From positions 2,912,501 to 2,976,500 of the forward strand of contig NZ_CP098023.1 of assembly GCF_030440425.1 (NCBI RefSeq): a DNA stretch of 64,000 nucleotides, in the 5' to 3' direction. A model generated the notes under the pieces. It searched no databases and was not told the origin of the DNA. It saw only the letters and a program-made list of their open reading frames with translations. The translations under genes and the position numbers were made by a program. Source of the DNA: Microbulbifer sp. MI-G (GTDB lineage: Bacteria; Pseudomonadota; Gammaproteobacteria; Pseudomonadales; Cellvibrionaceae). This document shows, one piece after another, positions 1 to 64,000 of this stretch. The first letter of the stretch is position 1, and every line of letters starts with the position of its first letter.

Positions 1-41
1 GCACCCACACATATTGCTTGATCGAATTTTTAAACAACTCA
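1..41 (-). promoter_or_regulatory. rRNA operon leader (boxA-like antitermination region)
   Basis: Read on the minus strand, positions 41 to 1 give a boxA-like stretch (TTGTTTAAAAATT) followed by CAATATGTGTGGGTGC. From memory, the E. coli rrn leader has the same arrangement: CTTTAACAATTT, then CAATCTGTGTGGGCAC ahead of 16S. A strong promoter lies just upstream at 74-101. The inference is that a 16S rRNA gene starts shortly to the left of the window on the minus strand. No rRNA sequence is itself visible. Confidence 0.7.
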
Positions 42-73
42 GCTGGGCGCCAGGCCCTAACTGCGGGACGCGT

Positions 74-101
74 ATTCTACACATCCGGGCTGCTGAAGCA
101 A
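74..101 (-). promoter_or_regulatory. rRNA P1-like promoter
   Basis: On the minus strand there is a -35 box TTGCTT (101-96), a 16-nt spacer and a -10 box TAGAAT (79-74), followed by the GC-rich discriminator ACGCGTCCCGC. A 16-nt spacer with a GC-rich discriminator is typical of stringently controlled rRNA P1 promoters. Transcription would run left into the boxA-like leader. Between this promoter and the tRNA-Ser gene (102-265) I see no gene. Confidence 0.65.
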
Positions 102-265
102 GTGCTTTCTCGCAGCGATCTGCGTCGAAAATGAAACCGCGCTTCAGGCGCCTTCCCAACCTCGGACAGCTCTCCAGGACTGTGCTTGAAGTGGCAACGC
201 ACCTCCACCACAAACACCTCAAATCTCTGCGGAACCTCAGGCTTTCAACGACAAAAGCCGATATA

Positions 266-355
266 TGGCGGTGAGAGAGGGATTCGAACCCTCGATGGGC
301 GTTAACCCATACGCCCTTAGCAGGGGCGCGCCTTCAGCCACTCGGCCATCTCACC
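266..355 (-). tRNA. serV: tRNA-Ser (anticodon GCU)
   Basis: The minus strand folds as a class II tRNA. The acceptor stem GGTGAGA pairs with TCTCACC, the discriminator is G and the CCA is encoded (268-266). The anticodon stem CGCCC/GGGCG encloses the loop CTGCTAA, giving anticodon GCT for AGC/AGU serine codons. A long variable arm (about GTATGGGTTAACGCCCAT) precedes the T-arm GAGGGTTCGAATCCCTC. The position downstream of csrA matches the csrA-tRNA-Ser order of many gammaproteobacteria. Confidence 0.95.
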
Positions 356-369
356 ATTCACTCATGCCT

Positions 370-421
370 AAGCACCCGCGTTAAGGGGACTTTCCGGAGA
401 AGAGCCATCAGGCGGGTGCTT
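370..421 (-). repeat. Inverted repeat in the tRNA-Ser leader
   Basis: A perfect 10-bp inverted repeat (AAGCACCCGC at 370-379, GCGGGTGCTT at 412-421) encloses 32 nt. It lies between the predicted tRNA promoter and the 5' end of tRNA-Ser, so the precursor would carry a stable hairpin. It might guide RNase processing or insulate the tRNA from csrA transcription. It has no T-tract, so it is not a standard terminator. Confidence 0.6.
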
Positions 422-438
422 ACATCAAAGTGGGCGGG

Positions 439-466
439 ATCATACCAATGGCCTGACAAAAATCAA
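439..466 (-). promoter_or_regulatory. Predicted tRNA-Ser promoter
   Basis: On the minus strand: -35 TTGATT (466-461), a 16-nt spacer, -10 TATGAT (444-439), then a GC-rich discriminator CCCGCCC. It lies about 75 nt upstream of the mature tRNA and after the csrA terminator, so the tRNA probably has its own transcript. Confidence 0.55.
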
Positions 467-580
467 TGGGAAATCAGTAACATTTTGCTCTTTTTTATTC
501 TATCAGGCACAAACTGGCCTACAGATTCGATAAAAGACTTCTCCGCCAGACTGTCAGGCAAGATTGAAGTTGATACAAAT

Positions 581-606
581 AAAAAAGGCCGGGGATCCGG
601 CCATTT
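581..606 (-). terminator. Rho-independent terminator of csrA
   Basis: The stem GGCCGG/CCGGCC with loop GGAT lies 20 nt after the csrA stop codon. On the minus strand it is followed by a run of six T (581-586). The AAAATGG side makes the structure almost symmetric. Confidence 0.85.
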
Positions 607-622
607 TCCGCAAACCACACAA

Positions 623-817
623 CTATTCGCTACCCCCCTCCTCAGAGGACTGTCTTTCGCGCTGGATACGCTGATAGATTTCTTCGCGGTGGACGGCGAC
701 TTCTTTTGGCGCATTGACCCCAATGCGCACCTGATTGCCCTTCACCCCCAGCACGGTAACCGTCACATTGTCGCCGACCATCAGCGTTTCGCCAATTCGG
801 CGGGTTAAAATCAACAT
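623..817 (-). CDS. csrA: Carbon storage regulator CsrA
   Basis: A 64-residue RNA-binding global regulator. CsrA dimers bind GGA motifs in mRNA leaders and change translation or stability of carbon-metabolism, motility and biofilm mRNAs. The whole protein matches the canonical family: [12 protein letters not shown] start, K26-G27-N28-Q29 loop, and VHREE with the RNA-binding Arg44. The start is supported by AGGAG about 8 nt upstream of the ATG. The place between lysC and tRNA-Ser is the ancestral gammaproteobacterial one, so this is the housekeeping copy. A second, divergent copy lies at 9443-9631. Confidence 0.97.
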
Positions 818-1033
818 TACCTACTTCTCCTTGATCATCCTGTGATAAAGAGCGGCCGGTATTCCCCTAAAGCTGCTCTTATTTGGTCATCATAACCGGA
901 TGGCGGTGCAAAAAGGCCAAAAAGCGGCCCATCGTACTATTCAGTATTGACCAGCCGAACAAAATCTCAACAGGTTGAATTTTGTGCCAAGAAGCCAAAT
1001 CGAAATGAAAGGCTCACACCGCCTTAACTCTGG

Positions 1034-2278
1034 TTATTGTGTTTTACATCTCTGCTTATCAGAGAGTTCAAACTCACTGTGCAAGGCCCGCACAGCGAGT
1101 TCAAGGTAGCGCTCATCGATAATCACCGATATCTTGATCTCAGATGTGGTGATCATCTGGATGTTGATATTGTCTTCACCGAGCGCGCTAAACATGCGAC
1201 TGGCCACGTTTGCATGGGATCGCATGCCCACACCGACAATAGACACCTTGGCAATCTTGTCGTCTGAGATCACTTCTCGCGCACCAAGTTCCGCCGCGAC
1301 ACGTTCCAGCACTTCACGCGCTTTGCCCAGATCGTTGCGATGCACGGTGAAAGTAAAGTCTGTGGTGCCATCGACAGCACTGATGTTCTGCACAATGACG
1401 TCTACTTCAATATTTTCACCGCCAACCGGCGCCAGAATTCGGCAGGCAACTCCCGGGGTATCCGGCACACCGCGAATCGTTAACTTGGCCTCATCACGAT
1501 TGAACGCGATACCAGATACAACAGGTTGCTCCATTTCGTTATCTTCCTCATCCAGGCTGATCAGGGTTCCGTTGCCATCCTCAAACGTGGAGAGCACACG
1601 CAGGGGAACCTTGTATTTACCGGCAAACTCCACAGCGCGGATCTGCAAGACCTTGGAACCGAGACTGGCCATCTCCAACATCTCCTCGAACGTGATACGA
1701 TCCAGGCGGCAGGCACTGTCCACCACCCGAGGGTCAGTGGTATAAACCCCATCGACATCCGTATAGATCTGGCACTCCATCGCACCCAGTGCCGCCGCCA
1801 GGGCGACGCCTGTGGTATCCGAGCCACCACGCCCTAAAGTGGTGATATTTCCGTAATCATCCACACCCTGAAAGCCCGCAACCACAACCACTTTGCCTGC
1901 ACCCAGAGCCCCGCGCATTCGCTCGACATCAATGCGCTGAATGCGCGCTTTGGTATGTGCGTTGTCCGTGAGGATCTTGACCTGCCCACCGGTATAGGAG
2001 CAGGCATCGTAGCCACGCTTTTTCAGGGCCATGCTCAACAACGCAATGGTGACCTGCTCTCCGGTGGAAACCAGTACATCCAGTTCGCGGGGATCGGGTT
2101 TTTCCTGAATCTGATACGCAAGATCAATCAGGCGGTTGGTCTCCCCGCTCATAGCGGAAAGCACCACAACCAGATCATGCCCCTGGGCGCGAAATGCAGC
2201 CACCTTGTCGGCGACAGCCTCTATGCGCTCAATCGAGCCCACAGAAGTCCCACCGTATTTCTGCACGAACAAACTCAT
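1034..2278 (-). CDS. lysC: Aspartate kinase
   Basis: A 414-residue cytoplasmic enzyme that phosphorylates L-aspartate, the first step to lysine, threonine, methionine and diaminopimelate. The N-terminal kinase domain opens with KYGGTSVG (residues 8-15) and carries VSTGEQ and the GRGGSDTT phosphate-binding region. The last 150 or so residues carry two ACT-type regulatory segments (for example VSIVGVGMRSHANVASRMF), the usual site of lysine/threonine feedback. Length fits the monofunctional Pseudomonas-type enzyme (about 410). It lies 128 nt after alaS and upstream of csrA in a conserved order. I saw no lysine-riboswitch-like fold in the short alaS-lysC gap. Confidence 0.96.
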   Translation of the reverse strand: MSLFVQKYGGTSVGSIERIEAVADKVAAFRAQGHDLVVVLSAMSGETNRLIDLAYQIQEKPDPRELDVLVSTGEQVTIALLSMALKKRGYDACSYTGGQVKILTDNAHTKARIQRIDVERMRGALGAGKVVVVAGFQGVDDYGNITTLGRGGSDTTGVALAAALGAMECQIYTDVDGVYTTDPRVVDSACRLDRITFEEMLEMASLGSKVLQIRAVEFAGKYKVPLRVLSTFEDGNGTLISLDEEDNEMEQPVVSGIAFNRDEAKLTIRGVPDTPGVACRILAPVGGENIEVDVIVQNISAVDGTTDFTFTVHRNDLGKAREVLERVAAELGAREVISDDKIAKVSIVGVGMRSHANVASRMFSALGEDNINIQMITTSEIKISVIIDERYLELAVRALHSEFELSDKQRCKTQ

Positions 2279-2406
2279 AACTTTCTGTGTTTTCCCTGCT
2301 CATGGCCAAGCACGCGCACCCCTCCGGCTGGCGCAGGCGCGCACTTAATCACCAAACTTCGGCGAAATCAACTTGACAGCCTTCTCTTGCGTCAAATTGA
2401 CCGATA

Positions 2407-5019
2407 TTACGCGCTGAGGGAATCCTCAACCCACGCCGGTACCGCCTGTAACATCCCCGCCAGTGCAGAAAGATCAGTTCCACCCCCCTGGGCCATGTCG
2501 CGGCGACCGCCACCTTTGCCACCGAGTCTGCCAGCGGCGAAGCGCATCAGGTCACCGGCCGAGAGACGGTCGGTAAGGTCCTGGGTTACCACAGCCACTA
2601 GCGCCACCTTGCCTTCACCCGGTGCGGCGAGTAATACAACGCCACTGCCGAGCTTGTTCTTTAGCTGGTCTGCCAGATCCCGCAAGGACTTGGGATCCGC
2701 ACCCTCCACGGAGGTTGCCAGCAGCTTAAAACCGGCTACATCTACTGCCTGGGCGGAAAGATCGCCACCAACACCCGTGGCAAGTTTGGCTTTCAGCTGT
2801 GCAACCTCCTTTTCCAGCCTGCGATTCGTGCGCAATAGCTGCTCCACCTTATCCGCCAGAGTATCCGGGCGCGCCTTGAGAAGCGCGGCGATATGCTCAA
2901 GGTGCTGCTGGGTCTGGTCAAACAGCGACAGTGCATGGGCACCGGTCACCGCTTCGATACGGCGCTGCCCCGAAGCAATGCCGCTCTCGCCGACAATGCG
3001 CAGCAGGCCAATATCACCGGTGCGTTCGACATGAGTACCACCACACAACTCCACAGAAAAGGCGCCGCGCTCGGCCACGCCCATGGAGAGCACACGCACG
3101 CTGTGGCCGTATTTTTCGCCAAACAACGCCAAAGCACCCATTGCTTTAGCGGAGTCGATATCAGTTTCACGGGTTTCCACCGGCGTATTGGCCCGAATCT
3201 GGGCATTCACCAGGGACTCAATGGCATCCAGCTGCTTGAGGGTTACCGCCTCAGGGTGGGAAAAATCAAAGCGCAAGCGCTCGGAATCCACCAGGGAACC
3301 CTTCTGGGTTACATGCTCGCCTAACACTTTGCGCAACGCTGCATGCAACAGATGGGTGGCAGAGTGGTTGAGGGCAGTTGCCCGGCGCACATCCGCAGAC
3401 ACTTTGACTGCGACCCGGTCACCAACCGCAATAGCGCCTCGAAGGACCTTGCCACTGTGCAGATGGTGGCCTCCCTGTTTGGTACAGTCACGCACTTCGA
3501 AGCAGCCGGCTCTTGCATTCAGGTATCCGCAATCGCCAACCTGGCCACCGGACTCCGCATAAAAGGAGGTGCGATCCAGTATCACAGCGCCTTCTTCACC
3601 CTCTTCCAGGCACTCCACCCGCCCACTCTCTTTGACGATAGCGACGACGATACCCTCAACTTCTGTTGAGTCATAACCCAGAAACTCAGTTGCCCCCCCC
3701 AGGCCCAGTACTTCGGTGTAGCCCTGCTTAAACTTGCCCGCCGCACGGGCGCGCTCGCGCTGGGCTTGCATCGCCGCTTCATAACCGGCCATATCCAGGG
3801 ACAAGCCACGCTCGCGGGCGATATCCTGGGTCAGGTCGGTAGGGAAACCATAGGTATCATGCAAGGTGAATATCAGCGCACCAGGAATTTCACTGTCTTC
3901 CAGGGAGACGAGGGCGTCTTCCAGCAGGGCCATCCCTTTATCCAGGGTCTTGGCGAATTGCTCCTCTTCTTTACGCAGAACCCGTTCAATGGTTTGCTGT
4001 TTCTCACCCAATTCAGGATAGGCTTCGCCCATCTGCTCGACCAAAGTCTCCACCAACTGGAAAAAAAAGACCGCCTTGTGCCCCAGCTTGTGCCCGTGGC
4101 GCACAGCGCGGCGGATAATGCGGCGGAGGACAAAGCCGCGCCCCTCATTGGAGGGCATAACACCATCGGCTATCAGGAAAGCGCAAGAGCGGATATGATC
4201 TGCGATCACCCGCAGGGATTTCTCTTCCAGGTTGTCACAGCCAACAATGGTACCGGCAGCTTTTAACAGTGCCTGGAACAGATCGATTTCGTAGTTGGAG
4301 TGTACGCCCTGCATCACGGCAGCTATACGCTCCAGGCCCATTCCAGTATCCACCGACGGCTTGGGCAGCGGATGCAAGCCTCCCTCTGCTGTGCGCTCGT
4401 ACTGCATAAACACCAGATTCCAGATCTCGATATAGCGGTCCAGCTCATCATTGTCTGAACCGGGCGGGCCTCCGGCTACCGCTTCACCGTGGTCATAGAA
4501 AATCTCTGAGCTGGGCCCACAGGGACCGGTGTCACCCATTTGCCAGAAATTGTCCTCATCCAGGCGGGAGAAACGGTCGACACTGACACCGATCTCTTTC
4601 AACCAGATATCGGCGGCCTCATCGTCACTGATATGTACGGTAATCCACAGGCGCTCTTCAGGCAGGCCCAGAACTTTGGTGAGAAAATCCCATGCAAAAC
4701 GGATAGCCTCGCGCTTAAAGTAATCGCCAAAGCTGAAATTGCCCAGCATTTCAAAAAAGGTATGGTGTCGCGCAGTATAGCCGACGTTCTCCAGATCGTT
4801 GTGCTTGCCGCCGGCGCGCACACAGCGCTGCGCGCTGGCTGCGCGCCTGTAGGAGCGTGACTGATGACCGAGAAAGGTATCCTTGAACTGTACCATGCCG
4901 GCATTGGTGAACAGCAGGGTCGGGTCGTTGCCCGGAATCAGAGAGCTCGATGGCACAATGGTATGGCCTTGTCCCGCAAAGTAATTCAGAAAGGCTTCGC
5001 GAATCTGTGCGCTTTTCAT
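2407..5019 (-). CDS. alaS: Alanyl-tRNA synthetase
   Basis: An 870-residue class II aminoacyl-tRNA synthetase that charges tRNA-Ala and edits mischarged Ser/Gly. The catalytic core is at the N-terminus ([45 protein letters not shown]). The editing domain has the metal-binding [12 protein letters not shown] and CGGTH motifs. The C-terminal C-Ala/DHHA1 domain ends with a [15 protein letters not shown] segment. Full length for the family (about 870-880). In E. coli recX is its immediate upstream neighbour; here recX is about 21.5 kb away, although still on the same strand. Confidence 0.98.
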
Positions 5020-5095
5020 CCAGCGTCATTCCACTTCGTTTGTTGAAAGTAAGTTGAACGACACCATCGACGACGAGATGTCATTTCTGCCCCAT

Positions 5096-5443
5096 TTATT
5101 GTGCAAGGCTGTGCTCAGGCATTTTTTTCTGAGCCAGCAGGTGAACATGCAAATGGAATACGGTCTGCCCGGCACTGCGACCATTATTGACCACCAACCG
5201 AAACCCCTCGAGGCCTAATCGTCGGCCCAGTTCGGCAGCCACCCACATTAAATGACCGAGTAAAGCTTTGTCTTCGCTTTTGGCGTCTGACAAGTTGACC
5301 AGGGGCTTTCGCGGGATAATAAGCAGATGGGTTGGCGCTTGTGGCGCTCGATCCTCAATAACGACGCAAAGGTCGTCTTCGTAGACTTTCTCGGCCGGAA
5401 TATCGCCTGAAATAATTCGACTAAATACGCTGGATTCACCCAT
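5096..5443 (-). CDS. hinT: HIT family purine nucleoside phosphoramidase (HinT-like)
   Basis: A 115-residue histidine-triad protein. The C-terminal VFHLHVHLLA is the HxHxHxx nucleotide-binding and catalytic motif, and the N-terminal FSRIISGDIPAEKVYEDD and HLLIIPRKP are standard for the HinT/PKCI branch. Such enzymes hydrolyse adenosine phosphoramidates and acyl- or lysyl-AMP adducts formed by aminoacyl-tRNA synthetases. The ATG lies 4 nt after the stop of the ycaR-like gene, so the two are almost certainly co-transcribed. It precedes alaS by 76 nt, possibly in one transcript. Confidence 0.93.
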   Translation of the reverse strand: MGESSVFSRIISGDIPAEKVYEDDLCVVIEDRAPQAPTHLLIIPRKPLVNLSDAKSEDKALLGHLMWVAAELGRRLGLEGFRLVVNNGRSAGQTVFHLHVHLLAQKKMPEHSLAQ

Positions 5444-5447
5444 TGGT

Positions 5448-5633
5448 TTATTTTTCCAGCTTTTCCTCGGCGGTCAGCTGTCGCGCTTCAGACTCCAGCA
5501 TCACCGGTATCCCATCCCGGACCGGGTAGGCCAGACCACTGGCCTTGCACACCAGTTCCTGGGTGTCCTCGCGATACTCGAGTGGCGCTTTACTCACAGG
5601 GCACACCAACAGGCTCAGTAACTTTTTGTCCAT
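5448..5633 (-). CDS. ycaR: Trm112/YcaR family protein
   Basis: A 61-residue protein of the YcaR/Trm112 (UPF0434) family. It has [20 protein letters not shown], the internal [20 protein letters not shown] block and an acidic C-terminus. Bacterial members often keep only part of the zinc-binding Cys set; two Cys are visible here (C11 and one near residue 29). In E. coli ycaR sits with lpxK and kdsB, but here it is paired with hinT. Its molecular role in bacteria is not settled. GGGTGAG upstream of the ATG is an acceptable ribosome-binding site. Confidence 0.9.
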
Positions 5634-5764
5634 GTCTCACCCACTATTTCCCCCACCACAACTTCCGGGGTCAAAAATGACCGCGTATCATACATGGCTT
5701 CAAGGGGTTTTTCACGGTATTTGCCACGGTTTCTGCCGGTATACTCTGCTGCCATACCCAATTT

Positions 5765-6604
5765 TTACCCTAAGGCGACAGCCCTGGGTGCGGGCAACAG
5801 GGAATGCAAATGTTCCAACAACAACTCCCGTGCCAAACGCCCCTCCTCCACCTCATTAAACACTTCGTGGTAGGCATCGGGAAAACAGTGCAGTTTTTTA
5901 TACTCTGAGCCAATACGTTTAAACCAGTTCCGGCTGATTCCTGTGTCCACCAGTTGGTCTGACTCCGGCAGTAACATCAGGCAGGGCGCCTGCAGGCACC
6001 CGAGGTTGGCGGAGAGGAACGTCCGCTCCCGCAGGAAGGTTTCAAACCAGCGCAAGGATACACCCCGATGCGTCAACGCATCACTCCGGTAGGCCTCGAC
6101 AACTGCGGTATCGCGACATAACCATTGGTCATCAATCCGGTTGGAGAGCACCAGTCCCGGAATCAGCTTTGCCAGAGTGAGCACCAGCCACAGCTCCAGG
6201 CCCGCGGGCTCCCGCCTGCCGGAAAAACCCGGTGCAGACAGGATCACACTGTCTGCAAAGTCGTAGCGGATAGCGCTGCCACAGGCCACCACCGCCCCCA
6301 TACTGTGTCCCAGGAGGTGCAGACTGGTATCCGGGTTAGCCTGTTTGATCAGGCTTATCAATGCGTACAGATCCTCGCAATACAGAGAGAAATCATCGAT
6401 ATGTCCCCTTTTGCCTGCGGACAAGCCGTGACCGTAGTGGTCCAGTGCATAGACACTGAAGCCCGCCCGGTTGAGGTGCCTGGCCAGGGCGGCATAGCGG
6501 CCGCTGTGCTCACCCAGGCCGTGGGAAATCACCACGATGCCCAGCGCGCGCTCCACCCACCAACGCCGATAGTGCAAACGTATATCCCTCGTCAAAAATT
6601 CCAT
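5765..6604 (-). CDS. Alpha/beta hydrolase, monoacylglycerol lipase or lysophospholipase
   Basis: A 279-residue serine hydrolase of the monoglyceride-lipase/lysophospholipase (PldB-like) family. The oxyanion region is ISHGLGEHSGRY (26-37), the cap entry is ALDHYGHGLSAGKRG, and the nucleophile elbow is GHSMG with Ser101. The likely acid lies in LLPESDQLVDT and the likely histidine in DAYHEVFNE near the C-terminus. No signal peptide is evident, so it is probably cytoplasmic or inner-membrane associated. It is 56 nt downstream of the aldolase gene, with glycerol kinase beyond that. The context suggests release of glycerol from monoacylglycerols that GlpK then phosphorylates. The exact lipid substrate cannot be read from sequence. 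Confidence 0.88.
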   Translation of the reverse strand: MEFLTRDIRLHYRRWWVERALGIVVISHGLGEHSGRYAALARHLNRAGFSVYALDHYGHGLSAGKRGHIDDFSLYCEDLYALISLIKQANPDTSLHLLGHSMGAVVACGSAIRYDFADSVILSAPGFSGRREPAGLELWLVLTLAKLIPGLVLSNRIDDQWLCRDTAVVEAYRSDALTHRGVSLRWFETFLRERTFLSANLGCLQAPCLMLLPESDQLVDTGISRNWFKRIGSEYKKLHCFPDAYHEVFNEVEEGRLARELLLEHLHSLLPAPRAVALG

Positions 6605-6660
6605 CCCCCCTCCTCTCTTACGGTCTTTCTCATTATTGCATTGCCTGCCTGCAGCTGGGA

Positions 6661-7680
6661 TTACTCGGCGCGTTCCAGGCTATCGCGGTATTGACCCAAC
6701 ATGGCGAGATGGTTCAAACGCGCCCGCCGCACCAGGGCGCCCTGCGCAGCACAAATATGCTCCTCCCGACCACGCCAAGCCGCCAGTGCCGGCTGCTGCA
6801 AGGCCCGGCCATAGGAGAAGCTCAGTTGCCAGGGCGCATTGCCAAGTCGGTTCAGGGCATTGAGATTGGCTGTGGCCTCCTCGGGACTCTGCCCGCCGGA
6901 GAGAAAGTGAATACTGGGCACCGCAGCAGGTACTGCGCGCCGCAGACTGCGCAGGGTGTACTCCGCAACCTGTTGTGGCTCGGCGCGGGCACACTCCGAC
7001 CCCGGCGTTACCATACTGGGCTTGAGCAGCATCAGTTCCAATATGACGCCGTGGCGATGCAGGGCGTGAAAGACCGAGTGCCAGACCCGCTCATTGACTG
7101 CCGCACTCCGCTCAATACTGTGGTTACCATCCATCAGTACCTCCGGCTCTACGATGGGTACAACACCCTCACGCTGGCAGACAGCGGCATACCGGGCGAG
7201 CACCTCGGCATTGGCATGCAATCCCAGTTCAGTGGGGTTTTCCGGACCCAGCGGATACACTTCCCGCCACTTGGCAAAGCGTGCACCCAACTTTTTGTAC
7301 CCCCGCAACCGCTCCCCGAGGCCGTCCAGCCCAAAAGTGATCGTATCCCCAAGGGCCCCGGGCAGTGGCCCCTTGCCTCTGTCGACCTTGATACCGGGCA
7401 GGATTTTCTGTGCCGCCGCCCTCTGTGCCAAGGGAATACCCTGGTCATCGCACTGACCAAGGGTTTCCTCAAACAGAATCACCCCGCTGACATATTCCCC
7501 CAGTTCCTCGCTTGTGAGCAGAGCCGAACGATAACTGCGACGGCTCTGTTCCGTTGACTCCACTCCCACTGACGCGAAACGCTTGGCGATTGTGCCGCCA
7601 CTTTCGTCCGCAGCGAGAATGCCCCGCTGGCCATCAACCAATTCGGCAATGGTCGCCTGCAATTCACTCTGAAGCGTCAT
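6661..7680 (-). CDS. Fructose-bisphosphate aldolase class I
   Basis: A 339-residue Schiff-base aldolase that cleaves fructose-1,6-bisphosphate to DHAP and glyceraldehyde-3-phosphate, or works in reverse for gluconeogenesis. ILAADESGGTIAKRF near the N-terminus, the active-site acid region PIVEPEVLMDG, and the Schiff-base lysine in LELMLLKPSMVTPG (Lys220) are all present. The start at 7680 (MTLQSELQAT) is chosen because GCAGGAG lies 7 nt upstream and the family starts here; the reading frame stays open 49 codons further upstream. It follows glpK by 38 nt, which fits routing of glycerol-derived DHAP into gluconeogenesis. Class I (animal-type) enzymes are less usual than class II in this group. 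Confidence 0.95.
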   Translation of the reverse strand: MTLQSELQATIAELVDGQRGILAADESGGTIAKRFASVGVESTEQSRRSYRSALLTSEELGEYVSGVILFEETLGQCDDQGIPLAQRAAAQKILPGIKVDRGKGPLPGALGDTITFGLDGLGERLRGYKKLGARFAKWREVYPLGPENPTELGLHANAEVLARYAAVCQREGVVPIVEPEVLMDGNHSIERSAAVNERVWHSVFHALHRHGVILELMLLKPSMVTPGSECARAEPQQVAEYTLRSLRRAVPAAVPSIHFLSGGQSPEEATANLNALNRLGNAPWQLSFSYGRALQQPALAAWRGREEHICAAQGALVRRARLNHLAMLGQYRDSLERAE

Positions 7681-7718
7681 TTGGATAGCTCCTGCGGTAT
7701 AAAAACACGCTATTCCCC

Positions 7719-9197
7719 TTAAAATGCCTGACAGGCAGAGACCGCCCGCTTCCAGCCGGCCAGCAAAGACGTCCGTTTGGGTGCGGCCATCGCGGGCCGG
7801 AAGTCCCGCTCTATCTCCTGCAGGCATTCCGGCAATCGCTGGGACTGCCAGAGTCCACTGCCAATGCCCGCCAGGAGCGCGGCACCGATCGCGGTAGACT
7901 CGATCTGCCTGGGGCGCTCTACTCGCAATGCGGAGATATCCGCCTGAAACTGCATCAGAAAGTTATTCGCACTGGCCCCACCATCCACACGCATATGGCT
8001 GATGGGCAACCCGAGAGCTTCACTCATCAGGCACACCAATTCATCGCTCTGATAGGCAATGGATTCAAGCGTAGCGCGCACCAGTTCCGCACGACCGCTA
8101 CCGCGACTCAATCCACAGATGGCGCCCCGTGCCAAAGGGTTCCAGTAGGGCGCACCGAGTCCACTGAAGGCGGGCACCAGATAGACACCGCGGGTATCGG
8201 GAACACTTTGTGCAATCATCTCGGTTTCCGCGGTCTGCTGAATCAGGCCCAGTTCATCGCGCAGCCATTGCACTGCAGAGCCGGCGGTAAATACCGAGCC
8301 CTCCACAGCATAGGCCGGGTCACCATGGACATCGCAGGCCACCGTTGCCAGTAGCCCCTGAGGGAGAGCAGATGGCATCTCGCCGGCAAACGCCAACATA
8401 AAACACCCGGTGCCGTAAGTATTTTTGATATTCCCGGGATGGATACAGCCCTGGCCAAACAGCGCCGCCTGCTGATCGCCGGCTACCCCGCAAATGGGTG
8501 CACCGGTGCCAAGGAAAGCTTCGGGGTCGGCATCGGTAAAATAGCCGGCGGATGGTCGAATTTCCGGAAGTATGGATTCCGGGCAGTCGAACAGTGCCAG
8601 CAGTTCAGGGTCCCAGTGTTTTTGTGCCAGGTTGTATAGCAAAGTACGGCTGGCATTGGTGTGATCGGTAAGATGCGCGCGGCCGCCACTCATTTTCCAG
8701 ATCAGCCAGCTATCCACGGTACCGAAACAAAGCGCACCACTTCGGGCACGGGCCAGTAATTCGGGATTCTGACGAAACAACCACAGCAGCTTGCTCGCCG
8801 AAAAATAGGCATCCAGCAGCAGACCACTGCGTTCACGCAGCCAATGTGCATTTCCCCCTGCAGCAAGCTCCGCGCAGATTTCTGCAGAGCGGCGGCACTG
8901 CCATACGATCGCCGGATGCACCGGCTCCCCGGTGTACCGGTCCCAAAGGATGGTGGTCTCCCGCTGGTTGGTAATTCCCACAGCCTGGATATCCGATGCC
9001 CGGATACCGGCGCGCTCCAAGGCTGCACTGCACACATACCGTGTCACCTGCCAGATCTCTTCGGCGTTCTGCTCAACCCAGCCCGGTTTGGGGTAGTAAT
9101 TGGAAATCTCCGAATAGCTGTGGCCAATCAGGGCTCCGCAGGTATCGAAAACAAAGGCTGTTGTGCCGGTGGTGCCCTGGTCGATGGATAAGATCAT
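7719..9197 (-). CDS. glpK: Glycerol kinase
   Basis: A 492-residue FGGY-family kinase that makes sn-glycerol-3-phosphate from glycerol and ATP. The N-terminal phosphate loop ILSIDQGTTGTTA, the WVEQNAEEIW region, the glycerol-binding TNASRTLLYNL, and the C-terminal ATP site (GAPICGVAGDQQAALFGQG, NTYGTGCFML, GGASANNFLMQFQ) are in order. The start at 9197 (MILSIDQG) matches the family; the frame continues 39 codons upstream but adds no recognisable sequence. It heads an apparent glpK-aldolase-lipase operon. No glpF or glpD is visible in the window. Confidence 0.96.
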   Translation of the reverse strand: MILSIDQGTTGTTAFVFDTCGALIGHSYSEISNYYPKPGWVEQNAEEIWQVTRYVCSAALERAGIRASDIQAVGITNQRETTILWDRYTGEPVHPAIVWQCRRSAEICAELAAGGNAHWLRERSGLLLDAYFSASKLLWLFRQNPELLARARSGALCFGTVDSWLIWKMSGGRAHLTDHTNASRTLLYNLAQKHWDPELLALFDCPESILPEIRPSAGYFTDADPEAFLGTGAPICGVAGDQQAALFGQGCIHPGNIKNTYGTGCFMLAFAGEMPSALPQGLLATVACDVHGDPAYAVEGSVFTAGSAVQWLRDELGLIQQTAETEMIAQSVPDTRGVYLVPAFSGLGAPYWNPLARGAICGLSRGSGRAELVRATLESIAYQSDELVCLMSEALGLPISHMRVDGGASANNFLMQFQADISALRVERPRQIESTAIGAALLAGIGSGLWQSQRLPECLQEIERDFRPAMAAPKRTSLLAGWKRAVSACQAF

Positions 9198-9442
9198 AGC
9201 GTGCCCCGTGATTATTCTGCTGGCGCTCTGTATCCCGTGGCGCGTTTTAATGAAGGGCGCATGCTCCGGCCACCCGTGAAAAGAATATAAGCCCAATGAC
9301 TTGGCGTCCAGCACCGGGCGATTCTATCCAACGGCAGGCGCGGGTAGCTTTGCCCCCGCCTTTTCCTATTCTATGCCTACCGTTCCCGCGCCCCGCCCCA
9401 CACCCCCTTGAAACGTGATTTTCCGAGCTTCCCCATCACGGC

Positions 9443-9631
9443 ATGTTGATCTTGAAGCGCCGAACTGGCGAAAATCTAAGAATTGGGACAAGTGTTTCAG
9501 TCACAGTATTGGAGGTGAGGTGGAATCAGGTAAGGATAGGAATCCAAGCCCCCAAATCCCTCCCTGTCCATCGTGAAGAAGTTTATATACGCACCGAAAG
9601 GGAACGGAAGGCAGGCAATGGAACGCGTTGA
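9443..9631 (+). CDS. Divergent second CsrA-like regulator
   Basis: A 62-residue CsrA homolog facing away from glpK, with 245 nt between the two genes. It keeps the fold and the RNA-binding residues Leu4 and Arg44 (PVHREE). It differs from the canonical protein at several positions: Lys5 for Thr, Glu24 for Gly, Trp27 for Gly, Gln35 for Asn, and Pro41 in the last strand. The C-terminus ([14 protein letters not shown]) is unrelated to that of csrA at 623-817. No clear Shine-Dalgarno precedes the ATG. Several GGA triplets lie in its own early coding sequence, so self-binding is conceivable. Extra CsrA copies on accessory DNA are known in gammaproteobacteria; its targets here are unknown. Confidence 0.85.
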
Positions 9632-10376
9632 GAGACGGATTCTTTAAAGAGAGCGGCCTCATCTTCGAGCCCCCGTCCCTGTGAATCATCCAACCCGGCA
9701 ATAATTTAAAGGAAGTAGAACGGGTATCAATAGTAAGGATACTCGCAGACTGCCAACCAGGCTCAACAGCGAAATCATCGATTCAAGTTCCCTGCCTGTG
9801 CCCGCCAAGCTGTGCCCTCTTGCTTGGAGGCAACCCCGTAACCACCAGACAAGAGGGCACCTTTTGGCTCCAAAAACCACATTGTGATTGTCGGTTTTAC
9901 GGTATCTCCACTATCCCGCTGGCCTGCCTCAGCAGCACTCTTAAATTTTACCTTGCGCTCTGTTTGCACTGTCTTTCCAATAATCAAGTTAGCGGATTTT
10001 CAGGCAGCTAGCCGATGTTTTTACCCACCAAAAAAATGGCACTGATTTAATGCTTTAAAGCGCCTTTGTAAGCAATCTGTAACATATGTGTGTTTACGTA
10101 TTTTCCATCTCGTCGATTGATTTTTCTGCTTTCCATTCCAAATGATTTACTTGCCTGTCAGCCAGAGTAATTTTCACTTGTGATGCTGCAATATTTTAAC
10201 CAAAACTTCATTTTTAGATTGTCGCCCAGTTGAATATTCGGCGTCTTTGCAGGGGTTGGTTGTTTATTCAATGCCTGGCCTCTGCTCTAAAGCGGGTGTT
10301 TGGTAATAGCTGTTTGAACAGTGCGGGAATTACAGGTGTGCTATCAGGATTTTCTATTCATGAGTAGGGGTGTGAT
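9632..10376. other. Gene-poor interval upstream of the first TonB receptor
   Basis: 745 bp without a convincing gene. Short frames on both strands lack ribosome-binding sites and family resemblance. The left part holds a long inverted repeat (9812-9860). The right part (about 10010-10250) is AT-rich and probably carries the promoter of the receptor at 10377, whose ATG is preceded by TAGGGGTG. Confidence 0.5.
9812..9860. repeat. 11-bp inverted repeat
   Basis: GTGCCCTCTTG (9812-9822) and CAAGAGGGCAC (9850-9860) are perfect complements around a 27-nt loop. The right arm is followed by CTTTTGG, a weak T-tract. It could terminate the csrA-like transcript, about 180 nt after its stop, or be a protein-binding palindrome. 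Confidence 0.6.
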
Positions 10377-13300
10377 ATGAGATTAAACGTTTCCAAAAGG
10401 TTGCTGTGTGCCGCTATTGGCATGGCTGTTACTGGCCAGCTGCAGGCTGCGGGGCTGAAGCTGGATTTATATGTTGATGCTGAGCCCGCCGGACAAATCG
10501 AGATATTGCTGAATGGCGAGCACCTGGGCTCCACTGACGTCAGGGGTTCCTTTTGGAGTGACGCCATTCCGTCAGGCCGACACCGACTGCAATTGGGCCT
10601 TGAAAAAGAATCGGAATCTTACGCCTTTACCGTAACAGAAGATGAGGCAGCCCTGGTTACCATCAACACCGATTCCGAGACCGGACGCAGTGTAAAATCC
10701 ATTCAGAAGATGGCGCTTTCAGCCGTGGATGGGCACGGTTTTTCATCGGAAACCTTCCCCCCTGAAAACCTGGCGCCAGGGGTTATTCAAGGCACGGTGA
10801 GCACGCTTGATGGAGAGCAGCCACTGCGCAATGTGACGGTTACGGTTGTCGGCAGCAGTGAGCAAACAGTTACAGACCGCTATGGTAATTTTGAATTACA
10901 GCTCGCCCCCGGCAACTACCAGCTGCAACTGGAACACCCCGATTACCAGACTGCCCAACTGAACGCGCTCCGGGTACTGTCAAAAATCAACCTGACCCTG
11001 GATGTGCAGCTTTCCACTGCCGATGTTTTTGCCGGTGAAGGGGGGGATACGCTGGAAGAGGTACAGGTTCTGGGCCGCTACCTACCGGGCAATCCCATTG
11101 AAATTGAGCGGGTGTCTTCGTCGGTTGTGGACAGCATAGATTTCACGCAAATAGCCCGTTTCGATGACTCCATGGTAAGCAGCGCGCTCAAGCGTGTGGT
11201 TGGCGTAACCCTTGAGGAGGATCGATTCCCCATTGTGCGTGGTATGAAAAGCCGCTACCAATCCACGGATTTCAATGGGGCGTTTCTACCCAGTACCGAC
11301 CCCGCGCGGCGCGACCTCCCCCTGGATATCTTTCCCGCTGGCATTATGCAGGGCCTGAGTTTGCAAAAAAGCGCATCGGCTGATGTGCCCTCCAGTGCAA
11401 CCGCGGGGCATATCTCCATGCGTACGAAAGAAGCACCACAGGAGGGGTTCTTTCAGGCTTCTTACTCGGCAAGCCATGGCGATATGCATGGGAATGACCT
11501 TTTGATGTCCGGCACCGAGGGGGACCGGGACTGGCTCGGTATGGATGATGGCTGGCGTGAGCTACCGGATGAGTTGGGGCAAACGCTGTTTTTGTACCTG
11601 AATGTAGAGCAAGATCCGGATAGTGTCGGCGAATTTACTGAAGAGGATATACAGAGAATAGCGCGCAGTATCCCCCACAATGGGATTGAAAAAGGTGAGG
11701 CACAAATTGACTCCAGCATCAGCTTTAGTGGCGGTAACAGCTGGGATATCGGCGAGCAGAACTTTGGCTTTATCAGTGCGGTGCGCTACTCGAACAAATG
11801 GAGTAACAATACCAAGCAGAATACCCGCTACGCTAAATTCAGCGAGGAACTGGAAATTGATTCTATTGTTGAGACCCATGATACCAACAATGTAATTGAC
11901 CTGAGTGCTATGCTCAATTTTGAGTGGAACATCAGCGATCATCACCGCCTGGGGCTGAATAATATTGCATTGCGCCACACCACCAATTCCGCTGAAATAT
12001 CAATACATCACGCTGCGCCGTCGTCTTTAAGGGGGGCCCTATCCGAAAGTCAAATTGAGGAAATCAAAGCCAATTTAGACCTTGAAAAATTCCTGTACCA
12101 GAATGTGGACTGGATTGAAGAACAGCTTTTGAGTCACCAACTTTGGGGAGAACACAGCTTCTCCTTATCCTCGCGCGGTGGCTGGATGAATTATTTGGGT
12201 GACCTTGAAGTCCAGTGGCAATTGATGGAAGCCACTAGTGAATATGATCGTCCGAATGCGACCCAGTACTCCTACAGGCGCGTGAACGGGTCTAGCTATT
12301 CACTCAATACCGCTAATTTTTCTCAATACAATTTATGGGAAGCAATGGAAGAGGATTCGTCTGGAAATAAATTGGACATTGCCCTGCCGATAGAGGGTTT
12401 TAATTGGGCCTCATTGGTACTCAAAGGTGGGCTTTTAACGATGCAGAGAAACCGGGACGGGGCCTATCACCATTACCAGCTTAAGAATGGCTCAACTCTG
12501 TCTCCGGAAATTTATCAAAACCCGGACCCAGCTCAAGTGTACACTCCAGAAAATATTGCCGGCAGCCCAGGTCGGTATGGTTTTTATTTGAGTATTGGCC
12601 GGATAATTGGCGAAAAGGATGTTGGGTTCTCCGGAGATAGCTATATCGCTGAACAGGACATTGATGCCGCCTATGGCCTTATTGAAATGGATATCCAGGA
12701 GAGATTCAAAGTAAATGTCGGTGTACGTAAAGAAAAGTACCGGTTTCTTGCGGAGCAATATGCCTATACTCCCGAGCCCCTGGTTGAGCTGTTGGATAAA
12801 GAGCGCACCTCCCCTTCGGTAAGTGTTACCTATCTATTGAATGACCAGTGGCAACTGCGCACCGCTTATTCCGAAACTGTCAGTTGGCCCGAGATTTACG
12901 AGATAATGCCCCGCGTCTTCTATGATATAGAAACCCTGGAGCGATATTCAGGGAACCCGGAGTTAAAACCCGCGGATATTGACAATATTGATATACGCCT
13001 TGAATGGTATCCCTCGGATTCGGAATCCATCACCCTGGCCTATTTTACCAAGGATATGATTAATGCAATCGAGAACCGCTTTGCCAAGAGCGGGGATGTA
13101 TTTGATTTCTACACTTTCGACAATGCGGAAAAGGCAGAAGTCTATGGGTGGGAGCTGGATCTGCGCCGGGAGTTCACCTTCGGGCGGGACCAGGGACACG
13201 AAGTCTTTGTGCAGTTTAATTACGCCGATATTCATTCAGAGGTGGAGACAACCGGTGGGCCTGATTTATTTCCGGTGTTGATAAAACGTGGGTTGCAAGG

Positions 13301-13628
13301 GCAGCCTGACTATGTCACCAACCTGCAGCTGGGCTATGACCATATTGACAGCGGTCAGGAAGTTACCCTGGTCTTTAACCGCAAGGGCAGAGAACTGGCC
13401 ATTGCAAACCCGGGCTTGGAAAAAGTGCCGTCCGATGTCTATGAGCTGCCCTACAATGATCTGCGCCTTATTTACAGGAAAAATTTTTTAAACGGATTGT
13501 CTTTTTCTGCCTCCATAGACAACCTGCTGGATGAAGAGCACCAAATGGTGTACGACGGCTTTAACACACCCTATTTAAACTATTCAAGCGGCCGCAAATT
13601 CAAACTGAAGGCCAGCTACAGCTATTAA
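10377..13628 (+). CDS. TonB-dependent receptor with carboxypeptidase-regulatory-like N-terminal domain
   Basis: A 1,083-residue outer-membrane receptor. A signal peptide (MRLNVSKRLLCAAIGMAVTG, cleavage near LQAAG) is followed by a PEGA-like region (about 25-110). A carboxypeptidase-regulatory-like beta-sandwich (about 135-215: GVIQGTVSTLDGEQPLRNVTV, TDRYGNFELQLAPGNYQL) comes next, then a plug (about 228-365: VQVLGRYLPG, FPIVRGMKSRYQSTDFNGAFLP) and a long beta-barrel ending in an aromatic residue (LKASYSY). The plug and barrel resemble the receptor at 21490-24459, but the N-terminal domain differs and the signalling STN domain is absent. The modular lipoprotein gene starts 91 nt downstream on the same strand, so the two are probably co-expressed and may act together. 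The ligand is unknown. Confidence 0.9.
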   Translation: MRLNVSKRLLCAAIGMAVTGQLQAAGLKLDLYVDAEPAGQIEILLNGEHLGSTDVRGSFWSDAIPSGRHRLQLGLEKESESYAFTVTEDEAALVTINTDSETGRSVKSIQKMALSAVDGHGFSSETFPPENLAPGVIQGTVSTLDGEQPLRNVTVTVVGSSEQTVTDRYGNFELQLAPGNYQLQLEHPDYQTAQLNALRVLSKINLTLDVQLSTADVFAGEGGDTLEEVQVLGRYLPGNPIEIERVSSSVVDSIDFTQIARFDDSMVSSALKRVVGVTLEEDRFPIVRGMKSRYQSTDFNGAFLPSTDPARRDLPLDIFPAGIMQGLSLQKSASADVPSSATAGHISMRTKEAPQEGFFQASYSASHGDMHGNDLLMSGTEGDRDWLGMDDGWRELPDELGQTLFLYLNVEQDPDSVGEFTEEDIQRIARSIPHNGIEKGEAQIDSSISFSGGNSWDIGEQNFGFISAVRYSNKWSNNTKQNTRYAKFSEELEIDSIVETHDTNNVIDLSAMLNFEWNISDHHRLGLNNIALRHTTNSAEISIHHAAPSSLRGALSESQIEEIKANLDLEKFLYQNVDWIEEQLLSHQLWGEHSFSLSSRGGWMNYLGDLEVQWQLMEATSEYDRPNATQYSYRRVNGSSYSLNTANFSQYNLWEAMEEDSSGNKLDIALPIEGFNWASLVLKGGLLTMQRNRDGAYHHYQLKNGSTLSPEIYQNPDPAQVYTPENIAGSPGRYGFYLSIGRIIGEKDVGFSGDSYIAEQDIDAAYGLIEMDIQERFKVNVGVRKEKYRFLAEQYAYTPEPLVELLDKERTSPSVSVTYLLNDQWQLRTAYSETVSWPEIYEIMPRVFYDIETLERYSGNPELKPADIDNIDIRLEWYPSDSESITLAYFTKDMINAIENRFAKSGDVFDFYTFDNAEKAEVYGWELDLRREFTFGRDQGHEVFVQFNYADIHSEVETTGGPDLFPVLIKRGLQGQPDYVTNLQLGYDHIDSGQEVTLVFNRKGRELAIANPGLEKVPSDVYELPYNDLRLIYRKNFLNGLSFSASIDNLLDEEHQMVYDGFNTPYLNYSSGRKFKLKASYSY

Positions 13629-13719
13629 AGAGACAGAAATTTACGCTGAATTGAGATAACTGGCGAGCAGGTGTAGCTGCGCCACTTACCAATTTCCAAA
13701 AGACCACTTGGATGGAATT

Positions 13720-16700
13720 ATGTCTAAGAGAAATGATTGCGCTATTGATACTATTCGCAAACAGATTGCCGATCGATTGGGGTCTTCCTTGCACAAGCGC
13801 TTGATATTACTGGGGAGCGCCCTGCTGTTGACGGCCTGTAGCGGCGAATCTTCCGATGAAATTGCACAGGAGCAGCCACTGGATTTATCCCTGCAGCAGT
13901 GTGAGCTGGCACAGGGGGGGGTGGTGGGTACCCCCATCGATCCGATAATGGTTGAGGGTGTTGAAACCCAGGCCTGCCGGTTAAATGCGGACTTTGGCCA
14001 GTCGGGAAAAATTAAACTGAAAACCAGCCACCAGTATGAACCCCTGGCCTGGGTACTGGATGGCGTTTACGACATAGGCCAGAGCAAACTCTACGCAACG
14101 CTGGCAGAGATACAGGCCGACGAGATTGTTGATGTCTCAGGGTCAGGATCGCTCGTCTATGCACGGGAAGGCAGCGTGATCGTGGTTCATCGCAATGCCC
14201 GCCTCGATATTAATATTGAGTCTATTGATGACAACCGTTCCGGTGGTGGTGAATGGGGCGGCGTTGTGGTGAACAGTATTGGTTATCACCCAGACTGTGG
14301 CGACAACATAAATAGCGAAAACTTCTGCAATATTCAAGGGCCCTGGGGTTACTACGGCGGCTTGTCCCGATCCGACACTCGCTATGGGCCTACAGTGCTG
14401 ACCGACAGTGCTATTGGTGGCGGCACCATTCGAACTGGTTTTCTTGGCTATGTGGCCGAGGCCGGGGGGGCCACGAAGAATAACCTCCCTCTGGAGGCCG
14501 CCGTTACCATTAATGCGCCACACTTCAAGCAAACCCGATCACCACAAGGCGTTCTATACAGCGCGAATACGGGCCTGGAACTCAATGGCGGCGCCTTGCT
14601 CGCAAGCATTTATGCTATGGGCAACCAGGGGCATGCGATTCACTGGCACAGTGGATTTGGCGGCCTGATAGGCAATGACCGCATTATTTATCACGCTAGT
14701 GACACAGTGGCCCTGAAGGGGGAAGCCAGCAGCCCGGCAATGCAAGAGGAACCTGGCGTTCAAATTGATCAGCTGACAGTGGTGGATAAAGCCCTGACCG
14801 CGGCCAAGGCCCTCGAAGTTTCCGGGGGCGGGGATATTGCCGTGGAGCACTTTGTGGTACAGGGGTTTAATACCTGCTTGAGTATTGCCGACCCAACAAC
14901 CCGGGTAGCTCTGGGCAACAGTGTGTTGTACTGCGATAAAACCAGCCGGGCGCTGGACGGTAAGCCCGACTATGCCGAGCCACTGCTCTCCCAGGGGGAG
15001 AATATCTATATCCTGAATCCGGATTTAAAGCCTGATCTGGCACTGGATAATGCGGCTATTCAAGGGGTTGCGAATGCAAAGCTAGCGAACCTACAGACTT
15101 CAAAGGTCTTATTAAATTATGATTTCCGCCTGCTGTACGAACCCTGCTTTGGTGTGGGCACGCCCCTCTCTGAAACCGTCGATATCGGGCCGAACACCTA
15201 CAGCGTTTGCGAATTGCAGGGCCAGGTAAACAGCAGCCTGTATTTTGATGAGGATATCAATGATGCATTTGTGGCCTGGCGCCTGAAAGGGCCGGTAACC
15301 TTTGGCAATGCACTGGCAGCCCTGAGTGGTGAAGCGCAGGTGGCCCACTTGCAGCAACCGAAAAAAGTGATTTTGGATGGAGACTCCAAACTGCTGCTGG
15401 ATGCCACTTCTTCACTGACTTTCCATGCGGATGTTGCCCTCAATGTGCGGGGCAGTGCAGATGATCCGGTAGCGCTGACAGCCCGGGATGCGGAGGTGCA
15501 CTGGGCGGGGATGACCATTAACGGCCTGGACAACCAGTGTGCCAGTGAAGCGGCCTGTGCACTGGCTGCCCAGCCCCGGGTCAATATCCAATACCTGCGT
15601 TTGCTGAATGCAGGTAATGGCCAGCCCACCCTCAAACTCCAGCATGTGGGTGCCGGAGCTGAGCTCAACCACCTGGATATTGCCTACTCCCAGACCGATG
15701 GCCTGGCCCTGGATGGCGGTGCAGCGAATATCGACTGGCTTCTGGTTTCGGACGTCAAAGACGACCTGGTCAGCTGGGCGAACGGCTATCGCGGCACGCT
15801 GCAATATGCCATTTTACAGCCGGGGGACGAGTCCAGCGGCCATGCCCTGCTGGGCCGCAATAATCCCGCAGACCACAACGCTTCACCGCGCTCGCGCCCG
15901 GTTATGGCGAATATCCTCCTACAGGGCGCGGAGAGTTCGGATAACGCCATTTTGCTGGAGGATGGCTCCGGTCTGTTGCTCTACAACTCCGTAGTGACCG
16001 AGTTTGCCACCTGCCTGGATATCGATGACCCGGCCACCTCGGACCTGCAGTTCAGCGACCCGCTGGAAATCTATTTCGACAATGTGGTGCTGGATTGCGG
16101 CCGGACCGTTCCAGATGAAGACGAACACGGCGGGCGCGATTTTGCCGCCGCCACCCAGGGGCTCAGCGGTGTGTACGAAGTGGCTGCGGTACTGGACAGC
16201 AACTTTGTCGCCACCGGTGGCGATATTCCCGACATCGACACCGGGATTGATCTCACCCTGGCCGGCGACGCCGCCCGCTACCTGAACGCCAATGTGGGCT
16301 ACCTGGGCTCTGTACTGGACTCCCTGGACGACTGGTACCAGGGCTGGAGCGACTCTGTGGCGGTATTGCTGGCCGCCGAATGTGACTATAAAGCCGTGCT
16401 GGAGAAGGATTACCTATACGAAAAATCAGGAAGCGTATATAAAGTCTGCGGCCTGCGCGGCACAATTACCGAGGACTTTATCATTACCACCTTTACCGGC
16501 GAAGACCGGGTGGCTATTGAAAACGGGCACCAGGTGAATGAAGAGGTCTATCCGGGGTATTTTCTGGAGCGGGACCCGGCACCGACCCTGTGGCTGATAA
16601 ACGGCCTGGTCAGGATCGGTGAAGGGCACCTGGCCATTACCGACACTGCCCAGGTGGCGGCGATGAAGGCCGATCCGGTAACCCTGGGAATGGAAGCTTC

Positions 16701-18108
16701 CAGCATTGTGATGGTTACCAAGGGCGGCGGCCTGCATATTACCCGCGGCGGCGCCCTGGAAGTGATTGGCGATGTCAGCCTGACCAATACGCAGCGCGAT
16801 GGGGATGCCGCCGGACCAGTCAATTTGATAGGTCTTATTCCTCCTACATCAGGTTTAACTATCCCCGTAGGCTACCCCTGGAATGGGGCGGCGGGTACCT
16901 GGGCCGGTTTGATCATCGATGGTTTTGCCCGCAACAACCAGTGCCCGGAGGCCATGGCGGAACCCGGCAGCCGTGTCTGTAATATCCAGGGGGAGTACGG
17001 CTACCACGGCGGTTATGATGACAACCACGGCAATGTGAATATTGAAAATCTACATCTGCTGCAGGGCTCGCTGCGCCTCAACAGTGTCGGCCGCGGCGGT
17101 AAGATTGAGAATCTGTACTTTGGTCTGGGGGATTTAAGTGGGATTCCCCGTACACCCGCGGCCTGGGGCAGTGAGAACGTTGGCCGCGCGGCGATTGATA
17201 TTAATGGCGGTGTGGTAAATCTGCGCAACGTCCAGATTGCTAATTCAGTACCTGGCTATAGTCTCCGCTGGAATCATGGATACCGGGGCACTATGCAATC
17301 TGTTTATATTGAGGACTCCGGATTTACCAATACTTTTAGTAGTTCTCAAGTGGAATTTTTCAGCACTCTTATGCAAAAAGCGGGGACATGGTATGACTAT
17401 CCCACGATTTCCGGGCGCAGTGGCGAGCCAGATGCACTGCCGCGTTCCATGCCCACTATAGCCAATCTTGCCTTACACAGAGCGGATTCGCTCATGTTTT
17501 ATGACCCCACGGCCCCCAGCGTTACAACAACGGCGCTGGAACTTGGCAGTGGGAGCGGCTTGTTTTTACACAATAGTATTGTTGGTGTTGACAAATGGAC
17601 TGATATTGATTTTCCGGGATTTTTTGGTGTCACTGCTGTGGTTGACCAATGTATCTCTTTTGGTGAGGGCGTCACACCACTACTGGGCGAGGGTATTATT
17701 TTTGATCAAGTGGCCTTTGCCTGTAAGGAAATGTCCCAGGACCCAAACCTGGCGAACCAGATTGACAATCGCTTTCGTACTCAAGCAGTCAATAACCAAA
17801 CCGGTATTGTAAGTAACGCCTCCACTATTTCGCTGCCGAGCCAGGCGACTAGTGATATTTATTATTCTGACTGGGTGTTTGGTGCAGAACAAGAGTCTTC
17901 TTTTGAAGAGATCGACGGTGTCAACTCGTTTGGCGAGTGGCGCCGTCTCTATCCGGCAACCAATTTGATCAATCTGGGTAAGGCCGATCCCGACTATTCC
18001 GAATCAGAGCCTGCTGATATGAATTTCTTGATAGACAGCCCCTTCTTTGGTGCCAGCGACTATTTTATTCCCATCAATGCCGGAGAGGAAATTCCCGGGG
18101 AAGATTAA
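13720..18108 (+). CDS. Large surface lipoprotein of three beta-helix-like modules
   Basis: A predicted 1,462-residue lipoprotein. The lipobox LLTAC (Cys about 40) follows the hydrophobic LILLGSALL, after an unusually long 25-residue n-region. The rest falls into three tandem modules of about 415, 410 and 575 residues (coding about 13880-15130, 15140-16370 and 16375-18105). Each opens with a Cys pair (ACRLNADFG, SVCELQG, KVCGLRG). Modules 1 and 3 then have WGGVVV or WAGLII, a Cys pair and CNIQGxxGYxGG. All three have a short-strand repeat region with HSGFGG, NGYRGT or NHGYRGT. The same signature makes up the whole of the two smaller proteins at 18485 and 20019. A right-handed beta-helix or solenoid is likely. 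ATG at 13720 is preferred to TTG at 13708, with weak SD support. It is followed by a strong terminator. Function unknown. Confidence 0.85.
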   Translation: MSKRNDCAIDTIRKQIADRLGSSLHKRLILLGSALLLTACSGESSDEIAQEQPLDLSLQQCELAQGGVVGTPIDPIMVEGVETQACRLNADFGQSGKIKLKTSHQYEPLAWVLDGVYDIGQSKLYATLAEIQADEIVDVSGSGSLVYAREGSVIVVHRNARLDINIESIDDNRSGGGEWGGVVVNSIGYHPDCGDNINSENFCNIQGPWGYYGGLSRSDTRYGPTVLTDSAIGGGTIRTGFLGYVAEAGGATKNNLPLEAAVTINAPHFKQTRSPQGVLYSANTGLELNGGALLASIYAMGNQGHAIHWHSGFGGLIGNDRIIYHASDTVALKGEASSPAMQEEPGVQIDQLTVVDKALTAAKALEVSGGGDIAVEHFVVQGFNTCLSIADPTTRVALGNSVLYCDKTSRALDGKPDYAEPLLSQGENIYILNPDLKPDLALDNAAIQGVANAKLANLQTSKVLLNYDFRLLYEPCFGVGTPLSETVDIGPNTYSVCELQGQVNSSLYFDEDINDAFVAWRLKGPVTFGNALAALSGEAQVAHLQQPKKVILDGDSKLLLDATSSLTFHADVALNVRGSADDPVALTARDAEVHWAGMTINGLDNQCASEAACALAAQPRVNIQYLRLLNAGNGQPTLKLQHVGAGAELNHLDIAYSQTDGLALDGGAANIDWLLVSDVKDDLVSWANGYRGTLQYAILQPGDESSGHALLGRNNPADHNASPRSRPVMANILLQGAESSDNAILLEDGSGLLLYNSVVTEFATCLDIDDPATSDLQFSDPLEIYFDNVVLDCGRTVPDEDEHGGRDFAAATQGLSGVYEVAAVLDSNFVATGGDIPDIDTGIDLTLAGDAARYLNANVGYLGSVLDSLDDWYQGWSDSVAVLLAAECDYKAVLEKDYLYEKSGSVYKVCGLRGTITEDFIITTFTGEDRVAIENGHQVNEEVYPGYFLERDPAPTLWLINGLVRIGEGHLAITDTAQVAAMKADPVTLGMEASSIVMVTKGGGLHITRGGALEVIGDVSLTNTQRDGDAAGPVNLIGLIPPTSGLTIPVGYPWNGAAGTWAGLIIDGFARNNQCPEAMAEPGSRVCNIQGEYGYHGGYDDNHGNVNIENLHLLQGSLRLNSVGRGGKIENLYFGLGDLSGIPRTPAAWGSENVGRAAIDINGGVVNLRNVQIANSVPGYSLRWNHGYRGTMQSVYIEDSGFTNTFSSSQVEFFSTLMQKAGTWYDYPTISGRSGEPDALPRSMPTIANLALHRADSLMFYDPTAPSVTTTALELGSGSGLFLHNSIVGVDKWTDIDFPGFFGVTAVVDQCISFGEGVTPLLGEGIIFDQVAFACKEMSQDPNLANQIDNRFRTQAVNNQTGIVSNASTISLPSQATSDIYYSDWVFGAEQESSFEEIDGVNSFGEWRRLYPATNLINLGKADPDYSESEPADMNFLIDSPFFGASDYFIPINAGEEIPGED

Positions 18109-18134
18109 TGGCGCCTTCTTAACAAGAACTTCCC

Positions 18135-18166
18135 AAAAAGGCCGGCAATTGCCGGCCTTCTTTTTG
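18135..18166 (+). terminator. Rho-independent terminator after the modular lipoprotein gene
   Basis: The self-complementary stem GGCCGGCAATTGCCGGCC is flanked by AAAAA on the left and TTCTTTTTG on the right, 27 nt after the stop codon. It closes the receptor-lipoprotein unit. Confidence 0.9.
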
Positions 18167-18484
18167 CTTGCGGGGCAGCCATACAGCTTTATCCGGTTGT
18201 GGTGATCTCAGTCGATTATTTGTAATACTATAGTCATTACCCACCCACTTTTTGTTATAAAAATTTAATGTCGCAACCGAAACTTTTTTCCGCCTCTGAA
18301 TTTCTTTTTATTCTTTTTGGTTCTGTTTATTTTTTTAAAATAAAAAAAGAATCTAGATATTATGATTGACTGACATATGGCGCGTTTAAATTGTCATGGC
18401 CTGGCAGAGTGATAGCAGCCGGGAGTGGTAAACAAAGCGATATTTATCAAGTTATAATTTAATGTCCAGTAGGTGGAACTTGTG
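18167..18484. other. AT-rich upstream region of the first single-module gene
   Basis: 318 bp without a gene. The middle (about 18235-18370) is very AT-rich and contains an A/T palindrome (TTTATTTT, TTT, AAAATAAA) near 18327-18345, which may be bent promoter DNA or an UP-element-like stretch. AGGTGG at 18471-18476 is the ribosome-binding site of the next gene. Confidence 0.5.
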
Positions 18485-19732
18485 ATGAAAAAGGTAATGA
18501 CTTCCGTTGCACTGATGGCTTTGGCTTCAGTTTCTTATGCGGATACAGATTTGGGTCTCGATACAGTTTGCAACTCTAATGGTACCTTTCAAGGTACAGT
18601 AATCTTTAATGGTGCGACTTATTTGCGCTGTGATCTGCCGGCCTCTATAGCGGTAAACGATACGGTCGTGCTTGCCAAAAGCAGTGCTACACCACCCTTC
18701 CTTCCGATTGTATGGGCGCTGCCCGGTATTGTTGTGGTGGGTAATGGCCAGCTCCAGAACGCCAATCCCAGCACGGTGGATAAGACTGTACTGAAGATTG
18801 AGGCGGGTGCACAGATCGCCGGTGCGGTAGACAGTAACTCCGCGCTGGTTATTACCCGCGGTGCGCAGATTGATGCCCAGGGTACTAATATTGATCCCAT
18901 CATATTTTCCTCTATCGATAACGATATAACTGGTTCCGGTGAGTGGGGCGGTTTGGTGCTGGCAGGGTATGGTGAAAGCAATGCCTGCCCCAGTGCCAAC
19001 GGGCAAGACCTGTGTGAAATGGAAGGTGTTGCTTCGGCCTTTTACTATGGTGGCGGAAGGTACCTGGACGAAACCATGAGTAGCGGCAACCTGCAGTATG
19101 TGGTAATTGCCGAGGGCGGCCATGAAGTGGCTATAGCCAGTGAAATCAATGGTCTGACGCTCTACAGCGTGAACAGCAGCACCAGTATTAATCATGTACA
19201 TATTCACAATAACCAGGACGACGGTATTGAGTTTTTCGGTGGCGATGCCGGAGTTGAGAACCTATGGCTGACTTGTAATCAGGATGACAGCGTGGATTGG
19301 GACGAAGGCTACCGCGGATCTCTGAACAATGTGAGTATTGCCCAGGGAGACAATGCCGACCACGCCTTCGAACTGGCCAACAACCCGGACTCCGAAACTG
19401 CCGCACCCATTGCGCGCGGTGTTGTTACCAACGTCACCGTTGGTTTTGTGGGCAGCACCGCCGGCTCTACCGATGTTCCCCTGAAGCTCAAGGAAGGCAC
19501 CGACGCCTACTTTGAAAATGTGGAAATTCTCGGCTATACCGGACAGGCTTGTAACGACGCCGTCAGTGCTATTAGCAGCAGCTCTACCACCTTTAGCGGC
19601 AATGTCTTCAATACCATGGAATACGATTGCACCCGCGTTATCGATAACACCAGCTATATGACGCTGCCGGCCTCTACCTCAGCTACGGGTTTTAGCTCTG
19701 CCTCCTTCTGGAATGCCCCGAGTTGTGATTAA
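18485..19732 (+). CDS. Secreted single-module protein A (same family as lipoprotein modules)
   Basis: A 415-residue exported protein with signal peptide MKKVMTSVALMALASVSYA and mature start DTDLG. Two N-terminal Cys (DTVCNSNG and LRCDLPAS) are followed by an ordered strand-rich region, the GEWGGLVLAGYGESNAC signature, LCEMEG, and FYYGGGRYLDE. Further on are YRGSLNNV after a CNQDDSVDWDEG segment, and C-terminal paired Cys (ACND, YDCTRV, PSCD). It equals one module of the lipoprotein at 13720. Start: ATG 18485 with AGGTGG 8 nt upstream; an in-frame GTG at 18473 is less likely. It has its own terminator and a tandem paralog downstream. No enzymatic motif was recognised. It may be a periplasmic or surface binding protein for a receptor in the locus (inference). 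Confidence 0.85.
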   Translation: MKKVMTSVALMALASVSYADTDLGLDTVCNSNGTFQGTVIFNGATYLRCDLPASIAVNDTVVLAKSSATPPFLPIVWALPGIVVVGNGQLQNANPSTVDKTVLKIEAGAQIAGAVDSNSALVITRGAQIDAQGTNIDPIIFSSIDNDITGSGEWGGLVLAGYGESNACPSANGQDLCEMEGVASAFYYGGGRYLDETMSSGNLQYVVIAEGGHEVAIASEINGLTLYSVNSSTSINHVHIHNNQDDGIEFFGGDAGVENLWLTCNQDDSVDWDEGYRGSLNNVSIAQGDNADHAFELANNPDSETAAPIARGVVTNVTVGFVGSTAGSTDVPLKLKEGTDAYFENVEILGYTGQACNDAVSAISSSSTTFSGNVFNTMEYDCTRVIDNTSYMTLPASTSATGFSSASFWNAPSCD

Positions 19733-19792
19733 GCATTCAGATCTGTTGAGTTTTACTTCTGCCAATTAGATGGCGTGTTTTGTAAATTTGGG

Positions 19793-19820
19793 AAAAGCCG
19801 GCACCTGCCGGCTTTTCTTT
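19793..19820 (+). terminator. Rho-independent terminator after single-module gene A
   Basis: The stem AAAAGCCGGCA/TGCCGGCTTTT with a 2-nt loop is followed by CTTT, 60 nt after the stop codon. It separates the two paralogs, which must therefore have separate promoters or depend on read-through. Confidence 0.85.
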
Positions 19821-20018
19821 GCGTCTTATGCAAAGACACCCCGGCAACCACAACCCCCCCGATTTTCTGGCGGGATTTACTGTTTACTCTTGGGGCGATG
19901 TATCCGATCCAGACAATGAGCGAGACGCAATAACTGTTTGCATTGATTAAATATACCCAGCAATTGTGCTGCTTGAGTTTTTTATTGTTCTCTGTTTAGT
20001 AAACCTGTGGAGTTTATG

Positions 20019-21269
20019 ATGAAAAAGGTAATGGCTTCTGTTGTTCTGATGGCTTTGGTTTCAGTTTCTTATGCGGATACAGATTTGGATCTCGATGCAT
20101 TTTGCAACTCTAATGGCACCTTCCAAGGTATTGTAACCCTCAATAACACGAATTATTTGCGCTGTGATCTGCCGACCTCTATAGCGGTAAACGATACGGT
20201 CGTGCTTGCCAGGGACAGTGATCTAGCCCCCCTCTTTCCGATTGTATGGGCACTGCCCGGTATTGTTGTGGTGGGTAATGGCCATCTCCAGAACGCTAAC
20301 CCCAGCACGGTGGATAAAACAGTACTGAAAATAGAACCGGGTACTCAGATTGTTGGTGCGGTATACAGTAACTCCGCACTGGTTATTACCCGCGGTGCGC
20401 AAATTGATGCCCGGGGTACCCCTAGTGATCCCATCGTATTCTCCTCTATTGACGATGATATGGCGGACACCAGTGAGTGGGGCGGTTTGATCTTGGCAGG
20501 TTTTGCTGAAAGCAATGGGTGCCCCAGAGCTAATGGACAGGACACTTGCGAAATGGAAGGTCTAGCTACTCCCTATTACTATGGTGGCGGAAGGTACCTG
20601 GACGAAACTATGAACAGCGGTATTCTGGAGTATGTGGTGATTGCCGAGGGGGGCCATGAAGTCGCTCTTGAAAGCGAAATTAATGGCCTGACGCTCTACA
20701 GCGTGAATAGCAGCACCACAATTAATAATGTGCATATTCACAATAATAAGGATGATGGTATTCAGTTCTTTGGGGGGGATGCCGCTGTCGAGAACCTGTG
20801 GCTGACTTGTAATCGCGATGATAGTGTGGATTGGGAAGAAGGCTTCCAAGGATCTCTTTCTAATGTCTTTATCGCTCAGGGTGATGATGCTGATCACGCC
20901 TTCGAACTGGCCAGTGGGTCGAGGATTTTTTGGCCCGGTAACCGAACGGCGCGTGGCGTTGTTACCAACGTAACAGTTGGCTTTTACGGTAGCTCCTCAG
21001 GTTTTACCGATGTTCCCTTGAAGCTCACATGGGGTACCGATGCTTATTTCGAAAATATAGAAATTAGTGGATATACACAGAATTTGTGCAACGATACCGT
21101 TCTTGCTGCCAGTACCAATCCAGATCGTATCTTTGCATTTAACAACATGCAGTACGATTGCACCCGCGTTATCGATAACACCAGCTATATGACGCTGCCG
21201 GCTTCTGCTTCAGCTACGGGTTTCAGCGTTGCCTCCTTCTGGAATGCCCCTACCCCTAGGTGTGAGTAA
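20019..21269 (+). CDS. Secreted single-module protein B, tandem paralog of A
   Basis: A 416-residue exported protein, aligned with A over its full length and clearly more than half identical. The signal peptide is MKKVMASVVLMALVSVSYA. All the same landmarks occur: CNSNG, RCDLP, SEWGGLILAGFAESNGC, TCEMEG, YYYGGGRYLDE, the CNRDDSVDWEEGFQGSL region and C-terminal Cys (LCND, YDCTRV, PRCE). Identity is patchy: the signal peptide, the WALPGIVVVGNG block and the C-terminal block are near-identical in DNA, while loops after the YGG motif differ. The start at 20019 is preceded by TGGAG; 20016 is an alternative. No clear terminator follows before the receptor at 21490. Function unknown. Confidence 0.85.
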   Translation: MKKVMASVVLMALVSVSYADTDLDLDAFCNSNGTFQGIVTLNNTNYLRCDLPTSIAVNDTVVLARDSDLAPLFPIVWALPGIVVVGNGHLQNANPSTVDKTVLKIEPGTQIVGAVYSNSALVITRGAQIDARGTPSDPIVFSSIDDDMADTSEWGGLILAGFAESNGCPRANGQDTCEMEGLATPYYYGGGRYLDETMNSGILEYVVIAEGGHEVALESEINGLTLYSVNSSTTINNVHIHNNKDDGIQFFGGDAAVENLWLTCNRDDSVDWEEGFQGSLSNVFIAQGDDADHAFELASGSRIFWPGNRTARGVVTNVTVGFYGSSSGFTDVPLKLTWGTDAYFENIEISGYTQNLCNDTVLAASTNPDRIFAFNNMQYDCTRVIDNTSYMTLPASASATGFSVASFWNAPTPRCE

Positions 21270-21489
21270 TGAAAAGCCCCCGCAAGTTTTGCTCTACATC
21301 TGGCAGCTTTATCCTGTGCCTTTTTTGACCCGCCACTACCCACACAACAAGAGAGGCAGACCGGGCTATTTGCGCTACCGCAGTGGTCCGGACCTGTAAC
21401 TACACAGTGGGTTTTGCTGAGCTGCGGGCCCGCCTTGTCATACAATGGTAATAACCCTCTGAGAGCATCGGCAAGCTAAAAATCAAGAA

Positions 21490-24459
21490 TTGCTGATTAA
21501 GCGCTTGCCGGGGTACTGTCTGAATACCATTTCTGTTCAAGAATACGGGTTATTGCGGCGACTTGGTCAATTACTGGCTGCCTGGGGCCTCCTGCTGTCC
21601 CTATGGGTTTTGGCACTGCCGGTACCCCAGGTTATAGCCGCAGCACAACCCTCCGGTACTTTCGAGCCAGGTAAGCCGCTGCCGTTATTGACCGTGCTGC
21701 AAAACCTGGCGGATGAATATCATTATCAATTGGTGACCGATCCATTACTGGTGCGGGCTCAGCAGGTGCCGGTACCTGTGCAGGGCACCAGTATGGAGTC
21801 GCGTCTGGGCGCGCTGCTCAGCCCCTTTGGGCTGCGCTATGATTTGATCGAGCGCACTCTGGTGGTGTATCGAGAGAAAGCGGCCATACCCTGGGAGGAT
21901 GAGCCCCGCCCCTACTCCGGGTATTCCGGGGCGATTGCGGAAGTAGAGGTCAGTGCCCAGGCGTTGGCACCGACTCAGGCTGGCAGCCTGGGTTATGGCG
22001 GTGAGCGTTATATGGGCGGAGCGGACGCCAGTATCAATTTCAGGGAAATGCGCTCCCAGGGGATTACCGATCTCGCTTCTGCATTTGAGTTGGTCTCCGG
22101 CGTTAAAATGGAACAGAACCGCTACGCGGTAATACGTGGCTTGCGCGGGCGCTATCAATCCGTCCGTCTCAATGGGGCGGTGCTGCCCAGTTTGGAACCC
22201 TCCAGCCAGCGGGTGCCGATGGATATCTTTCCGGTGGAGATTTTAAGCCATGTGGATTTACATAAATCGGTGCTTGCCGATGCGCCGGGCAATGCCAGTG
22301 CCGGTGTTGTTAATATTGAAACCCGGCGCATTTCCACCGAGAACACCCTGAACCTGGTTGCCGGCAGCGCCTATACGGGCGGCACCACCGGCCAGGCGGT
22401 TTTGCGCGGCTATACCGGTGATCGGGATTGGCTGGGTTCACTGGACCCACAGCGCAAACTGCCAACGGCCATTGCCGGGGGCGCTCACTATGGAAACCTG
22501 GATCATTGGCCGGAGGCCGAGCGGGAGGCGGCGGGAGAATCAATACCCACCCACTATGCGCTCACCAAAGGTACCGCAGGGATGGATGGACTACTGAGCC
22601 TGAGTGGTAGCTATCACTGGCAGCAGGGGGACCATCACTGGGGCGTGAGTGCCTCCCTGGGGTATGAAAACCGTTGGCAGCAAGTGGACCAGCAATCCCA
22701 GGTTATGAGCCGGCGCAATCTTGTTTCAGCCAACGATGAACTCAAAGAGGTATACCTGGCTAGCGAAACTTCACAACACCGCAGGCTGGATAACCAGATC
22801 AATGCCAATACCCTGGTGGCATTCGCCTATAGCTGGCGAGACACACAGCATATTGGAGCCAATTATCTGTTGCTGAGGCAAAGCTCCCTTTACAGCGAGC
22901 AGATTAAAACCCAGGAGCCCGGTTCGAGCTATTTTTATGCTGAACCGGAGCGCCTGCGCAGCCTGCACCACTGGACGGGTAAGCAGGTATGGCTGGGGCA
23001 GTTTTATGGCAGCCACCTGATTGACTCCAGTGCGCTCTGGGATCTGCAGTGGCATTTAACCTCGGCGAGTTCCCGCTACCTGCGCCCTTATGAGGTTGAC
23101 TTTCAGTATCTGCGTCCAGCACCCTCCCTATCCTACCGCTTCGACACCAGCAGCAGTGGTTTTCAGGTGAGCTGGGAGCAGATGCAGGAGGAGAGTTTTA
23201 GTAGTGGCATCAGTGCTGTGCGGGACTGGTCTCTGGATACCCTGTCTGGCGATATCAAGGTGGGGTATGAATTGTTGAACAGTCTTCAGGACGGCTACTT
23301 ACTGGAATATATTTTTACCCCCAAGGGAGATATAGATTCAAGCTGGAAGCTGTTGGAGCAGAATGATCCCGCAGAGATACTCACGCCCGGAAATATTATT
23401 GGCAAACCCGGTGCCGATGGTTTCCTCTTAAATGATCCCATACACATTAATATGAATTCTGCAGCATTAGATGGTAACTTTTACTGGGCCAAACGCAGAA
23501 ATCGTGCCCACTACTTGCTGGCGAACAGCTATTGGAATGAACACTGGACGTTTTTACTGGGAGTGCGGCACGAGCGGGAAACGGTAAAGGCGGATTTCTG
23601 GGATCTTGCCCCGCAAGGCTGGGTACCCTTGCTTGACGAGGGGCACAATCTATATTCCGCAGCACTCAATTATATTCCCTCTGGTTTGCGCAACCTGCGT
23701 TTAGGATACAGTGAAACCGTGGTTTGGCCCAGCGTTAACGAGCTGATGCCGAAACGGTATGAGGATGTTGATTTACGTATCCATGTGACGGGCAATCCGT
23801 ATTTACAGATTGCACAGGTCAGGAATTGGGATCTGCGCTGGACCTACAATAACCGCGACCGGGATTTCGAGATGAATTTCCTGGCCTTCCACAAAGATAT
23901 TGACAATGCGATTGAAGGTGTTTTTTTTGACCCTGTGCGCAGAGCAGATGCCATATTTAATGTTTACAGTTATATAAATACCCGCGCTGCAAAGCTTTAC
24001 GGTTGCGAGTTGGAGATGGATTACTCCAGGGTTATGGGCAACACCCATCAGTTCACTGTGGGAGCCAGTTATTCCCATATGTATTCCGAGGTGGAAATTC
24101 CCGAAAGCTTAGAGGCTCAGACCGGCAAAAGGCCCCTGCAAGGGCAGCCGGAACACCTGGTGAATCTGCACCTACAGTACAACCACCTGCCAAGTGAACA
24201 GCGTCTCTCCTTAAGGTATAAGCACTCTGGGCGCGAGCTGTTTATTGTCAGTGACACCCGCGATGTACCCCATGTATACCGAAACAGCTCCAATAATCTT
24301 TCTCTGAGTTATTCCCTGCGCTTTATGCCCAATCTCCATGGGGTTATCTCTGTAGAAAACCTTCTTCAGGACGAACACCGCTACAAGCAAGCAGGCCAAC
24401 TTTTTATGGGCTATAAAGAAAACCGAAAATTTCGGCTGCGTATCTCTGTAGATTTCTGA
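21490..24459 (+). CDS. TonB-dependent transducer/receptor with N-terminal STN domain
   Basis: A 989-residue FecA-type outer-membrane receptor. After a hydrophobic signal (about residues 25-50) comes a secretin/TonB short N-terminal domain (about 62-125: LTVLQNLADEYHYQLVTD, LGALLSPFGLRYDLIERTLV), the periplasmic domain that speaks to a FecR anti-sigma factor. The plug contains YAVIRGLRGRYQSVRLNGAV, and the barrel ends LRISVDF. Plug and barrel resemble the receptor at 10377 (shared RYQS, NGA.LPS and DIFP elements). No ATG fits the N-terminus: the only starts are TTG codons, with TTG 21490 giving a complete signal region but no good ribosome-binding site. The gene converges on fecR/fecI-type genes, with 15 nt between stop codons. 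The ligand is unknown. Confidence 0.88.
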   Translation: MLIKRLPGYCLNTISVQEYGLLRRLGQLLAAWGLLLSLWVLALPVPQVIAAAQPSGTFEPGKPLPLLTVLQNLADEYHYQLVTDPLLVRAQQVPVPVQGTSMESRLGALLSPFGLRYDLIERTLVVYREKAAIPWEDEPRPYSGYSGAIAEVEVSAQALAPTQAGSLGYGGERYMGGADASINFREMRSQGITDLASAFELVSGVKMEQNRYAVIRGLRGRYQSVRLNGAVLPSLEPSSQRVPMDIFPVEILSHVDLHKSVLADAPGNASAGVVNIETRRISTENTLNLVAGSAYTGGTTGQAVLRGYTGDRDWLGSLDPQRKLPTAIAGGAHYGNLDHWPEAEREAAGESIPTHYALTKGTAGMDGLLSLSGSYHWQQGDHHWGVSASLGYENRWQQVDQQSQVMSRRNLVSANDELKEVYLASETSQHRRLDNQINANTLVAFAYSWRDTQHIGANYLLLRQSSLYSEQIKTQEPGSSYFYAEPERLRSLHHWTGKQVWLGQFYGSHLIDSSALWDLQWHLTSASSRYLRPYEVDFQYLRPAPSLSYRFDTSSSGFQVSWEQMQEESFSSGISAVRDWSLDTLSGDIKVGYELLNSLQDGYLLEYIFTPKGDIDSSWKLLEQNDPAEILTPGNIIGKPGADGFLLNDPIHINMNSAALDGNFYWAKRRNRAHYLLANSYWNEHWTFLLGVRHERETVKADFWDLAPQGWVPLLDEGHNLYSAALNYIPSGLRNLRLGYSETVVWPSVNELMPKRYEDVDLRIHVTGNPYLQIAQVRNWDLRWTYNNRDRDFEMNFLAFHKDIDNAIEGVFFDPVRRADAIFNVYSYINTRAAKLYGCELEMDYSRVMGNTHQFTVGASYSHMYSEVEIPESLEAQTGKRPLQGQPEHLVNLHLQYNHLPSEQRLSLRYKHSGRELFIVSDTRDVPHVYRNSSNNLSLSYSLRFMPNLHGVISVENLLQDEHRYKQAGQLFMGYKENRKFRLRISVDF

Positions 24460-24474
24460 TTCCTGTTATACCGT

Positions 24475-25461
24475 TTAAGGAGTTTGTTCCTCTGAGCTTT
24501 CCAATACCGTATGCGACCCCTGGTGTTGAATTTTCAGGTTGTGCAGCTTGGCTAAAATCTGGATATTGGTATCGATTTTTTTCAGATCGAAACTCCCACT
24601 GACCAGCAGGCTTCCAATCTCGTGTCCTTTGGTGGTTAGGGGGGTATCGGTAAAGCGGTTAAATTCTACCAGGAGATCCGAAAGCCGCTGATTCTTCACC
24701 TGGATATATCCATCTATCCAGCTTTTATAGTTGGCCAGGTCGAAAGTCTTTATGGCACCAGTACTGTGCTCGGTGATCCTCAGCATTTCTCCAGCAGCCA
24801 CTACAAAGCGTTTTCTTGTTTGCTCAAGTGGATTAACGACGACTTCACCTTCAAGAACGGTTAACTCGGTAAATCCATATCGCTGATCCACGTTAAAGAT
24901 AGTCCCCAGGGCACGTATGGATGCCTGGCGGGATTCTACGACAAATGGACGACTTGGGTCCTTGGCAACAGAGAACTGGGCTTCGCCGTTAAAAAGACGA
25001 ATGCGCCTTTTTCGTTCGTTATAACTCACTGCCACCTTGGTTGTGGCACTGAGGTCCAGGATACTGCCATCTGTGAGTTTTTGCCTACTCACCTGTTTCG
25101 GTTCCGTCTGATATATACGTTTGATTGTTCTTTGTGTATTTGAGTTATACATAATGGTGGTTGTTATCACTAAAACTAAACTTGCGGCAATTGCCAGATA
25201 CCATGGGCGCATGGGTGTCTTTCTGGAAGTTAACCGCTCCCTGTGACTGGCTTGCTCGATTTTCAGAAGTGCCTGCGCAAAACTCTGATGATTCCAAATA
25301 CGCTCTATTCTTTGAGCCAGTGCCCTTCTCACTGGGCTCTCGTGCAGCCAGCCTTCAAAATCCTTGACTTTTTGTGGGCTCGCTTGCTCCTTAGCGCCGT
25401 GGATAAACCAGGATAATATTGCTTGTTCTTCCTGTGGGCTGATTGGAATTTCTTTGTTCAT
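24475..25461 (-). CDS. FecR-type anti-sigma / signal transduction protein
   Basis: A 328-residue inner-membrane regulator. The N-terminal cytoplasmic DUF4880-like segment (ILSWFIHGAKE, FEGWLHESPVRRALAQR) is followed by one transmembrane helix (about 87-104, PWYLAIAASLVLVITTTI). Then comes the periplasmic FecR domain (about 120-215: LTDGSILDLSATTKVAVSY, GEAQFSVAKDPSRPFVV) and a C-terminal STN-like segment that would contact the receptor. The start at 25461 (MNKEIPIS) has AAGG just upstream; an earlier in-frame start at 25545 would overlap the sigma gene. It follows the sigma gene by 55 nt. It likely holds the sigma factor inactive until the STN receptor binds ligand. Confidence 0.9.
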   Translation of the reverse strand: MNKEIPISPQEEQAILSWFIHGAKEQASPQKVKDFEGWLHESPVRRALAQRIERIWNHQSFAQALLKIEQASHRERLTSRKTPMRPWYLAIAASLVLVITTTIMYNSNTQRTIKRIYQTEPKQVSRQKLTDGSILDLSATTKVAVSYNERKRRIRLFNGEAQFSVAKDPSRPFVVESRQASIRALGTIFNVDQRYGFTELTVLEGEVVVNPLEQTRKRFVVAAGEMLRITEHSTGAIKTFDLANYKSWIDGYIQVKNQRLSDLLVEFNRFTDTPLTTKGHEIGSLLVSGSFDLKKIDTNIQILAKLHNLKIQHQGSHTVLESSEEQTP

Positions 25462-25516
25462 AGTAACCTTATCTTCACAATTTAACCGTCCACTACGTGG
25501 ATCAAATTCTTGAAGG

Positions 25517-26032
25517 TTAAAAATGTTGCGCCATATTCTGCTCAATCATCTTAAGCGCCCGATTGAGTTTTTTTTCCACAGCCTTTACGGAGATATCCAT
25601 CTGTTCAGCGATTTCGATATTGCTCTTTCCGTACAATTTACGCATAACAATAATATTTCGAGTTGTTACCGGCAGCCTGTTGAGCAGCTTGATAAACATG
25701 GCGAGGCGCTGCTGGTTATCCACTCTCTCCTCAGGCTGTGGATCCTGACTGGTAATATCGTCGCTCAGTACTTCCATCGTATAGGCATTTCCCCGCCGCA
25801 TACTGTCATTGATGAGATTGATAACGACGCGGTACAAATAACCTATGGGATTCTCGAGTTGTTCATTGTTGCTGATCTGCCGGGTTAACCGGGTTACGGC
25901 CTCCTGATAAATATCTTCCGTTTCCTGTGTGTTGCGAACTCGTTTTCTGATGAAATTTAATATCTTCGGTCTTTCTTCTGATAACGCCAGAAAGACGCTT
26001 TTGTTGGCAGCGTCTGGTTGATTTATCTTCAC
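25517..26032 (-). CDS. FecI-like ECF sigma factor
   Basis: A 171-residue ECF sigma-70 factor. Region 2 is recognisable in ILNFIRKRVRNTQETEDIYQ and NPIGYLYRVVINLINDSMRR. Region 4 is seen in LNRLPVTTRNIIVMRKLYG and SNIEIAEQMDISVKAVEKKL. The start is GTG at 26032. Downstream, on the same strand, is the FecR-type gene, and facing them is the STN receptor: a complete cell-surface-signalling set. Likely targets are the receptor and modular-protein genes at 10377-24459 (inference). Confidence 0.92.
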   Translation of the reverse strand: MKINQPDAANKSVFLALSEERPKILNFIRKRVRNTQETEDIYQEAVTRLTRQISNNEQLENPIGYLYRVVINLINDSMRRGNAYTMEVLSDDITSQDPQPEERVDNQQRLAMFIKLLNRLPVTTRNIIVMRKLYGKSNIEIAEQMDISVKAVEKKLNRALKMIEQNMAQHF

Positions 26033-26049
26033 GTGACTTCGGTAACCTA

Positions 26050-26530
26050 TCTGACATAAAGAGCGGTCTTATCCCTGTGCCTGCTGCTATAAGGCAAAGA
26101 CGTATGAGCCTGGACTTTGCGACATGTTTTTTTGATTTCAGGTGACGTTACTAGGCAGGCAGGAGGGAAGCCTACCCCGCTCCCAGAACCGTATGAGGCA
26201 TGGGTGCCGATACGCGCATGCAGGGAGCAGGATCTGCTTTCCTTCCAACCCGGTAGTTATATTCCTTTCTGGTGCATGAATCGAAGTGCACAGAGAAAGA
26301 CACCGCATAGCCAATACCCAAGTGATTCCACTTGGCAAACCAACCGTACACTCTCTCAAACCCTGTGCAAGGGGTCGCTGGCAATACAGCGGGCTTGAAT
26401 GTGTCCCCATCCCTGCGAAGACGCTGGGCACACGCTGGGGCGACAGCTACTCAATGAAGATTTGGTTAAATCTTGCAGCACAACTGTTGCAGCAAACCGA
26501 AGGACATTGACCGGGGGAAAAGGATCGCGC
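26050..26530. other. Unassigned interval rich in small inverted repeats
   Basis: About 480 bp between the ECF sigma gene and recX without a credible gene, but with much local self-complementarity. Examples are CCAAGTG-ATTC-CACTTGG (26318-26335), CGTAT/ATACG enclosing GGC/GCC (about 26190-26213), outer arms GCTCCC/GGGAGC (about 26179-26228), CGCTG/CAGCG (about 26376-26391) and a direct repeat of CGCTGGG near 26422-26440. On the minus strand a segment reading CATACGGTTCTGGGAG resembles, loosely, the part of group II introns just before the ORF. A degenerate group II intron or another structured RNA are both possible. It borders the DNA that separates recX from alaS. Confidence 0.3.
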
Positions 26531-26564
26531 TGGTTATATATCGGGCAACAGGAAAACTGTGTGG

Positions 26565-27047
26565 TTATTGATCACCCAGCACCCAATGAATCACCTCTGC
26601 CGGAAAACCGCGATAGGCCAGATAACGCTGGCGCCGTGCATACTCCTTCGCCCGCTGGTCCGGCGGCATCGCACCGATGGGGACGGAATACTTTCGCTGC
26701 AGCTGTTCCTGTGCGAACGCAAACCAGTCCACCTCGGCCTGCGTCAGGGCACCGGACGCCAGATCCCCCGCAATGCCACGCTGTTGCAGTTCCCGGCTAA
26801 TGCGCAGGGGCCCCTGGCCGCGCTGGACCCGCGACCGGACAAAGACCTGGGCGAAACGCCGGTCCGACTGGTAATTGTGCCTTTGCAGGTATTCGAACAG
26901 TGCACCGAAATCGGCATCGGGAAATCGGCCCGTCAGCTTCCGCCGCAATTCCAGGCGGGAATACTCGCGGCGGGCCAATAGGGCAAGCGCCGCACCGAGC
27001 AATGCTTGCGGAAAATTGGCGGAAATCCCCTGTTTGGAATACGGCAT
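26565..27047 (-). CDS. recX: Regulatory protein RecX
   Basis: A 160-residue helical-repeat protein that binds RecA filaments and limits RecA activity. ALALLARREYSRLELRRKL, FARVFV-like VRSRVQRGQGPLRI and RELQQRGI are typical RecX repeats, and a second repeat is AKEYARRQRYLAYRGF. The ATG directly abuts the recA stop codon, and its ribosome-binding site GCAGGAG lies inside the end of recA. The two are therefore translationally linked and SOS-controlled through the recA promoter. Confidence 0.93.
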   Translation of the reverse strand: MPYSKQGISANFPQALLGAALALLARREYSRLELRRKLTGRFPDADFGALFEYLQRHNYQSDRRFAQVFVRSRVQRGQGPLRISRELQQRGIAGDLASGALTQAEVDWFAFAQEQLQRKYSVPIGAMPPDQRAKEYARRQRYLAYRGFPAEVIHWVLGDQ

Positions 27048-28082
27048 TTACTCCTGCGGAAGTTCCGCAGTCTCTTCAGCGCCGGCCGGGACCAGATCGC
27101 CCAGCAGTTGTGCGCGCAACTGCTCTTCGATCTCACGGCGGATATCCGGATTCTCGCGCAGGAATCGGGAGGCATTGGCCTTGCCCTGGCCAATTTTGTC
27201 GCCCTTATAGCTGTACCAGGCACCTGCCTTGTCCACCAGGCCCAGCTTAACGCCGTAATCGACTATCTCGCCAATCAGGTTAATGCCTTCGCCGTACAGA
27301 ATCTGAAACTCGGTCTGCTTGAACGGCGGCGCCACCTTGTTCTTCACCACCTTCACACGGGTTTCGTTACCCACCACTTCATCGCCGTCTTTTACAGAGC
27401 CGATGCGGCGGATATCCAGCCGCACAGAGGAGTAGAACTTGAGCGCGTTGCCCCCGGTGGTGGTTTCCGGGGAACCGAACATCACGCCGATCTTCATGCG
27501 GATCTGGTTAATAAAAACACACAGGGTGTTGGTGTTCTTGATATTGGCGGTGAGCTTGCGCAGGGCCTGGGACATCAGGCGGGCCTGCAGGCCAACGTGT
27601 GCATCCCCCATTTCGCCTTCGATCTCGGCGCGTGGCGTCAGGGCCGCCACAGAGTCCACCACCAATACATCCACAGCACCGGAGCGCACGAGCATATCCG
27701 CCACTTCCAGAGCCTGTTCACCGGTATCCGGCTGGGACACAATCAACTCATCGACATTGACGCCGAGTTTCTCAGCATAGATGGGATCAAGGGCGTGTTC
27801 CGCATCCACAAACGCACAGGTGCCCCCACCGCGCTGGGCTTCAGCAATCACCTGTAGCGTCAGGGTGGTTTTACCGGAGGACTCCGGGCCATAGATTTCC
27901 ACAATACGACCGCGCGGCAGGCCGCCAATGCCCAGGGCTACGTCCAGGCCGAGGGAGCCGGTGGAGACCGCCGGAATGCGTTCCCGCTCCTTGTCCCCCA
28001 TGCGCATCACTGTGCCCTTGCCAAACTGGCGTTCGATCTGCGACAGCGCCGCCTTCAGAGCCTTGTCTTTGTTGGAATCCAT
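27048..28082 (-). CDS. recA: Recombinase RecA
   Basis: A 344-residue recombinase for homologous recombination and SOS induction (LexA co-protease). The Walker A motif is GPESSGKTT, followed by [10 protein letters not shown], and [29 protein letters not shown], the L2 loop region and the acidic C-terminus (EETAELPQE) are all present. The start at 28082 ([13 protein letters not shown]) is chosen because it gives the standard N-terminus with GGGAAT upstream; the frame remains open 45 codons further. A LexA box lies 56-72 nt upstream. pncC upstream and recX downstream are the conserved neighbours. Confidence 0.99.
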
Positions 28083-28136
28083 GATCATTCCCGTATTTCG
28101 AACCGTGTTGATTGGTGGCAAGCTTAACGAAGGATT

Positions 28137-28154
28137 ACTGTATAGGCAACCAGT
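28137..28154 (-). promoter_or_regulatory. LexA (SOS) box upstream of recA
   Basis: ACTGTATAGGCAACCAGT has exact CTG-N10-CAG spacing and palindromic ACTG/CAGT ends, the gammaproteobacterial LexA pattern. It lies 55 nt upstream of the recA start. The centre is less AT-rich than the consensus. Confidence 0.7.
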
Positions 28155-28242
28155 CTTTGCCCAATGACCTGGCCCAGCGATTATTCTGTGGAGGAGGTTT
28201 TTCAAGGGCGCAGACACCTACAGCCGGCTATTCGGATTGGCT

Positions 28243-28770
28243 TTAGAGACATCCTGGGTACAGATGCTCATCCAGTACGGACAGCATACCCCTGATCGCC
28301 TCTACCACTGTCTGCGCCTGTACGGCAGAGCGATCTCCCCGGAAGTGAAAACAGCTGGCATCGATCTGAACCGGCTCCTGTCCCTCTGCGTGGGCCCAGG
28401 CAATCCAAACCGTGCCCACGGGTTTCTCTTCGGTGCCACCATCGGGGCCGGCGATACCACTGATCGCAACAGCCAGATTGGCATCCATCATCGCCAGCAC
28501 TCCACAGGCCATCTGCCGAGCCACCGGCTCACTGACAGCGCCAAATAACTTCAGATCCCTGGCATCCACACCCAGTACACTGTGCTTGATACGATTGGCG
28601 TAACTGACAATCGCTCCGTCGAACCAGTTGGAGGCTCCCGCCACCGATGTGATTGCCGCAGCAACCGCCCCCCCCGTGCAGGATTCCGCCGTAGTTACCC
28701 GCCAGCGGCGTTTTTCCAACGCCACACCCAGCTGTCGAGCCAGCCGGGTGATATCCCCATGATCCACCAT
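28243..28770 (-). CDS. pncC: Nicotinamide-nucleotide amidase (CinA C-terminal family)
   Basis: A 175-residue stand-alone CinA C-terminal domain that deamidates nicotinamide mononucleotide to nicotinic acid mononucleotide in the pyridine nucleotide cycle. Key features are VTTAESCTGGAVAAAIT with the catalytic Ser-Cys segment, FDGAIVSYANRIKHSVLGV, and ISGIAGPDGGTEEKPVGTVWIAW. Length fits PncC (about 165). Its position directly upstream of recA is conserved across gammaproteobacteria. The recA LexA box lies in the 160-nt gap between them. Confidence 0.95.
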   Translation of the reverse strand: MVDHGDITRLARQLGVALEKRRWRVTTAESCTGGAVAAAITSVAGASNWFDGAIVSYANRIKHSVLGVDARDLKLFGAVSEPVARQMACGVLAMMDANLAVAISGIAGPDGGTEEKPVGTVWIAWAHAEGQEPVQIDASCFHFRGDRSAVQAQTVVEAIRGMLSVLDEHLYPGCL

Positions 28771-29059
28771 CTTGTTCTTACCATTTAAACCGGCGAGCCG
28801 AAGAATAACCGCCCGGGATACTTCCCCCGTACAGATACCATAGCGACAACCCGGCCTATTGTATATTCAATACCCACTGACCACGACAGCCGCCAGGCAC
28901 TGTCCAAATGCCCTTTCGGAAAACAAAAATGTCCACCCCAGAATAGGCAGACAGAAATCCGGTCATACCCAGAAAGACTATAGGCAGGCTACCGGGGCAG
29001 ACATGTGCACGGTTACTTGCATGGTATTTTTAGAGACAGGGGCGGGAATACGCTCCTCT

Positions 29060-29800
29060 TCACCAGGGTAGTTGGCTGCCATCCCAAAACAGCAATTGTC
29101 CGCTATCCGCGGGGCCAAGTTGTTCCAGCACATCCACCATGCGCCGGGCACTCAATGCTGCGCTATAGAGCTTGCCGGGGGCAAGATTAGTCTGAAAAGG
29201 TTTGGAGAGCGGTGTATCGGTTGTGCCCGGGTGAATCGCCACCACACAGCTGTTTTCCAACCGGCGCCCCCACTCAATAGACAGGTTCCTGATCAGCATA
29301 TTCAATCCTGCCTTACTGATGCGGTAGCTGTACCAACCACCCAAACGGTTGTCGCCGATACTGCCCACCCTGGCAGACAGGGAGGCCCACAACAGTGGCT
29401 GCCTGCGCTGGAGTTGCCGGTTCAGGGCCTGGGCCAGGTGCAGATGGGTAAGCAGATTGATGCGTATGGACTGCATCAACCAGTTATCGTCGCACTGGTC
29501 CAGGGATTTTTCCGGCCCGTGGGTTTTGTCGTGCAGCAGCCCGCAGCAGTTGATCACCCAGTTGGGGGGGGTGGAACATTCACATAAAAAATGTTCAATG
29601 CTAGCGATGGCATCGGCCTGATCGAGAGAAGCAGACAGGTGATGGCGTTTGCCGGTGTGGCCGGGCACCCGCTCTCCTTTGCCGCGGCTCACTGTCAGCA
29701 GGGTAATACCGGCAGAGCGCCGGGCCAGTTCGGCACCGATGGCCTTTGCGATACCGCCGCCGGCACCCGCCAACAACACGGTTCTGGGTTGCTCAAACAT
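29060..29800 (-). CDS. SDR family oxidoreductase, C-factor-like
   Basis: A 246-residue short-chain dehydrogenase. The Rossmann motif is GAGGGIAKAIG (about 12-22), NCCG takes the place of NNAG, and the catalytic region has WASLSARVGS and YSYRISKAG (Tyr-x3-Lys). The C-terminus GQLLFWDGSQLPW and the overall layout resemble C-factor/CsgA-like SDRs. The start at 29800 is supported by GGGAGG 5 nt upstream; the longer in-frame start overlaps the preceding gene. It lies 31 nt after the decarboxylase and is probably co-transcribed. The substrate is unknown. Confidence 0.85.
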   Translation of the reverse strand: MFEQPRTVLLAGAGGGIAKAIGAELARRSAGITLLTVSRGKGERVPGHTGKRHHLSASLDQADAIASIEHFLCECSTPPNWVINCCGLLHDKTHGPEKSLDQCDDNWLMQSIRINLLTHLHLAQALNRQLQRRQPLLWASLSARVGSIGDNRLGGWYSYRISKAGLNMLIRNLSIEWGRRLENSCVVAIHPGTTDTPLSKPFQTNLAPGKLYSAALSARRMVDVLEQLGPADSGQLLFWDGSQLPW

Positions 29801-29831
29801 ACCGGCCTCCCTGCCGGATTTAATCCTGTGC

Positions 29832-31901
29832 TTACCTGCCCGCCTTGCCGGCAGTGGATTTTTTGTCTTTCGCATCCGCACCAGCCGATACTGCCCTGAC
29901 CACCCGCAGCATGGGTTCGTCGGAGCGGAAAATCAGGCCGTGGATCTCCGTGGTGTTCTGCCCCTGTAACAACTGCTGCAAGAACTGCACTATCTGCGCG
30001 GAGATCTCCTGGCCCGGCACCAGCACGGGAATGCCCGGCGGATAGGGCACAATCTCATCGGCACTGGTGCGGCCAATCAGGTTTTGTGTGACCTCTGTGC
30101 CATTGTCCATCAGCGGCAATTCCTCGGTCTCGGCGAAATAGGCATCCGCCGGCAGGCAGGTGAAGCGGGTAAACTCCGGCAGGCGCCGCGGTGTGCCTAC
30201 ATGGATACGCCGCCGGTGGGTGTTTCCGGCCAACTGCTTGAAGGCGTGTATCAGGCGCAGCAGCTTGCTCTCAGTGCTGCCCAGGGTGACCAGCACCGTG
30301 ATGGTATTGTAGGTGGTCTTCTCCACCTGGATGCCGTACTGGTCAAACAGTTTGATCTGCATTTCATTGCCGGAATAGCCACTGCGGGAAATATCGATGG
30401 TCACCTTGGTAGGGTCCAGGCGGATATTGTCGCCGGCCAGGGGCTCGGCGATCAGATCGTCGAGGGTCAGGGCGCGAAATACTCCGGTTTCGTTGACCGC
30501 GCGGCGCAGGGTCTCCACCATTTGCAGGCACTGCCTGAGGCGGCCGTACCCCTCCATCGCCATCTGTTTGCGCGCCACATCAAGGCTGGCGATCATGGCG
30601 TACTGCGGGCTGGTGGAGGCGTGCATATTCAGGTTTTCGCGGAAGCGAAACTCGTCGAAATCCGGATCCTGCACGTGGATCATGCTGGCCTGGGAGAACG
30701 CCGACAGCATCTTGTGGGTGCTCTGGGTGACATAGTCGGCACCGCACTCCAGAGCGGTGGGACGCAACTCCGGGTGGAAGAAGCCGTGGGCAAACCAGGC
30801 TTCGTCCACCAGCACCTTGACCCCGCGCTGGTGGGCGTAGTCGATTATCGGTTTCAGATCGTAGCGCAGGCCATCGTAAGTACAGGAAGTAATCACCAAC
30901 AGGCGCGCGTCACTGTGTTTATCCAGGGCCGCTTCGATATCGGCACGTTTCACCGGGCCGTAGATACCGAACTCCGGGTGCAACACCGATTTCAGGTAAA
31001 CCGGCTCACAGCGGTTCATCACAATTGCGTGGTGTACCGATTTGTGACACGCCTGATCGACGATAATCTTGCCGCCGCCACCGAGGATCTGCTGAATCAC
31101 TACCTTGTTGGCGGTAGAGGTGCCGTTGGTGAGGAAAAAGGTATGGCGTGCCCCGAATGCCTGGGCGGCCAGGTCCTGGGCCTCCTGAATCACCGAGTGG
31201 GGTTCCAGCAGGCTGTCCAGCACCTGTACCGACACGGAAAGGTCGGTATTAAATACATGTTCGCCCATAAAGCGGTAAAAATCCCCCACCCAGGGACTGT
31301 TGCGCAGGCTGTCACCACCGGAGTGTCCGGGGGTGTGCCAGGCATCCCGCGCGGAAAATACATACTCTTTCAGGGTGTCGGCAAAGGGGGTCGAAGCGCG
31401 GCGGGCAATAAACGCCTGTACCAGGCGGAACATATGATTGAAGTTGCCCTCACGGCGGTCGAACAGCTCGTCAAAACGCCGGTGCAGGCTAGCCAGAACC
31501 CTACCAGCGGGTTCGCCTGCCAGGGGGGCGGCACCGGCAATCCCACCGTGTGCCACCAGGAAAATATTCAGTTGCGAGCGGAGCGCGTGAATGCGCTCGG
31601 CGAGTGCATCGGCAGCCTGCAGTCCAAAGGTATCGCTGCCGCCATCTACAATAACAGCCTGCAGACGATCCGTCTCCCGTGCCATAACCTCGATATCCGC
31701 TGGTGCAACCGCCTTAAAGACCAGGCCAAAAGGATTGTCGTGCCGGGCAGCGGTGCCATTCAGGGCTCGGATCCAATCCCCTGCCAGTTTGCTGTCGGCA
31801 CTGACCAGAGCCACGTAACACTCCAGCTTCAGCACGTCATCACTCAGGTTGCCCGGTGCAGGCATTTTCATTTCCAAACCCATGATCTCTTCCATCAGCA
31901 T
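29832..31901 (-). CDS. PLP-dependent Orn/Lys/Arg decarboxylase
   Basis: A 689-residue fold-type I basic amino-acid decarboxylase that makes a polyamine (agmatine, cadaverine or putrescine) and CO2. An N-terminal receiver-like wing (about 25-130) precedes the PLP core: FFLTNGTSTANKVV (about 255-268), KIIVDQACHKSVHHA, VLVDEAWFAHG (Asp366) and QSTHKMLSAFSQA, with the Schiff-base Lys397. The C-terminal domain contains GIPVLVPGQEI. Several ATGs cluster at the N-terminus (31901, 31895, 31883), and the true start is uncertain. Which amino acid is used cannot be read from sequence. Co-directional with the SDR gene. Confidence 0.92.
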   Translation of the reverse strand: MLMEEIMGLEMKMPAPGNLSDDVLKLECYVALVSADSKLAGDWIRALNGTAARHDNPFGLVFKAVAPADIEVMARETDRLQAVIVDGGSDTFGLQAADALAERIHALRSQLNIFLVAHGGIAGAAPLAGEPAGRVLASLHRRFDELFDRREGNFNHMFRLVQAFIARRASTPFADTLKEYVFSARDAWHTPGHSGGDSLRNSPWVGDFYRFMGEHVFNTDLSVSVQVLDSLLEPHSVIQEAQDLAAQAFGARHTFFLTNGTSTANKVVIQQILGGGGKIIVDQACHKSVHHAIVMNRCEPVYLKSVLHPEFGIYGPVKRADIEAALDKHSDARLLVITSCTYDGLRYDLKPIIDYAHQRGVKVLVDEAWFAHGFFHPELRPTALECGADYVTQSTHKMLSAFSQASMIHVQDPDFDEFRFRENLNMHASTSPQYAMIASLDVARKQMAMEGYGRLRQCLQMVETLRRAVNETGVFRALTLDDLIAEPLAGDNIRLDPTKVTIDISRSGYSGNEMQIKLFDQYGIQVEKTTYNTITVLVTLGSTESKLLRLIHAFKQLAGNTHRRRIHVGTPRRLPEFTRFTCLPADAYFAETEELPLMDNGTEVTQNLIGRTSADEIVPYPPGIPVLVPGQEISAQIVQFLQQLLQGQNTTEIHGLIFRSDEPMLRVVRAVSAGADAKDKKSTAGKAGR

Positions 31902-32128
31902 AGCCCGCGCATTGCCCAGGGCTGTTGCTTTATCTTTTTAACTAATTGATTTTATTGACTTTTATGGGTACTCCGAGAGCGGCGGAGGACCGGGAATTGT
32001 GCGGCTTCAAAGCCAGAGGGCAAATACTAAAGGAGGCGGCGCGGGAATTCCTCAGTGCACCGGTATTTGGCGAAAATTGCCAAATACATGCTGATCAGCC
32101 AGATCTATCGCCAGGAAAGATCGAAAAG

Positions 32129-32533
32129 TTAGAACTTCGCGCTGTGCACTCGGCCATCGAATTCCAGGCAGTCCCTGACCCTGCGCACCTGTACTGCGGA
32201 GAGTTGCTCCAGCGGAAAATACGCCATCTCGGAGTGCTCATGGGAGAGAACGATGGGTCCCTGTCCGGCGAGGCGGGCACGAAAAATAAACACATGGGCA
32301 TTGTACACTCGGTGATAGTACACGCCACTCAGGTAGTCGATATATACATCCCGACCCAGCTCTTCACGGCATTCCCGCCGCAGGGCTTCGTGAACAGTTT
32401 CACCGGGGTCCAGGGCACCGCCGGGCAGCCCCCAACTGCGGTTGGCATAGGTGGCCAGCAGTTGCAGTACCTCGCCCGAGTCGTTGGTAATCACCGCGTG
32501 TGCACTGAGGCGGTAACAGTCTTCAAATCCCAT
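32129..32533 (-). CDS. NUDIX hydrolase
   Basis: A 134-residue NUDIX protein with the full signature GGALDPGETVHEALRRECRE followed by ELGRD, so the metal-binding glutamates are intact. NRSWGLPGGAL precedes it. The substrate (nucleotide diphosphate derivative) is not identifiable. GGGAGGGG lies 5 nt upstream of the ATG. It is 41 nt after the pldA stop on the same strand, so it is probably co-transcribed with it. Confidence 0.9.
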   Translation of the reverse strand: MGFEDCYRLSAHAVITNDSGEVLQLLATYANRSWGLPGGALDPGETVHEALRRECREELGRDVYIDYLSGVYYHRVYNAHVFIFRARLAGQGPIVLSHEHSEMAYFPLEQLSAVQVRRVRDCLEFDGRVHSAKF

Positions 32534-32574
32534 CGATCCCCTCCCGAAGCCGGCCGGGGGTGGGCCCGATCCGG

Positions 32575-33708
32575 TTAGAACCCCTGGGCCAGGGTAAAAC
32601 CAAAACCCAGTGTCTGTACTGACTCATCGTAGTCGATCAGGCTTTCCCCGTAGCCATTGAAATAGCGGAGATAGCCATCCACCCGGCTGCCCAAGGGAAA
32701 ACTCCAGGTCAATTCGACGGCACCGCGGTTGTCACTGTGCAGGTTGTTGCGCAATACCATGGCCACTGTGTGGTTGCCATCGCGATACCGACCGCTCAGC
32801 TCAAAATGGCCCAGATAGTGCTCAATGTCGGGATTGTCGTCATCCTCGCGGCTCTCCGGTATCCGGTACCAAGGCTTGAAGCCGATGGAGAAGTTGTCCC
32901 GCTCGAAAATAAAATTGGCATACATCCGGTTCCAACTGCGCGAATAGGGTTCACTACGACCGTTCGACTGGTGGTTGAAGGCGATCTGGTTGGCCACGTT
33001 GTGCCAGCCGAACACAGTCCAGTCATTGAGCCAGGTCAGTATCAGCTCGGGCTCGTGATTGGTCTCGCGAAACGGGGAGGAGTCACCGGAGTTATACGCC
33101 TGCCAAAAGCTGTGATTGGTATAGGCCACGCTCATAAACGAGGCACTGCCGAGAAAACCACGCCAGATAGGGACCTGTACCGAAAGCTGGAACTGCACCT
33201 CAATATTTTCCAGGTCGGCACCCTTGGTCCCGTCCTCGATCCCGGCCAGGCCACCGGTCTGCGGAGACGGGTTGTAGACGATAGGCAGCAGGTAGTTTGC
33301 TTTGTGGGAGGCCAGCGTGAAGGAGTTGTCGGCCGCCTCCCGGATTGCCTCGGCACGACTGCCCAGCAGCACCGCATCCCTGGGTATTTTGTCCAGGTAC
33401 GCTTCCAGCACTGGCTCCGGCTCCATTGCCCCCGTTTGCAGGCCCAGACGGGTGCGCACTCTATCGGCACAAAGCTGGCGTATTTCCCCCAGAGTACTAT
33501 CGGCGGAAGAGACCAGCAGTTGTGCGAGCAGGCACTCTCCGTACAAATGCTGCTCCCGCATCTGGGATTCCGCTTCGCGGACCTCAACATCATTGGCCAG
33601 TGCAGCGTTGAGTGGCAACTGAGCCATCAAAAGCAGGGAAATAATCCACCAGAGGGAATTGCGGGTATTGGATCTGGCGCAGAACAAAAGGTACCCCCAT
33701 CGGCGCAC
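32575..33708 (-). CDS. pldA: Outer membrane phospholipase A
   Basis: A 377-residue OMPLA-family phospholipase A1/A2 of the outer membrane, normally dormant and active when lipids flip outward. The catalytic residues fit the family: His246 and Ser248 in FNHQSNGRSEPYSRSW, with Asn260 fourteen residues after the histidine. Other motifs are HEPELILTWLND and HTVAMVLRNNL, and barrel strands run to the aromatic end GFTLAQGF. The hydrophobic signal (LWWIISLLLMAQLPLNAALA) follows a long n-region. The start is GTG 33708 with weak Shine-Dalgarno support. About 80 residues between signal and barrel are longer than in E. coli PldA. Confidence 0.93.
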   Translation of the reverse strand: MRRWGYLLFCARSNTRNSLWWIISLLLMAQLPLNAALANDVEVREAESQMREQHLYGECLLAQLLVSSADSTLGEIRQLCADRVRTRLGLQTGAMEPEPVLEAYLDKIPRDAVLLGSRAEAIREAADNSFTLASHKANYLLPIVYNPSPQTGGLAGIEDGTKGADLENIEVQFQLSVQVPIWRGFLGSASFMSVAYTNHSFWQAYNSGDSSPFRETNHEPELILTWLNDWTVFGWHNVANQIAFNHQSNGRSEPYSRSWNRMYANFIFERDNFSIGFKPWYRIPESREDDDNPDIEHYLGHFELSGRYRDGNHTVAMVLRNNLHSDNRGAVELTWSFPLGSRVDGYLRYFNGYGESLIDYDESVQTLGFGFTLAQGF

Positions 33709-33995
33709 TGCTTGAGTGGCGTAATTTTACACCGATGCACCGGAAAAATCCTGTCCTGCGAATTCCCACGGGTACAGCAAAAATCCGCACTTTCTCTCGT
33801 CTTCCCTCGCTGTGGGCCCCGCGACCAGTGCACAGAAATTCAGGGAAAGCTGCAACAACCTGCGGAGCCGTGGCTGTGTCGAGACGCTCACCAGGCTTTC
33901 ATTCAGCAGGCTGGGGTGCAGGGGGTAGTCAAGCGGTGCTGCGCACCCTTGGGCACTTAAGGAGTGCGAATTGAAGGATTTGAAGTGCGATACAC

Positions 33996-34721
33996 TCAGG
34001 AGGCCAGGCTGACCAGATCCGGCGACCATTCCAGGCCCCGCAAGCGTACCTGCCACAAACGCCCGGTGCTGGAAGGCCAGTCATACCCCACCAGCAGGCT
34101 GCGGCTGTCCACATAGCAGTGGGCATCCCGTTCCCCTTCATCGCCCTGGTAAATAAAGCCACTGATATCCGGCCCCAGGTCCTGGGCCCGCTGGCTGGCC
34201 ACATCTCCCGCCATACCCCGCGCCGACCGGTGACTGACCCTGGGAGACAATAGTTTACCCCGCTGGGAGGGGTCCACAATATCCGGTGAAACCACCTCCA
34301 GTCCCCGCTCGTGCTGAACCAGGGTTTTCAGGAGGGGCCCCATAAAGACCCGCATCAGGGGGAAAAGCAGGCGGCTGCCCCCCTCGACACGGGACTGTTG
34401 TGGGCCATTGGGGCCGACCCAACTGGCCTCGATGGCATCGCCCAGACGGGGAGCACGCCCCTCGGGGCAGCAGAGCCGGTAGTGGGCACTGACTTCATCT
34501 ACTTCGTCGCGCCAGTACACATGACACTCGCTCACCAGCCCGCCACTAAAAAGTGCGAACACCTCGATCCCGAATCCCTGTTCACCCACCAGGCGACGAC
34601 TGACCAGAGATCGCCGACCCTCAGCATCATGTCCCAGCTGCCAACTGTCCTGAACAGGCATTTCGCGCCCGTCACAACTGTAGTGATAGCGCCCCTGGGC
34701 AAGGGTAGCGTTCAAGCGCAT
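33996..34721 (-). CDS. Conserved-looking hypothetical protein
   Basis: A 241-residue protein that I do not recognise. The start at 34721 (MRLNATLAQG) has GGGAGGAAAT upstream, a strong ribosome-binding site; an in-frame start 10 codons earlier is less likely. There is no signal peptide or transmembrane helix. The C-terminal half has acidic and aromatic strands (DISGFIYQGDEGERDAHCY, YDWPSSTGRLWQVRLRGLEW). It lies between pldA and the siderophore operon, on the same strand as both, but with 287- and 344-nt gaps, so it is probably a single gene. Confidence 0.75.
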   Translation of the reverse strand: MRLNATLAQGRYHYSCDGREMPVQDSWQLGHDAEGRRSLVSRRLVGEQGFGIEVFALFSGGLVSECHVYWRDEVDEVSAHYRLCCPEGRAPRLGDAIEASWVGPNGPQQSRVEGGSRLLFPLMRVFMGPLLKTLVQHERGLEVVSPDIVDPSQRGKLLSPRVSHRSARGMAGDVASQRAQDLGPDISGFIYQGDEGERDAHCYVDSRSLLVGYDWPSSTGRLWQVRLRGLEWSPDLVSLAS

Positions 34722-34751
34722 GCAGATTTCCTCCCTGCGCACAGAAAACAC

Positions 34752-35065
34752 CGGACCGGTGGTTCACTATCAAAAAGTATTACACATGGACGGGAAATCA
34801 CGCCGGGTTTGGCGCTAATTTAAACTAAAGTGTTATCCCTCTGGCAAAGACGCTCCCGCTGCGACTGCCCGAGCGGGATGGTGAGTGGGCAGGGATTTAC
34901 CCGGCAAGTGTCATCGCTGGATTCAGGCACCCTGGGTCCGCCGCCGGTGTTGCCAACAGGGGTTTTGAGATACCGGCAATCCCGCACCGGTGCCCCGCGA
35001 TTAGAAAACACCCACCGAAGCGTTGGAAAAGACCGGTTGGACTGCCCGGATACACAGGCGCAATA
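34752..35065. other. Interval after the siderophore operon
   Basis: 314 bp without a gene. It contains an inverted repeat TCCCGCT/AGCGGGA (34854-34860 and 34872-34878) but no T-tract, so termination of the operon here is possible but weakly supported. The promoter of the gene at 33996-34721 probably lies near its right-hand part (34750-34830). Confidence 0.4.
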
Positions 35066-36379
35066 TCAGGCCACAGCCACCTGGGTTGCCCGGTGGGTGA
35101 CCCATTTCATAAAGTTGCCACTCTGGCGGATATCATAGACTTCACTGCCGAGCAGGTCATTGACAACCAGCGCACCACGCCAGGCAGACAAGCTCAATTG
35201 GGGCTCTGCAATGCCGTGGCTGGTTCGTCCGGTACCCAGAAAATACAGGCGGCGCTCGCTGGAATCCCCAATGAGCTTTGCCGCAAAAGCATCGTCCAGC
35301 AAGAGATGCCCCGCCTCATCCCGGGGGATGCGCTCCTGCAGGGGGGCCAGACACGGCGGCAGGGCTTCACGCAGGCCAGTGCATAAAATCACAATATCCG
35401 CATTGAGCCACTCGCTACCGTCGGCCTCCCCCAACAGGTTATTTTCCAGTTGCAACTGGTAATCGCCGCGGCAGGAGAGGCCCACAAGTGCCCGGTTGGG
35501 CAACAGTGCCACGCGCCCCAAATCCCCTTCGATATGCGCCAGACGGTAGAACAATCGATAGAGTTCTGTGAGCGTTGCCGGAGAAATGCCGTCCGAAGCC
35601 AGTTTCTGGTCCGCAATGATTTCCTCGCGGCGGCGCGGGCTGAGCTGGCGGAAAACATCCACATATTCGGGGGTAAACCAGTCGTTGGTAAATGGCGTTT
35701 CATCCAGTGGCAGGTAATTGCTGCGGCGGGATGCCCAGACCACCTGCCGCGGGCAACCCCAGTGTCCACCCAGCAGATTAATCACCACTTCGGCACCGGT
35801 CTGACCGCCACCGACCACCGCAACACGCTTGTCGCTCACATCGGGATTGCGCAGGGCAATTTCCAGGGCGTGGAAGCAGTTGTCCGAAAGAAGAGGTCGG
35901 CAACACTGCGGAATATTGGGGGTTTTTCCCGCGGCCACACACAGGTTCCTCGCACGCACCCGCTCCCGGCCGTGAGGGCCGTGTACATCCAGCTCAAAAA
36001 ATGCGCCGCGGTCGAGGACACTCTGCACCCGACTGCTCATTTGCACCGAATCCAGGCGGCGTGCAGCCCAGCTGAGGTAGTCGGCGAATTCCCGACGACT
36101 CACAGTGCGTTGCTCAGCATGGAGAAAATCGTAAAAGCGCTTTTTTTCCACCAGATACGCGAGAAAACTGCAGGGATTGGTGGGGTCCACCGGGGTCACT
36201 AGGTCCTTTAAAAAAGAGGTCTGCATCATCACCCCCGGCAGCATCAGCCCAGGGTGCCAGGAAAACTCTACCTTGGCTTCAAAGAAGCGGTGCGCCAGTG
36301 ATTTTTCCCGTATCAGAGCGGCAACAGCGAGGTTAAATGGGCCGGCACCAATACCGGCGAGATCGAGAACATCGCTCAT
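35066..36379 (-). CDS. iucD: Lysine/ornithine N-monooxygenase (IucD-like)
   Basis: A 437-residue flavin-dependent N-hydroxylating monooxygenase, the first step of hydroxamate siderophore synthesis. The FAD motif is GIGAGPFNLAVAAL near the N-terminus, followed by HPGLMLPGVMMQTSFLKDLV. The NADPH motif is VAVVGGGQTGAEVV in mid-protein, and the C-terminal FLGTGRTSHGIAEPQLSLSA is the family's substrate-side motif. The start is 2 nt after the iucC-like stop. It is the last of four tightly packed genes in iucABCD order, so N6-hydroxylysine for an aerobactin-type product is likely; ornithine cannot be excluded. Confidence 0.92.
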   Translation of the reverse strand: MSDVLDLAGIGAGPFNLAVAALIREKSLAHRFFEAKVEFSWHPGLMLPGVMMQTSFLKDLVTPVDPTNPCSFLAYLVEKKRFYDFLHAEQRTVSRREFADYLSWAARRLDSVQMSSRVQSVLDRGAFFELDVHGPHGRERVRARNLCVAAGKTPNIPQCCRPLLSDNCFHALEIALRNPDVSDKRVAVVGGGQTGAEVVINLLGGHWGCPRQVVWASRRSNYLPLDETPFTNDWFTPEYVDVFRQLSPRRREEIIADQKLASDGISPATLTELYRLFYRLAHIEGDLGRVALLPNRALVGLSCRGDYQLQLENNLLGEADGSEWLNADIVILCTGLREALPPCLAPLQERIPRDEAGHLLLDDAFAAKLIGDSSERRLYFLGTGRTSHGIAEPQLSLSAWRGALVVNDLLGSEVYDIRQSGNFMKWVTHRATQVAVA

Positions 36380-36381
36380 AA

Positions 36382-38205
36382 TTAAGCCTCTTCAGAGGAA
36401 AGGGTTTCTGATTGGGGTTCGATTTGCCCGGGCTGCTGTTCTGCCAGCCACAGGGGGTTGTGCAGGTCACCACCGACGATGGGTACCGGACGCTCTGCGC
36501 TGTCGCCATAGCCCTGGCGCAGGCGCACGCGATTGATACAGACGCGTTCAAACCGCTGACGGAAGAGATTGAACTGAGAAAAGCGCTCAGCCATTTGCGG
36601 TGCATTTTTCACGGCGGATTTTTGATAGCGACGCAGAACCCGGGCCAGCACCCCATAGAAATCCAGCTCGCACAAACCGACCTCCACTGCCAGTTGTGCC
36701 GACAAATAGCGCAGTACCGTCACAAAATGTCCGGTGAAGAGGTCGTGCACAATATGACTCGGGGGCAGTTGATCGAGCACTGCCCCAGCCTGCGCAGGCA
36801 GCTCCCGGCGATCGGGAAAGTCGCCCTGTGCCAGGCGCAAATCACCCTGAAAATCCTTTAGCAGAACCCGCACGACTCGATTGTCGCGGAGTACAAGTGT
36901 GAGGTTTTGCGCATGCGCCACCAGGCCAATCCCATAGCGGCTGAGCAGATGATAGAGCGGCACTACCGTGGCATCAAAGAGCTGCGCCAGCCACGCCTGC
37001 ACCGGCAGTCCGGACGCTTCAATGAGAGCGACCGCCACAGAGTTGCCGCTGCCATCTTTCTGTAACAGGGCGGCCATCAGCAGGTGGCGCTCACCCCGCT
37101 CGCACAGACCCGCCGGGCTCTGCCTCCAGGTCACACCCAACAGTTCGCGGTAGCGGTAGGGCGTACCTGCGATCTGCTCGTGGTGTATGTGCGGTACATG
37201 TAGCCCCGCCACTTCCTGTAAAATACCGGTACCGCGCGTGCGCAGTGTTGTATCGCGCTCGCAAAGCCGCTGCATCCATTCACTGAGTGCCGGCCCAAAA
37301 TGCATGTATTTACCGGGAATACCGCGAAAACAGGAGGTGTTCAACACGGTCAGCGGTAGCTTGATGTGCAGCGCCTGTGGGCGCGACAGGTTCGACAGAG
37401 TACGCAGCGATACCTGGGGCAGGTATTCATCACCGAATGCTCCCAGCAACACCAGATCACCACAGCTGATGAGGTGGGCATAGTGCTGGCGGATATGGTG
37501 TTGCCACTGCCAGGGGTGTACCGGCAGAGGTAAAAACGCCTGCCAGTCAATGCCTTTATCCCGCCTTGTGGCCTCCAGGGACTGGAGCTGCTCTGTATTC
37601 AAACTCTCGGCCAGCAACTGCTGCCAGCCCCAGGCCCGGCTGCTGTCAGTGATCGCCTGCGCACGCCTGACTGCCAGCCACAGAAGACGCACGCCTTTCG
37701 CGGACTCGGTAGCGTAGAGATTGAATTCCTGCGCGCCCCAACCAATCCGCCCTTTATTGACCATGGCCTTGGGGTGGCCATCCAGCAGGCACTGCAACTG
37801 TTCATCCGGTAGTTGCGCCAGCGTTTCCGCCCTGAGGCCTTCACGCTTTTCCAACAGGGCGACATCGGCCACCAGGGTATTGGCCAACTCTTGCAGTAAG
37901 TTACCCAGGGTACTGGGTGTGGCCTCCAGGTCCCCGGCAGCATCGATAAAGAACTGGGCTGCATCTTCGGCGGGGGCGCGCTGGCCATTGTACTCGCGCT
38001 CGATACTTTCACACTCGATCAGGAGCCAGTCCCAGATGGTCAACCAGGCCTGGAAGTGGTATTGCACCCCTGAGATCAATTGGACACTGTACCTACCCTC
38101 AGGCAGGGGCTCTGCCACCAGTGCCTGCTCATAGCACAACTCCGCCAGTGACTTTACCAGCAGAGCGCGATTGGCCTGTTTCCAGTAAGCGTCCCTGCCC
38201 TTCAT
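36382..38205 (-). CDS. iucC: NIS siderophore synthetase, IucC-like
   Basis: A 607-residue NRPS-independent siderophore synthetase of the IucA/IucC superfamily. It condenses an acylated hydroxyamine with the carboxylate of a citrate conjugate using ATP. Motifs include DGHPKAMVNKGRIGW (ATP site), PLPVHPWQWQ, KLPLTVLNTSCFRG and GKYM, plus GLVAHAQNLTLVL and LLKDFQGDLRL. The ATG overlaps the stop of the acyltransferase gene by 4 nt, which indicates translational coupling. Its place third in the operon matches aerobactin IucC, the second condensation step. Confidence 0.92.
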   Translation of the reverse strand: MKGRDAYWKQANRALLVKSLAELCYEQALVAEPLPEGRYSVQLISGVQYHFQAWLTIWDWLLIECESIEREYNGQRAPAEDAAQFFIDAAGDLEATPSTLGNLLQELANTLVADVALLEKREGLRAETLAQLPDEQLQCLLDGHPKAMVNKGRIGWGAQEFNLYATESAKGVRLLWLAVRRAQAITDSSRAWGWQQLLAESLNTEQLQSLEATRRDKGIDWQAFLPLPVHPWQWQHHIRQHYAHLISCGDLVLLGAFGDEYLPQVSLRTLSNLSRPQALHIKLPLTVLNTSCFRGIPGKYMHFGPALSEWMQRLCERDTTLRTRGTGILQEVAGLHVPHIHHEQIAGTPYRYRELLGVTWRQSPAGLCERGERHLLMAALLQKDGSGNSVAVALIEASGLPVQAWLAQLFDATVVPLYHLLSRYGIGLVAHAQNLTLVLRDNRVVRVLLKDFQGDLRLAQGDFPDRRELPAQAGAVLDQLPPSHIVHDLFTGHFVTVLRYLSAQLAVEVGLCELDFYGVLARVLRRYQKSAVKNAPQMAERFSQFNLFRQRFERVCINRVRLRQGYGDSAERPVPIVGGDLHNPLWLAEQQPGQIEPQSETLSSEEA

Positions 38206-39197
38206 ACGCCCCCCATACTCTGAAAAAACATCCCCCTCTTACACAGCACCAATGCCGCGCGCTTGTGGGGAAAATCAAATTCCCTGATCTTTTGCCAGCC
38301 AAACATGCCGTCGAAATATCTCAGCATCGCAACGTGGTCGGCCCTGGGCTCGCCCACCAGCGCCTGTGTGCGGCTGTCATCCAGAAACAGAAAGTGGGAA
38401 ACACCATTGAACCAGGCGCGGGTAAAGTGGCTGCCCAGAAAACGCCGGTCTCCCACCAGCAAATGGGCACCGCGATCAAAGAGCTGTGCGCCACAATGCG
38501 GCGCAATACGATCCTCATAAGCCCAGTAGACTTCAAAATATCCAAAAGGCATATCGTCAAAGCTGGCAATCAGGGGATATTTGTGCGGGTCCTGAATCAC
38601 CGTTTCGATATAGCGCTGTTGCTTGTCAGTACCTCCCTCCTCTTGCCAGAATCGGGCTACTCGACGCTGATTCATCCATCCGGTAAAAAGCGACAAATCA
38701 CGTTCCGGGTGCAAAGATCGCAAACTGAAGTCCATGCCCAAAGAGTAAAAGTGCCTGCGATATACCTCTCCATCAACGGGTTCTGGGCGCAGTGGGTGGC
38801 GCAGACCCTCGTGATTCTCCACCCACTGCAGCGGAAATCTTCCACCGTTATTACCGCGATACCAAAGTGCCGCACACTGGTAGAAATCCACGCGGGTAAT
38901 TTCACTGTCCGCAGCGAATGGCACTTTACCGGCTACAAGCACCTCAATCCTCTGCAGGGCCGGGTTCAGGGAAAAGAGCCAGTCAAACCAGGGGTTCAGA
39001 TCCGGTACAGGCACACCGCCTGTCGGAAGGCTGATCCCGGCGCATTCGTCTCCGGCAATATATGCCACCTGCGCGAATCTACCTGTGCAAAGCTCACAGC
39101 GATATCCCGTCTCAAGCGCACACCAAAGGCGCCCATCGACCAATGAGCCACTATGCCCTGTGGGAGGAAACCCGGCCATAACCGCGGGGCTGGTCAT
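38202..39197 (-). CDS. iucB: Siderophore N-acyltransferase (IucB-like)
   Basis: A 331-residue GNAT-fold acyltransferase of the IucB/RhbD type that acetylates (or acylates) the N-hydroxylated side chain. The catalytic half is C-terminal: LRSLHPERDLSLFTGWMNQ, VARFWQEEG, PFGYFEVYWAYEDRI, GAHLLVGDRRFLGSHFT and KIREFDFPHKRAALVL are family-typical. About 130 N-terminal residues are less conserved. The ATG has AAGGAAAA 8 nt upstream. It starts 34 nt after the iucA-like stop and overlaps iucC by 4 nt. Confidence 0.92.
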   Translation of the reverse strand: MTSPAVMAGFPPTGHSGSLVDGRLWCALETGYRCELCTGRFAQVAYIAGDECAGISLPTGGVPVPDLNPWFDWLFSLNPALQRIEVLVAGKVPFAADSEITRVDFYQCAALWYRGNNGGRFPLQWVENHEGLRHPLRPEPVDGEVYRRHFYSLGMDFSLRSLHPERDLSLFTGWMNQRRVARFWQEEGGTDKQQRYIETVIQDPHKYPLIASFDDMPFGYFEVYWAYEDRIAPHCGAQLFDRGAHLLVGDRRFLGSHFTRAWFNGVSHFLFLDDSRTQALVGEPRADHVAMLRYFDGMFGWQKIREFDFPHKRAALVLCKRGMFFQSMGGV

Positions 39198-39231
39198 ACA
39201 GTTTTCCTTGTGTTTTCTCCGATCCAGGCTC

Positions 39232-41097
39232 TCAGCCCTGCGCGGAATCGCGCTGGGTGATATGGATCAATGGATTCTCCATGGTGTGATAAATAGAGAG
39301 GGGGTCATCACTGGTGGTTTCATTCATACCGATAACGGCGCACTGGAAATTGCCTTTGGACCAAAGCACTGGGGCGTGCAATAAATAATCCAGACAGCTG
39401 CGATCCCGCCGCTGCCCGTCATGGAGCAGTTGCAATCGGTTGCGCAATTGGCCGAGTAATTCCCGCTCCGTCAATAGTCCTGCAGCGGCAAGCGCAGAAA
39501 TAAGACCGAAGCAGCTGTTGATAATAAGGTAATAAACAAAGAGGCGATTTGCCATTTGTTCATCAATGACATTCCCACTCTTGCGAGCCAGATCGGGCAA
39601 GTGGGGTTTCAACAGTTTTTCTCCCAGTTGGCTGTAACCACTGCCCTGGCAATCTCGGAAGTAACCCGCTACAGGCAGATTGTCTTCAAAAGACAGAATC
39701 AGGTTCTGCTGGTGGGCACCAAACAAAATACCGAAATCGGCCTGGGCGATCAGCAGCGGCTCTATCACCGTATCCAGAAAAGCAGTAAACCAACGCCGGG
39801 CGGCAACTGCAGCGGACATTTTTTCCTGCTCTGCCAGTTGAAAAATTAACCGCGCCGCACGGCAGGGAGCCCCTCCGGGGTGATCCTGGGTCAAAGTCGC
39901 AAGTAGACAGGTATTCGAGGCATTTTGCCCGCGAAATGGGTTCTCGCGAAACATCACCAGACTCTCGATAATCGGGGCACCCCCACCGTCTTTCAGCATC
40001 AGATAGGCCGGCTCCGCCAGTACCTGAAAGTGGGGATAACGGTTGGAAAAATCGCGCCCTACGGGGGTATCGCGCACCTTCAGAACTTCCAGACCACGCG
40101 CCATCTCCTCAGGCTGCAGCGTACGTATCGAGTTGGTGAGACGCAGACTGAGAGAAAATTTGAGCATATAGGGGTTCTGTGCACTGTAAACAGCACGCAG
40201 TGAGGAAGTCGCACGCCAGGGCACCAGGCCGCTACCCAGCTCCACAATATTTCCATTTTCAAGCAGCCCGGCTACCCGTGGTTCGCGGCGCAGTCGCTGC
40301 CACTGCCAGGGGTGCGCCGGTACAGGAATCCATTTACGCGGCACTCTGGGCCCGCGGTCACGCTCGTGCACCAGAGCGGCAAATTGCCTCTCGCTGAATT
40401 CGGCACCACTGGCGCCACACAAAAATTTTGGGTCCACTCCCAGCCATAGCAGAAAAAAACTGTTGCCAAACTCCGGCGCAAAGCGTTCGGCATCCCGATC
40501 AGTGAGCGGGTCGCGGCTCTTGGGTGTCGGGTGGATGGAATGACCGCACAAAAGCCCCTGCTCCGCCTCGGAGAAAGTCAGGGGATGCGTGAACAAACGC
40601 TCTGTATCGGCCTTGCGCGCGCGCAACGCCCGGGCCATATTCTCAACACTGGCAGTGACGCGCTGCACGAACTGCACCCGGGACGCCCTGCTTGCACCGG
40701 GAAAAAATGACGGCTCACTCGCAACCACATCTGCAGTTCGGGCCAGGTCAATCACTGAGCAAGCACCATCGCCTCTGCGCCATACTACAGGCAACGCAAA
40801 TTGATGCCTGCCACACCCACTGCGATAGGCAACATTCACCCACAATTCGGTAGCGCTCTCCGGAAGTGGGATACGGACAGCCGGTGCCCTGATCCCATCG
40901 GGAAGGGATACCCCACTTCGCTCGTGCCAGTCGCCGCAACCGGTTTCACGCAACAGCGCATTGAAAAAACAATTGCCCGATAGTCTCTCGGCAGACTTAT
41001 CCACCGAATAGCCATCTGTACATCTACGCGGATGATTGCTGGCAATCTGATGGGCAACGCGGTCAACTGAAACCGTGCTGGAATGGGCATTGGACAT
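39232..41097 (-). CDS. iucA: NIS siderophore synthetase, IucA-like
   Basis: A 621-residue IucA/IucC-family synthetase, first gene of the siderophore operon. Motifs include CGHSIHPTPKSRD (ATP-binding His/Lys segment), WIPVPAHPWQWQR, MLKFSLSLRLTNSIR, GILFGAHQQNLIL and GYFRDCQGSGY. In aerobactin synthesis IucA joins the first N-acetyl-N-hydroxylysine to citrate. The 181-bp gap to the divergent MFS gene contains a Fur-like palindrome at 41124-41146. No receptor gene (iutA) is present in the operon. Confidence 0.92.
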   Translation of the reverse strand: MSNAHSSTVSVDRVAHQIASNHPRRCTDGYSVDKSAERLSGNCFFNALLRETGCGDWHERSGVSLPDGIRAPAVRIPLPESATELWVNVAYRSGCGRHQFALPVVWRRGDGACSVIDLARTADVVASEPSFFPGASRASRVQFVQRVTASVENMARALRARKADTERLFTHPLTFSEAEQGLLCGHSIHPTPKSRDPLTDRDAERFAPEFGNSFFLLWLGVDPKFLCGASGAEFSERQFAALVHERDRGPRVPRKWIPVPAHPWQWQRLRREPRVAGLLENGNIVELGSGLVPWRATSSLRAVYSAQNPYMLKFSLSLRLTNSIRTLQPEEMARGLEVLKVRDTPVGRDFSNRYPHFQVLAEPAYLMLKDGGGAPIIESLVMFRENPFRGQNASNTCLLATLTQDHPGGAPCRAARLIFQLAEQEKMSAAVAARRWFTAFLDTVIEPLLIAQADFGILFGAHQQNLILSFEDNLPVAGYFRDCQGSGYSQLGEKLLKPHLPDLARKSGNVIDEQMANRLFVYYLIINSCFGLISALAAAGLLTERELLGQLRNRLQLLHDGQRRDRSCLDYLLHAPVLWSKGNFQCAVIGMNETTSDDPLSIYHTMENPLIHITQRDSAQG

Positions 41098-41123
41098 ACT
41101 GATGGATCTTTTTAAATTAAATA

Positions 41124-41146
41124 CAAATGATAATATTTTGCATTTG
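41124..41146. promoter_or_regulatory. Fur-box-like operator between iucA and the MFS gene
   Basis: CAAATG and CATTTG bracket an AT-rich core that contains ATGATAATATT, a partial match to the Fur consensus GATAATGATAATCATTATC. It lies 27 nt upstream of the iucA start, where iron repression of the operon is expected. It may also control the divergent transporter. The match is imperfect. Confidence 0.5.
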
Positions 41147-41217
41147 AAATATCATGCAGGTAAATTTGCCACACTGCAAGTGCGCCGATAAGAAAGTTGG
41201 CCAGCTGTGATTTTCCG

Positions 41218-41247
41218 CACAGAGTGAAGCCTGGGCTCCACTCTGTG
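41218..41247. repeat. 30-bp near-perfect palindrome in the MFS leader
   Basis: CACAGAGTG and CACTCTGTG are perfect complements (41218-41226 and 41239-41247), with an inner AGCC/GGCT stem. Only a 2-nt loop and one mismatched pair are left out. It ends 31 nt before the GTG start of the transporter. With only TTT after it, it is a poor terminator; an operator or an mRNA leader hairpin is more likely. Confidence 0.6.
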
Positions 41248-41278
41248 TTTCACTATCTCAACGAACGGAATTCCGAAT

Positions 41279-42476
41279 GTGCTAAACCCCCACCTTCGCA
41301 GGATCAACGGGATCGTGGCTAGCCAGGGCGCCAGCCAGGTAATTCTGATCACCCTAATCCCCCTGATCATTGAGCACTGCGGTCTGGGTTTGGCCAGTAT
41401 TGGCGCACTGGTTGCCTTGGGCACTCTGTGCCTGATGATCGCCGGCCCCCTCTGGGGCGCACTGAGCGACAGAGTCGGTCGCAAGCCGGTTTTGTTGGCG
41501 GGGCTGGCTGGCGCCCTGATCGCCCAGTGCCTGTTCGTCGCCCTGCTGGTCTCCATGGCGCTGGGTTTCCTGGAAGAACGTGCGGCTTTTTTGGCTCTGG
41601 CGGCAAGCCGGATTGTGTACGGGCTGAATGCTGCAGCCATTTACCCCTGCTGCCAGGCATGGGCGGTGGCGCTGGGCGAACAGCAAAAGCGATTATCGAT
41701 ACTCTCCGGACTCAGTGCCGCAGCGAATCTGGGCCGCGGGCTGGGGCCTCTGCTGGCATTGCCAGCCCTGATTGTCGGCGGTCTCTGGCCGCTGGCCTGG
41801 TTGATACTTTTGCCCCTCGGCGCACTGCTGCTGACCGTGGGGCTGCCAAAGCCCGAACCGGATATGGTGCAGCCGGACACAGTGCAACATTCCCTACCGC
41901 CCCCCTGTGTGCTGGCACTCTTTGCCATTGCTTTACTGGGCACCGCCAGCGTGGGTCAGCTGCAGATGCTGATGGGACCAGCCCTGCAGGATGTCTATGG
42001 CCTCAGCGCTCTGGGCGCCTCTTCCACAACAGCACTGCTGCTGGCTGTCGCGGCAATCTGTGGTTTCCTTGTGCAGGTGGGACTGGTGCGCCGGCTCAAG
42101 GCGCCGCAGCTGAGTTTTATGCTGGGTGTGACATCCCTGTGCACAGGTACTCTATTGCTGTCCACAACCCTCGGCAGCATCCTCGCAGCCATTGGATTGC
42201 TGGTTTTTGTGGCGGGCATAGCATTTCTTGTACCGGGCTACAATGCCCTTTTAAGCCAGCCACGGCAACGGGGCGGCAGGCTATTTGGGCTGCTGTCACT
42301 GGTCCATACCGCTGGTTATACCATCGGATTCAGCATTGGTGGGTGGCTCTATGCACAGCAACCGCAGCAGCCGCTCATGGGATTGCTGGCCAGTGTCTGC
42401 CTGATCGCCATTTGCGCTGTGATTGCGCTTGTACCAAAAGGGAAAAAAGTACTGAAGCGGACCCAATACGATTACT
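41279..42476 (+). CDS. MFS transporter, probable siderophore exporter
   Basis: A 399-residue major facilitator with about 12 transmembrane helices. The motif A-like loop GPLWGALSDRVGRKPVLLAG lies between helices 2 and 3. The start is GTG 41279, preceded by ACGGAAT. It is divergent from iucA and shares the control region with the Fur-like site. Many aerobactin loci carry an MFS gene (ShiF) beside iucA, and export of the finished siderophore is the natural guess. Sequence alone does not prove the substrate. Confidence 0.87.
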
Positions 42477-42627
42477 GAATCTCTGTAAAGTATTCCATTA
42501 ACCCCGACCACACATGCCCTTCGATTACCGGTGCAGCTGCGGACAGAGCCCCTCTGTGCCCAAAGGCGCACACCTCTAGGCCCAAACCGACCATCCGCCT
42601 CTCCCTCTGCTGCGGGTTTCACCCACC

Positions 42628-43137
42628 TCAAAGGTAGCGCTGCCAGAATTCTGCCTGCCCAAATTCTTCATCCAGAGTGTAGGGTTTAAAACCGGCTTTG
42701 CGATAGGCATGCTGCGCGGTGTGGTTTTTTTCCAAGACCTCCATTGTCATCTTGCAGCAACCCCGCCTTTTCGCCTCTCGAGCGACTAAATCCAGCATCT
42801 CTGCACAGAGCCCCTTGCCACGCAGGCGCTCACTAACGATCACATCGTGGATATTGACCAGGGGCTGGCAAGCAAAAGTAGAAAAACCGGTAAAGCAGTT
42901 GACCAGACCCACCGCTTGATCGCCGCTGTAGGCGAGCACACTGAAAGCACCGGGGAAGGCAGCCAGTTTTGCCGGCAACTCGGCCCGGCATCGATCCGGC
43001 AGAGGTACCCCACCGCCAAAGGGGTGGCGGGAGTATTCATCCATAAGTGCGAGCATATCTGCAGCATGGCGACTGTCTGTGTATGCCGCCAGGGTGATAG
43101 TGATTGCGGAGTCAGCCTCCGGGGTAGCCAATGCCAT
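42628..43137 (-). CDS. GNAT family N-acetyltransferase
   Basis: A 169-residue GNAT protein. The acetyl-CoA loop is VSERLRGKGLCAEMLDLVAR, strand 4 is FSVLAYSGDQAVGLVNCF, and the C-terminal pattern NHTAQHAYRKAGFKPY is typical. GAGAGG precedes the ATG. It converges with the MFS gene (151 nt between stops) and is divergent from the carbonic anhydrase gene. The acceptor is unknown. Confidence 0.9.
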   Translation of the reverse strand: MALATPEADSAITITLAAYTDSRHAADMLALMDEYSRHPFGGGVPLPDRCRAELPAKLAAFPGAFSVLAYSGDQAVGLVNCFTGFSTFACQPLVNIHDVIVSERLRGKGLCAEMLDLVAREAKRRGCCKMTMEVLEKNHTAQHAYRKAGFKPYTLDEEFGQAEFWQRYL

Positions 43138-43390
43138 AGATACCTCTCTGGTTCTTCTAGGAATCTTCGGACTTTGCCGTACGTCTTGTGTCTCTTCGAT
43201 GATAAAAGGAGTTTTCTTTTTTTCTTCGCGATTGCTTTTTGATCCGGCACTCCAACAGGTTACCGGATTGATTCAATACACGACAGTGAAGCGGCACCCG
43301 TTTGATAGCCCTGCCGGCCCAGACACGCTTGGCCTGCACGGACAAAGCCGCTATCCTGAGACCAATTGATCATCTCAGGATATAACCCCA

Positions 43391-44047
43391 TTGCACCCAC
43401 TCGATCATCTACTCAAAAAAAACCGACAATGGTCTCTGGCAACTCGAGAGGAAAATCCCGATTTCTTCCTCAAACTGTCGGAACAACAGACTCCGGAATA
43501 TCTTTGGATCGGCTGCGCGGACAGCCGAGTACCCGCCAATCAAATCGTAGATCTGCTGCCGGGAGAATTGTTCGTGCACCGCAATGTCGCCAATCTGGTG
43601 GTGCACACCGATCTGAACTGCCTGTCGGTACTGCAATACGCCGTTGAAATCCTCCGCGTAAAGCACATTATCGTGTGCGGCCACTACGGCTGCGGCGGTG
43701 TTCAGGCTGCCCTGCACAATGAGCAGCTTGGACTGATCGATAACTGGCTGCGCCATATTCAGGATGTCCGTGACAAGCACTACACCCTGATCAATCTGTT
43801 CCAGCAACATCAACGCACCGATCTGTTATGCGAACTCAATGTGCTTGAGCAGGTGATTCACGTCTGCCAGACCACTATAGTGCACGACGCCTGGCGCTCG
43901 GGGCAACAGCTCTCTGTGAACGGTTGGGTCTATGGTCTCAAGGATGGTCTGGTCCACGATCTGGGAGTCTCTGTCAGTCATCCCGGTGAAATTTCCGATA
44001 CCTATCAGAATGCCCTGACCAACATTGCCCAGCGCAATACCGAATAA
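43391..44047 (+). CDS. can: Beta-carbonic anhydrase
   Basis: A 218-residue beta-class carbonic anhydrase that interconverts CO2 and bicarbonate in the cytoplasm. The zinc ligands and catalytic dyad are intact: Cys42, Asp44 and Arg46 in GCADSRVPANQ, and His98 and Cys101 in CGHYGCGG. Length matches E. coli Can (220). The start appears to be TTG 43391, with AGGA about 11 nt upstream, since no ATG fits the N-terminus. It stands alone between a divergent GNAT gene and the rubredoxin reductase gene. Confidence 0.95.
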   Translation: MHPLDHLLKKNRQWSLATREENPDFFLKLSEQQTPEYLWIGCADSRVPANQIVDLLPGELFVHRNVANLVVHTDLNCLSVLQYAVEILRVKHIIVCGHYGCGGVQAALHNEQLGLIDNWLRHIQDVRDKHYTLINLFQQHQRTDLLCELNVLEQVIHVCQTTIVHDAWRSGQQLSVNGWVYGLKDGLVHDLGVSVSHPGEISDTYQNALTNIAQRNTE

Positions 44048-44149
44048 CGACACCCACGCTTAACCCCCACTCCCTTTGGCCATACAATGGGCCCGGCCCC
44101 CGACCACGCTGTGGCGGCAGCGGTCCTGTGGCTTGAAAGGAGAGCGACT

Positions 44150-45775
44150 ATGGTCGAGTACCGAGTGTGGGAATGCCAGAACTGTGGCTGGATCTACGAT
44201 GAGGCCAGGGGTTGGCCCGAGGACAACATAGCACCAGGGACCCGCTGGGAAGATATTCCCGAGGACTGGTGCTGCCCCCAGTGCGGTGCCAGCAAGCGGG
44301 ACTTCGCCATGCTTGAGGTGAAGCGCAACAATACCCCACAACCCCCGACTCCTCCCGCCAGCCCACCCAAAGCCGCTATTGCAACCCGCATCTGGGAGTG
44401 CATGGTATGCGGATGGGTTTACGACGAAGCCGAAGGCTGCCCCGACCAAGCTATAGCCGCCAGTACCCGCTGGGAGCAGATATCCGGGGGTTGGCGCTGC
44501 CCCCAGTGCGGCGCCGGCAAAGAGGCGTTCGACATGGTGCTGGTAACCACAGCACCTGCAGTACCGCAGGCAAAACCCGGCACCAAAGAGGAACAGCTAA
44601 GTGGCGATCCACTGGTTATCCTCGGTACCGGCCTCGCCGGCTACAGCCTGGCGAGGGAGTTTCGCAAACTCGACAGGAATACCCCCTTGCTGATCATCAC
44701 CAGTGATGACGGTACCTTCTACTCGAAGCCACTCCTGTCCGCCTCCCTTTCCCACGGCCAAACTGCGCAGCAGCTGGGCACCAGCAGTGCTGAGGACATG
44801 GCCCGCGAACTGGCAGCCGAGATCCTGGTGCATACCCGCGTGACTGGGGTCGACCCGAGCACCAGGACATTAGCGCTGCAACAGGAATCGGCAGACCACA
44901 GTGCGGAAATCCATTACGACCGATTGGTACTGGCAACCGGGGCCCACTGCCGTCCCCTGCCTCGTATTGAGGGTGACGCCCACGCCAACCTGTTCCGTAT
45001 CAACAGCCTGAGAGACTATCACCGTTTTCGCACAGCACTGGTGGGGCGCAAACGGGTACTTGTCATTGGGGCGGGCCTGATCGGTTGTGAATTTGCCAAC
45101 GATCTGGTGCAAGCTGACTTTTCTGTGGATCTGGTAGACACTCTGAATTGGCCGCTGGCCTCCCTGCTGCCAGAGGCAGCTGGACGCGACTTGCAAGGCG
45201 CCCTGGAGAGCTACGGAGTGCGCTTCCACTGCGACCGTTCGGTACAGAAACTACTGTGCCGCCGCCGTGGCCTTCTGGCCCAGCTCGACGATGGCCAGAC
45301 CATCGAGGCAGACATCGTGCTCGCCGCCCTGGGGCTGCAGGCAAACACCGCGCTGGCAAAAGCCGCGGGACTGGCAGTCCATCACGGCATCACCGTTGAC
45401 CGGCAGTTGAAAAGCAGCGACCCACACATTTATGCCCTCGGCGATTGCGCTGAGGTGGACGGCCATCTGCTCTTCTTTGTCGCGCCACTGATGGCCTGCG
45501 CCCGCGCACTGGCAAAGACACTCAGCGGCCAGCCCACCGCCGTGCATTACGCTGCGATACCGGTCGCGGTCAAAACCACTCTGCGCCCCACCACCGTATG
45601 CCCGCCCCATCCGGGCGCCAGGGGTCATTGGCAGATTGATTGCGATGCTACAGGGGTCTGTGCAGAATTCCGCAGTGACACAGGACAGCTGCTGGGATTT
45701 GCCCTGACGGGAGCAGCAATCACTCGACGGGAACCTCTCAGTAGAGAGTGTGAACCCATAATGAGGGGACCTTAG
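44150..45775 (+). CDS. Double rubredoxin-rubredoxin reductase fusion
   Basis: A 541-residue protein with two rubredoxin domains joined to a flavoprotein reductase. Rubredoxin 1 (about 4-55) has Cys9, Cys12, Cys42 and Cys45. Rubredoxin 2 (about 80-130) has Cys84, Cys87, Cys117 and Cys120. The FAD/NAD part starts near residue 155 with [16 protein letters not shown], has the NADH motif [14 protein letters not shown], and the FAD-binding YALGDCAEV near the C-terminus. The start at 44150 has GAAAGGAGAG upstream. In alkane hydroxylase systems the rubredoxins (AlkG has two) and the reductase (AlkT) are separate. The fusion would pass electrons from NAD(P)H to an oxygenase or peroxide/NO-reducing partner not present in the window. 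Confidence 0.94.
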
Positions 45776-45887
45776 CACAAACGACTACCAGACTTCTTTT
45801 GCTGCTATTCGAGGCAAAACGCGCAATGTAGACACTTTTGCCCTAAAATGGCGTCCTCGCACAGGTTTGGTACAAGCAACCCCCCAC

Positions 45888-46400
45888 ATGACGACAGATA
45901 GAAACCCAGGTCCCACCCCATCTGCCCAGCAAAGCCGCCAGTTGCGCGATACGCTGGGTCAGTTCGCAACCGGCGTCACGGTGATTACCACACGGGATAT
46001 CAACGGTCAGCCGGCAGGCATGACCGTAAACAGCTTCAACTCCGTCTCTCTCGACCCGGCCCTGGTACTTTGGAGTATCGATAAACAGTCACTCGGCTAC
46101 GAGGCATTTACCACCCGCGACCATTTTGCCGTACATGTGCTGCGCGCCGACCAACAACATGTTTCCAACCTGTTTGCCGGGCGCGGAAGCAATAAGTTCG
46201 GTCAGATACACTGGTATGAAGGGCCCAATGGCATTCCCCGCCTGGAGGAGTGCGCAGCTTACTTCCACTGCGGTCGGGCCCAGTGTATTGAGGGCGGTGA
46301 CCATACGATCCTGCTAGGGAACGTGCTGGAGTTTACCGCTTTTGGTGGCGAACCACTGGTCTTCCACCGCGGCCGCTACCGGGCTCTGGCTGGGGACTGA
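45888..46400 (+). CDS. Flavin reductase-like FMN-binding protein
   Basis: A 170-residue flavin reductase domain protein (HpaC/NtaB type). LRDTLGQFATGVTVITT, GMTVNSFNSVSLDPALVLWS and FAVHVLRADQQ are family-typical, with a final GGDHTILLGNVL segment. Such proteins use NAD(P)H to reduce FMN for a two-component monooxygenase. The start is ATG 45888; no strong ribosome-binding site is visible. It is 112 nt after the rubredoxin reductase gene on the same strand and may share its redox role. Confidence 0.88.
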   Translation: MTTDRNPGPTPSAQQSRQLRDTLGQFATGVTVITTRDINGQPAGMTVNSFNSVSLDPALVLWSIDKQSLGYEAFTTRDHFAVHVLRADQQHVSNLFAGRGSNKFGQIHWYEGPNGIPRLEECAAYFHCGRAQCIEGGDHTILLGNVLEFTAFGGEPLVFHRGRYRALAGD

Positions 46401-46588
46401 ATTCCGTCTGCAGGCGCATCCATAGGGAACCTCAAACCCGAAGCGTTGCAGTGCCTTCCAAATACCCCGGATACCTGTATTTTTGCCGATTGACCATCAG
46501 AATGAATAAACTTGGCTAGTAACTGTCACTCCATCGCAATCTGCCGATGGCAGGCTGCTGCAAACTCTCTGAGCGGACTCTACTACCC

Positions 46589-47320
46589 ATGGCAACAGGC
46601 ACTCTCTTCTGCTTCGCCCACCGCGGTTACCAGCAGCGGGCCAGCGAAAATACCCTGCAGGCGATCGGCCATGCGCTGGAAATGGCTGTGGGAGGCATCG
46701 AAGTGGATGTCTGGAATATCGGCGGCCAACTGTTGGTAAAACACGACCGGCGCCTTGGGCGATTGATTGCCGGCAGTGAATTGATCACGGATATGCGCCC
46801 GGAGACACTGCGCGAGAGACCGCTCCCCTGTGGTGGCACCATTCCCTCTCTCCGGGAGGTTCTGGAACTGGTGGGCGATAGTGTGCAACTGAATATCGAG
46901 CTTAAGGGGCCCAACTGTGCCGCGCTCTTTGTCGAGGAAATGCGCTCTTTTGTTCAGGATAAAGGCACCAACTTTGATCCCTATATCGTTTCCTCCTTTG
47001 ATCACCGCCAACTGTACGAATGCCTGCGGCGGCTGCCGGAAGTGCGCCGTGGTGTTTTGCTCAGTGGCATTCCGCTGGATCTCGCCGCATGCGCGGCTCC
47101 CCTGCGGGCCTATTCCCTGCATAGCAATGTTGATTTTATCAATACAGACCTGATCGCCGATATCAAACGGCGTGGCCTTAAACACTACGTGTTTACCGTC
47201 AATACCCCCGATGACCTGGTGTTACTGGCCGCACAGGGGGTGGATGGCGTATTTACCGACGAGCCGCAACTGGTTTTGGATTTCAATGCACGCATAGCCG
47301 CAGGGGGAACCACAGGGTAA
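46589..47320 (+). CDS. Glycerophosphodiester phosphodiesterase
   Basis: A 243-residue cytoplasmic GDPD-family phosphodiesterase. FAHRGYQQRASENTLQAI carries the catalytic His-Arg and Glu-Asn, and GIEVDVWN, LLVKHDRRLGR, IPSLREVLEL and LNIELKG give the remaining metal ligands. Near the end are FTVNTPDD and GVDGVFTDEP. It releases glycerol-3-phosphate from deacylated phospholipids, which links it to pldA and to the lipase/glpK block. The start at 46589 (MATGTLFCF) matches the domain; the frame is open 14 codons upstream. A bidirectional terminator follows. Confidence 0.93.
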   Translation: MATGTLFCFAHRGYQQRASENTLQAIGHALEMAVGGIEVDVWNIGGQLLVKHDRRLGRLIAGSELITDMRPETLRERPLPCGGTIPSLREVLELVGDSVQLNIELKGPNCAALFVEEMRSFVQDKGTNFDPYIVSSFDHRQLYECLRRLPEVRRGVLLSGIPLDLAACAAPLRAYSLHSNVDFINTDLIADIKRRGLKHYVFTVNTPDDLVLLAAQGVDGVFTDEPQLVLDFNARIAAGGTTG

Positions 47321-47345
47321 TCGGGAGAAATACGCGGGTTATAGC

Positions 47346-47381
47346 AAAAATGAACCCCGCAGATATGCCGGGTTCATTTTT
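47346..47381. terminator. Bidirectional terminator between convergent genes
   Basis: AAAAATGAACCC and GGGTTCATTTTT pair around a short imperfect loop, with A5 on one side and T5 on the other. It can end both the phosphodiesterase (+) and the receptor gene (-). Confidence 0.9.
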
Positions 47382-47464
47382 CCAGGGCGAGTCACGGCAG
47401 CTGGCTTTTGAGGCATCAGCCAGCCACCATTAGCAAGCCCTCATAGGTTGCGCAACTAGCGCAG

Positions 47465-50092
47465 TTAAAAATCCGCACTGGCGCGTAAGTACCAGAAACC
47501 ACCATTAAAACCAAACGGCGAGGTGAGCGCCTGACGCACTCCCAAAAATTGCAAAGTGGGATCCTGCTCATCATCCGGCTGTACATCAAAAATATTTTCA
47601 CCGCCGACTGAGAGTTTGTAATTCTCATAAAGGGTAAAGGTCGCTTCCACATCTACCAACAGCTCACCGCCATAGCTGTAAGTATCCGTGGCATCTCCAG
47701 GCCCAAAAAGACCGCCGGTGGACTCCCAGCTACTGTAGCGGTTGAGGCGCAAATAACTGCTGAACATTCCGCCGGTTTCAAATTCGAAAGTCAGGGTCGT
47801 GCGATCACTGGGCACCTGGTTTTCCAGGTCGAACACCCTCGATGCATCAATCGTATTCTGCGCAACTTTGCTCACTTCCTGGCGGTTGTGATTGTGACGC
47901 AGATCCACGACTAACAGATTGCCAGCTACTTCAAAGTCACTGGTGATAGCCAGATCGATCCCGGATACCTTTGAATCATAAGCATTGGCAAAGTAGTTGG
48001 CATTACTGCCGTTTAGCAGCACCGCATTTTCCACTCCGGCCGCTTCCAGCAACGCCACCTCCGCATCCCCGATAGCATTATTGCGCAGGGCGAGGCGATC
48101 CTCGATTTCGATATGGTAGTAATCGACAGTGACACTGGTACTGTCAAACGGTGAAAAAACCGCACCCAGGGTATAGCTTTTAGACTCCTCGGGGTTCAGT
48201 TCAACCGCACCAAGGGCCACCGCCACCGGGTGACTGACCGGATAGGTACCATTGGGAATGAGGTTGCCACTGGAATCCGCCGTGGTGGTGACGTTCAGGG
48301 TATTGACCTGGCCGGGAGTGGGTGCGCGGAACCCGGTATTAACGGTTCCACGCAGGGCGAAGCGCTCATTGACATCGTAGCGGGCGGAGAGCTTCCAGTC
48401 CGAAGTGGAGCCAAACACATCGAACTCCTCAAAGCGCAGAGCGGCACCCAGTGTCAGCGCTTCGGTAACCTCCGCTTCCAGATCAACATAGGCCGCGATA
48501 CTCTCGCTACTGAAACTACCCGCCGCCTCCACGGGGAAGCCCTGGAAACCATCGGAGCCAACGCCAAATTGCGCCGCGGTAGGTCCCACCGCAATGGAGG
48601 CGGCATCCCCTGCCTCAATGGAGTAGGTCTCCTCGCGCCACTCGGCACCGAAAGCCAGGTTCAGTGGCGAAAAGAGTCCCGTGATCTCCATGGGTTGTAC
48701 GAAATCCGCGTTCAGGCTGGACTCCTCCTGGGTCAGTGTACCGGGTTTGAAGCTGGTGGGCGACAGCCGGCCAAGACTGGGATTGATGGAGTCTTTCAGC
48801 ACATAGGCCACCTCGTTTTCCGCAACCTGCGCGCGCACATCCCAGGACAGACCGTTATCCAGCACACCGCGGGCGCCGGCAACCGCGGAGATATCGCGAA
48901 TCTCAGCACCGAATTGCGGGTTGTAGCCACCGGGGAACTGGGTGTAGATGGGGTTGCGCAATACATAGCCGCTGGGGCTGGAGGCATCGGCCACCAGATA
49001 GTCGGCCGGATTCAACCCCTGTCCTTCAATATAATCAATCAGCGACTGGGGCGCCGGGTCCGGCAGATAGTCGACACTGTCGGGATCGCCGGGGTCGTTG
49101 GGGGTATCTACCTGCAGGGTGCCACGGGCGGTGAACTTATGCTCCGGGTCCAGCACCGGACCGCGGTAGAAAAAATCGGAAATAGTATCATTGCCCGAAT
49201 AGCCAAAATGTCCGTACAGCTCGATGCTGTCACTGATATCCAGCCCACTGTTAACAAAGAATTTGAGTGCTTCAACCTCCGGATCACCCCAGCGCTGGCC
49301 AAGGCCATTCAATGGCACCTGATCTTCGCCAACAATGCTCCCTACAAAGACGGCATCGGGGCGGGCGGCACCGCGCCAGGTCTTATCCGCAGAGGAAATC
49401 TCCACGGTGGCATTCACAAAGCCCTGGTCCCACAGATTCAGTCCCGTGTTGGCCGCCAGGCTGGTACGGGTGCCATCCCCCTCAAAGTACTCACCGGTTT
49501 GGGCGGAGAGGCTGAAACCCTCCGCATCCTCTTTCAAAATCACATTGACAACACCTGCGATGGCATCGGAACCATATTGGGCCGAAGCACCATCGCGCAG
49601 TACTTCCACTCGTTCAATCGCCATGGCAGGCAGCGCAGCAAAATCCACTGCTTGGGCCCCCTGATTCACAGTACCCAGTGGAGCCAGCTGTAAATTGACC
49701 AGGGCAGAGCGGTGCCGACGAGTCCCATTGACCAGAACCAGAGTCTGGTCTGGCGACAGATTGCGCAGGGTTACGGGGCGAATAAACGCCGTGCCATCGG
49801 CAATCGGAAAGCGCTGAGTATTAAAGGACGGGGCAATTTTTGCCAGGGATTCCGTAAGGTCAAAACTGGCCTGATCGGCCAAATCCGCTCCACCCACCAC
49901 ATCCACCGGAGAGAGGGTTTCTGTTGGTGAAACGCCCTCCTTTCGGGTACCGGTCGTGATGACCTCCTCCAGGGTGCGGTTATCGGTTGCGGGAGGCTGC
50001 GCTTCCCGCTCCTGCGCAACTGCACTGCCAAATGGCGTGGAAAGCACGACAGCGACCGCCAGCGACAAAGGTTTCAATAAATGGGCTTGCAT
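47465..50092 (-). CDS. TonB-dependent outer-membrane receptor
   Basis: An 875-residue receptor. The signal peptide is MQAHLLKPLSLAVAVVLSTP, cut near AVAQE. A TonB-box-like LEEVITTGTRKEG is followed by a plug (LRNLSPDQTLVLVNGTRRHR, VLRDGASAQYGSDAIAGVVN) and a barrel that ends FWYLRASADF. It has no STN domain. The start at 50092 is chosen for the AGAGGAC ribosome-binding site and complete signal peptide; an in-frame start at 50113 lacks one. It differs clearly from the receptors at 10377 and 21490. Although nearest to the siderophore genes (about 6 kb), it does not look like IutA, so its ligand is open. Confidence 0.9.
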   Translation of the reverse strand: MQAHLLKPLSLAVAVVLSTPFGSAVAQEREAQPPATDNRTLEEVITTGTRKEGVSPTETLSPVDVVGGADLADQASFDLTESLAKIAPSFNTQRFPIADGTAFIRPVTLRNLSPDQTLVLVNGTRRHRSALVNLQLAPLGTVNQGAQAVDFAALPAMAIERVEVLRDGASAQYGSDAIAGVVNVILKEDAEGFSLSAQTGEYFEGDGTRTSLAANTGLNLWDQGFVNATVEISSADKTWRGAARPDAVFVGSIVGEDQVPLNGLGQRWGDPEVEALKFFVNSGLDISDSIELYGHFGYSGNDTISDFFYRGPVLDPEHKFTARGTLQVDTPNDPGDPDSVDYLPDPAPQSLIDYIEGQGLNPADYLVADASSPSGYVLRNPIYTQFPGGYNPQFGAEIRDISAVAGARGVLDNGLSWDVRAQVAENEVAYVLKDSINPSLGRLSPTSFKPGTLTQEESSLNADFVQPMEITGLFSPLNLAFGAEWREETYSIEAGDAASIAVGPTAAQFGVGSDGFQGFPVEAAGSFSSESIAAYVDLEAEVTEALTLGAALRFEEFDVFGSTSDWKLSARYDVNERFALRGTVNTGFRAPTPGQVNTLNVTTTADSSGNLIPNGTYPVSHPVAVALGAVELNPEESKSYTLGAVFSPFDSTSVTVDYYHIEIEDRLALRNNAIGDAEVALLEAAGVENAVLLNGSNANYFANAYDSKVSGIDLAITSDFEVAGNLLVVDLRHNHNRQEVSKVAQNTIDASRVFDLENQVPSDRTTLTFEFETGGMFSSYLRLNRYSSWESTGGLFGPGDATDTYSYGGELLVDVEATFTLYENYKLSVGGENIFDVQPDDEQDPTLQFLGVRQALTSPFGFNGGFWYLRASADF

Positions 50093-50350
50093 GTTGTCCG
50101 TCCTCTTTTTCATTATTAATTCGAACAGCACACCACTGGATACCACAGGGGCGCGGTGCGCAACAGGTAATTTTGCGCGCAAACACCTCAGAAATTCTAT
50201 TAAAAAAGCACCTTAATTTCCTGTGGGATACGACCATCCAATCCCAATTGTTAAAAATTCTGTTCGGCGCCAAGGGCGCTGTATCTGGTGAAGTTATCCC
50301 CCACCGGAGTGAACAGCAAGGCCCTCAGGTCGCAAATCATGGCCTAGCGA

Positions 50351-50364
50351 TTGATTTATGTCAA
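50351..50364. promoter_or_regulatory. FNR/Anr-like box upstream of the receptor gene
   Basis: TTGAT-TTAT-GTCAA matches the FNR/Anr consensus TTGAT-N4-ATCAA at 9 of 10 positions. It lies about 260 nt upstream of the receptor start and borders a long inverted repeat. Chance occurrence is possible. Confidence 0.4.
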
Positions 50365-50367
50365 AAT

Positions 50368-50409
50368 TTGGCACACTTGCCCATAGACTTGAAATGACAA
50401 GTGTGCCAA
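50368..50409. repeat. 12-bp perfect inverted repeat
   Basis: TTGGCACACTTG (50368-50379) and CAAGTGTGCCAA (50398-50409) enclose 18 nt. On the minus strand it lies 73 nt after the aminopeptidase stop and is followed by ATTTTG, so it may terminate that gene. It may also be a regulator site for the receptor gene beyond. Confidence 0.65.
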
Positions 50410-50481
50410 TCCTTACGCATCAATATCAGAAAATAAAAGCTTCACCATTTTCCCAAGTTGAATCCGCTCCATTATTCATCA

Positions 50482-52017
50482 TCATTCTGGCGTATAGGTG
50501 ACTTGCAGCTCAAAAATGGAATTCCTGGGGCTGTAACCCCGCACCATCACATAAACTGTACGCTTTTCACCGGGCACCGATAACGTACAGTTTTCGGAGG
50601 ACCCATCCTGGTACGGTCGACAGTCATAGTCGCGCGCGGTGGGCGCCGCTCCGAAACGCACATAGAGGTCGGCGTCATTGGTTCCTGTCATGTCGGCGAT
50701 AAAGCCCGTACCTGGCACCGCACTGAATGGCCCGAAATGCTCCTCGCTCCCCCGCACCACGCTACCGGAGAAATTTTCGGTCTGCTCCTCCGGGTCGGGG
50801 TCGGGACCCGGACCATCGTCGATCGTACCCTTGGCCAGTTCCGCAACATAAGCTGCAGCCAGCTTGCCAAACTTCACGGCATGGTTTGCATTTCCACCAC
50901 TATTGGCAAGCGTGTCGTTCATGGTATGAATATAGGGGTTGTGGCCACCAAAACCGGCTTCAAACGGGAAGGACGCCACATAGCCCCGATTGTGCCAGGA
51001 TGCATGATCTGAACAAGCGTAACCACAAGAAGTGCTGCCGACACTCAGTTCGCTCTGGTAGGTTTGGGCAAGATCCCTGAGGAACGTATTCTGGGCGCTG
51101 TTTGTATAATCGTCGACAATATAGATATCGCTGTTGGAGCCAAAATAATTGGTCATATCCAGTTGCAAGACACCGACCACATTCTTGTTTTGGCTTTGGT
51201 AATCACTGGCAATATCTCCGGATCCGCGCAAACCGACCTCCTCTGCTGCATATCCCATAAACGCCAGGGTTTTATCCGGTTTGTAGCCCGTAGTCACTAT
51301 GGCGTGAATAACTTCTGTCAGTGCTGCAATACCCGAAGCGTCGTCATCGGCACCGGGAGCTCGGGTCCCCTCCCCGGTACCAAAGCCAACCGTGGAATCC
51401 AGGTGGGCCCCAAGCACCACAATCTCTTCGGGGTCAACCTGACCGCGAATGGTAAGAATCACAGAAGGTTGCGCCCAGCTGTGGCTATAGAGCTGCACCG
51501 AGATATCACTGCGCGCACTGGTCAACGCCTGCCATTTATCCCTGATCCACTCAGCCCCATCGACACCTGTTGAGGTGGTGTAATAGCGGTTGGTAAAGCC
51601 GGACAGGGCCTCTATGGTGGAGCGGATATTAACCTCCGAGATTTCCTCTTGCAGCGCATTCACAGCAGGACCATTGTCTATCGTATAACTGACAAGATTG
51701 CTCTCTACTGGGGATGGCGGAGGCAACTGGGCTGCCTGCGCCTCTGCCAGGGATCCATGCACGATAAAACCGCCACAGCGGTTATGCTTTTGATGCATAA
51801 TGGTGGAAATATCGGATAGATTACGTTCATTCACCTTCAATATCGTTACACCGTTACGGGCACCGTGAGCAACCAGGGGCTGCCTGTCCGCTAGCGCCGT
51901 ATTTTTTTTCAGGGTTTGATATCCATCGTTGCCAATTGTTATCCATACCTCCTGCGCCAGGATGGCACTGGAGAATGCCAGGAACCCGATGAGCAATGTA
52001 CAAATCATTTTTTTCAT
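50482..52017 (-). CDS. Secreted M28 aminopeptidase with C-terminal prepeptidase domain
   Basis: A 511-residue secreted zinc leucyl aminopeptidase of the Vibrio proteolyticus type. After the signal peptide (MKKMICTLLIGFLAFSSAILA) and a propeptide, the M28 core has HLDSTVGFG, GADDDASGIAAL, GYAAEEVGLRGS, LQLDMTNYF and a final HTMNDT. These give the two-zinc site and catalytic Glu. CGYACSDH supplies the expected disulfide pair. A DGPGPDPDPEE linker leads to a pre-peptidase C-terminal domain (about 410-511), usually removed after secretion. The start at 52017 has GGAG 7 nt upstream; the frame is open 41 codons further. It fits extracellular protein use along with the chitinase. Confidence 0.94.
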   Translation of the reverse strand: MKKMICTLLIGFLAFSSAILAQEVWITIGNDGYQTLKKNTALADRQPLVAHGARNGVTILKVNERNLSDISTIMHQKHNRCGGFIVHGSLAEAQAAQLPPPSPVESNLVSYTIDNGPAVNALQEEISEVNIRSTIEALSGFTNRYYTTSTGVDGAEWIRDKWQALTSARSDISVQLYSHSWAQPSVILTIRGQVDPEEIVVLGAHLDSTVGFGTGEGTRAPGADDDASGIAALTEVIHAIVTTGYKPDKTLAFMGYAAEEVGLRGSGDIASDYQSQNKNVVGVLQLDMTNYFGSNSDIYIVDDYTNSAQNTFLRDLAQTYQSELSVGSTSCGYACSDHASWHNRGYVASFPFEAGFGGHNPYIHTMNDTLANSGGNANHAVKFGKLAAAYVAELAKGTIDDGPGPDPDPEEQTENFSGSVVRGSEEHFGPFSAVPGTGFIADMTGTNDADLYVRFGAAPTARDYDCRPYQDGSSENCTLSVPGEKRTVYVMVRGYSPRNSIFELQVTYTPE

Positions 52018-52887
52018 TATTGTCTCCACATGAGAATGACCCCCGGCGCACAAGTCGATATATTCCGACAACACACAAATGGGCATAACACGCCCACACA
52101 AAAAAACTTGCATAACTGCAATACAAGACATCGACAACATTTAAATAACACACAGCTTTTTGGACTTGAAGTTGCGATCTGACTGACTAGAAACGCCTAC
52201 AGATCATCCATATTTATTATTTAAATTTTGAAAACCGGGAGGTTAAGAAATAAAGCCAGCTCGAAAAGCTGACAATACACACCGTAGCACAGGTGAAACA
52301 ACACTGAAATATATTATCCCTGAAATCAAATAAACAAATAAAAATTTCTTAATGAAATAAATTCCTAACGGAAACTCTGCCTGATACACGATAAAGAGAC
52401 AGCAATGCAAACAGCAGACACCAAATACCTCACTAAAACCCCCCATGAATTCCTATGATCTGCCAAAATGTACAGGCAGCATTCCAAGAGTCACAATAGT
52501 TCCTTACGGTTACCAAAATAACAGCAGTAAAAATCATACAAATATAAAATTTAAGAGCGACATGAATAACAATTCGAGCCAGGGATATGCCCGCAGCGCC
52601 AGATGCCATAGTCACATATTAACAATCACTCTAACTTATAACAGGTTAATTTATTTTATTGGAATAGATTCTTCCTGCCACACCAAGGGAGAAGGGCAGA
52701 CCCGGGTTATCGATACATAAGCATAATTTCGCCTCCATTCAACATCGGCATCACAGAGAAACAGCGGGTAATTCTCTCTCATGGCGACCATTGGAAAACC
52801 CTGACTCAATTGTCCTTAGACGCTTTCAGCTCCCAGTCAGGATCGGTAGAATACACTGCTTCAAACCCCCTGCAGCAGGATATATCT
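52018..52887. other. AT-rich interval between divergent genes
   Basis: 870 bp between the aminopeptidase (-) and a DUF2799 lipoprotein (+). It is noticeably AT-rich at about 52200-52700. Short frames on both strands have no ribosome-binding site and no family resemblance. It presumably holds both promoters; no specific site could be named. Confidence 0.45.
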
Positions 52888-53517
52888 GTGAAGTTAAGCT
52901 ACAAGATCACCCCACTGGCCGCCTCGATTCTTTTTGCCACAGGCTGTGCCACCATGAGTGAGGAGGAATGCCGTCTGGCCGACTGGCAGGCACTTGGCTA
53001 TGAAGACGGGGCGGCCGGCCGGGGCCTGGACTATATGCAAAAACGCCGCCAAACCTGCGCCAAATACCATGTCCAGATTAATACCCACACCTACCGCAGT
53101 GGCCGCAATGAAGGGCTGCAGATCTACTGTACTGAGATACACGGATTTGCTGAAGGTCGCGCCGGGGAGATCTACAACGGCGTATGTCCAGCGAACCTTG
53201 AGGGGCACTTCCTGCAGGGCTACAACACCGGTCGCGCTATTTTTATGACTCTCAGCGCTGTGCAGTCACTGGAAGCCACCATTCACGACCTGGAACTGGA
53301 GCGGGAATCTCTTCTGGAAGACCTGACAGAAAAAGGCGCACTACTGATTGCTGATGAAGCTACTCGGGAAGAGCGTATTCACCTGCTGGCGGAGATTGCA
53401 CGCCTTAAAACACGTCACACAGAATTGGGGATCGATATTGACAACCTGACGTTTGAATTAACCCAGCGCCAGGCGGAGTACCAGGCGGTGCTTTCCAGAT
53501 CGCCGTACCACCCCTAA
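52888..53517 (+). CDS. DUF2799 domain lipoprotein
   Basis: A 209-residue predicted lipoprotein. The signal ends in FATGC (Cys21). The DUF2799 region follows: CRLADWQALGYEDGAAGRG, RRQTCAKYHV, YRSGRNEGLQIYC, GFAEGRAGEIYNGVCP and FLQGYNTGR. The repeated small-residue-rich G-rich segments are typical. A predicted coiled coil (about 130-200, VQSLEATIHDLELERESLLE onward) forms the C-terminus. Start GTG 52888 has AGGA 8 nt upstream; the frame extends upstream without a signal-like start. Function unknown. Confidence 0.85.
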   Translation: MKLSYKITPLAASILFATGCATMSEEECRLADWQALGYEDGAAGRGLDYMQKRRQTCAKYHVQINTHTYRSGRNEGLQIYCTEIHGFAEGRAGEIYNGVCPANLEGHFLQGYNTGRAIFMTLSAVQSLEATIHDLELERESLLEDLTEKGALLIADEATREERIHLLAEIARLKTRHTELGIDIDNLTFELTQRQAEYQAVLSRSPYHP

Positions 53518-53731
53518 TTTAGGGGATACCTCCCTACTGTACAGGCATCTGCTTTGCCTCAACAACCTATTCCCGGCACCACGGTTATTCGTGAGTTTCT
53601 GTTTCCATGCAAATCAAGCGGCTGGGAACAGTGCTGTCCCACGCCAGGCGCCTACCCTGCATATTACACACTAGACAAGTTGCTGAACAAAAAAGGCTGT
53701 TGTGTTGTCATTTTTTCGGGGAAAACCATTC

Positions 53732-53759
53732 AAAACCAGTGCGCCTCGCACTGGTTTTT
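53732..53759. terminator. Bidirectional terminator
   Basis: AAAACCAGTGCG and CGCACTGGTTTTT pair around CCT, with A4 and T5 flanks. It lies between the DUF2799 gene (+) and arfB (-), which converge, and is about 150 nt beyond the arfB stop. Confidence 0.9.
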
Positions 53760-53911
53760 CCAGCACCACATGCGGTAACCAGCCAACAGCGCTTTTACTC
53801 TGCTCTTACTTATTAGAGCAGCCAGTATTATCCATCGGATTCAGAGAGCCCTGATTATCATCAGCCATTTGTGTCATCTGGCCAAAGGCTCAATCTGGCG
53901 ATAACTTGTGT

Positions 53912-54328
53912 TTACAGATCTCGAATTTTCCCGCGTGTCTCTTTCAGCTTGGAACGCCTGCTTTTACGCTCTAAACGTCTCTCCCTCGCTCCGCGACTTG
54001 GCTTGGTGGCAACTCGCCGTCTTGGGACTGACAGGACTTTTTCAATCAAACATTGCAGACGCTCAAGGGCATCTGCACGATTTTTGTCCTGAGTACGAAA
54101 TCGCTGGGCCCTGATGACCACTATCCCCTCGCCAGAGATACGCCGATCCCGCAGTTGTAGTAGCCGCTGCTTGATCTCTTCGGGCAGCGAGGAGGCAAGG
54201 ATATCAAAACGCAGATGAATAGCGGTGGAAACCTTATTCACATTTTGCCCTCCCGCTCCCCGGGCGCGCATCGCTCTTATCTGAATCTCCTCGACAGGAA
54301 CCTTGATATTTCTGGAATCATTGCGCAT
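53912..54328 (-). CDS. arfB: Alternative ribosome-rescue factor ArfB
   Basis: A 138-residue peptidyl-tRNA hydrolase that frees ribosomes stalled on broken mRNAs. The catalytic GGQ (26-28) lies in RARGAGGQNVNKVSTAIHL, and RISGEGIVVIRAQRFRTQDK follows. The Arg/Lys-rich C-terminal tail (RRVATKPSRGARERRLERK) enters the empty mRNA channel. The tail and length match ArfB/YaeJ (140), so it is not a release-factor fragment. Confidence 0.95.
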   Translation of the reverse strand: MRNDSRNIKVPVEEIQIRAMRARGAGGQNVNKVSTAIHLRFDILASSLPEEIKQRLLQLRDRRISGEGIVVIRAQRFRTQDKNRADALERLQCLIEKVLSVPRRRVATKPSRGARERRLERKSRRSKLKETRGKIRDL

Positions 54329-55160
54329 AACAATTCACGAACACATGCAGCTTCAACAACCGACATATTTTCGGACAGGAATCCCACTTGTTGTCATAAA
54401 TAGTTTAATTCTTAATGATGTTGATGCAACACAAGATAGTGATCAACGCGCAAGTATTACCTGGCAGTCATAAGCTTTTGTTCGCACAATGAACCAGCAG
54501 CAGTTCCGAAACCTACATTACCAAACATAATGATGCAACTATACCAACTCCTATTTATAATGTGCCCTTCATAGGCATAATCTGCTTTTTGACCCCTCTA
54601 CCTTTTTTCCGGCGCCAGTTAGCTTTATAGTAGATATGCTGAGCAGCATAACTGGCATCGCCAGATCATCGATGGAATTAACTGGCATCAGCTATAGCCA
54701 GTCTGCGCCGAATGCTTCGGCCTTAGATTCTGTAGTGTTCCAAAATTACTTTGCTGAGCTTATTCCAGCACCAACCTCTATACTTGTATCAAATACCACC
54801 TGAGAGTCCAAGTCCCCTCATGAGTGCATGAGCGGACATTGAAGTGGATTGGGTTTCCCTCCACGATTGCTTAGCGTAGTAAGCTCCCTGCGCTTGAACA
54901 GAAGTTGCACGAGCACAACCAGAGCTTCCCAAGCATGAAATACTCTACCCTGCCGAAAACTGACTCTTTTTCCTGCACCCGTATCTCCGATTGTTAAACT
55001 TTATAAATACCGATAGAATCAGGCTGTGCTTTATAAGTGAAGCCCATTGATTACTTATGTCCAGTTAGCCAATGGATGGAATGCGCTGGGAGCAGTATCG
55101 ATATAGAATCGACACCTGAGTTGATGCCGCAATGGCTTAATCCAATTGGGAGAGAAATTA
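54329..55160. other. Long gene-free interval
   Basis: 832 bp between arfB and a small lipoprotein gene. No frame longer than about 60 codons has any support. It contains a chain of short hairpins and a direct repeat at 54636-54705. The right end includes GGGAGAGAAATTA, the ribosome-binding site of the next gene. Confidence 0.45.
54636..54705. repeat. Cluster of short hairpins with a direct repeat
   Basis: ATGCTG-AG-CAGCAT (54636-54649), CTGGC-ATC-GCCAG (54652-54664) and CTGGC/GCCAG again (54682-54701) occur in series. TAACTGGCATC is repeated exactly at 54649-54659 and 54679-54689. It may be a REP-like element; it is too short to classify. Confidence 0.5.
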
Positions 55161-55469
55161 ATGAGTCTCAGAATAGCTTTAACAGGATTTTGCACTCTTG
55201 TACTGATTAGTGGTTGTGCCAACAGACCACCGGCAGGTGTGAATGATACTGGAAACAGTCTGGCCAACGTTTCCAATAGCGAGAGTAAAGGCCAAACTAC
55301 ATTGTCGAGAGACCAGATGATTTGCAAGGTACGCACTATAACCGGATCCCGCTTCAAACAGAAAACATGTATGACCGCGGAGGAATGGAAAAATATGGCG
55401 GAAGGCTCAAAAAATATGGTAACCACTGCCAATCGTATCGGGTTTCAAGGTAATCCCGACGGAGGTTAG
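55161..55469 (+). CDS. Small lipoprotein
   Basis: A 102-residue predicted lipoprotein with lipobox LISGC (Cys19) after MSLRIALTGFCTLVL. The mature part ends with MICKVRTITGSRFKQKTCMT and EEWKNM, a two-Cys pattern that I recall in short uncharacterised gammaproteobacterial lipoproteins. ATG 55161 has GGGAGAG upstream. Function unknown. Confidence 0.75.
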   Translation: MSLRIALTGFCTLVLISGCANRPPAGVNDTGNSLANVSNSESKGQTTLSRDQMICKVRTITGSRFKQKTCMTAEEWKNMAEGSKNMVTTANRIGFQGNPDGG

Positions 55470-55572
55470 CGAGGCAACTGCTTTGACCCCCCGTATCGGG
55501 GAATAAGTTTGCTTCCACCCCGCTTTCTGCCAGCGGGATTCAATCTGACTCAGAGAGCGCTGATAGTCACCC

Positions 55573-55773
55573 TCAGCCAAAGTAGAAAACGCCGGAAACC
55601 CCTCTCACGGAACCCAGGGTCTGTTTGCTTGTGGGGTTATCCCGCGCACCTTTACGATACCGCTGCCGAGGCCGCTGGCTAAACGCGTCACGGATATCGC
55701 GCTTAAGTGGCACCGCTTCGGCGATTGCAACGTCCAGCAGATACTGCGTTGTTGAGAGAGGCTGCAGATAATT
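55573..55773 (-). pseudogene. Possible gene remnant without a start codon
   Basis: On the minus strand an open stretch of 66 codons runs from a stop at 55774-55776 to the stop at 55573-55575 with no ATG. It reads like coding sequence (VAIAEAVPLKRDIRDAFSQR, RPRQRYRKGARDNP). It may be the 3' end of a decayed gene. I do not recognise the family, so this is a weak call. Confidence 0.25.
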
Positions 55774-56049
55774 TCAGGAAAGCCCCCATGCGATGGGGCG
55801 GGATTGGAGGGTTAGCAAATGTTATCGCCGCAAGGCATCTTGGTGGAGCGATCCCCCTTGTTCTGATGCGCCGTTACACCATTCAACCCTTTACCCAAGA
55901 CAAGCTGCGAAGTCCCTTGCCCTGTGCGCTCGCGGGATCTCCTGCCCAGACATATCCAGTTTCAATACAAGGCCTGCACCGAGCACTCGCCAGGGGCTTG
56001 TCGCCCTGGCAAAATAAGCGCCCAGCCAACGCAACTGTACAGACCGAGC

Positions 56050-56589
56050 ATGTTTCAAATTCAAACGCCAAATCTGATATTGCTGGAGCTTTGTGATGAT
56101 GACGCAAGCTTCATTCTCAACCTGCTCAACGATGCGGATTTTTTGCAAAATATTGGTGATCGCGGTGTACGCAATCTGGAGCAAGCGCGTACCTATATCC
56201 GCAATGGCCCTGTCACCATGTACCGTCAACACAATGTCGGCCTCTATAAGGTGTCCCTAAAAGAAGGTACTGCCATCGGCATCTGCGGACTGATCAAGCG
56301 CGCAGGCCTGAGTGATGTGGATCTCGGCTTCGCTTTCCTACCCCAGTATCGCGGCATGGGGTATGCCCTGGAGGCCGCGCAAGGGGTCATTCAGTATGCA
56401 CAAGAATGGCTCGGACTGGAGCGTATTGCCGCCATCATTCTGCCCGGCAACACACCCTCGGTGAGACTTTTGAAAAAAATCGGATTCAAAGCCGAGGGAA
56501 GGATTACGCTGCCCGGCGAGCACAAGGAGCTGTTACTCATGATATGGAAGATCAGTGCGCACGGTCACTCCCCCCGTGAGGAAAAATAA
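56050..56589 (+). CDS. GNAT family N-acetyltransferase (RimJ/RimL-like)
   Basis: A 179-residue GNAT protein. LILLELCDDDASFILNLLND, GICGLIKRAGLSDVDLGFAF, LPQYRGMGYALEAAQGVIQYA (acetyl-CoA loop) and GNTPSVRLLKKIGFKAEGR follow the RimJ/RimL-like layout. It may modify a protein N-terminus or a small molecule. The start at 56050 (MFQIQTPNL) fits the domain; the open frame extends 42 codons upstream without family sequence. The ribosome-binding site is weak. Confidence 0.9.
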   Translation: MFQIQTPNLILLELCDDDASFILNLLNDADFLQNIGDRGVRNLEQARTYIRNGPVTMYRQHNVGLYKVSLKEGTAIGICGLIKRAGLSDVDLGFAFLPQYRGMGYALEAAQGVIQYAQEWLGLERIAAIILPGNTPSVRLLKKIGFKAEGRITLPGEHKELLLMIWKISAHGHSPREEK

Positions 56590-56941
56590 ACGCTACTCAA
56601 GCGGGATTTTTACGCACTCAATTTATCAACCGCATGGCTTCCATGAAGGATCGGGAAAACAGGCCGGGAGGATGCACAGGCTTGTCTGGCTGCAGGTTGT
56701 TGATTTCAAACCGCTACCCGATTTTTCACGCCATTTTCTGTGATTCTGGTTCCATGAGAACCAGTTTACAGAATGCTTCCTATGCATTATTTAGACTGTT
56801 GCTATGATTCAAAGCGAGTATCAAATTGACTGTTTGACCATTGGTTTTACAATGGCTTGCCGTTAACGCCACCTGGCATCTGAAGCAGTACCGGGCAAGC
56901 CTATCTACAAAAATAAACGGTAAAGTAAAGGTACAGTTCAC
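56590..56941. other. Upstream region of the chitinase gene
   Basis: 352 bp without a gene. A hairpin CTGGTTC/GAACCAG (56746-56752 and 56758-56764) followed by TTT may end the GNAT transcript. The remainder probably carries the chitinase promoter. Confidence 0.45.
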
Positions 56942-58969
56942 ATGCAAAAGAAAAATTGCCATCCACTTTTAGCGGCTTTCATCGTGTCCATATGCTCTGT
57001 CAATGCCTGGTCAGCACCGGGCGCTCCAGTTATTGCCTGGATGCCCACAGAATATACGGAGGGCACTGCCATTCCAGTGAACTGGAATATGTGGTGGGGT
57101 GAAAATGGCACCTCTTGGGTTTTAACATCGAACAACAGCCAGGTTTGTGCAGGGGACTTAACCCCCAATGGTAACAATGCCCAAATGGCCAATTGTACCA
57201 TTTCCGCTTCTGCTGGTACTCACCAGTTACAGGTCGTACTCAGCAATGCAGCAGGCTCCTCGGCAAGTGCCGTGAAGACAGTAAATGTGCTTTCAGGAAA
57301 TGGGACCCCACCGGACCCCCAACCTATTCCGGACCCTGAATTTGTAGAGGCTCCCGCCAAACCTGTAATCGCCTGGATGGATACCAATCAGTCGGCGGGG
57401 GATATAACGGTCTCATGGAATATGTGGTGGGGTGTGAATGGTTCCAGTTGGACACTGGAGTCTAATGGTTCAGAAGTGTGTAACAACACCCTGACAGTGA
57501 ATGGAAACAATGCGCAGCACGGAAGTTGCACTGTGAACTTTGCGAAAGGCAGCTACGATCTTCAGGTGTTGTTAACCAATGCAGCAGGGTCCACCGCCAG
57601 TGATATCAAAAGCATCTCTGTTGGTGATGCTGGAGGCGGCGTGGTAGGCAGTAGCGAAACACCGCTGCCAACGGATTATTCCTCGCCGGGTTTGCGCAGG
57701 CATAAACCTTACAGCAATACAACAAATTCTGTGGTAGGTGCTTACTTTGTCGAGTGGGGCATTTATGGAAGAAATTACCAGCCAGCCCAGATACCTGCCT
57801 CCAATCTGACCCACCTGCTCTACGGCTTTATCCCCATTTGTGGGCCAAACCAAAGCCTGCAGGAAGCCAACCCCAGTGGGTATAGTGCCTTGCTGCAATC
57901 CTGTCAGGGAAAACAGGATTTTGAAGTCACAGTGCACGATCAATACGCGGCACTGGATAAACTCTATCCCGGAGACAATGATGCCCAGGACTATAAAGGC
58001 GTGTTTAACCAGCTGCGCCGCATAAAACTGGCTAACCCGGATTTGGTGATCGTACCTTCCGTGGGCGGCTGGACGCTCTCTGACCCATTCTATTACCTCG
58101 ACAATGCCGCCAACCGTAAAGTGTTTGTTGATTCCATGGTTGAGTTTCTGAAAACGTATACTTTCTTTGATGGTGTTGATATTGACTGGGAATATCCAGG
58201 CGGTGGTGGCGCCAACGCCGATCTTGGCAAAGAGTCGGATGGCGAGACCTATGTCACCCTGATGCAAGATCTGCGCATAGCCCTGGATACTCTTGAATCT
58301 GAAACCGGTCGCCAGTATCAGCTGACCAGTGCTGTAGGCGTTTCCCCCGCCAAAATCAGCCAGGTTGATTACGCTCAGGCCAGCCCCTACATGGATTACA
58401 TCTTTGCCATGAGCTACGACTACTATGGCGCATGGAGCGAAGATCTTGGTCACCATGCCGGGCTTTACCCCACAGCCAGCGCTATTCATGAGGGGTTCAG
58501 CGGTGATGAAACAGTCACCAACCTGCTCGCTGCAGGTGTACCCGCCCACAAGCTGGCGGTGGGCGTCGCCATGTATGGTCGGGGCTGGAAAGGGGTTTCC
58601 AACATGACTTCCCAAGACCCCTTCTCCGGAAAAGGAGGTGGCCCCATCTCACTGACAATGAACAATGGTCACTGGGAGGCTGGTGTTGTGGACTACTTCC
58701 GCATAGTGCAGGAAATGCTGGGAGGGGATCCCAATAGCTCAGGGGTCAATGGCTGGAGCGCTGGTTACGACGACAGTGCAAAGGCGCCCTACGTATGGAA
58801 GCCCAGCACAGGTGAACTGATCACCTATGAGAATGGTAAATCCGCTAAAACCAAGGCGGAATATGTTCGCCAGCGCGGGCTTGCCGGTACCTTTTCCTGG
58901 GAAATTGATGCGGATAATGGAGACATTCTCAATGCGGTTCACGAAGGGCTCGGCCACCCACAAGAGTAA
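56942..58969 (+). CDS. chiA: GH18 chitinase, ChiA-type, with duplicated N-terminal domain
   Basis: A 675-residue secreted chitinase. The signal peptide ends at AWSA (about 24). Two copies of the ChiA N-terminal immunoglobulin-like domain follow (about 25-117 and 136-227). They share APVIAW/KPVIAW, WNMWWGxNG and NGNNAQ, a Cys pair each, and LQV..xNAAGS. The GH18 barrel starts near 262 (VVGAYFVEWGIYGRNYQPAQ). Its catalytic motif DGVDIDWE has Glu417, and SVGGWTLSDPF, MSYDYYGAW, MYGRGW and GLAGTFSWEID complete it. From memory Serratia ChiA has the same layout with one N-domain. It cleaves chitin in the medium or periplasm. A terminator-like stem follows. Confidence 0.96.
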   Translation: MQKKNCHPLLAAFIVSICSVNAWSAPGAPVIAWMPTEYTEGTAIPVNWNMWWGENGTSWVLTSNNSQVCAGDLTPNGNNAQMANCTISASAGTHQLQVVLSNAAGSSASAVKTVNVLSGNGTPPDPQPIPDPEFVEAPAKPVIAWMDTNQSAGDITVSWNMWWGVNGSSWTLESNGSEVCNNTLTVNGNNAQHGSCTVNFAKGSYDLQVLLTNAAGSTASDIKSISVGDAGGGVVGSSETPLPTDYSSPGLRRHKPYSNTTNSVVGAYFVEWGIYGRNYQPAQIPASNLTHLLYGFIPICGPNQSLQEANPSGYSALLQSCQGKQDFEVTVHDQYAALDKLYPGDNDAQDYKGVFNQLRRIKLANPDLVIVPSVGGWTLSDPFYYLDNAANRKVFVDSMVEFLKTYTFFDGVDIDWEYPGGGGANADLGKESDGETYVTLMQDLRIALDTLESETGRQYQLTSAVGVSPAKISQVDYAQASPYMDYIFAMSYDYYGAWSEDLGHHAGLYPTASAIHEGFSGDETVTNLLAAGVPAHKLAVGVAMYGRGWKGVSNMTSQDPFSGKGGGPISLTMNNGHWEAGVVDYFRIVQEMLGGDPNSSGVNGWSAGYDDSAKAPYVWKPSTGELITYENGKSAKTKAEYVRQRGLAGTFSWEIDADNGDILNAVHEGLGHPQE

Positions 58970-58987
58970 CTAAAACCTGCAGGATCG

Positions 58988-59010
58988 GAGGGGGAGCAAC
59001 TGCTCCCCTC
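58988..59010 (+). terminator. Terminator-like stem after the chitinase gene
   Basis: GGGGAGCA and TGCTCCCC form a perfect 8-bp stem with a 2-nt loop, 21 nt after the chitinase stop. The sequence after it is CTGGTTCTATT, so the T-tract is poor. Confidence 0.6.
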
Positions 59011-59590
59011 TGGTTCTATTCAGCCCTTTGAGCCCATCCTGTCGTCTCCCGAAGCAATTTTCACAGACTTCTCTTCAAAAGGTGCATACGGTGATGCCCG
59101 TGAATTGCCTCATATAACATTAGACCGAACAGGCTCTTGGGACACACACCTCCACCACACACTCCAAAAAACTGACCACTTGCCCAATATCACTTCGTCA
59201 ATGGGGATTTCTCAGGGCAATTTCCCAGAGTGTAGGTATCTTTGTATTCGGACCCAGATTTTGCCCACCCAGACCACAGCACGCGTTCACCGTTGAAATG
59301 CCCCGAGTGGGTAGTTCCATACAGATTATCCATCCCGTCGCTGTATAAAACTGCCGGCGTACATTGTCGAAGACCAGCGTTTGGGATACCAGGTGGCCGT
59401 AAAATATGACAAGGGGACAGATAAAGTGTATTCCGGTGTGTACTACTGACAGTATTTTCATCATTAATAGTCAAACACACTATTCTTAGAGAGAACTTGG
59501 CGGCTTAATTCCATACAAATACTACTGTTTTTCGTTGACTTGTATCCTGGCTAGACTAGTCTCCAACTGACTAGCCAAGAGATGATAACC
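59011..59590. other. Interval with a possible decayed reading frame
   Basis: 580 bp without a supported gene. On the minus strand 59190-59480 is open for 96 codons and contains aromatic, protein-like runs (SDGMDNLYGTTHSGHFNGER, VLWSGWAKSGSEYKDTY) but has no ribosome-binding site and no recognised family. It may be a remnant. AAGAG at 59577-59581 serves the next gene. Confidence 0.35.
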
Positions 59591-59881
59591 ATGATTATTG
59601 CGACAGATATGCCCGAGGTCAGCCGGTGTGCCGTTACACAGTGCGCCTACAATGCCAATGACGGCTGCCATGCCAGAGCCATCACAATCGGCAATGGTAT
59701 AGATCCCGATTGCGATACTTTCCTGGCCAATTCAAAGCACACCAACAGCGCCCGCACTGCCGGTGTCGGCGCCTGCAAAATGGAGAACTGCAAATTCAAC
59801 GATGATTTTGAATGCTCTGCAGACAGTATCCAGGTTGGACGCAGCGGAAACTCAAATAACTGTCTCAACTACACCCACTAA
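59591..59881 (+). CDS. Small Cys-rich protein with two DUF1540-like repeats
   Basis: A 96-residue protein with eight Cys in two repeats of C-x4-C-x7-C-x14/15-C (Cys13, 18, 26, 41 and Cys62, 67, 75, 91). The segments RCAVTQCAYNANDGCHARAI and ACKMENCKFNDDFECSADSI show the repeat. This resembles DUF1540 proteins, which probably bind a metal. There is no signal peptide, so it is probably cytoplasmic. ATG 59591 is chosen because AAGAG is 9 nt upstream; ATG 59582 directly abuts that motif. The gene is isolated. Function unknown. Confidence 0.82.
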   Translation: MIIATDMPEVSRCAVTQCAYNANDGCHARAITIGNGIDPDCDTFLANSKHTNSARTAGVGACKMENCKFNDDFECSADSIQVGRSGNSNNCLNYTH

Positions 59882-59928
59882 CCCGCCAGCTCACGACGCA
59901 CCCGATGATCAAATAGGTCACGGAAGAC

Positions 59929-61662
59929 TTATTTGATTACAGGATCGATGACAACAGCTTCCACAGTGGCGTTCCCCTCTTGCTGGCTGGCACTATCCGG
60001 CGGCTCCCAAATAATTCCCTCGCTGTTTGCAAACGCCTTAAGCAATGGCTGGTAACGCGCTTCGAGCTCCTTGCGCTTGGTCTTCATCGTTGGGGTAAGC
60101 AATCCATTTACCGCTGTCCACTCCTCCTTGCCAATGAGAATCAGTTTAATTCGTTCATGGTGCGACAAGCGCTGATTCACAGCGCCAAGCAACTTCATCA
60201 ATCTGGCTCGTATTTCTTCTCTTGAAAGGGTTTCCGCCAACTCAGATACCGTTGCCAGCAGCACCGGTTGATCCATTCCATGCCCGAGCACACAGCACTG
60301 TGCAAGTAGCGGTTCATTGCTGAAGGCTCCCTCCAGAAGACTGGGCTGGATAAATTTCCCTTTGCTGGTTTTAAAGGATTCGGAAATGCGCCCGGTAATA
60401 TGCACCAGACCATCCTCATCAATATAACCGGAGTCCCCGGTATGGTAATAACCTTCGCGAATCACGTCCGCAGTTTTCTCGGGCTCCCGATAATATCCCT
60501 TCATTAAAGAGTCACTTTTAAACAGTATTTCACCCTGGGCGGAAATTTTTAACTCACAGTTGAGCTGTGGTTTCCCTACAGTGCCCGGCACAGGGTCCTC
60601 ATCCCTGTGCGCAATACAGCCATAGATAAAGTTTTCCGTCATACCGTAGCCATCTGCCACCTTCATCCCCATACGGTGATACCAGCGCAATAACTCGATC
60701 GAGATTGGCGATGCCCCCGTCACCAGCAACCGTGCCTGATCCAATCCCAAACTGCTGCGGACCCGGTTCCCAAGCCAGGTGCTTAGGCCGGGTATATACA
60801 GTATGATGTTTTGTACAGCCGGCGGAATTTTTTGATCAACCTGTTGTTTAAATCTACTCCACAACCTGGGGACCGAAAAAAACATCGTGGGGCGGGTGCG
60901 TCGCAGATCTTCAAGAAAGGTTTCCAGGGATTCGGGAAAGTACACCGGGGTTCCCGAGTACAAACTGTGAAATTCTATCAGGATTCGCTCCGCGGCATGG
61001 GCCAAAGGGAGATAGGAAAAAAAACGGTCCGACTCGCTGTAACCATACCCCCTGACCATATTCGGCGCGACAAAAACCACCGATGACCAGGCGTGCATCA
61101 CACCCTTCGGGTGACCTGTAGTCCCGGAGGTATACATAATGGTGAAAATGTTATCTTCATCAAATACCGGGCTTTCATCGTAAGGCGCATTAGTGCTGAT
61201 TACGGTATCCAGCTCCTGGTCGCAGTGAATCTCACAGCGATGTATAGCCACTGTGGGGATGGAATCCACCACCTCCAGCAGAGCATCGCGGTTATCCGTA
61301 GCCCCACAGAACAGCAGTTTTGATTCCGAGTGCTGCAACACATAGGACATGGAAGAGGCGGACTGCCCAGGGTACAGGGGGACACTGATCATTTCAGCCA
61401 GCATGATGCCCACATCTACGATCACCCAGTCGGCACAGTTTTTGGCATGAAGGGCAATACGATCTCCGGGCTCAAATTGGCTGCGCAGGAAACCCGCTAC
61501 CCGCCTGGCTCTAGCCATCACTTCGCCCCAGGTGTAGTCCCGCCACTGACGCTGGTACATCTGGCGCAGGAAAACCTTGTCAGCCTCTTCAGCTTCCCTT
61601 TTATAGAGAAGCTCCAAAGGCTGCAGACCTTTTATCCTCTCGTATCGCTCTTCCGGGTTCAT
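59929..61662 (-). CDS. Long-chain fatty acid-CoA ligase / AMP-binding enzyme
   Basis: A 577-residue ANL-superfamily adenylating enzyme. The P-loop TIMYTSGTTGHPKGVMHAW is intact. FFSYLPLAHAAERI, YGMTENFIYG and HTGDSGYIDEDG (with Asp) match the FadD/acyl-CoA synthetase A motifs, and ITGRISESFKTSKGKFIQP is the hinge with a C-terminal catalytic Lys. It activates fatty acids for beta-oxidation or lipid synthesis. The ATG has GAGGAAAG 5 nt upstream. The neighbouring small Cys-rich gene is convergent (47 nt apart). It fits the lipid-recycling enzymes in the window. Confidence 0.92.
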   Translation of the reverse strand: MNPEERYERIKGLQPLELLYKREAEEADKVFLRQMYQRQWRDYTWGEVMARARRVAGFLRSQFEPGDRIALHAKNCADWVIVDVGIMLAEMISVPLYPGQSASSMSYVLQHSESKLLFCGATDNRDALLEVVDSIPTVAIHRCEIHCDQELDTVISTNAPYDESPVFDEDNIFTIMYTSGTTGHPKGVMHAWSSVVFVAPNMVRGYGYSESDRFFSYLPLAHAAERILIEFHSLYSGTPVYFPESLETFLEDLRRTRPTMFFSVPRLWSRFKQQVDQKIPPAVQNIILYIPGLSTWLGNRVRSSLGLDQARLLVTGASPISIELLRWYHRMGMKVADGYGMTENFIYGCIAHRDEDPVPGTVGKPQLNCELKISAQGEILFKSDSLMKGYYREPEKTADVIREGYYHTGDSGYIDEDGLVHITGRISESFKTSKGKFIQPSLLEGAFSNEPLLAQCCVLGHGMDQPVLLATVSELAETLSREEIRARLMKLLGAVNQRLSHHERIKLILIGKEEWTAVNGLLTPTMKTKRKELEARYQPLLKAFANSEGIIWEPPDSASQQEGNATVEAVVIDPVIK

Positions 61663-62215
61663 CGCTTTCCTCGCTCATTATTGTATGTATTGTGATCAGA
61701 CACCCCACAACCTGACCGTTTGTGGCGTTAATAATAGACGCCAAAGCAAAATGGAAGATGTTGTCCCTCATCCTGAAGGAATAAATACACGCCAAATATG
61801 CGGGACTGCGAGATATCCCGGAGAGACAAGCTGCCTATTTCCTTTTGACCGGTGCCTCGAATGCACGGCAGCAACCACGCGCAGTCACTTGTCCCACAGG
61901 AACCGGATCCGCACATAACCGGCAACGCCTGCACGTTGTGCATTTCCCCTTCCCCGGCTTACCTGGCAAGCCAGTGAAAGCCAGTGAGTATCTCCCGGCA
62001 GATACAAACCATCGCTCCGGTCGACAGCGGCTATCGGCAGTATCGTCATCAGCCTATCTGACATCTCCAGCTTGATAGTGGCGATTCCCCTGATGCCGCA
62101 AAGAGTGCCGGGAAAAAAGCACCACTCCCTGTGGGAAGCTGTCGGATACTATTTGCGGGTAAAACAAGCAACCGTCTATTTATAATGGGTACTTTTTGCT
62201 TTCTGGTAGTTCCTA
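61663..62215. other. Interval between the acyl-CoA ligase and ABC genes
   Basis: 553 bp between divergent genes. Short frames have no support. It presumably holds both promoters. I found no distinctive motif. Confidence 0.45.
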
Positions 62216-64000
62216 TGCCCAGACACAAATCCACCGCCACACTGGATGAAGTACACTGGGGTGCATTGAAAACCCTCTTGCCATACCTGCTGGAATTCCG
62301 TCGGGCGGTTGTTTTGGCAGTTCTATGCCTCATCGGCGCCAAGCTCGCTGGGGTGACCCTGCCATTTATCCTCAAACATATCGTGGATGACCTGGATAGT
62401 GCCGGCGACACTGCCCAGGCTGTTGCACTGCCACTGGGACTGCTCTTAGCCTATGGTGTCGTACGCTTCTCCAATACCCTGTTCGGCGAACTGCGCGATA
62501 CCATCTTTGGCCGCGTAACGGAGCGCGCGCAGCGCAGAGTGGGGTTGGAGGTCTTCCAGCACTTGCACACACTGGATCTGGATTTTCACCTAAACCGACG
62601 CACCGGTGGCCTGTCCCGGGACATTGAGCGTGGCAACAGCGGCATCGGTTTCCTGATGCGCTTTATGGTATTCAACATCGTACCCACCCTGGTGGAAATC
62701 ACCCTGGTGGCGGGACTCCTGTGGTGGAACTACAGCGGCGTATTCGCCCTTGTGGTTCTGGCGGCAGTCATCGCCTATATCGGCTTCTCGGTGGTGGCCA
62801 CGGAATGGCGTACGCGCTTTGTGCGGGCATTGAACCAGGCAGAGTCCCAGGCCAGTAACCGGGCGGTGGACAGCCTGCTGAACTATGAGACCGTCAAATA
62901 TTTCGCCAATGAGCCGCACGAGTCCGGTCACTACGACCGCGATTTGGCAGTTTGGGAACAGGCGCGACGCAGCAACCGCCTGTCGCTGTTCGGACTGAAC
63001 AGCGGCCAGGCACTGATTATCGCCGGAGCCATGTGTACCGCTATGGTCCTTGCCGCAACAGGCGTGGCCAGAGGGCAAATGAGCATTGGCGATTTTGTAC
63101 TGGTCAACGCCTTTATGATGCAGATTTTCATGCCGTTGAATTTCCTCGGCTTTGTTTATCGGGAAATGAAGGGCGCACTGGCCAATATCGAAAAAATGTT
63201 CTCTCTGCTTGCGGTGAAACCGGCCATAGCGGACATCTCCAATGCCCGGACTCTGCAGGTGAATGGAGGCCGTATTGACTTCGAGGATGTCCAGTTTGGC
63301 TACAGGGATAACCGCAGGATTCTCAAGGGTATCAGTTTCTCGGCCCTGCCCCGTCAGAAGGTCGCGATTGTTGGCGCAAGCGGTGCTGGCAAATCCACCC
63401 TGTCGAAGTTGCTGTTTCGCTTCTACGAAGCCAGTGTCGGCAGTATTCGTATTGACGGTCAGGATATTCGCCAGGTCACTCTGGAATCCCTGCGCCGCAA
63501 CATCGGTGTTGTACCGCAGGAGGCAGTGTTATTTAACCAGTCGATCAAGGAAAACGTGCGCTATGGGCGGGTTGATGCCGATGATGAAGCGGTCATGGAG
63601 GCAATTCGCCACGCACATCTGTCGGAGTTTGTTCAGCAACTGCCCCAGGGGGCGGATACCCTGGTGGGAGAGCGGGGCCTGAAACTCTCCGGTGGAGAAA
63701 AGCAGCGGGTGGCCATTGCCCGCGCACTGCTGAAAAAGCCACCAATTATGATTTTCGACGAGGCAACCTCTTCACTGGACAGTCGTTCGGAGCGCAGCAT
63801 TGTTGCCTCGCTACAGGAGATCGCCCGGGAGCAGACAACGCTGGTCATCGCGCACCGCCTGTCAACCATTGTGGATGCAGATAAGATCCTGGTGATGGAA
63901 CAGGGCCGCATAGTGGAGCAGGGCTCACACCGCCAGTTGCTGGCTTTGGAAGGACACTACGCGGCGCTTTGGCGTATTCAACAACAAGAGCGTGGCACCG
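62216..64000 (+). CDS. Atm1-type ABC transporter, 3' end beyond the window
   Basis: 595 codons of an ABC exporter half-transporter whose frame is still open at 64000. The transmembrane domain (about 25-310) includes LNRRTGGLSRDIERG and NYETVKYFANEPHE, hallmarks of the Atm1/HMT1/ABCB7 group. The nucleotide-binding domain has Walker A GASGAGKST (about 383-391), signature LSGGEKQRVAIARALL, Walker B IMIFDEATSSLD and the H-loop IAHRLSTI. Members export glutathione-linked sulfur or metal conjugates across the inner membrane. The ATG at 62216 is preceded by TGGTAG. Confidence 0.9.

Follow-up and report, generated by a model that had tools for sequence, protein, structure and literature searches.

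An ElpS-family beta-helix cassette with two TonB-dependent receptors and a FecI/FecR-type signalling set in Microbulbifer sp. MI-G

Within the window analysed here, a stretch of 64,000 nucleotides from Microbulbifer sp. MI-G, we resolve a locus of seven genes, all of which had been claimed in an initial annotation and are recovered as ORFs with the same coordinates. On the forward strand, the TonB-dependent receptor TBDR1 (10377..13628), which carries a CarboxypepD_reg extension at residues 137-212 in addition to a plug and a barrel, is followed after 91 bp by LP (13720..18108), an ElpS-family lipoprotein of 1,462 aa with a lipobox cysteine at position 40 and three eroded beta-helix modules (residues about 37-396, 462-806 and 879-1341). 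A terminator-like hairpin with a T-run lies 3' of LP (18138..18159, forward strand); it is a consensus match only, and such hairpins number 27 in the region versus 16.4 in shuffles. Two ElpS-family paralogues come next, S1 (18485..19732, forward, 415 aa) and S2 (20019..21269, forward, 416 aa), for which the only export signal is of the Sec type (judged by eye in S1), and then a second TonB-dependent receptor, TBDR2 (21490..24459, forward; the listed start, TTG, is insecure), with an STN signalling domain at 21670..21885 on the same strand (residues about 61-132). On the reverse strand are a FecR-type anti-sigma regulator (24475..25461; PF04773, E 1.4e-19; FecR model, E 1e-39, below the model's cut-off) and a FecI-like ECF sigma factor (25517..26032; TIGR02937 above its cut-off, Pfam sigma-70 regions 2 and 4).

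The three modular proteins have no family assignment in Pfam or NCBIfam scans, and their relationships emerge from direct comparison. S1 and S2 share 75% identity, and BLAST aligns S1 with LP in three places at 23-25% identity (E 4e-18, 4e-11 and 3e-07), which indicates that the three modules of LP are real but strongly diverged. The closest experimental reference is ElpS of Caulobacter crescentus (CC0170, CCNA_00169), described as a phosphate-starvation surface lipoprotein whose gene adjoins that of the TonB receptor CC0171 (PMC2996285). We measured homology to ElpS through a stand-in for CC0170 that bears the ElpS fingerprint, the protein encoded at locus L176, to which S1 is 32% identical over 294 aa (E 9e-29) and which LP matches at E 5e-9. 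With a GTG start picked for fit, the L176 protein has LAGC at residues 17-20, N38 and a mass of 49.4 kDa from N38, all of which agree with published ElpS features (PMC2996285), and it is followed downstream by a receptor gene and then by gspC and gspD. The structural model of S1 is a right-handed beta-helix (pLDDT 91.8). By these sequence and structure comparisons, LP, S1 and S2 are members of the ElpS family of predicted right-handed beta-helices. Because the modular proteins fall in this family and the ElpS-CC0171 pair has already been published (PMC2996285), the earlier label of an undescribed system was too strong; the cassette in the window is a variant of the ElpS-receptor pair.

The family is marked by an acidic motif, DDGxE...DDSxD, which is intact in S1 (7/7: D245, D246, E249, D267, D268, D271 and E296) and complete in S2 except for E249, where there is a glutamine. 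The LP modules are eroded at this site, with the second module retaining 3/7 residues. The three-module architecture proposed for LP stands, but the modules are not three equal ones: judged from the alignments, the acidic site of the family is largely lost in LP and retained in S1. In a wider survey, in which 'single', 'two' and 'three' denote ORF-length classes rather than counted modules and rows from the own genome are present more than once, the longest class mixes intact and eroded proteins and keeps the seven residues in just 55-71% of rows. This split bears on the possibility that the beta-helix proteins are enzymes or activators acting on an extracellular phosphorus compound or polysaccharide, the product of which the receptors import. 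For LP at least, the large-scale loss of the acidic site makes such an enzymatic role unlikely. A common fold is no proof of activity, and ElpS itself, whether refolded or immunoprecipitated, was without phosphatase activity (PMC2996285). We consider an enzymatic role possible, though somewhat unlikely.

Relatives of ElpS are tightly associated with TonB receptors. In 67 of 80 loci, the ElpS-family gene lies less than 600 bp from a receptor gene on the same strand, and homologs of the modular proteins thus occur mostly beside receptors, the opposite of the outcome that the initial annotation had said would refute it. The named loci, 79 in all, are the top-ranking of at least 571 encoders and hence biased to close kin, with a sample drawn evenly from the window's class serving as a check. 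In this sample, 16 of 19 other genomes have a receptor within 2.5 kb; among its 26 loci, 13 have one within 600 bp and 16 within 2.5 kb, and 5 of the remainder are at contig ends. Flanking sequence totalling 740 kb contains 3 receptor ORFs more than 3 kb away, a count that rises to 5 when the profile is loosened to E 1e-3 (the adjacency counts being unchanged) and that may be low for other receptor types, as the profile was built from the receptors of these loci. Members of the family are present in 20 of 274 genomes sampled from the window's class and in 93 of 120 genomes from the order of a Euryhalocaulis MAG.

The two receptors of the window are 29% identical across some 860 aa, in an alignment that starts at residue 244 of TBDR1 and residue 172 of TBDR2. 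Pfam finds the barrel in both, the plug in TBDR2 and CarboxypepD_reg in TBDR1 (E 6e-15), with the plug match of TBDR1 falling under the cut-off; the earlier description was of related receptors with distinct N-terminal domains. Pfam misses the STN domain in the TBDR2 protein of the window, but a six-sequence profile of the region matches 2a02, the signalling domain of PupA, at E 5.9e-5 and also has a weak match to FecA (E 0.09); Pfam STN weakly matches 3 of the 6 profile members (best E 0.0057). In a search of the own genome at E 1e-40, TBDR1 is the sole other match of TBDR2, and the two form sister clades in a receptor tree, inferred by a quick method without an outgroup, in which long branches and odd composition are flagged, including in the TBDR2 clade. 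From these comparisons, the two receptors appear to have arisen as sister copies by duplication. TBDR1 is also 25% identical over 898 aa to the receptor beside the L176 protein.

The N-terminal extension of TBDR1 invites comparison with Oar-type secretion receptors, which share the CarboxypepD_reg domain. The partner receptor could accordingly be a TonB-powered exporter or surface-display pore for the beta-helix protein, as in Oar-PopC: Oar is needed for PopC secretion in Myxococcus (PMC6434023), ElpS does not need the T2SS to arrive at the cell surface (PMC2996285), and most loci tightly pair a single receptor with a single beta-helix gene. However, while TBDR1 and 10 of the 35 receptors scanned (a hand-picked subset of those beside ElpS-family genes) carry Oar's type of N-terminal domain, it was undetected in the other 25; moreover, Oar lacking CarboxypepD_reg still secretes, and importers, SusC among them, have the domain too (PMC6434023). 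The presence of an additional receptor that bears a signalling domain better suits ligand sensing, and we regard export as rather improbable.

The cassette is conserved as a unit. A three-module LP together with an S gene is found in 9 of 48 Microbulbifer genomes, and the order TBDR1-LP-S-TBDR2-FecR-ECF is kept in seven of these nine cassettes, while an Oceanobacter MAG has the same genes with TBDR2 on the opposite strand. The two exceptions, L224 and L226, are without TBDR2 and FecR and have no close copy of either elsewhere in their genomes, so the signalling half is dispensable. Within the stretch fetched, six of the nine genus cassettes are without the recA/glpK neighbours of the window.

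A common promoter-like element links much of the cassette. An ECF-type box, TGTCGC-N16-CGTC, lies 5' of TBDR1 (10220..10245, forward strand), with its first base 157 nt before the TBDR1 start; a copy with one mismatch in its second half, TGTCGC-N16-CGCC, precedes S1 (18269..18294, forward strand); and two boxes lie upstream of the sigma gene on the reverse strand, one at 26099..26124, which would allow autoregulation, and a second TGTCGC-N16-CGTC at 26420..26445. No box was found within 400 nt upstream of S2 or TBDR2. Among the nine genus cassettes, the box is present 5' of TBDR1 in eight and, in exact form with a spacing of 16, 5' of S in five; it precedes the sigma gene exactly in 2 loci, falls at the beginning of the TBDR1 open frame in Oceanobacter, and has no exact copy in L226. 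The halves provide no independent test, having been derived from the very upstream regions in which they are counted, in cassettes that are kin to one another, but the spacing count does: across ten cassettes (related to one another, with two, L228 and L229, near-identical there), 19 copies have a spacing of 16 versus 0 or 1 at each other spacing from 5 to 30, with an expectation of 0.56. Allowing any spacing from 13 to 19 gives 3 matches in the window, and 4 of 100 shuffles give at least as many. Of the 4 own-genome matches to TGTCGC-N14-18-CGTCTT, 3 are within the locus (the reversed-pattern control has 8 matches), while the short form shows no genome-wide enrichment, with 8 matches versus 17 and 23 for the reversed control. 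The common box suggests that most genes of the cassette may be switched on together, presumably through recognition by this sigma factor. The earlier interpretation is thus supported in part, by the conserved unit, the receptor linkage and the common sigma-type box, but its claim of an undescribed system is not supported.

These observations also bear on whether two unrelated systems sit side by side, with TBDR1-LP-S forming one and TBDR2-FecR-ECF being an independent, iron-type signalling set placed alongside by chance. The loss of TBDR2-FecR from two of the nine cassettes and the lack of a box before TBDR2 would fit such an arrangement. The gene order, however, persists in most genus cassettes, largely away from recA/glpK, and in Oceanobacter, boxes of one type stand before TBDR1, S and the sigma gene, and the nearest relative of TBDR2 is TBDR1; chance juxtaposition is very improbable.

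When compared to known systems, the locus most resembles ElpS-CC0171, with a lipoprotein gene of the same beta-helix family (via the L176 protein) directly beside a related TonB receptor. Unlike the Caulobacter locus, the window has a three-module, eroded LP alongside stand-alone S proteins, an additional receptor that bears a signalling domain, and a FecR/ECF pair, and a search of all 64,000 nucleotides matched neither gspC nor gspD; the other ElpS-family locus of the own genome (L007) does lie near gspC/gspD-like genes, as in the Caulobacter ElpS/T2SS locus. As in FecI-FecR-FecA signalling, the window combines an ECF sigma factor, FecR, an STN receptor and a common promoter-like box, but here the box precedes a second receptor-lipoprotein pair and S, with none found before the STN receptor. 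The Has hemophore system (HasA, HasR, HasI and HasS) likewise combines a secreted capture protein, the role proposed here for S1 and S2, with an STN receptor and a sigma/anti-sigma pair, although the S proteins of the window have no Pfam or NCBIfam family. Like the receptors of SusCD and BtuBG, TBDR1 has a dedicated putative lipoprotein partner, which here is a beta-helix of another family. TBDR1 is also not identified as SusC/RagA (score 29.8 versus a cut-off of 368), and LP has no match to the SusD family. PUMA3 of Pseudomonas aeruginosa (VreA-VreI-VreR) similarly ties a surface-signalling sigma factor to T2SS and alkaline phosphatase genes, but VreA is barrel-less, and the available text mentions no ElpS-family gene (PMC2729926).

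We consider it reasonably likely that the locus encodes an outer-membrane uptake system of the ElpS type, controlled by cell-surface signalling of its own. LP, as the lipoprotein partner, would dock on TBDR1 or close to it, and S1 and S2, as soluble single-module forms with the acidic site, may capture the ligand, or process it beforehand, on the outer side of the membrane, a role akin to that of a hemophore or SusD-like protein. TBDR1 would import the ligand with TonB energy, while TBDR2, likely a TBDR1 duplicate with an added signalling domain, would sense the ligand or loaded S protein and signal via FecR; the ECF sigma factor would in turn transcribe TBDR1-LP, S1 and its own gene from the TGTCGC-N16-CGTC promoters. 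Surface location, binding, import and signalling within the cassette are all predicted. In the open-licence literature, ElpS was the only family member for which we found experiments, and none of the papers listed describes an ElpS-family cassette that includes FecR/ECF. The receptor pairing, the split between eroded and intact sites and the sigma-type box open direct tests of the roles of ElpS-family proteins.

Our leading guess for the ligand is a phosphorus compound, based on relatives, because their neighbours include PhoB, PhoR, PstS, PstB and PhoU and because elpS expression is PhoB-dependent (PMC5172544). Counting against the uptake model, deletion of elpS left supernatant phosphatase unaltered, ElpS was still produced upon deletion of CC0171, and receptor expression was independent of elpS (PMC2996285). 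The reviews and studies of cell-surface signalling that we found are mostly on iron carriers and haem, and if phosphorus is the ligand, the cassette would place phosphorus uptake through TonB under such control. A broader reading, which we think unlikely as a whole, is that the receptor-ElpS pair is an unrecognised general TonB surface machine of Pseudomonadota, a SusCD counterpart with a beta-helix partner, and that the lineage of the window split it into a scaffold without the site (LP) and shuttles with it (S1 and S2), which would collect a non-iron nutrient, most likely phosphorus, for TBDR1, with TBDR2 reporting loaded shuttles to the sigma factor in a 'hemophore-like' phosphorus system. 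The Pho box was set aside as evidence, with 132 and 139 own-genome matches against 155 and 134 for reversed controls; the window has 2 matches versus 4.7 expected, neither in the locus, for the E. coli consensus. The best own-genome match, with 1 mismatch, is at C1:4107685.

The initial annotation had proposed seven open reading frames for this locus, and all are recovered at 10377–26032 of the window, in a genome of 4.48 Mb. Two TonB-dependent receptors lie on the plus strand: TBDR1 (10377–13628), with a CarboxypepD_reg extension, a plug that scores under Pfam's cut-off and a barrel, and TBDR2 (21490–24459), with a plug and a barrel. Between them are LP (13720–18108, plus), a 1,462-aa three-module lipoprotein with its lipobox at Cys40, and S1 (18485–19732, plus) and S2 (20019–21269, plus), single-module paralogues whose N-termini are, by eye, Sec-type signal sequences. 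The FecR (24475–25461, minus) and ECF sigma (25517–26032, minus) genes give clear domain matches. Because a terminator-like hairpin (18138–18159) lies just 3′ of LP, TBDR1-LP and S1 are probably on separate transcripts. Among named relatives, those closest in searches with S and LP belong to Microbulbifer.

The system had been put forward as a candidate undescribed one, which is not supported: the family is already known, and the pairing of ElpS with a receptor is published (PMC2996285). What is new is a variant form of this pair, not an undescribed family. By sequence, S1 and LP can be placed in the ElpS family of right-handed beta-helix proteins through the protein of locus L176, which carries the ElpS fingerprint. 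L176 is one of 20 loci taken from Caulobacterales, the order to which a Euryhalocaulis MAG belongs. S1 matches this protein at 32% over 294 aa (E 9e-29), and when read from a GTG start, picked since it fits the ElpS features, the protein has the lipobox LAGC at 17–20, Asn38 and a mass of 49.4 kDa from N38; its downstream genes are a receptor, gspC and gspD. For ElpS itself, the published description is of a protein of about 50 kDa cut before N38, with LAGC at 17–20 and Asn38, and a gene order of ElpS (CC0170), receptor CC0171 and, from cc0172, a type II secretion system (T2SS) (PMC2996285).

Wider neighbourhoods were compared in 80 loci, comprising 79 named loci (the best 79 of at least 571 encoders) and L007, a second locus of the MI-G genome. 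The initial annotation had named homologues mostly lacking a TonB receptor as evidence against it; the opposite was seen, and family loci mostly adjoin one: a same-strand receptor frame lies <600 bp from the family gene in 67/80 of these best-matching loci, and 8 of the 13 others reach a contig end. Among the relatives' loci in this set, the receptor gene is 3′ of the beta-helix gene in 52/67 and 5′ in 15/67. Over all 80 loci, 3 receptor frames (5 at a looser cut-off) lie >3 kb off in 740 kb of flank. In an even sample of the class, the family is found in 20/274 genomes, MI-G included, and a member lies ≤2.5 kb from a same-strand receptor in 16/19 of the other genomes, the exceptions being G202, G240 and G257 (receptor at 6.2 kb); by locus, the figures are 13/26 at <600 bp and 16/26 at <2.5 kb.

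Within the same best 79 plus L007, gspC, gspD and gspE clusters lie downstream in 8/80 loci and gspF in 7; all eight are alphaproteobacterial, judged by title or tree place, and match the Caulobacter ElpS-CC0171-T2SS arrangement. Other neighbours in this set are a gene that we take to be DUF3450-like (25 loci), a long ExbB/TolQ-like gene (25), a second ExbB-like gene (21), TonB (14), a TPR-type protein recognised by eye (15), a response regulator that may mix PhoB with others (18), PhoR (16), PstS (11), PstB (8) and PhoU (5). A single member of each cluster was compared with NCBIfam: those for PhoB, PhoR, PstS, PstB, PhoU and the TonB C-terminus exceed a model's cut-off, those for ExbB/TolQ and GspC fall under it, and the one DUF3450-like and one TPR member gave no match.

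A rival explanation is that two unrelated neighbours lie side by side. The three-module LP and S occur together in nine of 48 genus genomes, and the full order TBDR1-LP-S-TBDR2-FecR-ECF is kept in 7/9 of these cassettes; the other two, L224 and L226, lack TBDR2-FecR but contain TBDR1-LP-S, and in searches of their whole genomes for TBDR2 and FecR the matches were confined to TBDR1 and remote FecR proteins. L224 has, upstream of TBDR1, a sigma gene 70% identical to that of the window (L224:18710-19237). Most cassettes have one S copy, the window has two, and L231 has three S-like frames, two of them partial. Beyond the genus, an Oceanobacter MAG (L009) has the window's genes in order, though its TBDR2 is encoded on the other strand; in L010, also Oceanobacter, the S-to-ECF portion is present at a contig end. 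The LP search gave 27 proteins at E ≤ 1e-10, one of them from Steroidobacter with a locus-tag number neighbouring that of an S protein. The locus is a real, conserved system. Five relatives carry, in the gap from S to TBDR2, an extra protein of ~170–190 aa whose N-terminus resembles a signal sequence and which was not observed in the window (L227:9831-10418, L228:7199-7777, L229:7046-7645, L230:6879-7472, L231:12507-13106). The same gap in Oceanobacter has a short frame with a FecR-like N-terminal match (L009:11533-11946, L010:1243-1809), and a full FecR is also present.

A quick tree of 110 receptors, in which the TBDR2 clade is flagged for long branches and composition, places TBDR1 and TBDR2, each with its Oceanobacter counterparts, in sister clades (SH-aLRT 100), and the sole other match of TBDR2 in its own genome at E 1e-40 is TBDR1. 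This points either to a duplication predating both genera's versions or to a cassette moved between genera.

The S proteins and LP differ at seven acidic residues (D245, D246, E249, D267, D268, D271 and E296 in S1). These are kept at 92–100% in short-ORF relatives (about 79 rows) and 95–98% in relatives of 750–1150 aa (about 115 rows), and a 1,366-aa Alteromonas protein has the full set in every one of its three modules. S1 retains all seven and S2 all except E249, whereas most are gone from the aligned modules of the six window-type LPs compared (window, L225, L227, L228, L231, L009); in the window, LP module 2 keeps 3/7 and module 1 E249 only. We read this as an active or metal/ligand site that may have shifted to the soluble proteins, with LP remaining a structural partner of TBDR1. 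An enzyme role for the beta-helix proteins is a rival reading; ElpS is reported to have no phosphatase activity of its own, with phosphatase unchanged after elpS deletion (PMC2996285).

The cassette also looks co-regulated. Upstream alignments reveal a candidate ECF-type promoter box, TGTCGC-N16-CGTC, ahead of TBDR1 in 8/9 genus cassettes, ahead of S in exact form in 5/9 (the window copy is one letter off), and ahead of the sigma gene in the window and L225; in L009 it falls at the start of the TBDR1 frame. The box was not found in the 400 nt ahead of TBDR2 or S2. Over ten related cassettes, from whose upstream regions the motif was itself derived, the pair of halves is found at spacing 16 in 19 places (16 ahead of TBDR1, S or the sigma gene as above, 3 elsewhere in the cassettes) and 0 or 1 times at every other spacing from 5 to 30 (expectation 0.56). 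The three upstream regions do not appear to be copies of one another. The short form has eight genome matches, fewer than its reversed control, and three of the eight are in this locus, so the box is clustered here rather than abundant; a longer form (N14–18, CGTCTT) has 3 of its 4 genome matches here, and its reversed pattern has 8. From the position of the box and the copy before the sigma gene, we infer that the window's ECF factor recognises it. A second such box lies at 26420–26445 (minus), between the sigma gene and recX and ~390 nt ahead of the former, and an N16-type box is seen ~450 nt 5′ of the extra protein in L230 and L231.

The model that fits best is one of capture, docking and import: S would capture or process a ligand, LP would dock it on TBDR1, and TBDR1 would import it, while TBDR2 would signal through FecR to the sigma factor, which would raise TBDR1-LP, S1 and itself. 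By analogy, the receptor might instead export, for which Oar is a precedent (PMC6434023). The leading guess at the ligand is a phosphorus compound, on the grounds of ElpS and of the Pho genes that neighbour the family in relatives; against this, no Pho box was found at this locus, and it is for iron carriers that FecIR systems are chiefly known. ElpS is reported to be on the cell surface independently of T2SS and produced under phosphate starvation, a functional interaction with CC0171 is suggested, and cc0171 expression is independent of elpS (PMC2996285); elpS induction is PhoB-dependent (PMC5172544), and the PhoB regulon takes in T2SS and several TonB receptors (PMC11208175). PUMA3 illustrates that a surface-signalling sigma factor can govern a T2SS and an alkaline phosphatase (PMC2729926).

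Across the genus, the ElpS family is present in 43/48 genomes, and a shorter, single-locus member in 41/48, with open frames of about 550–620 aa and one of 372. This member has a receptor partner in MI-G and in all four other loci read. The MI-G example, L007:8520-13148 (C1:1624520-1629148), encodes a 590-aa lipoprotein and then a TonB receptor of 912 aa; genes resembling gspC and gspD lie ~4–5 kb downstream.
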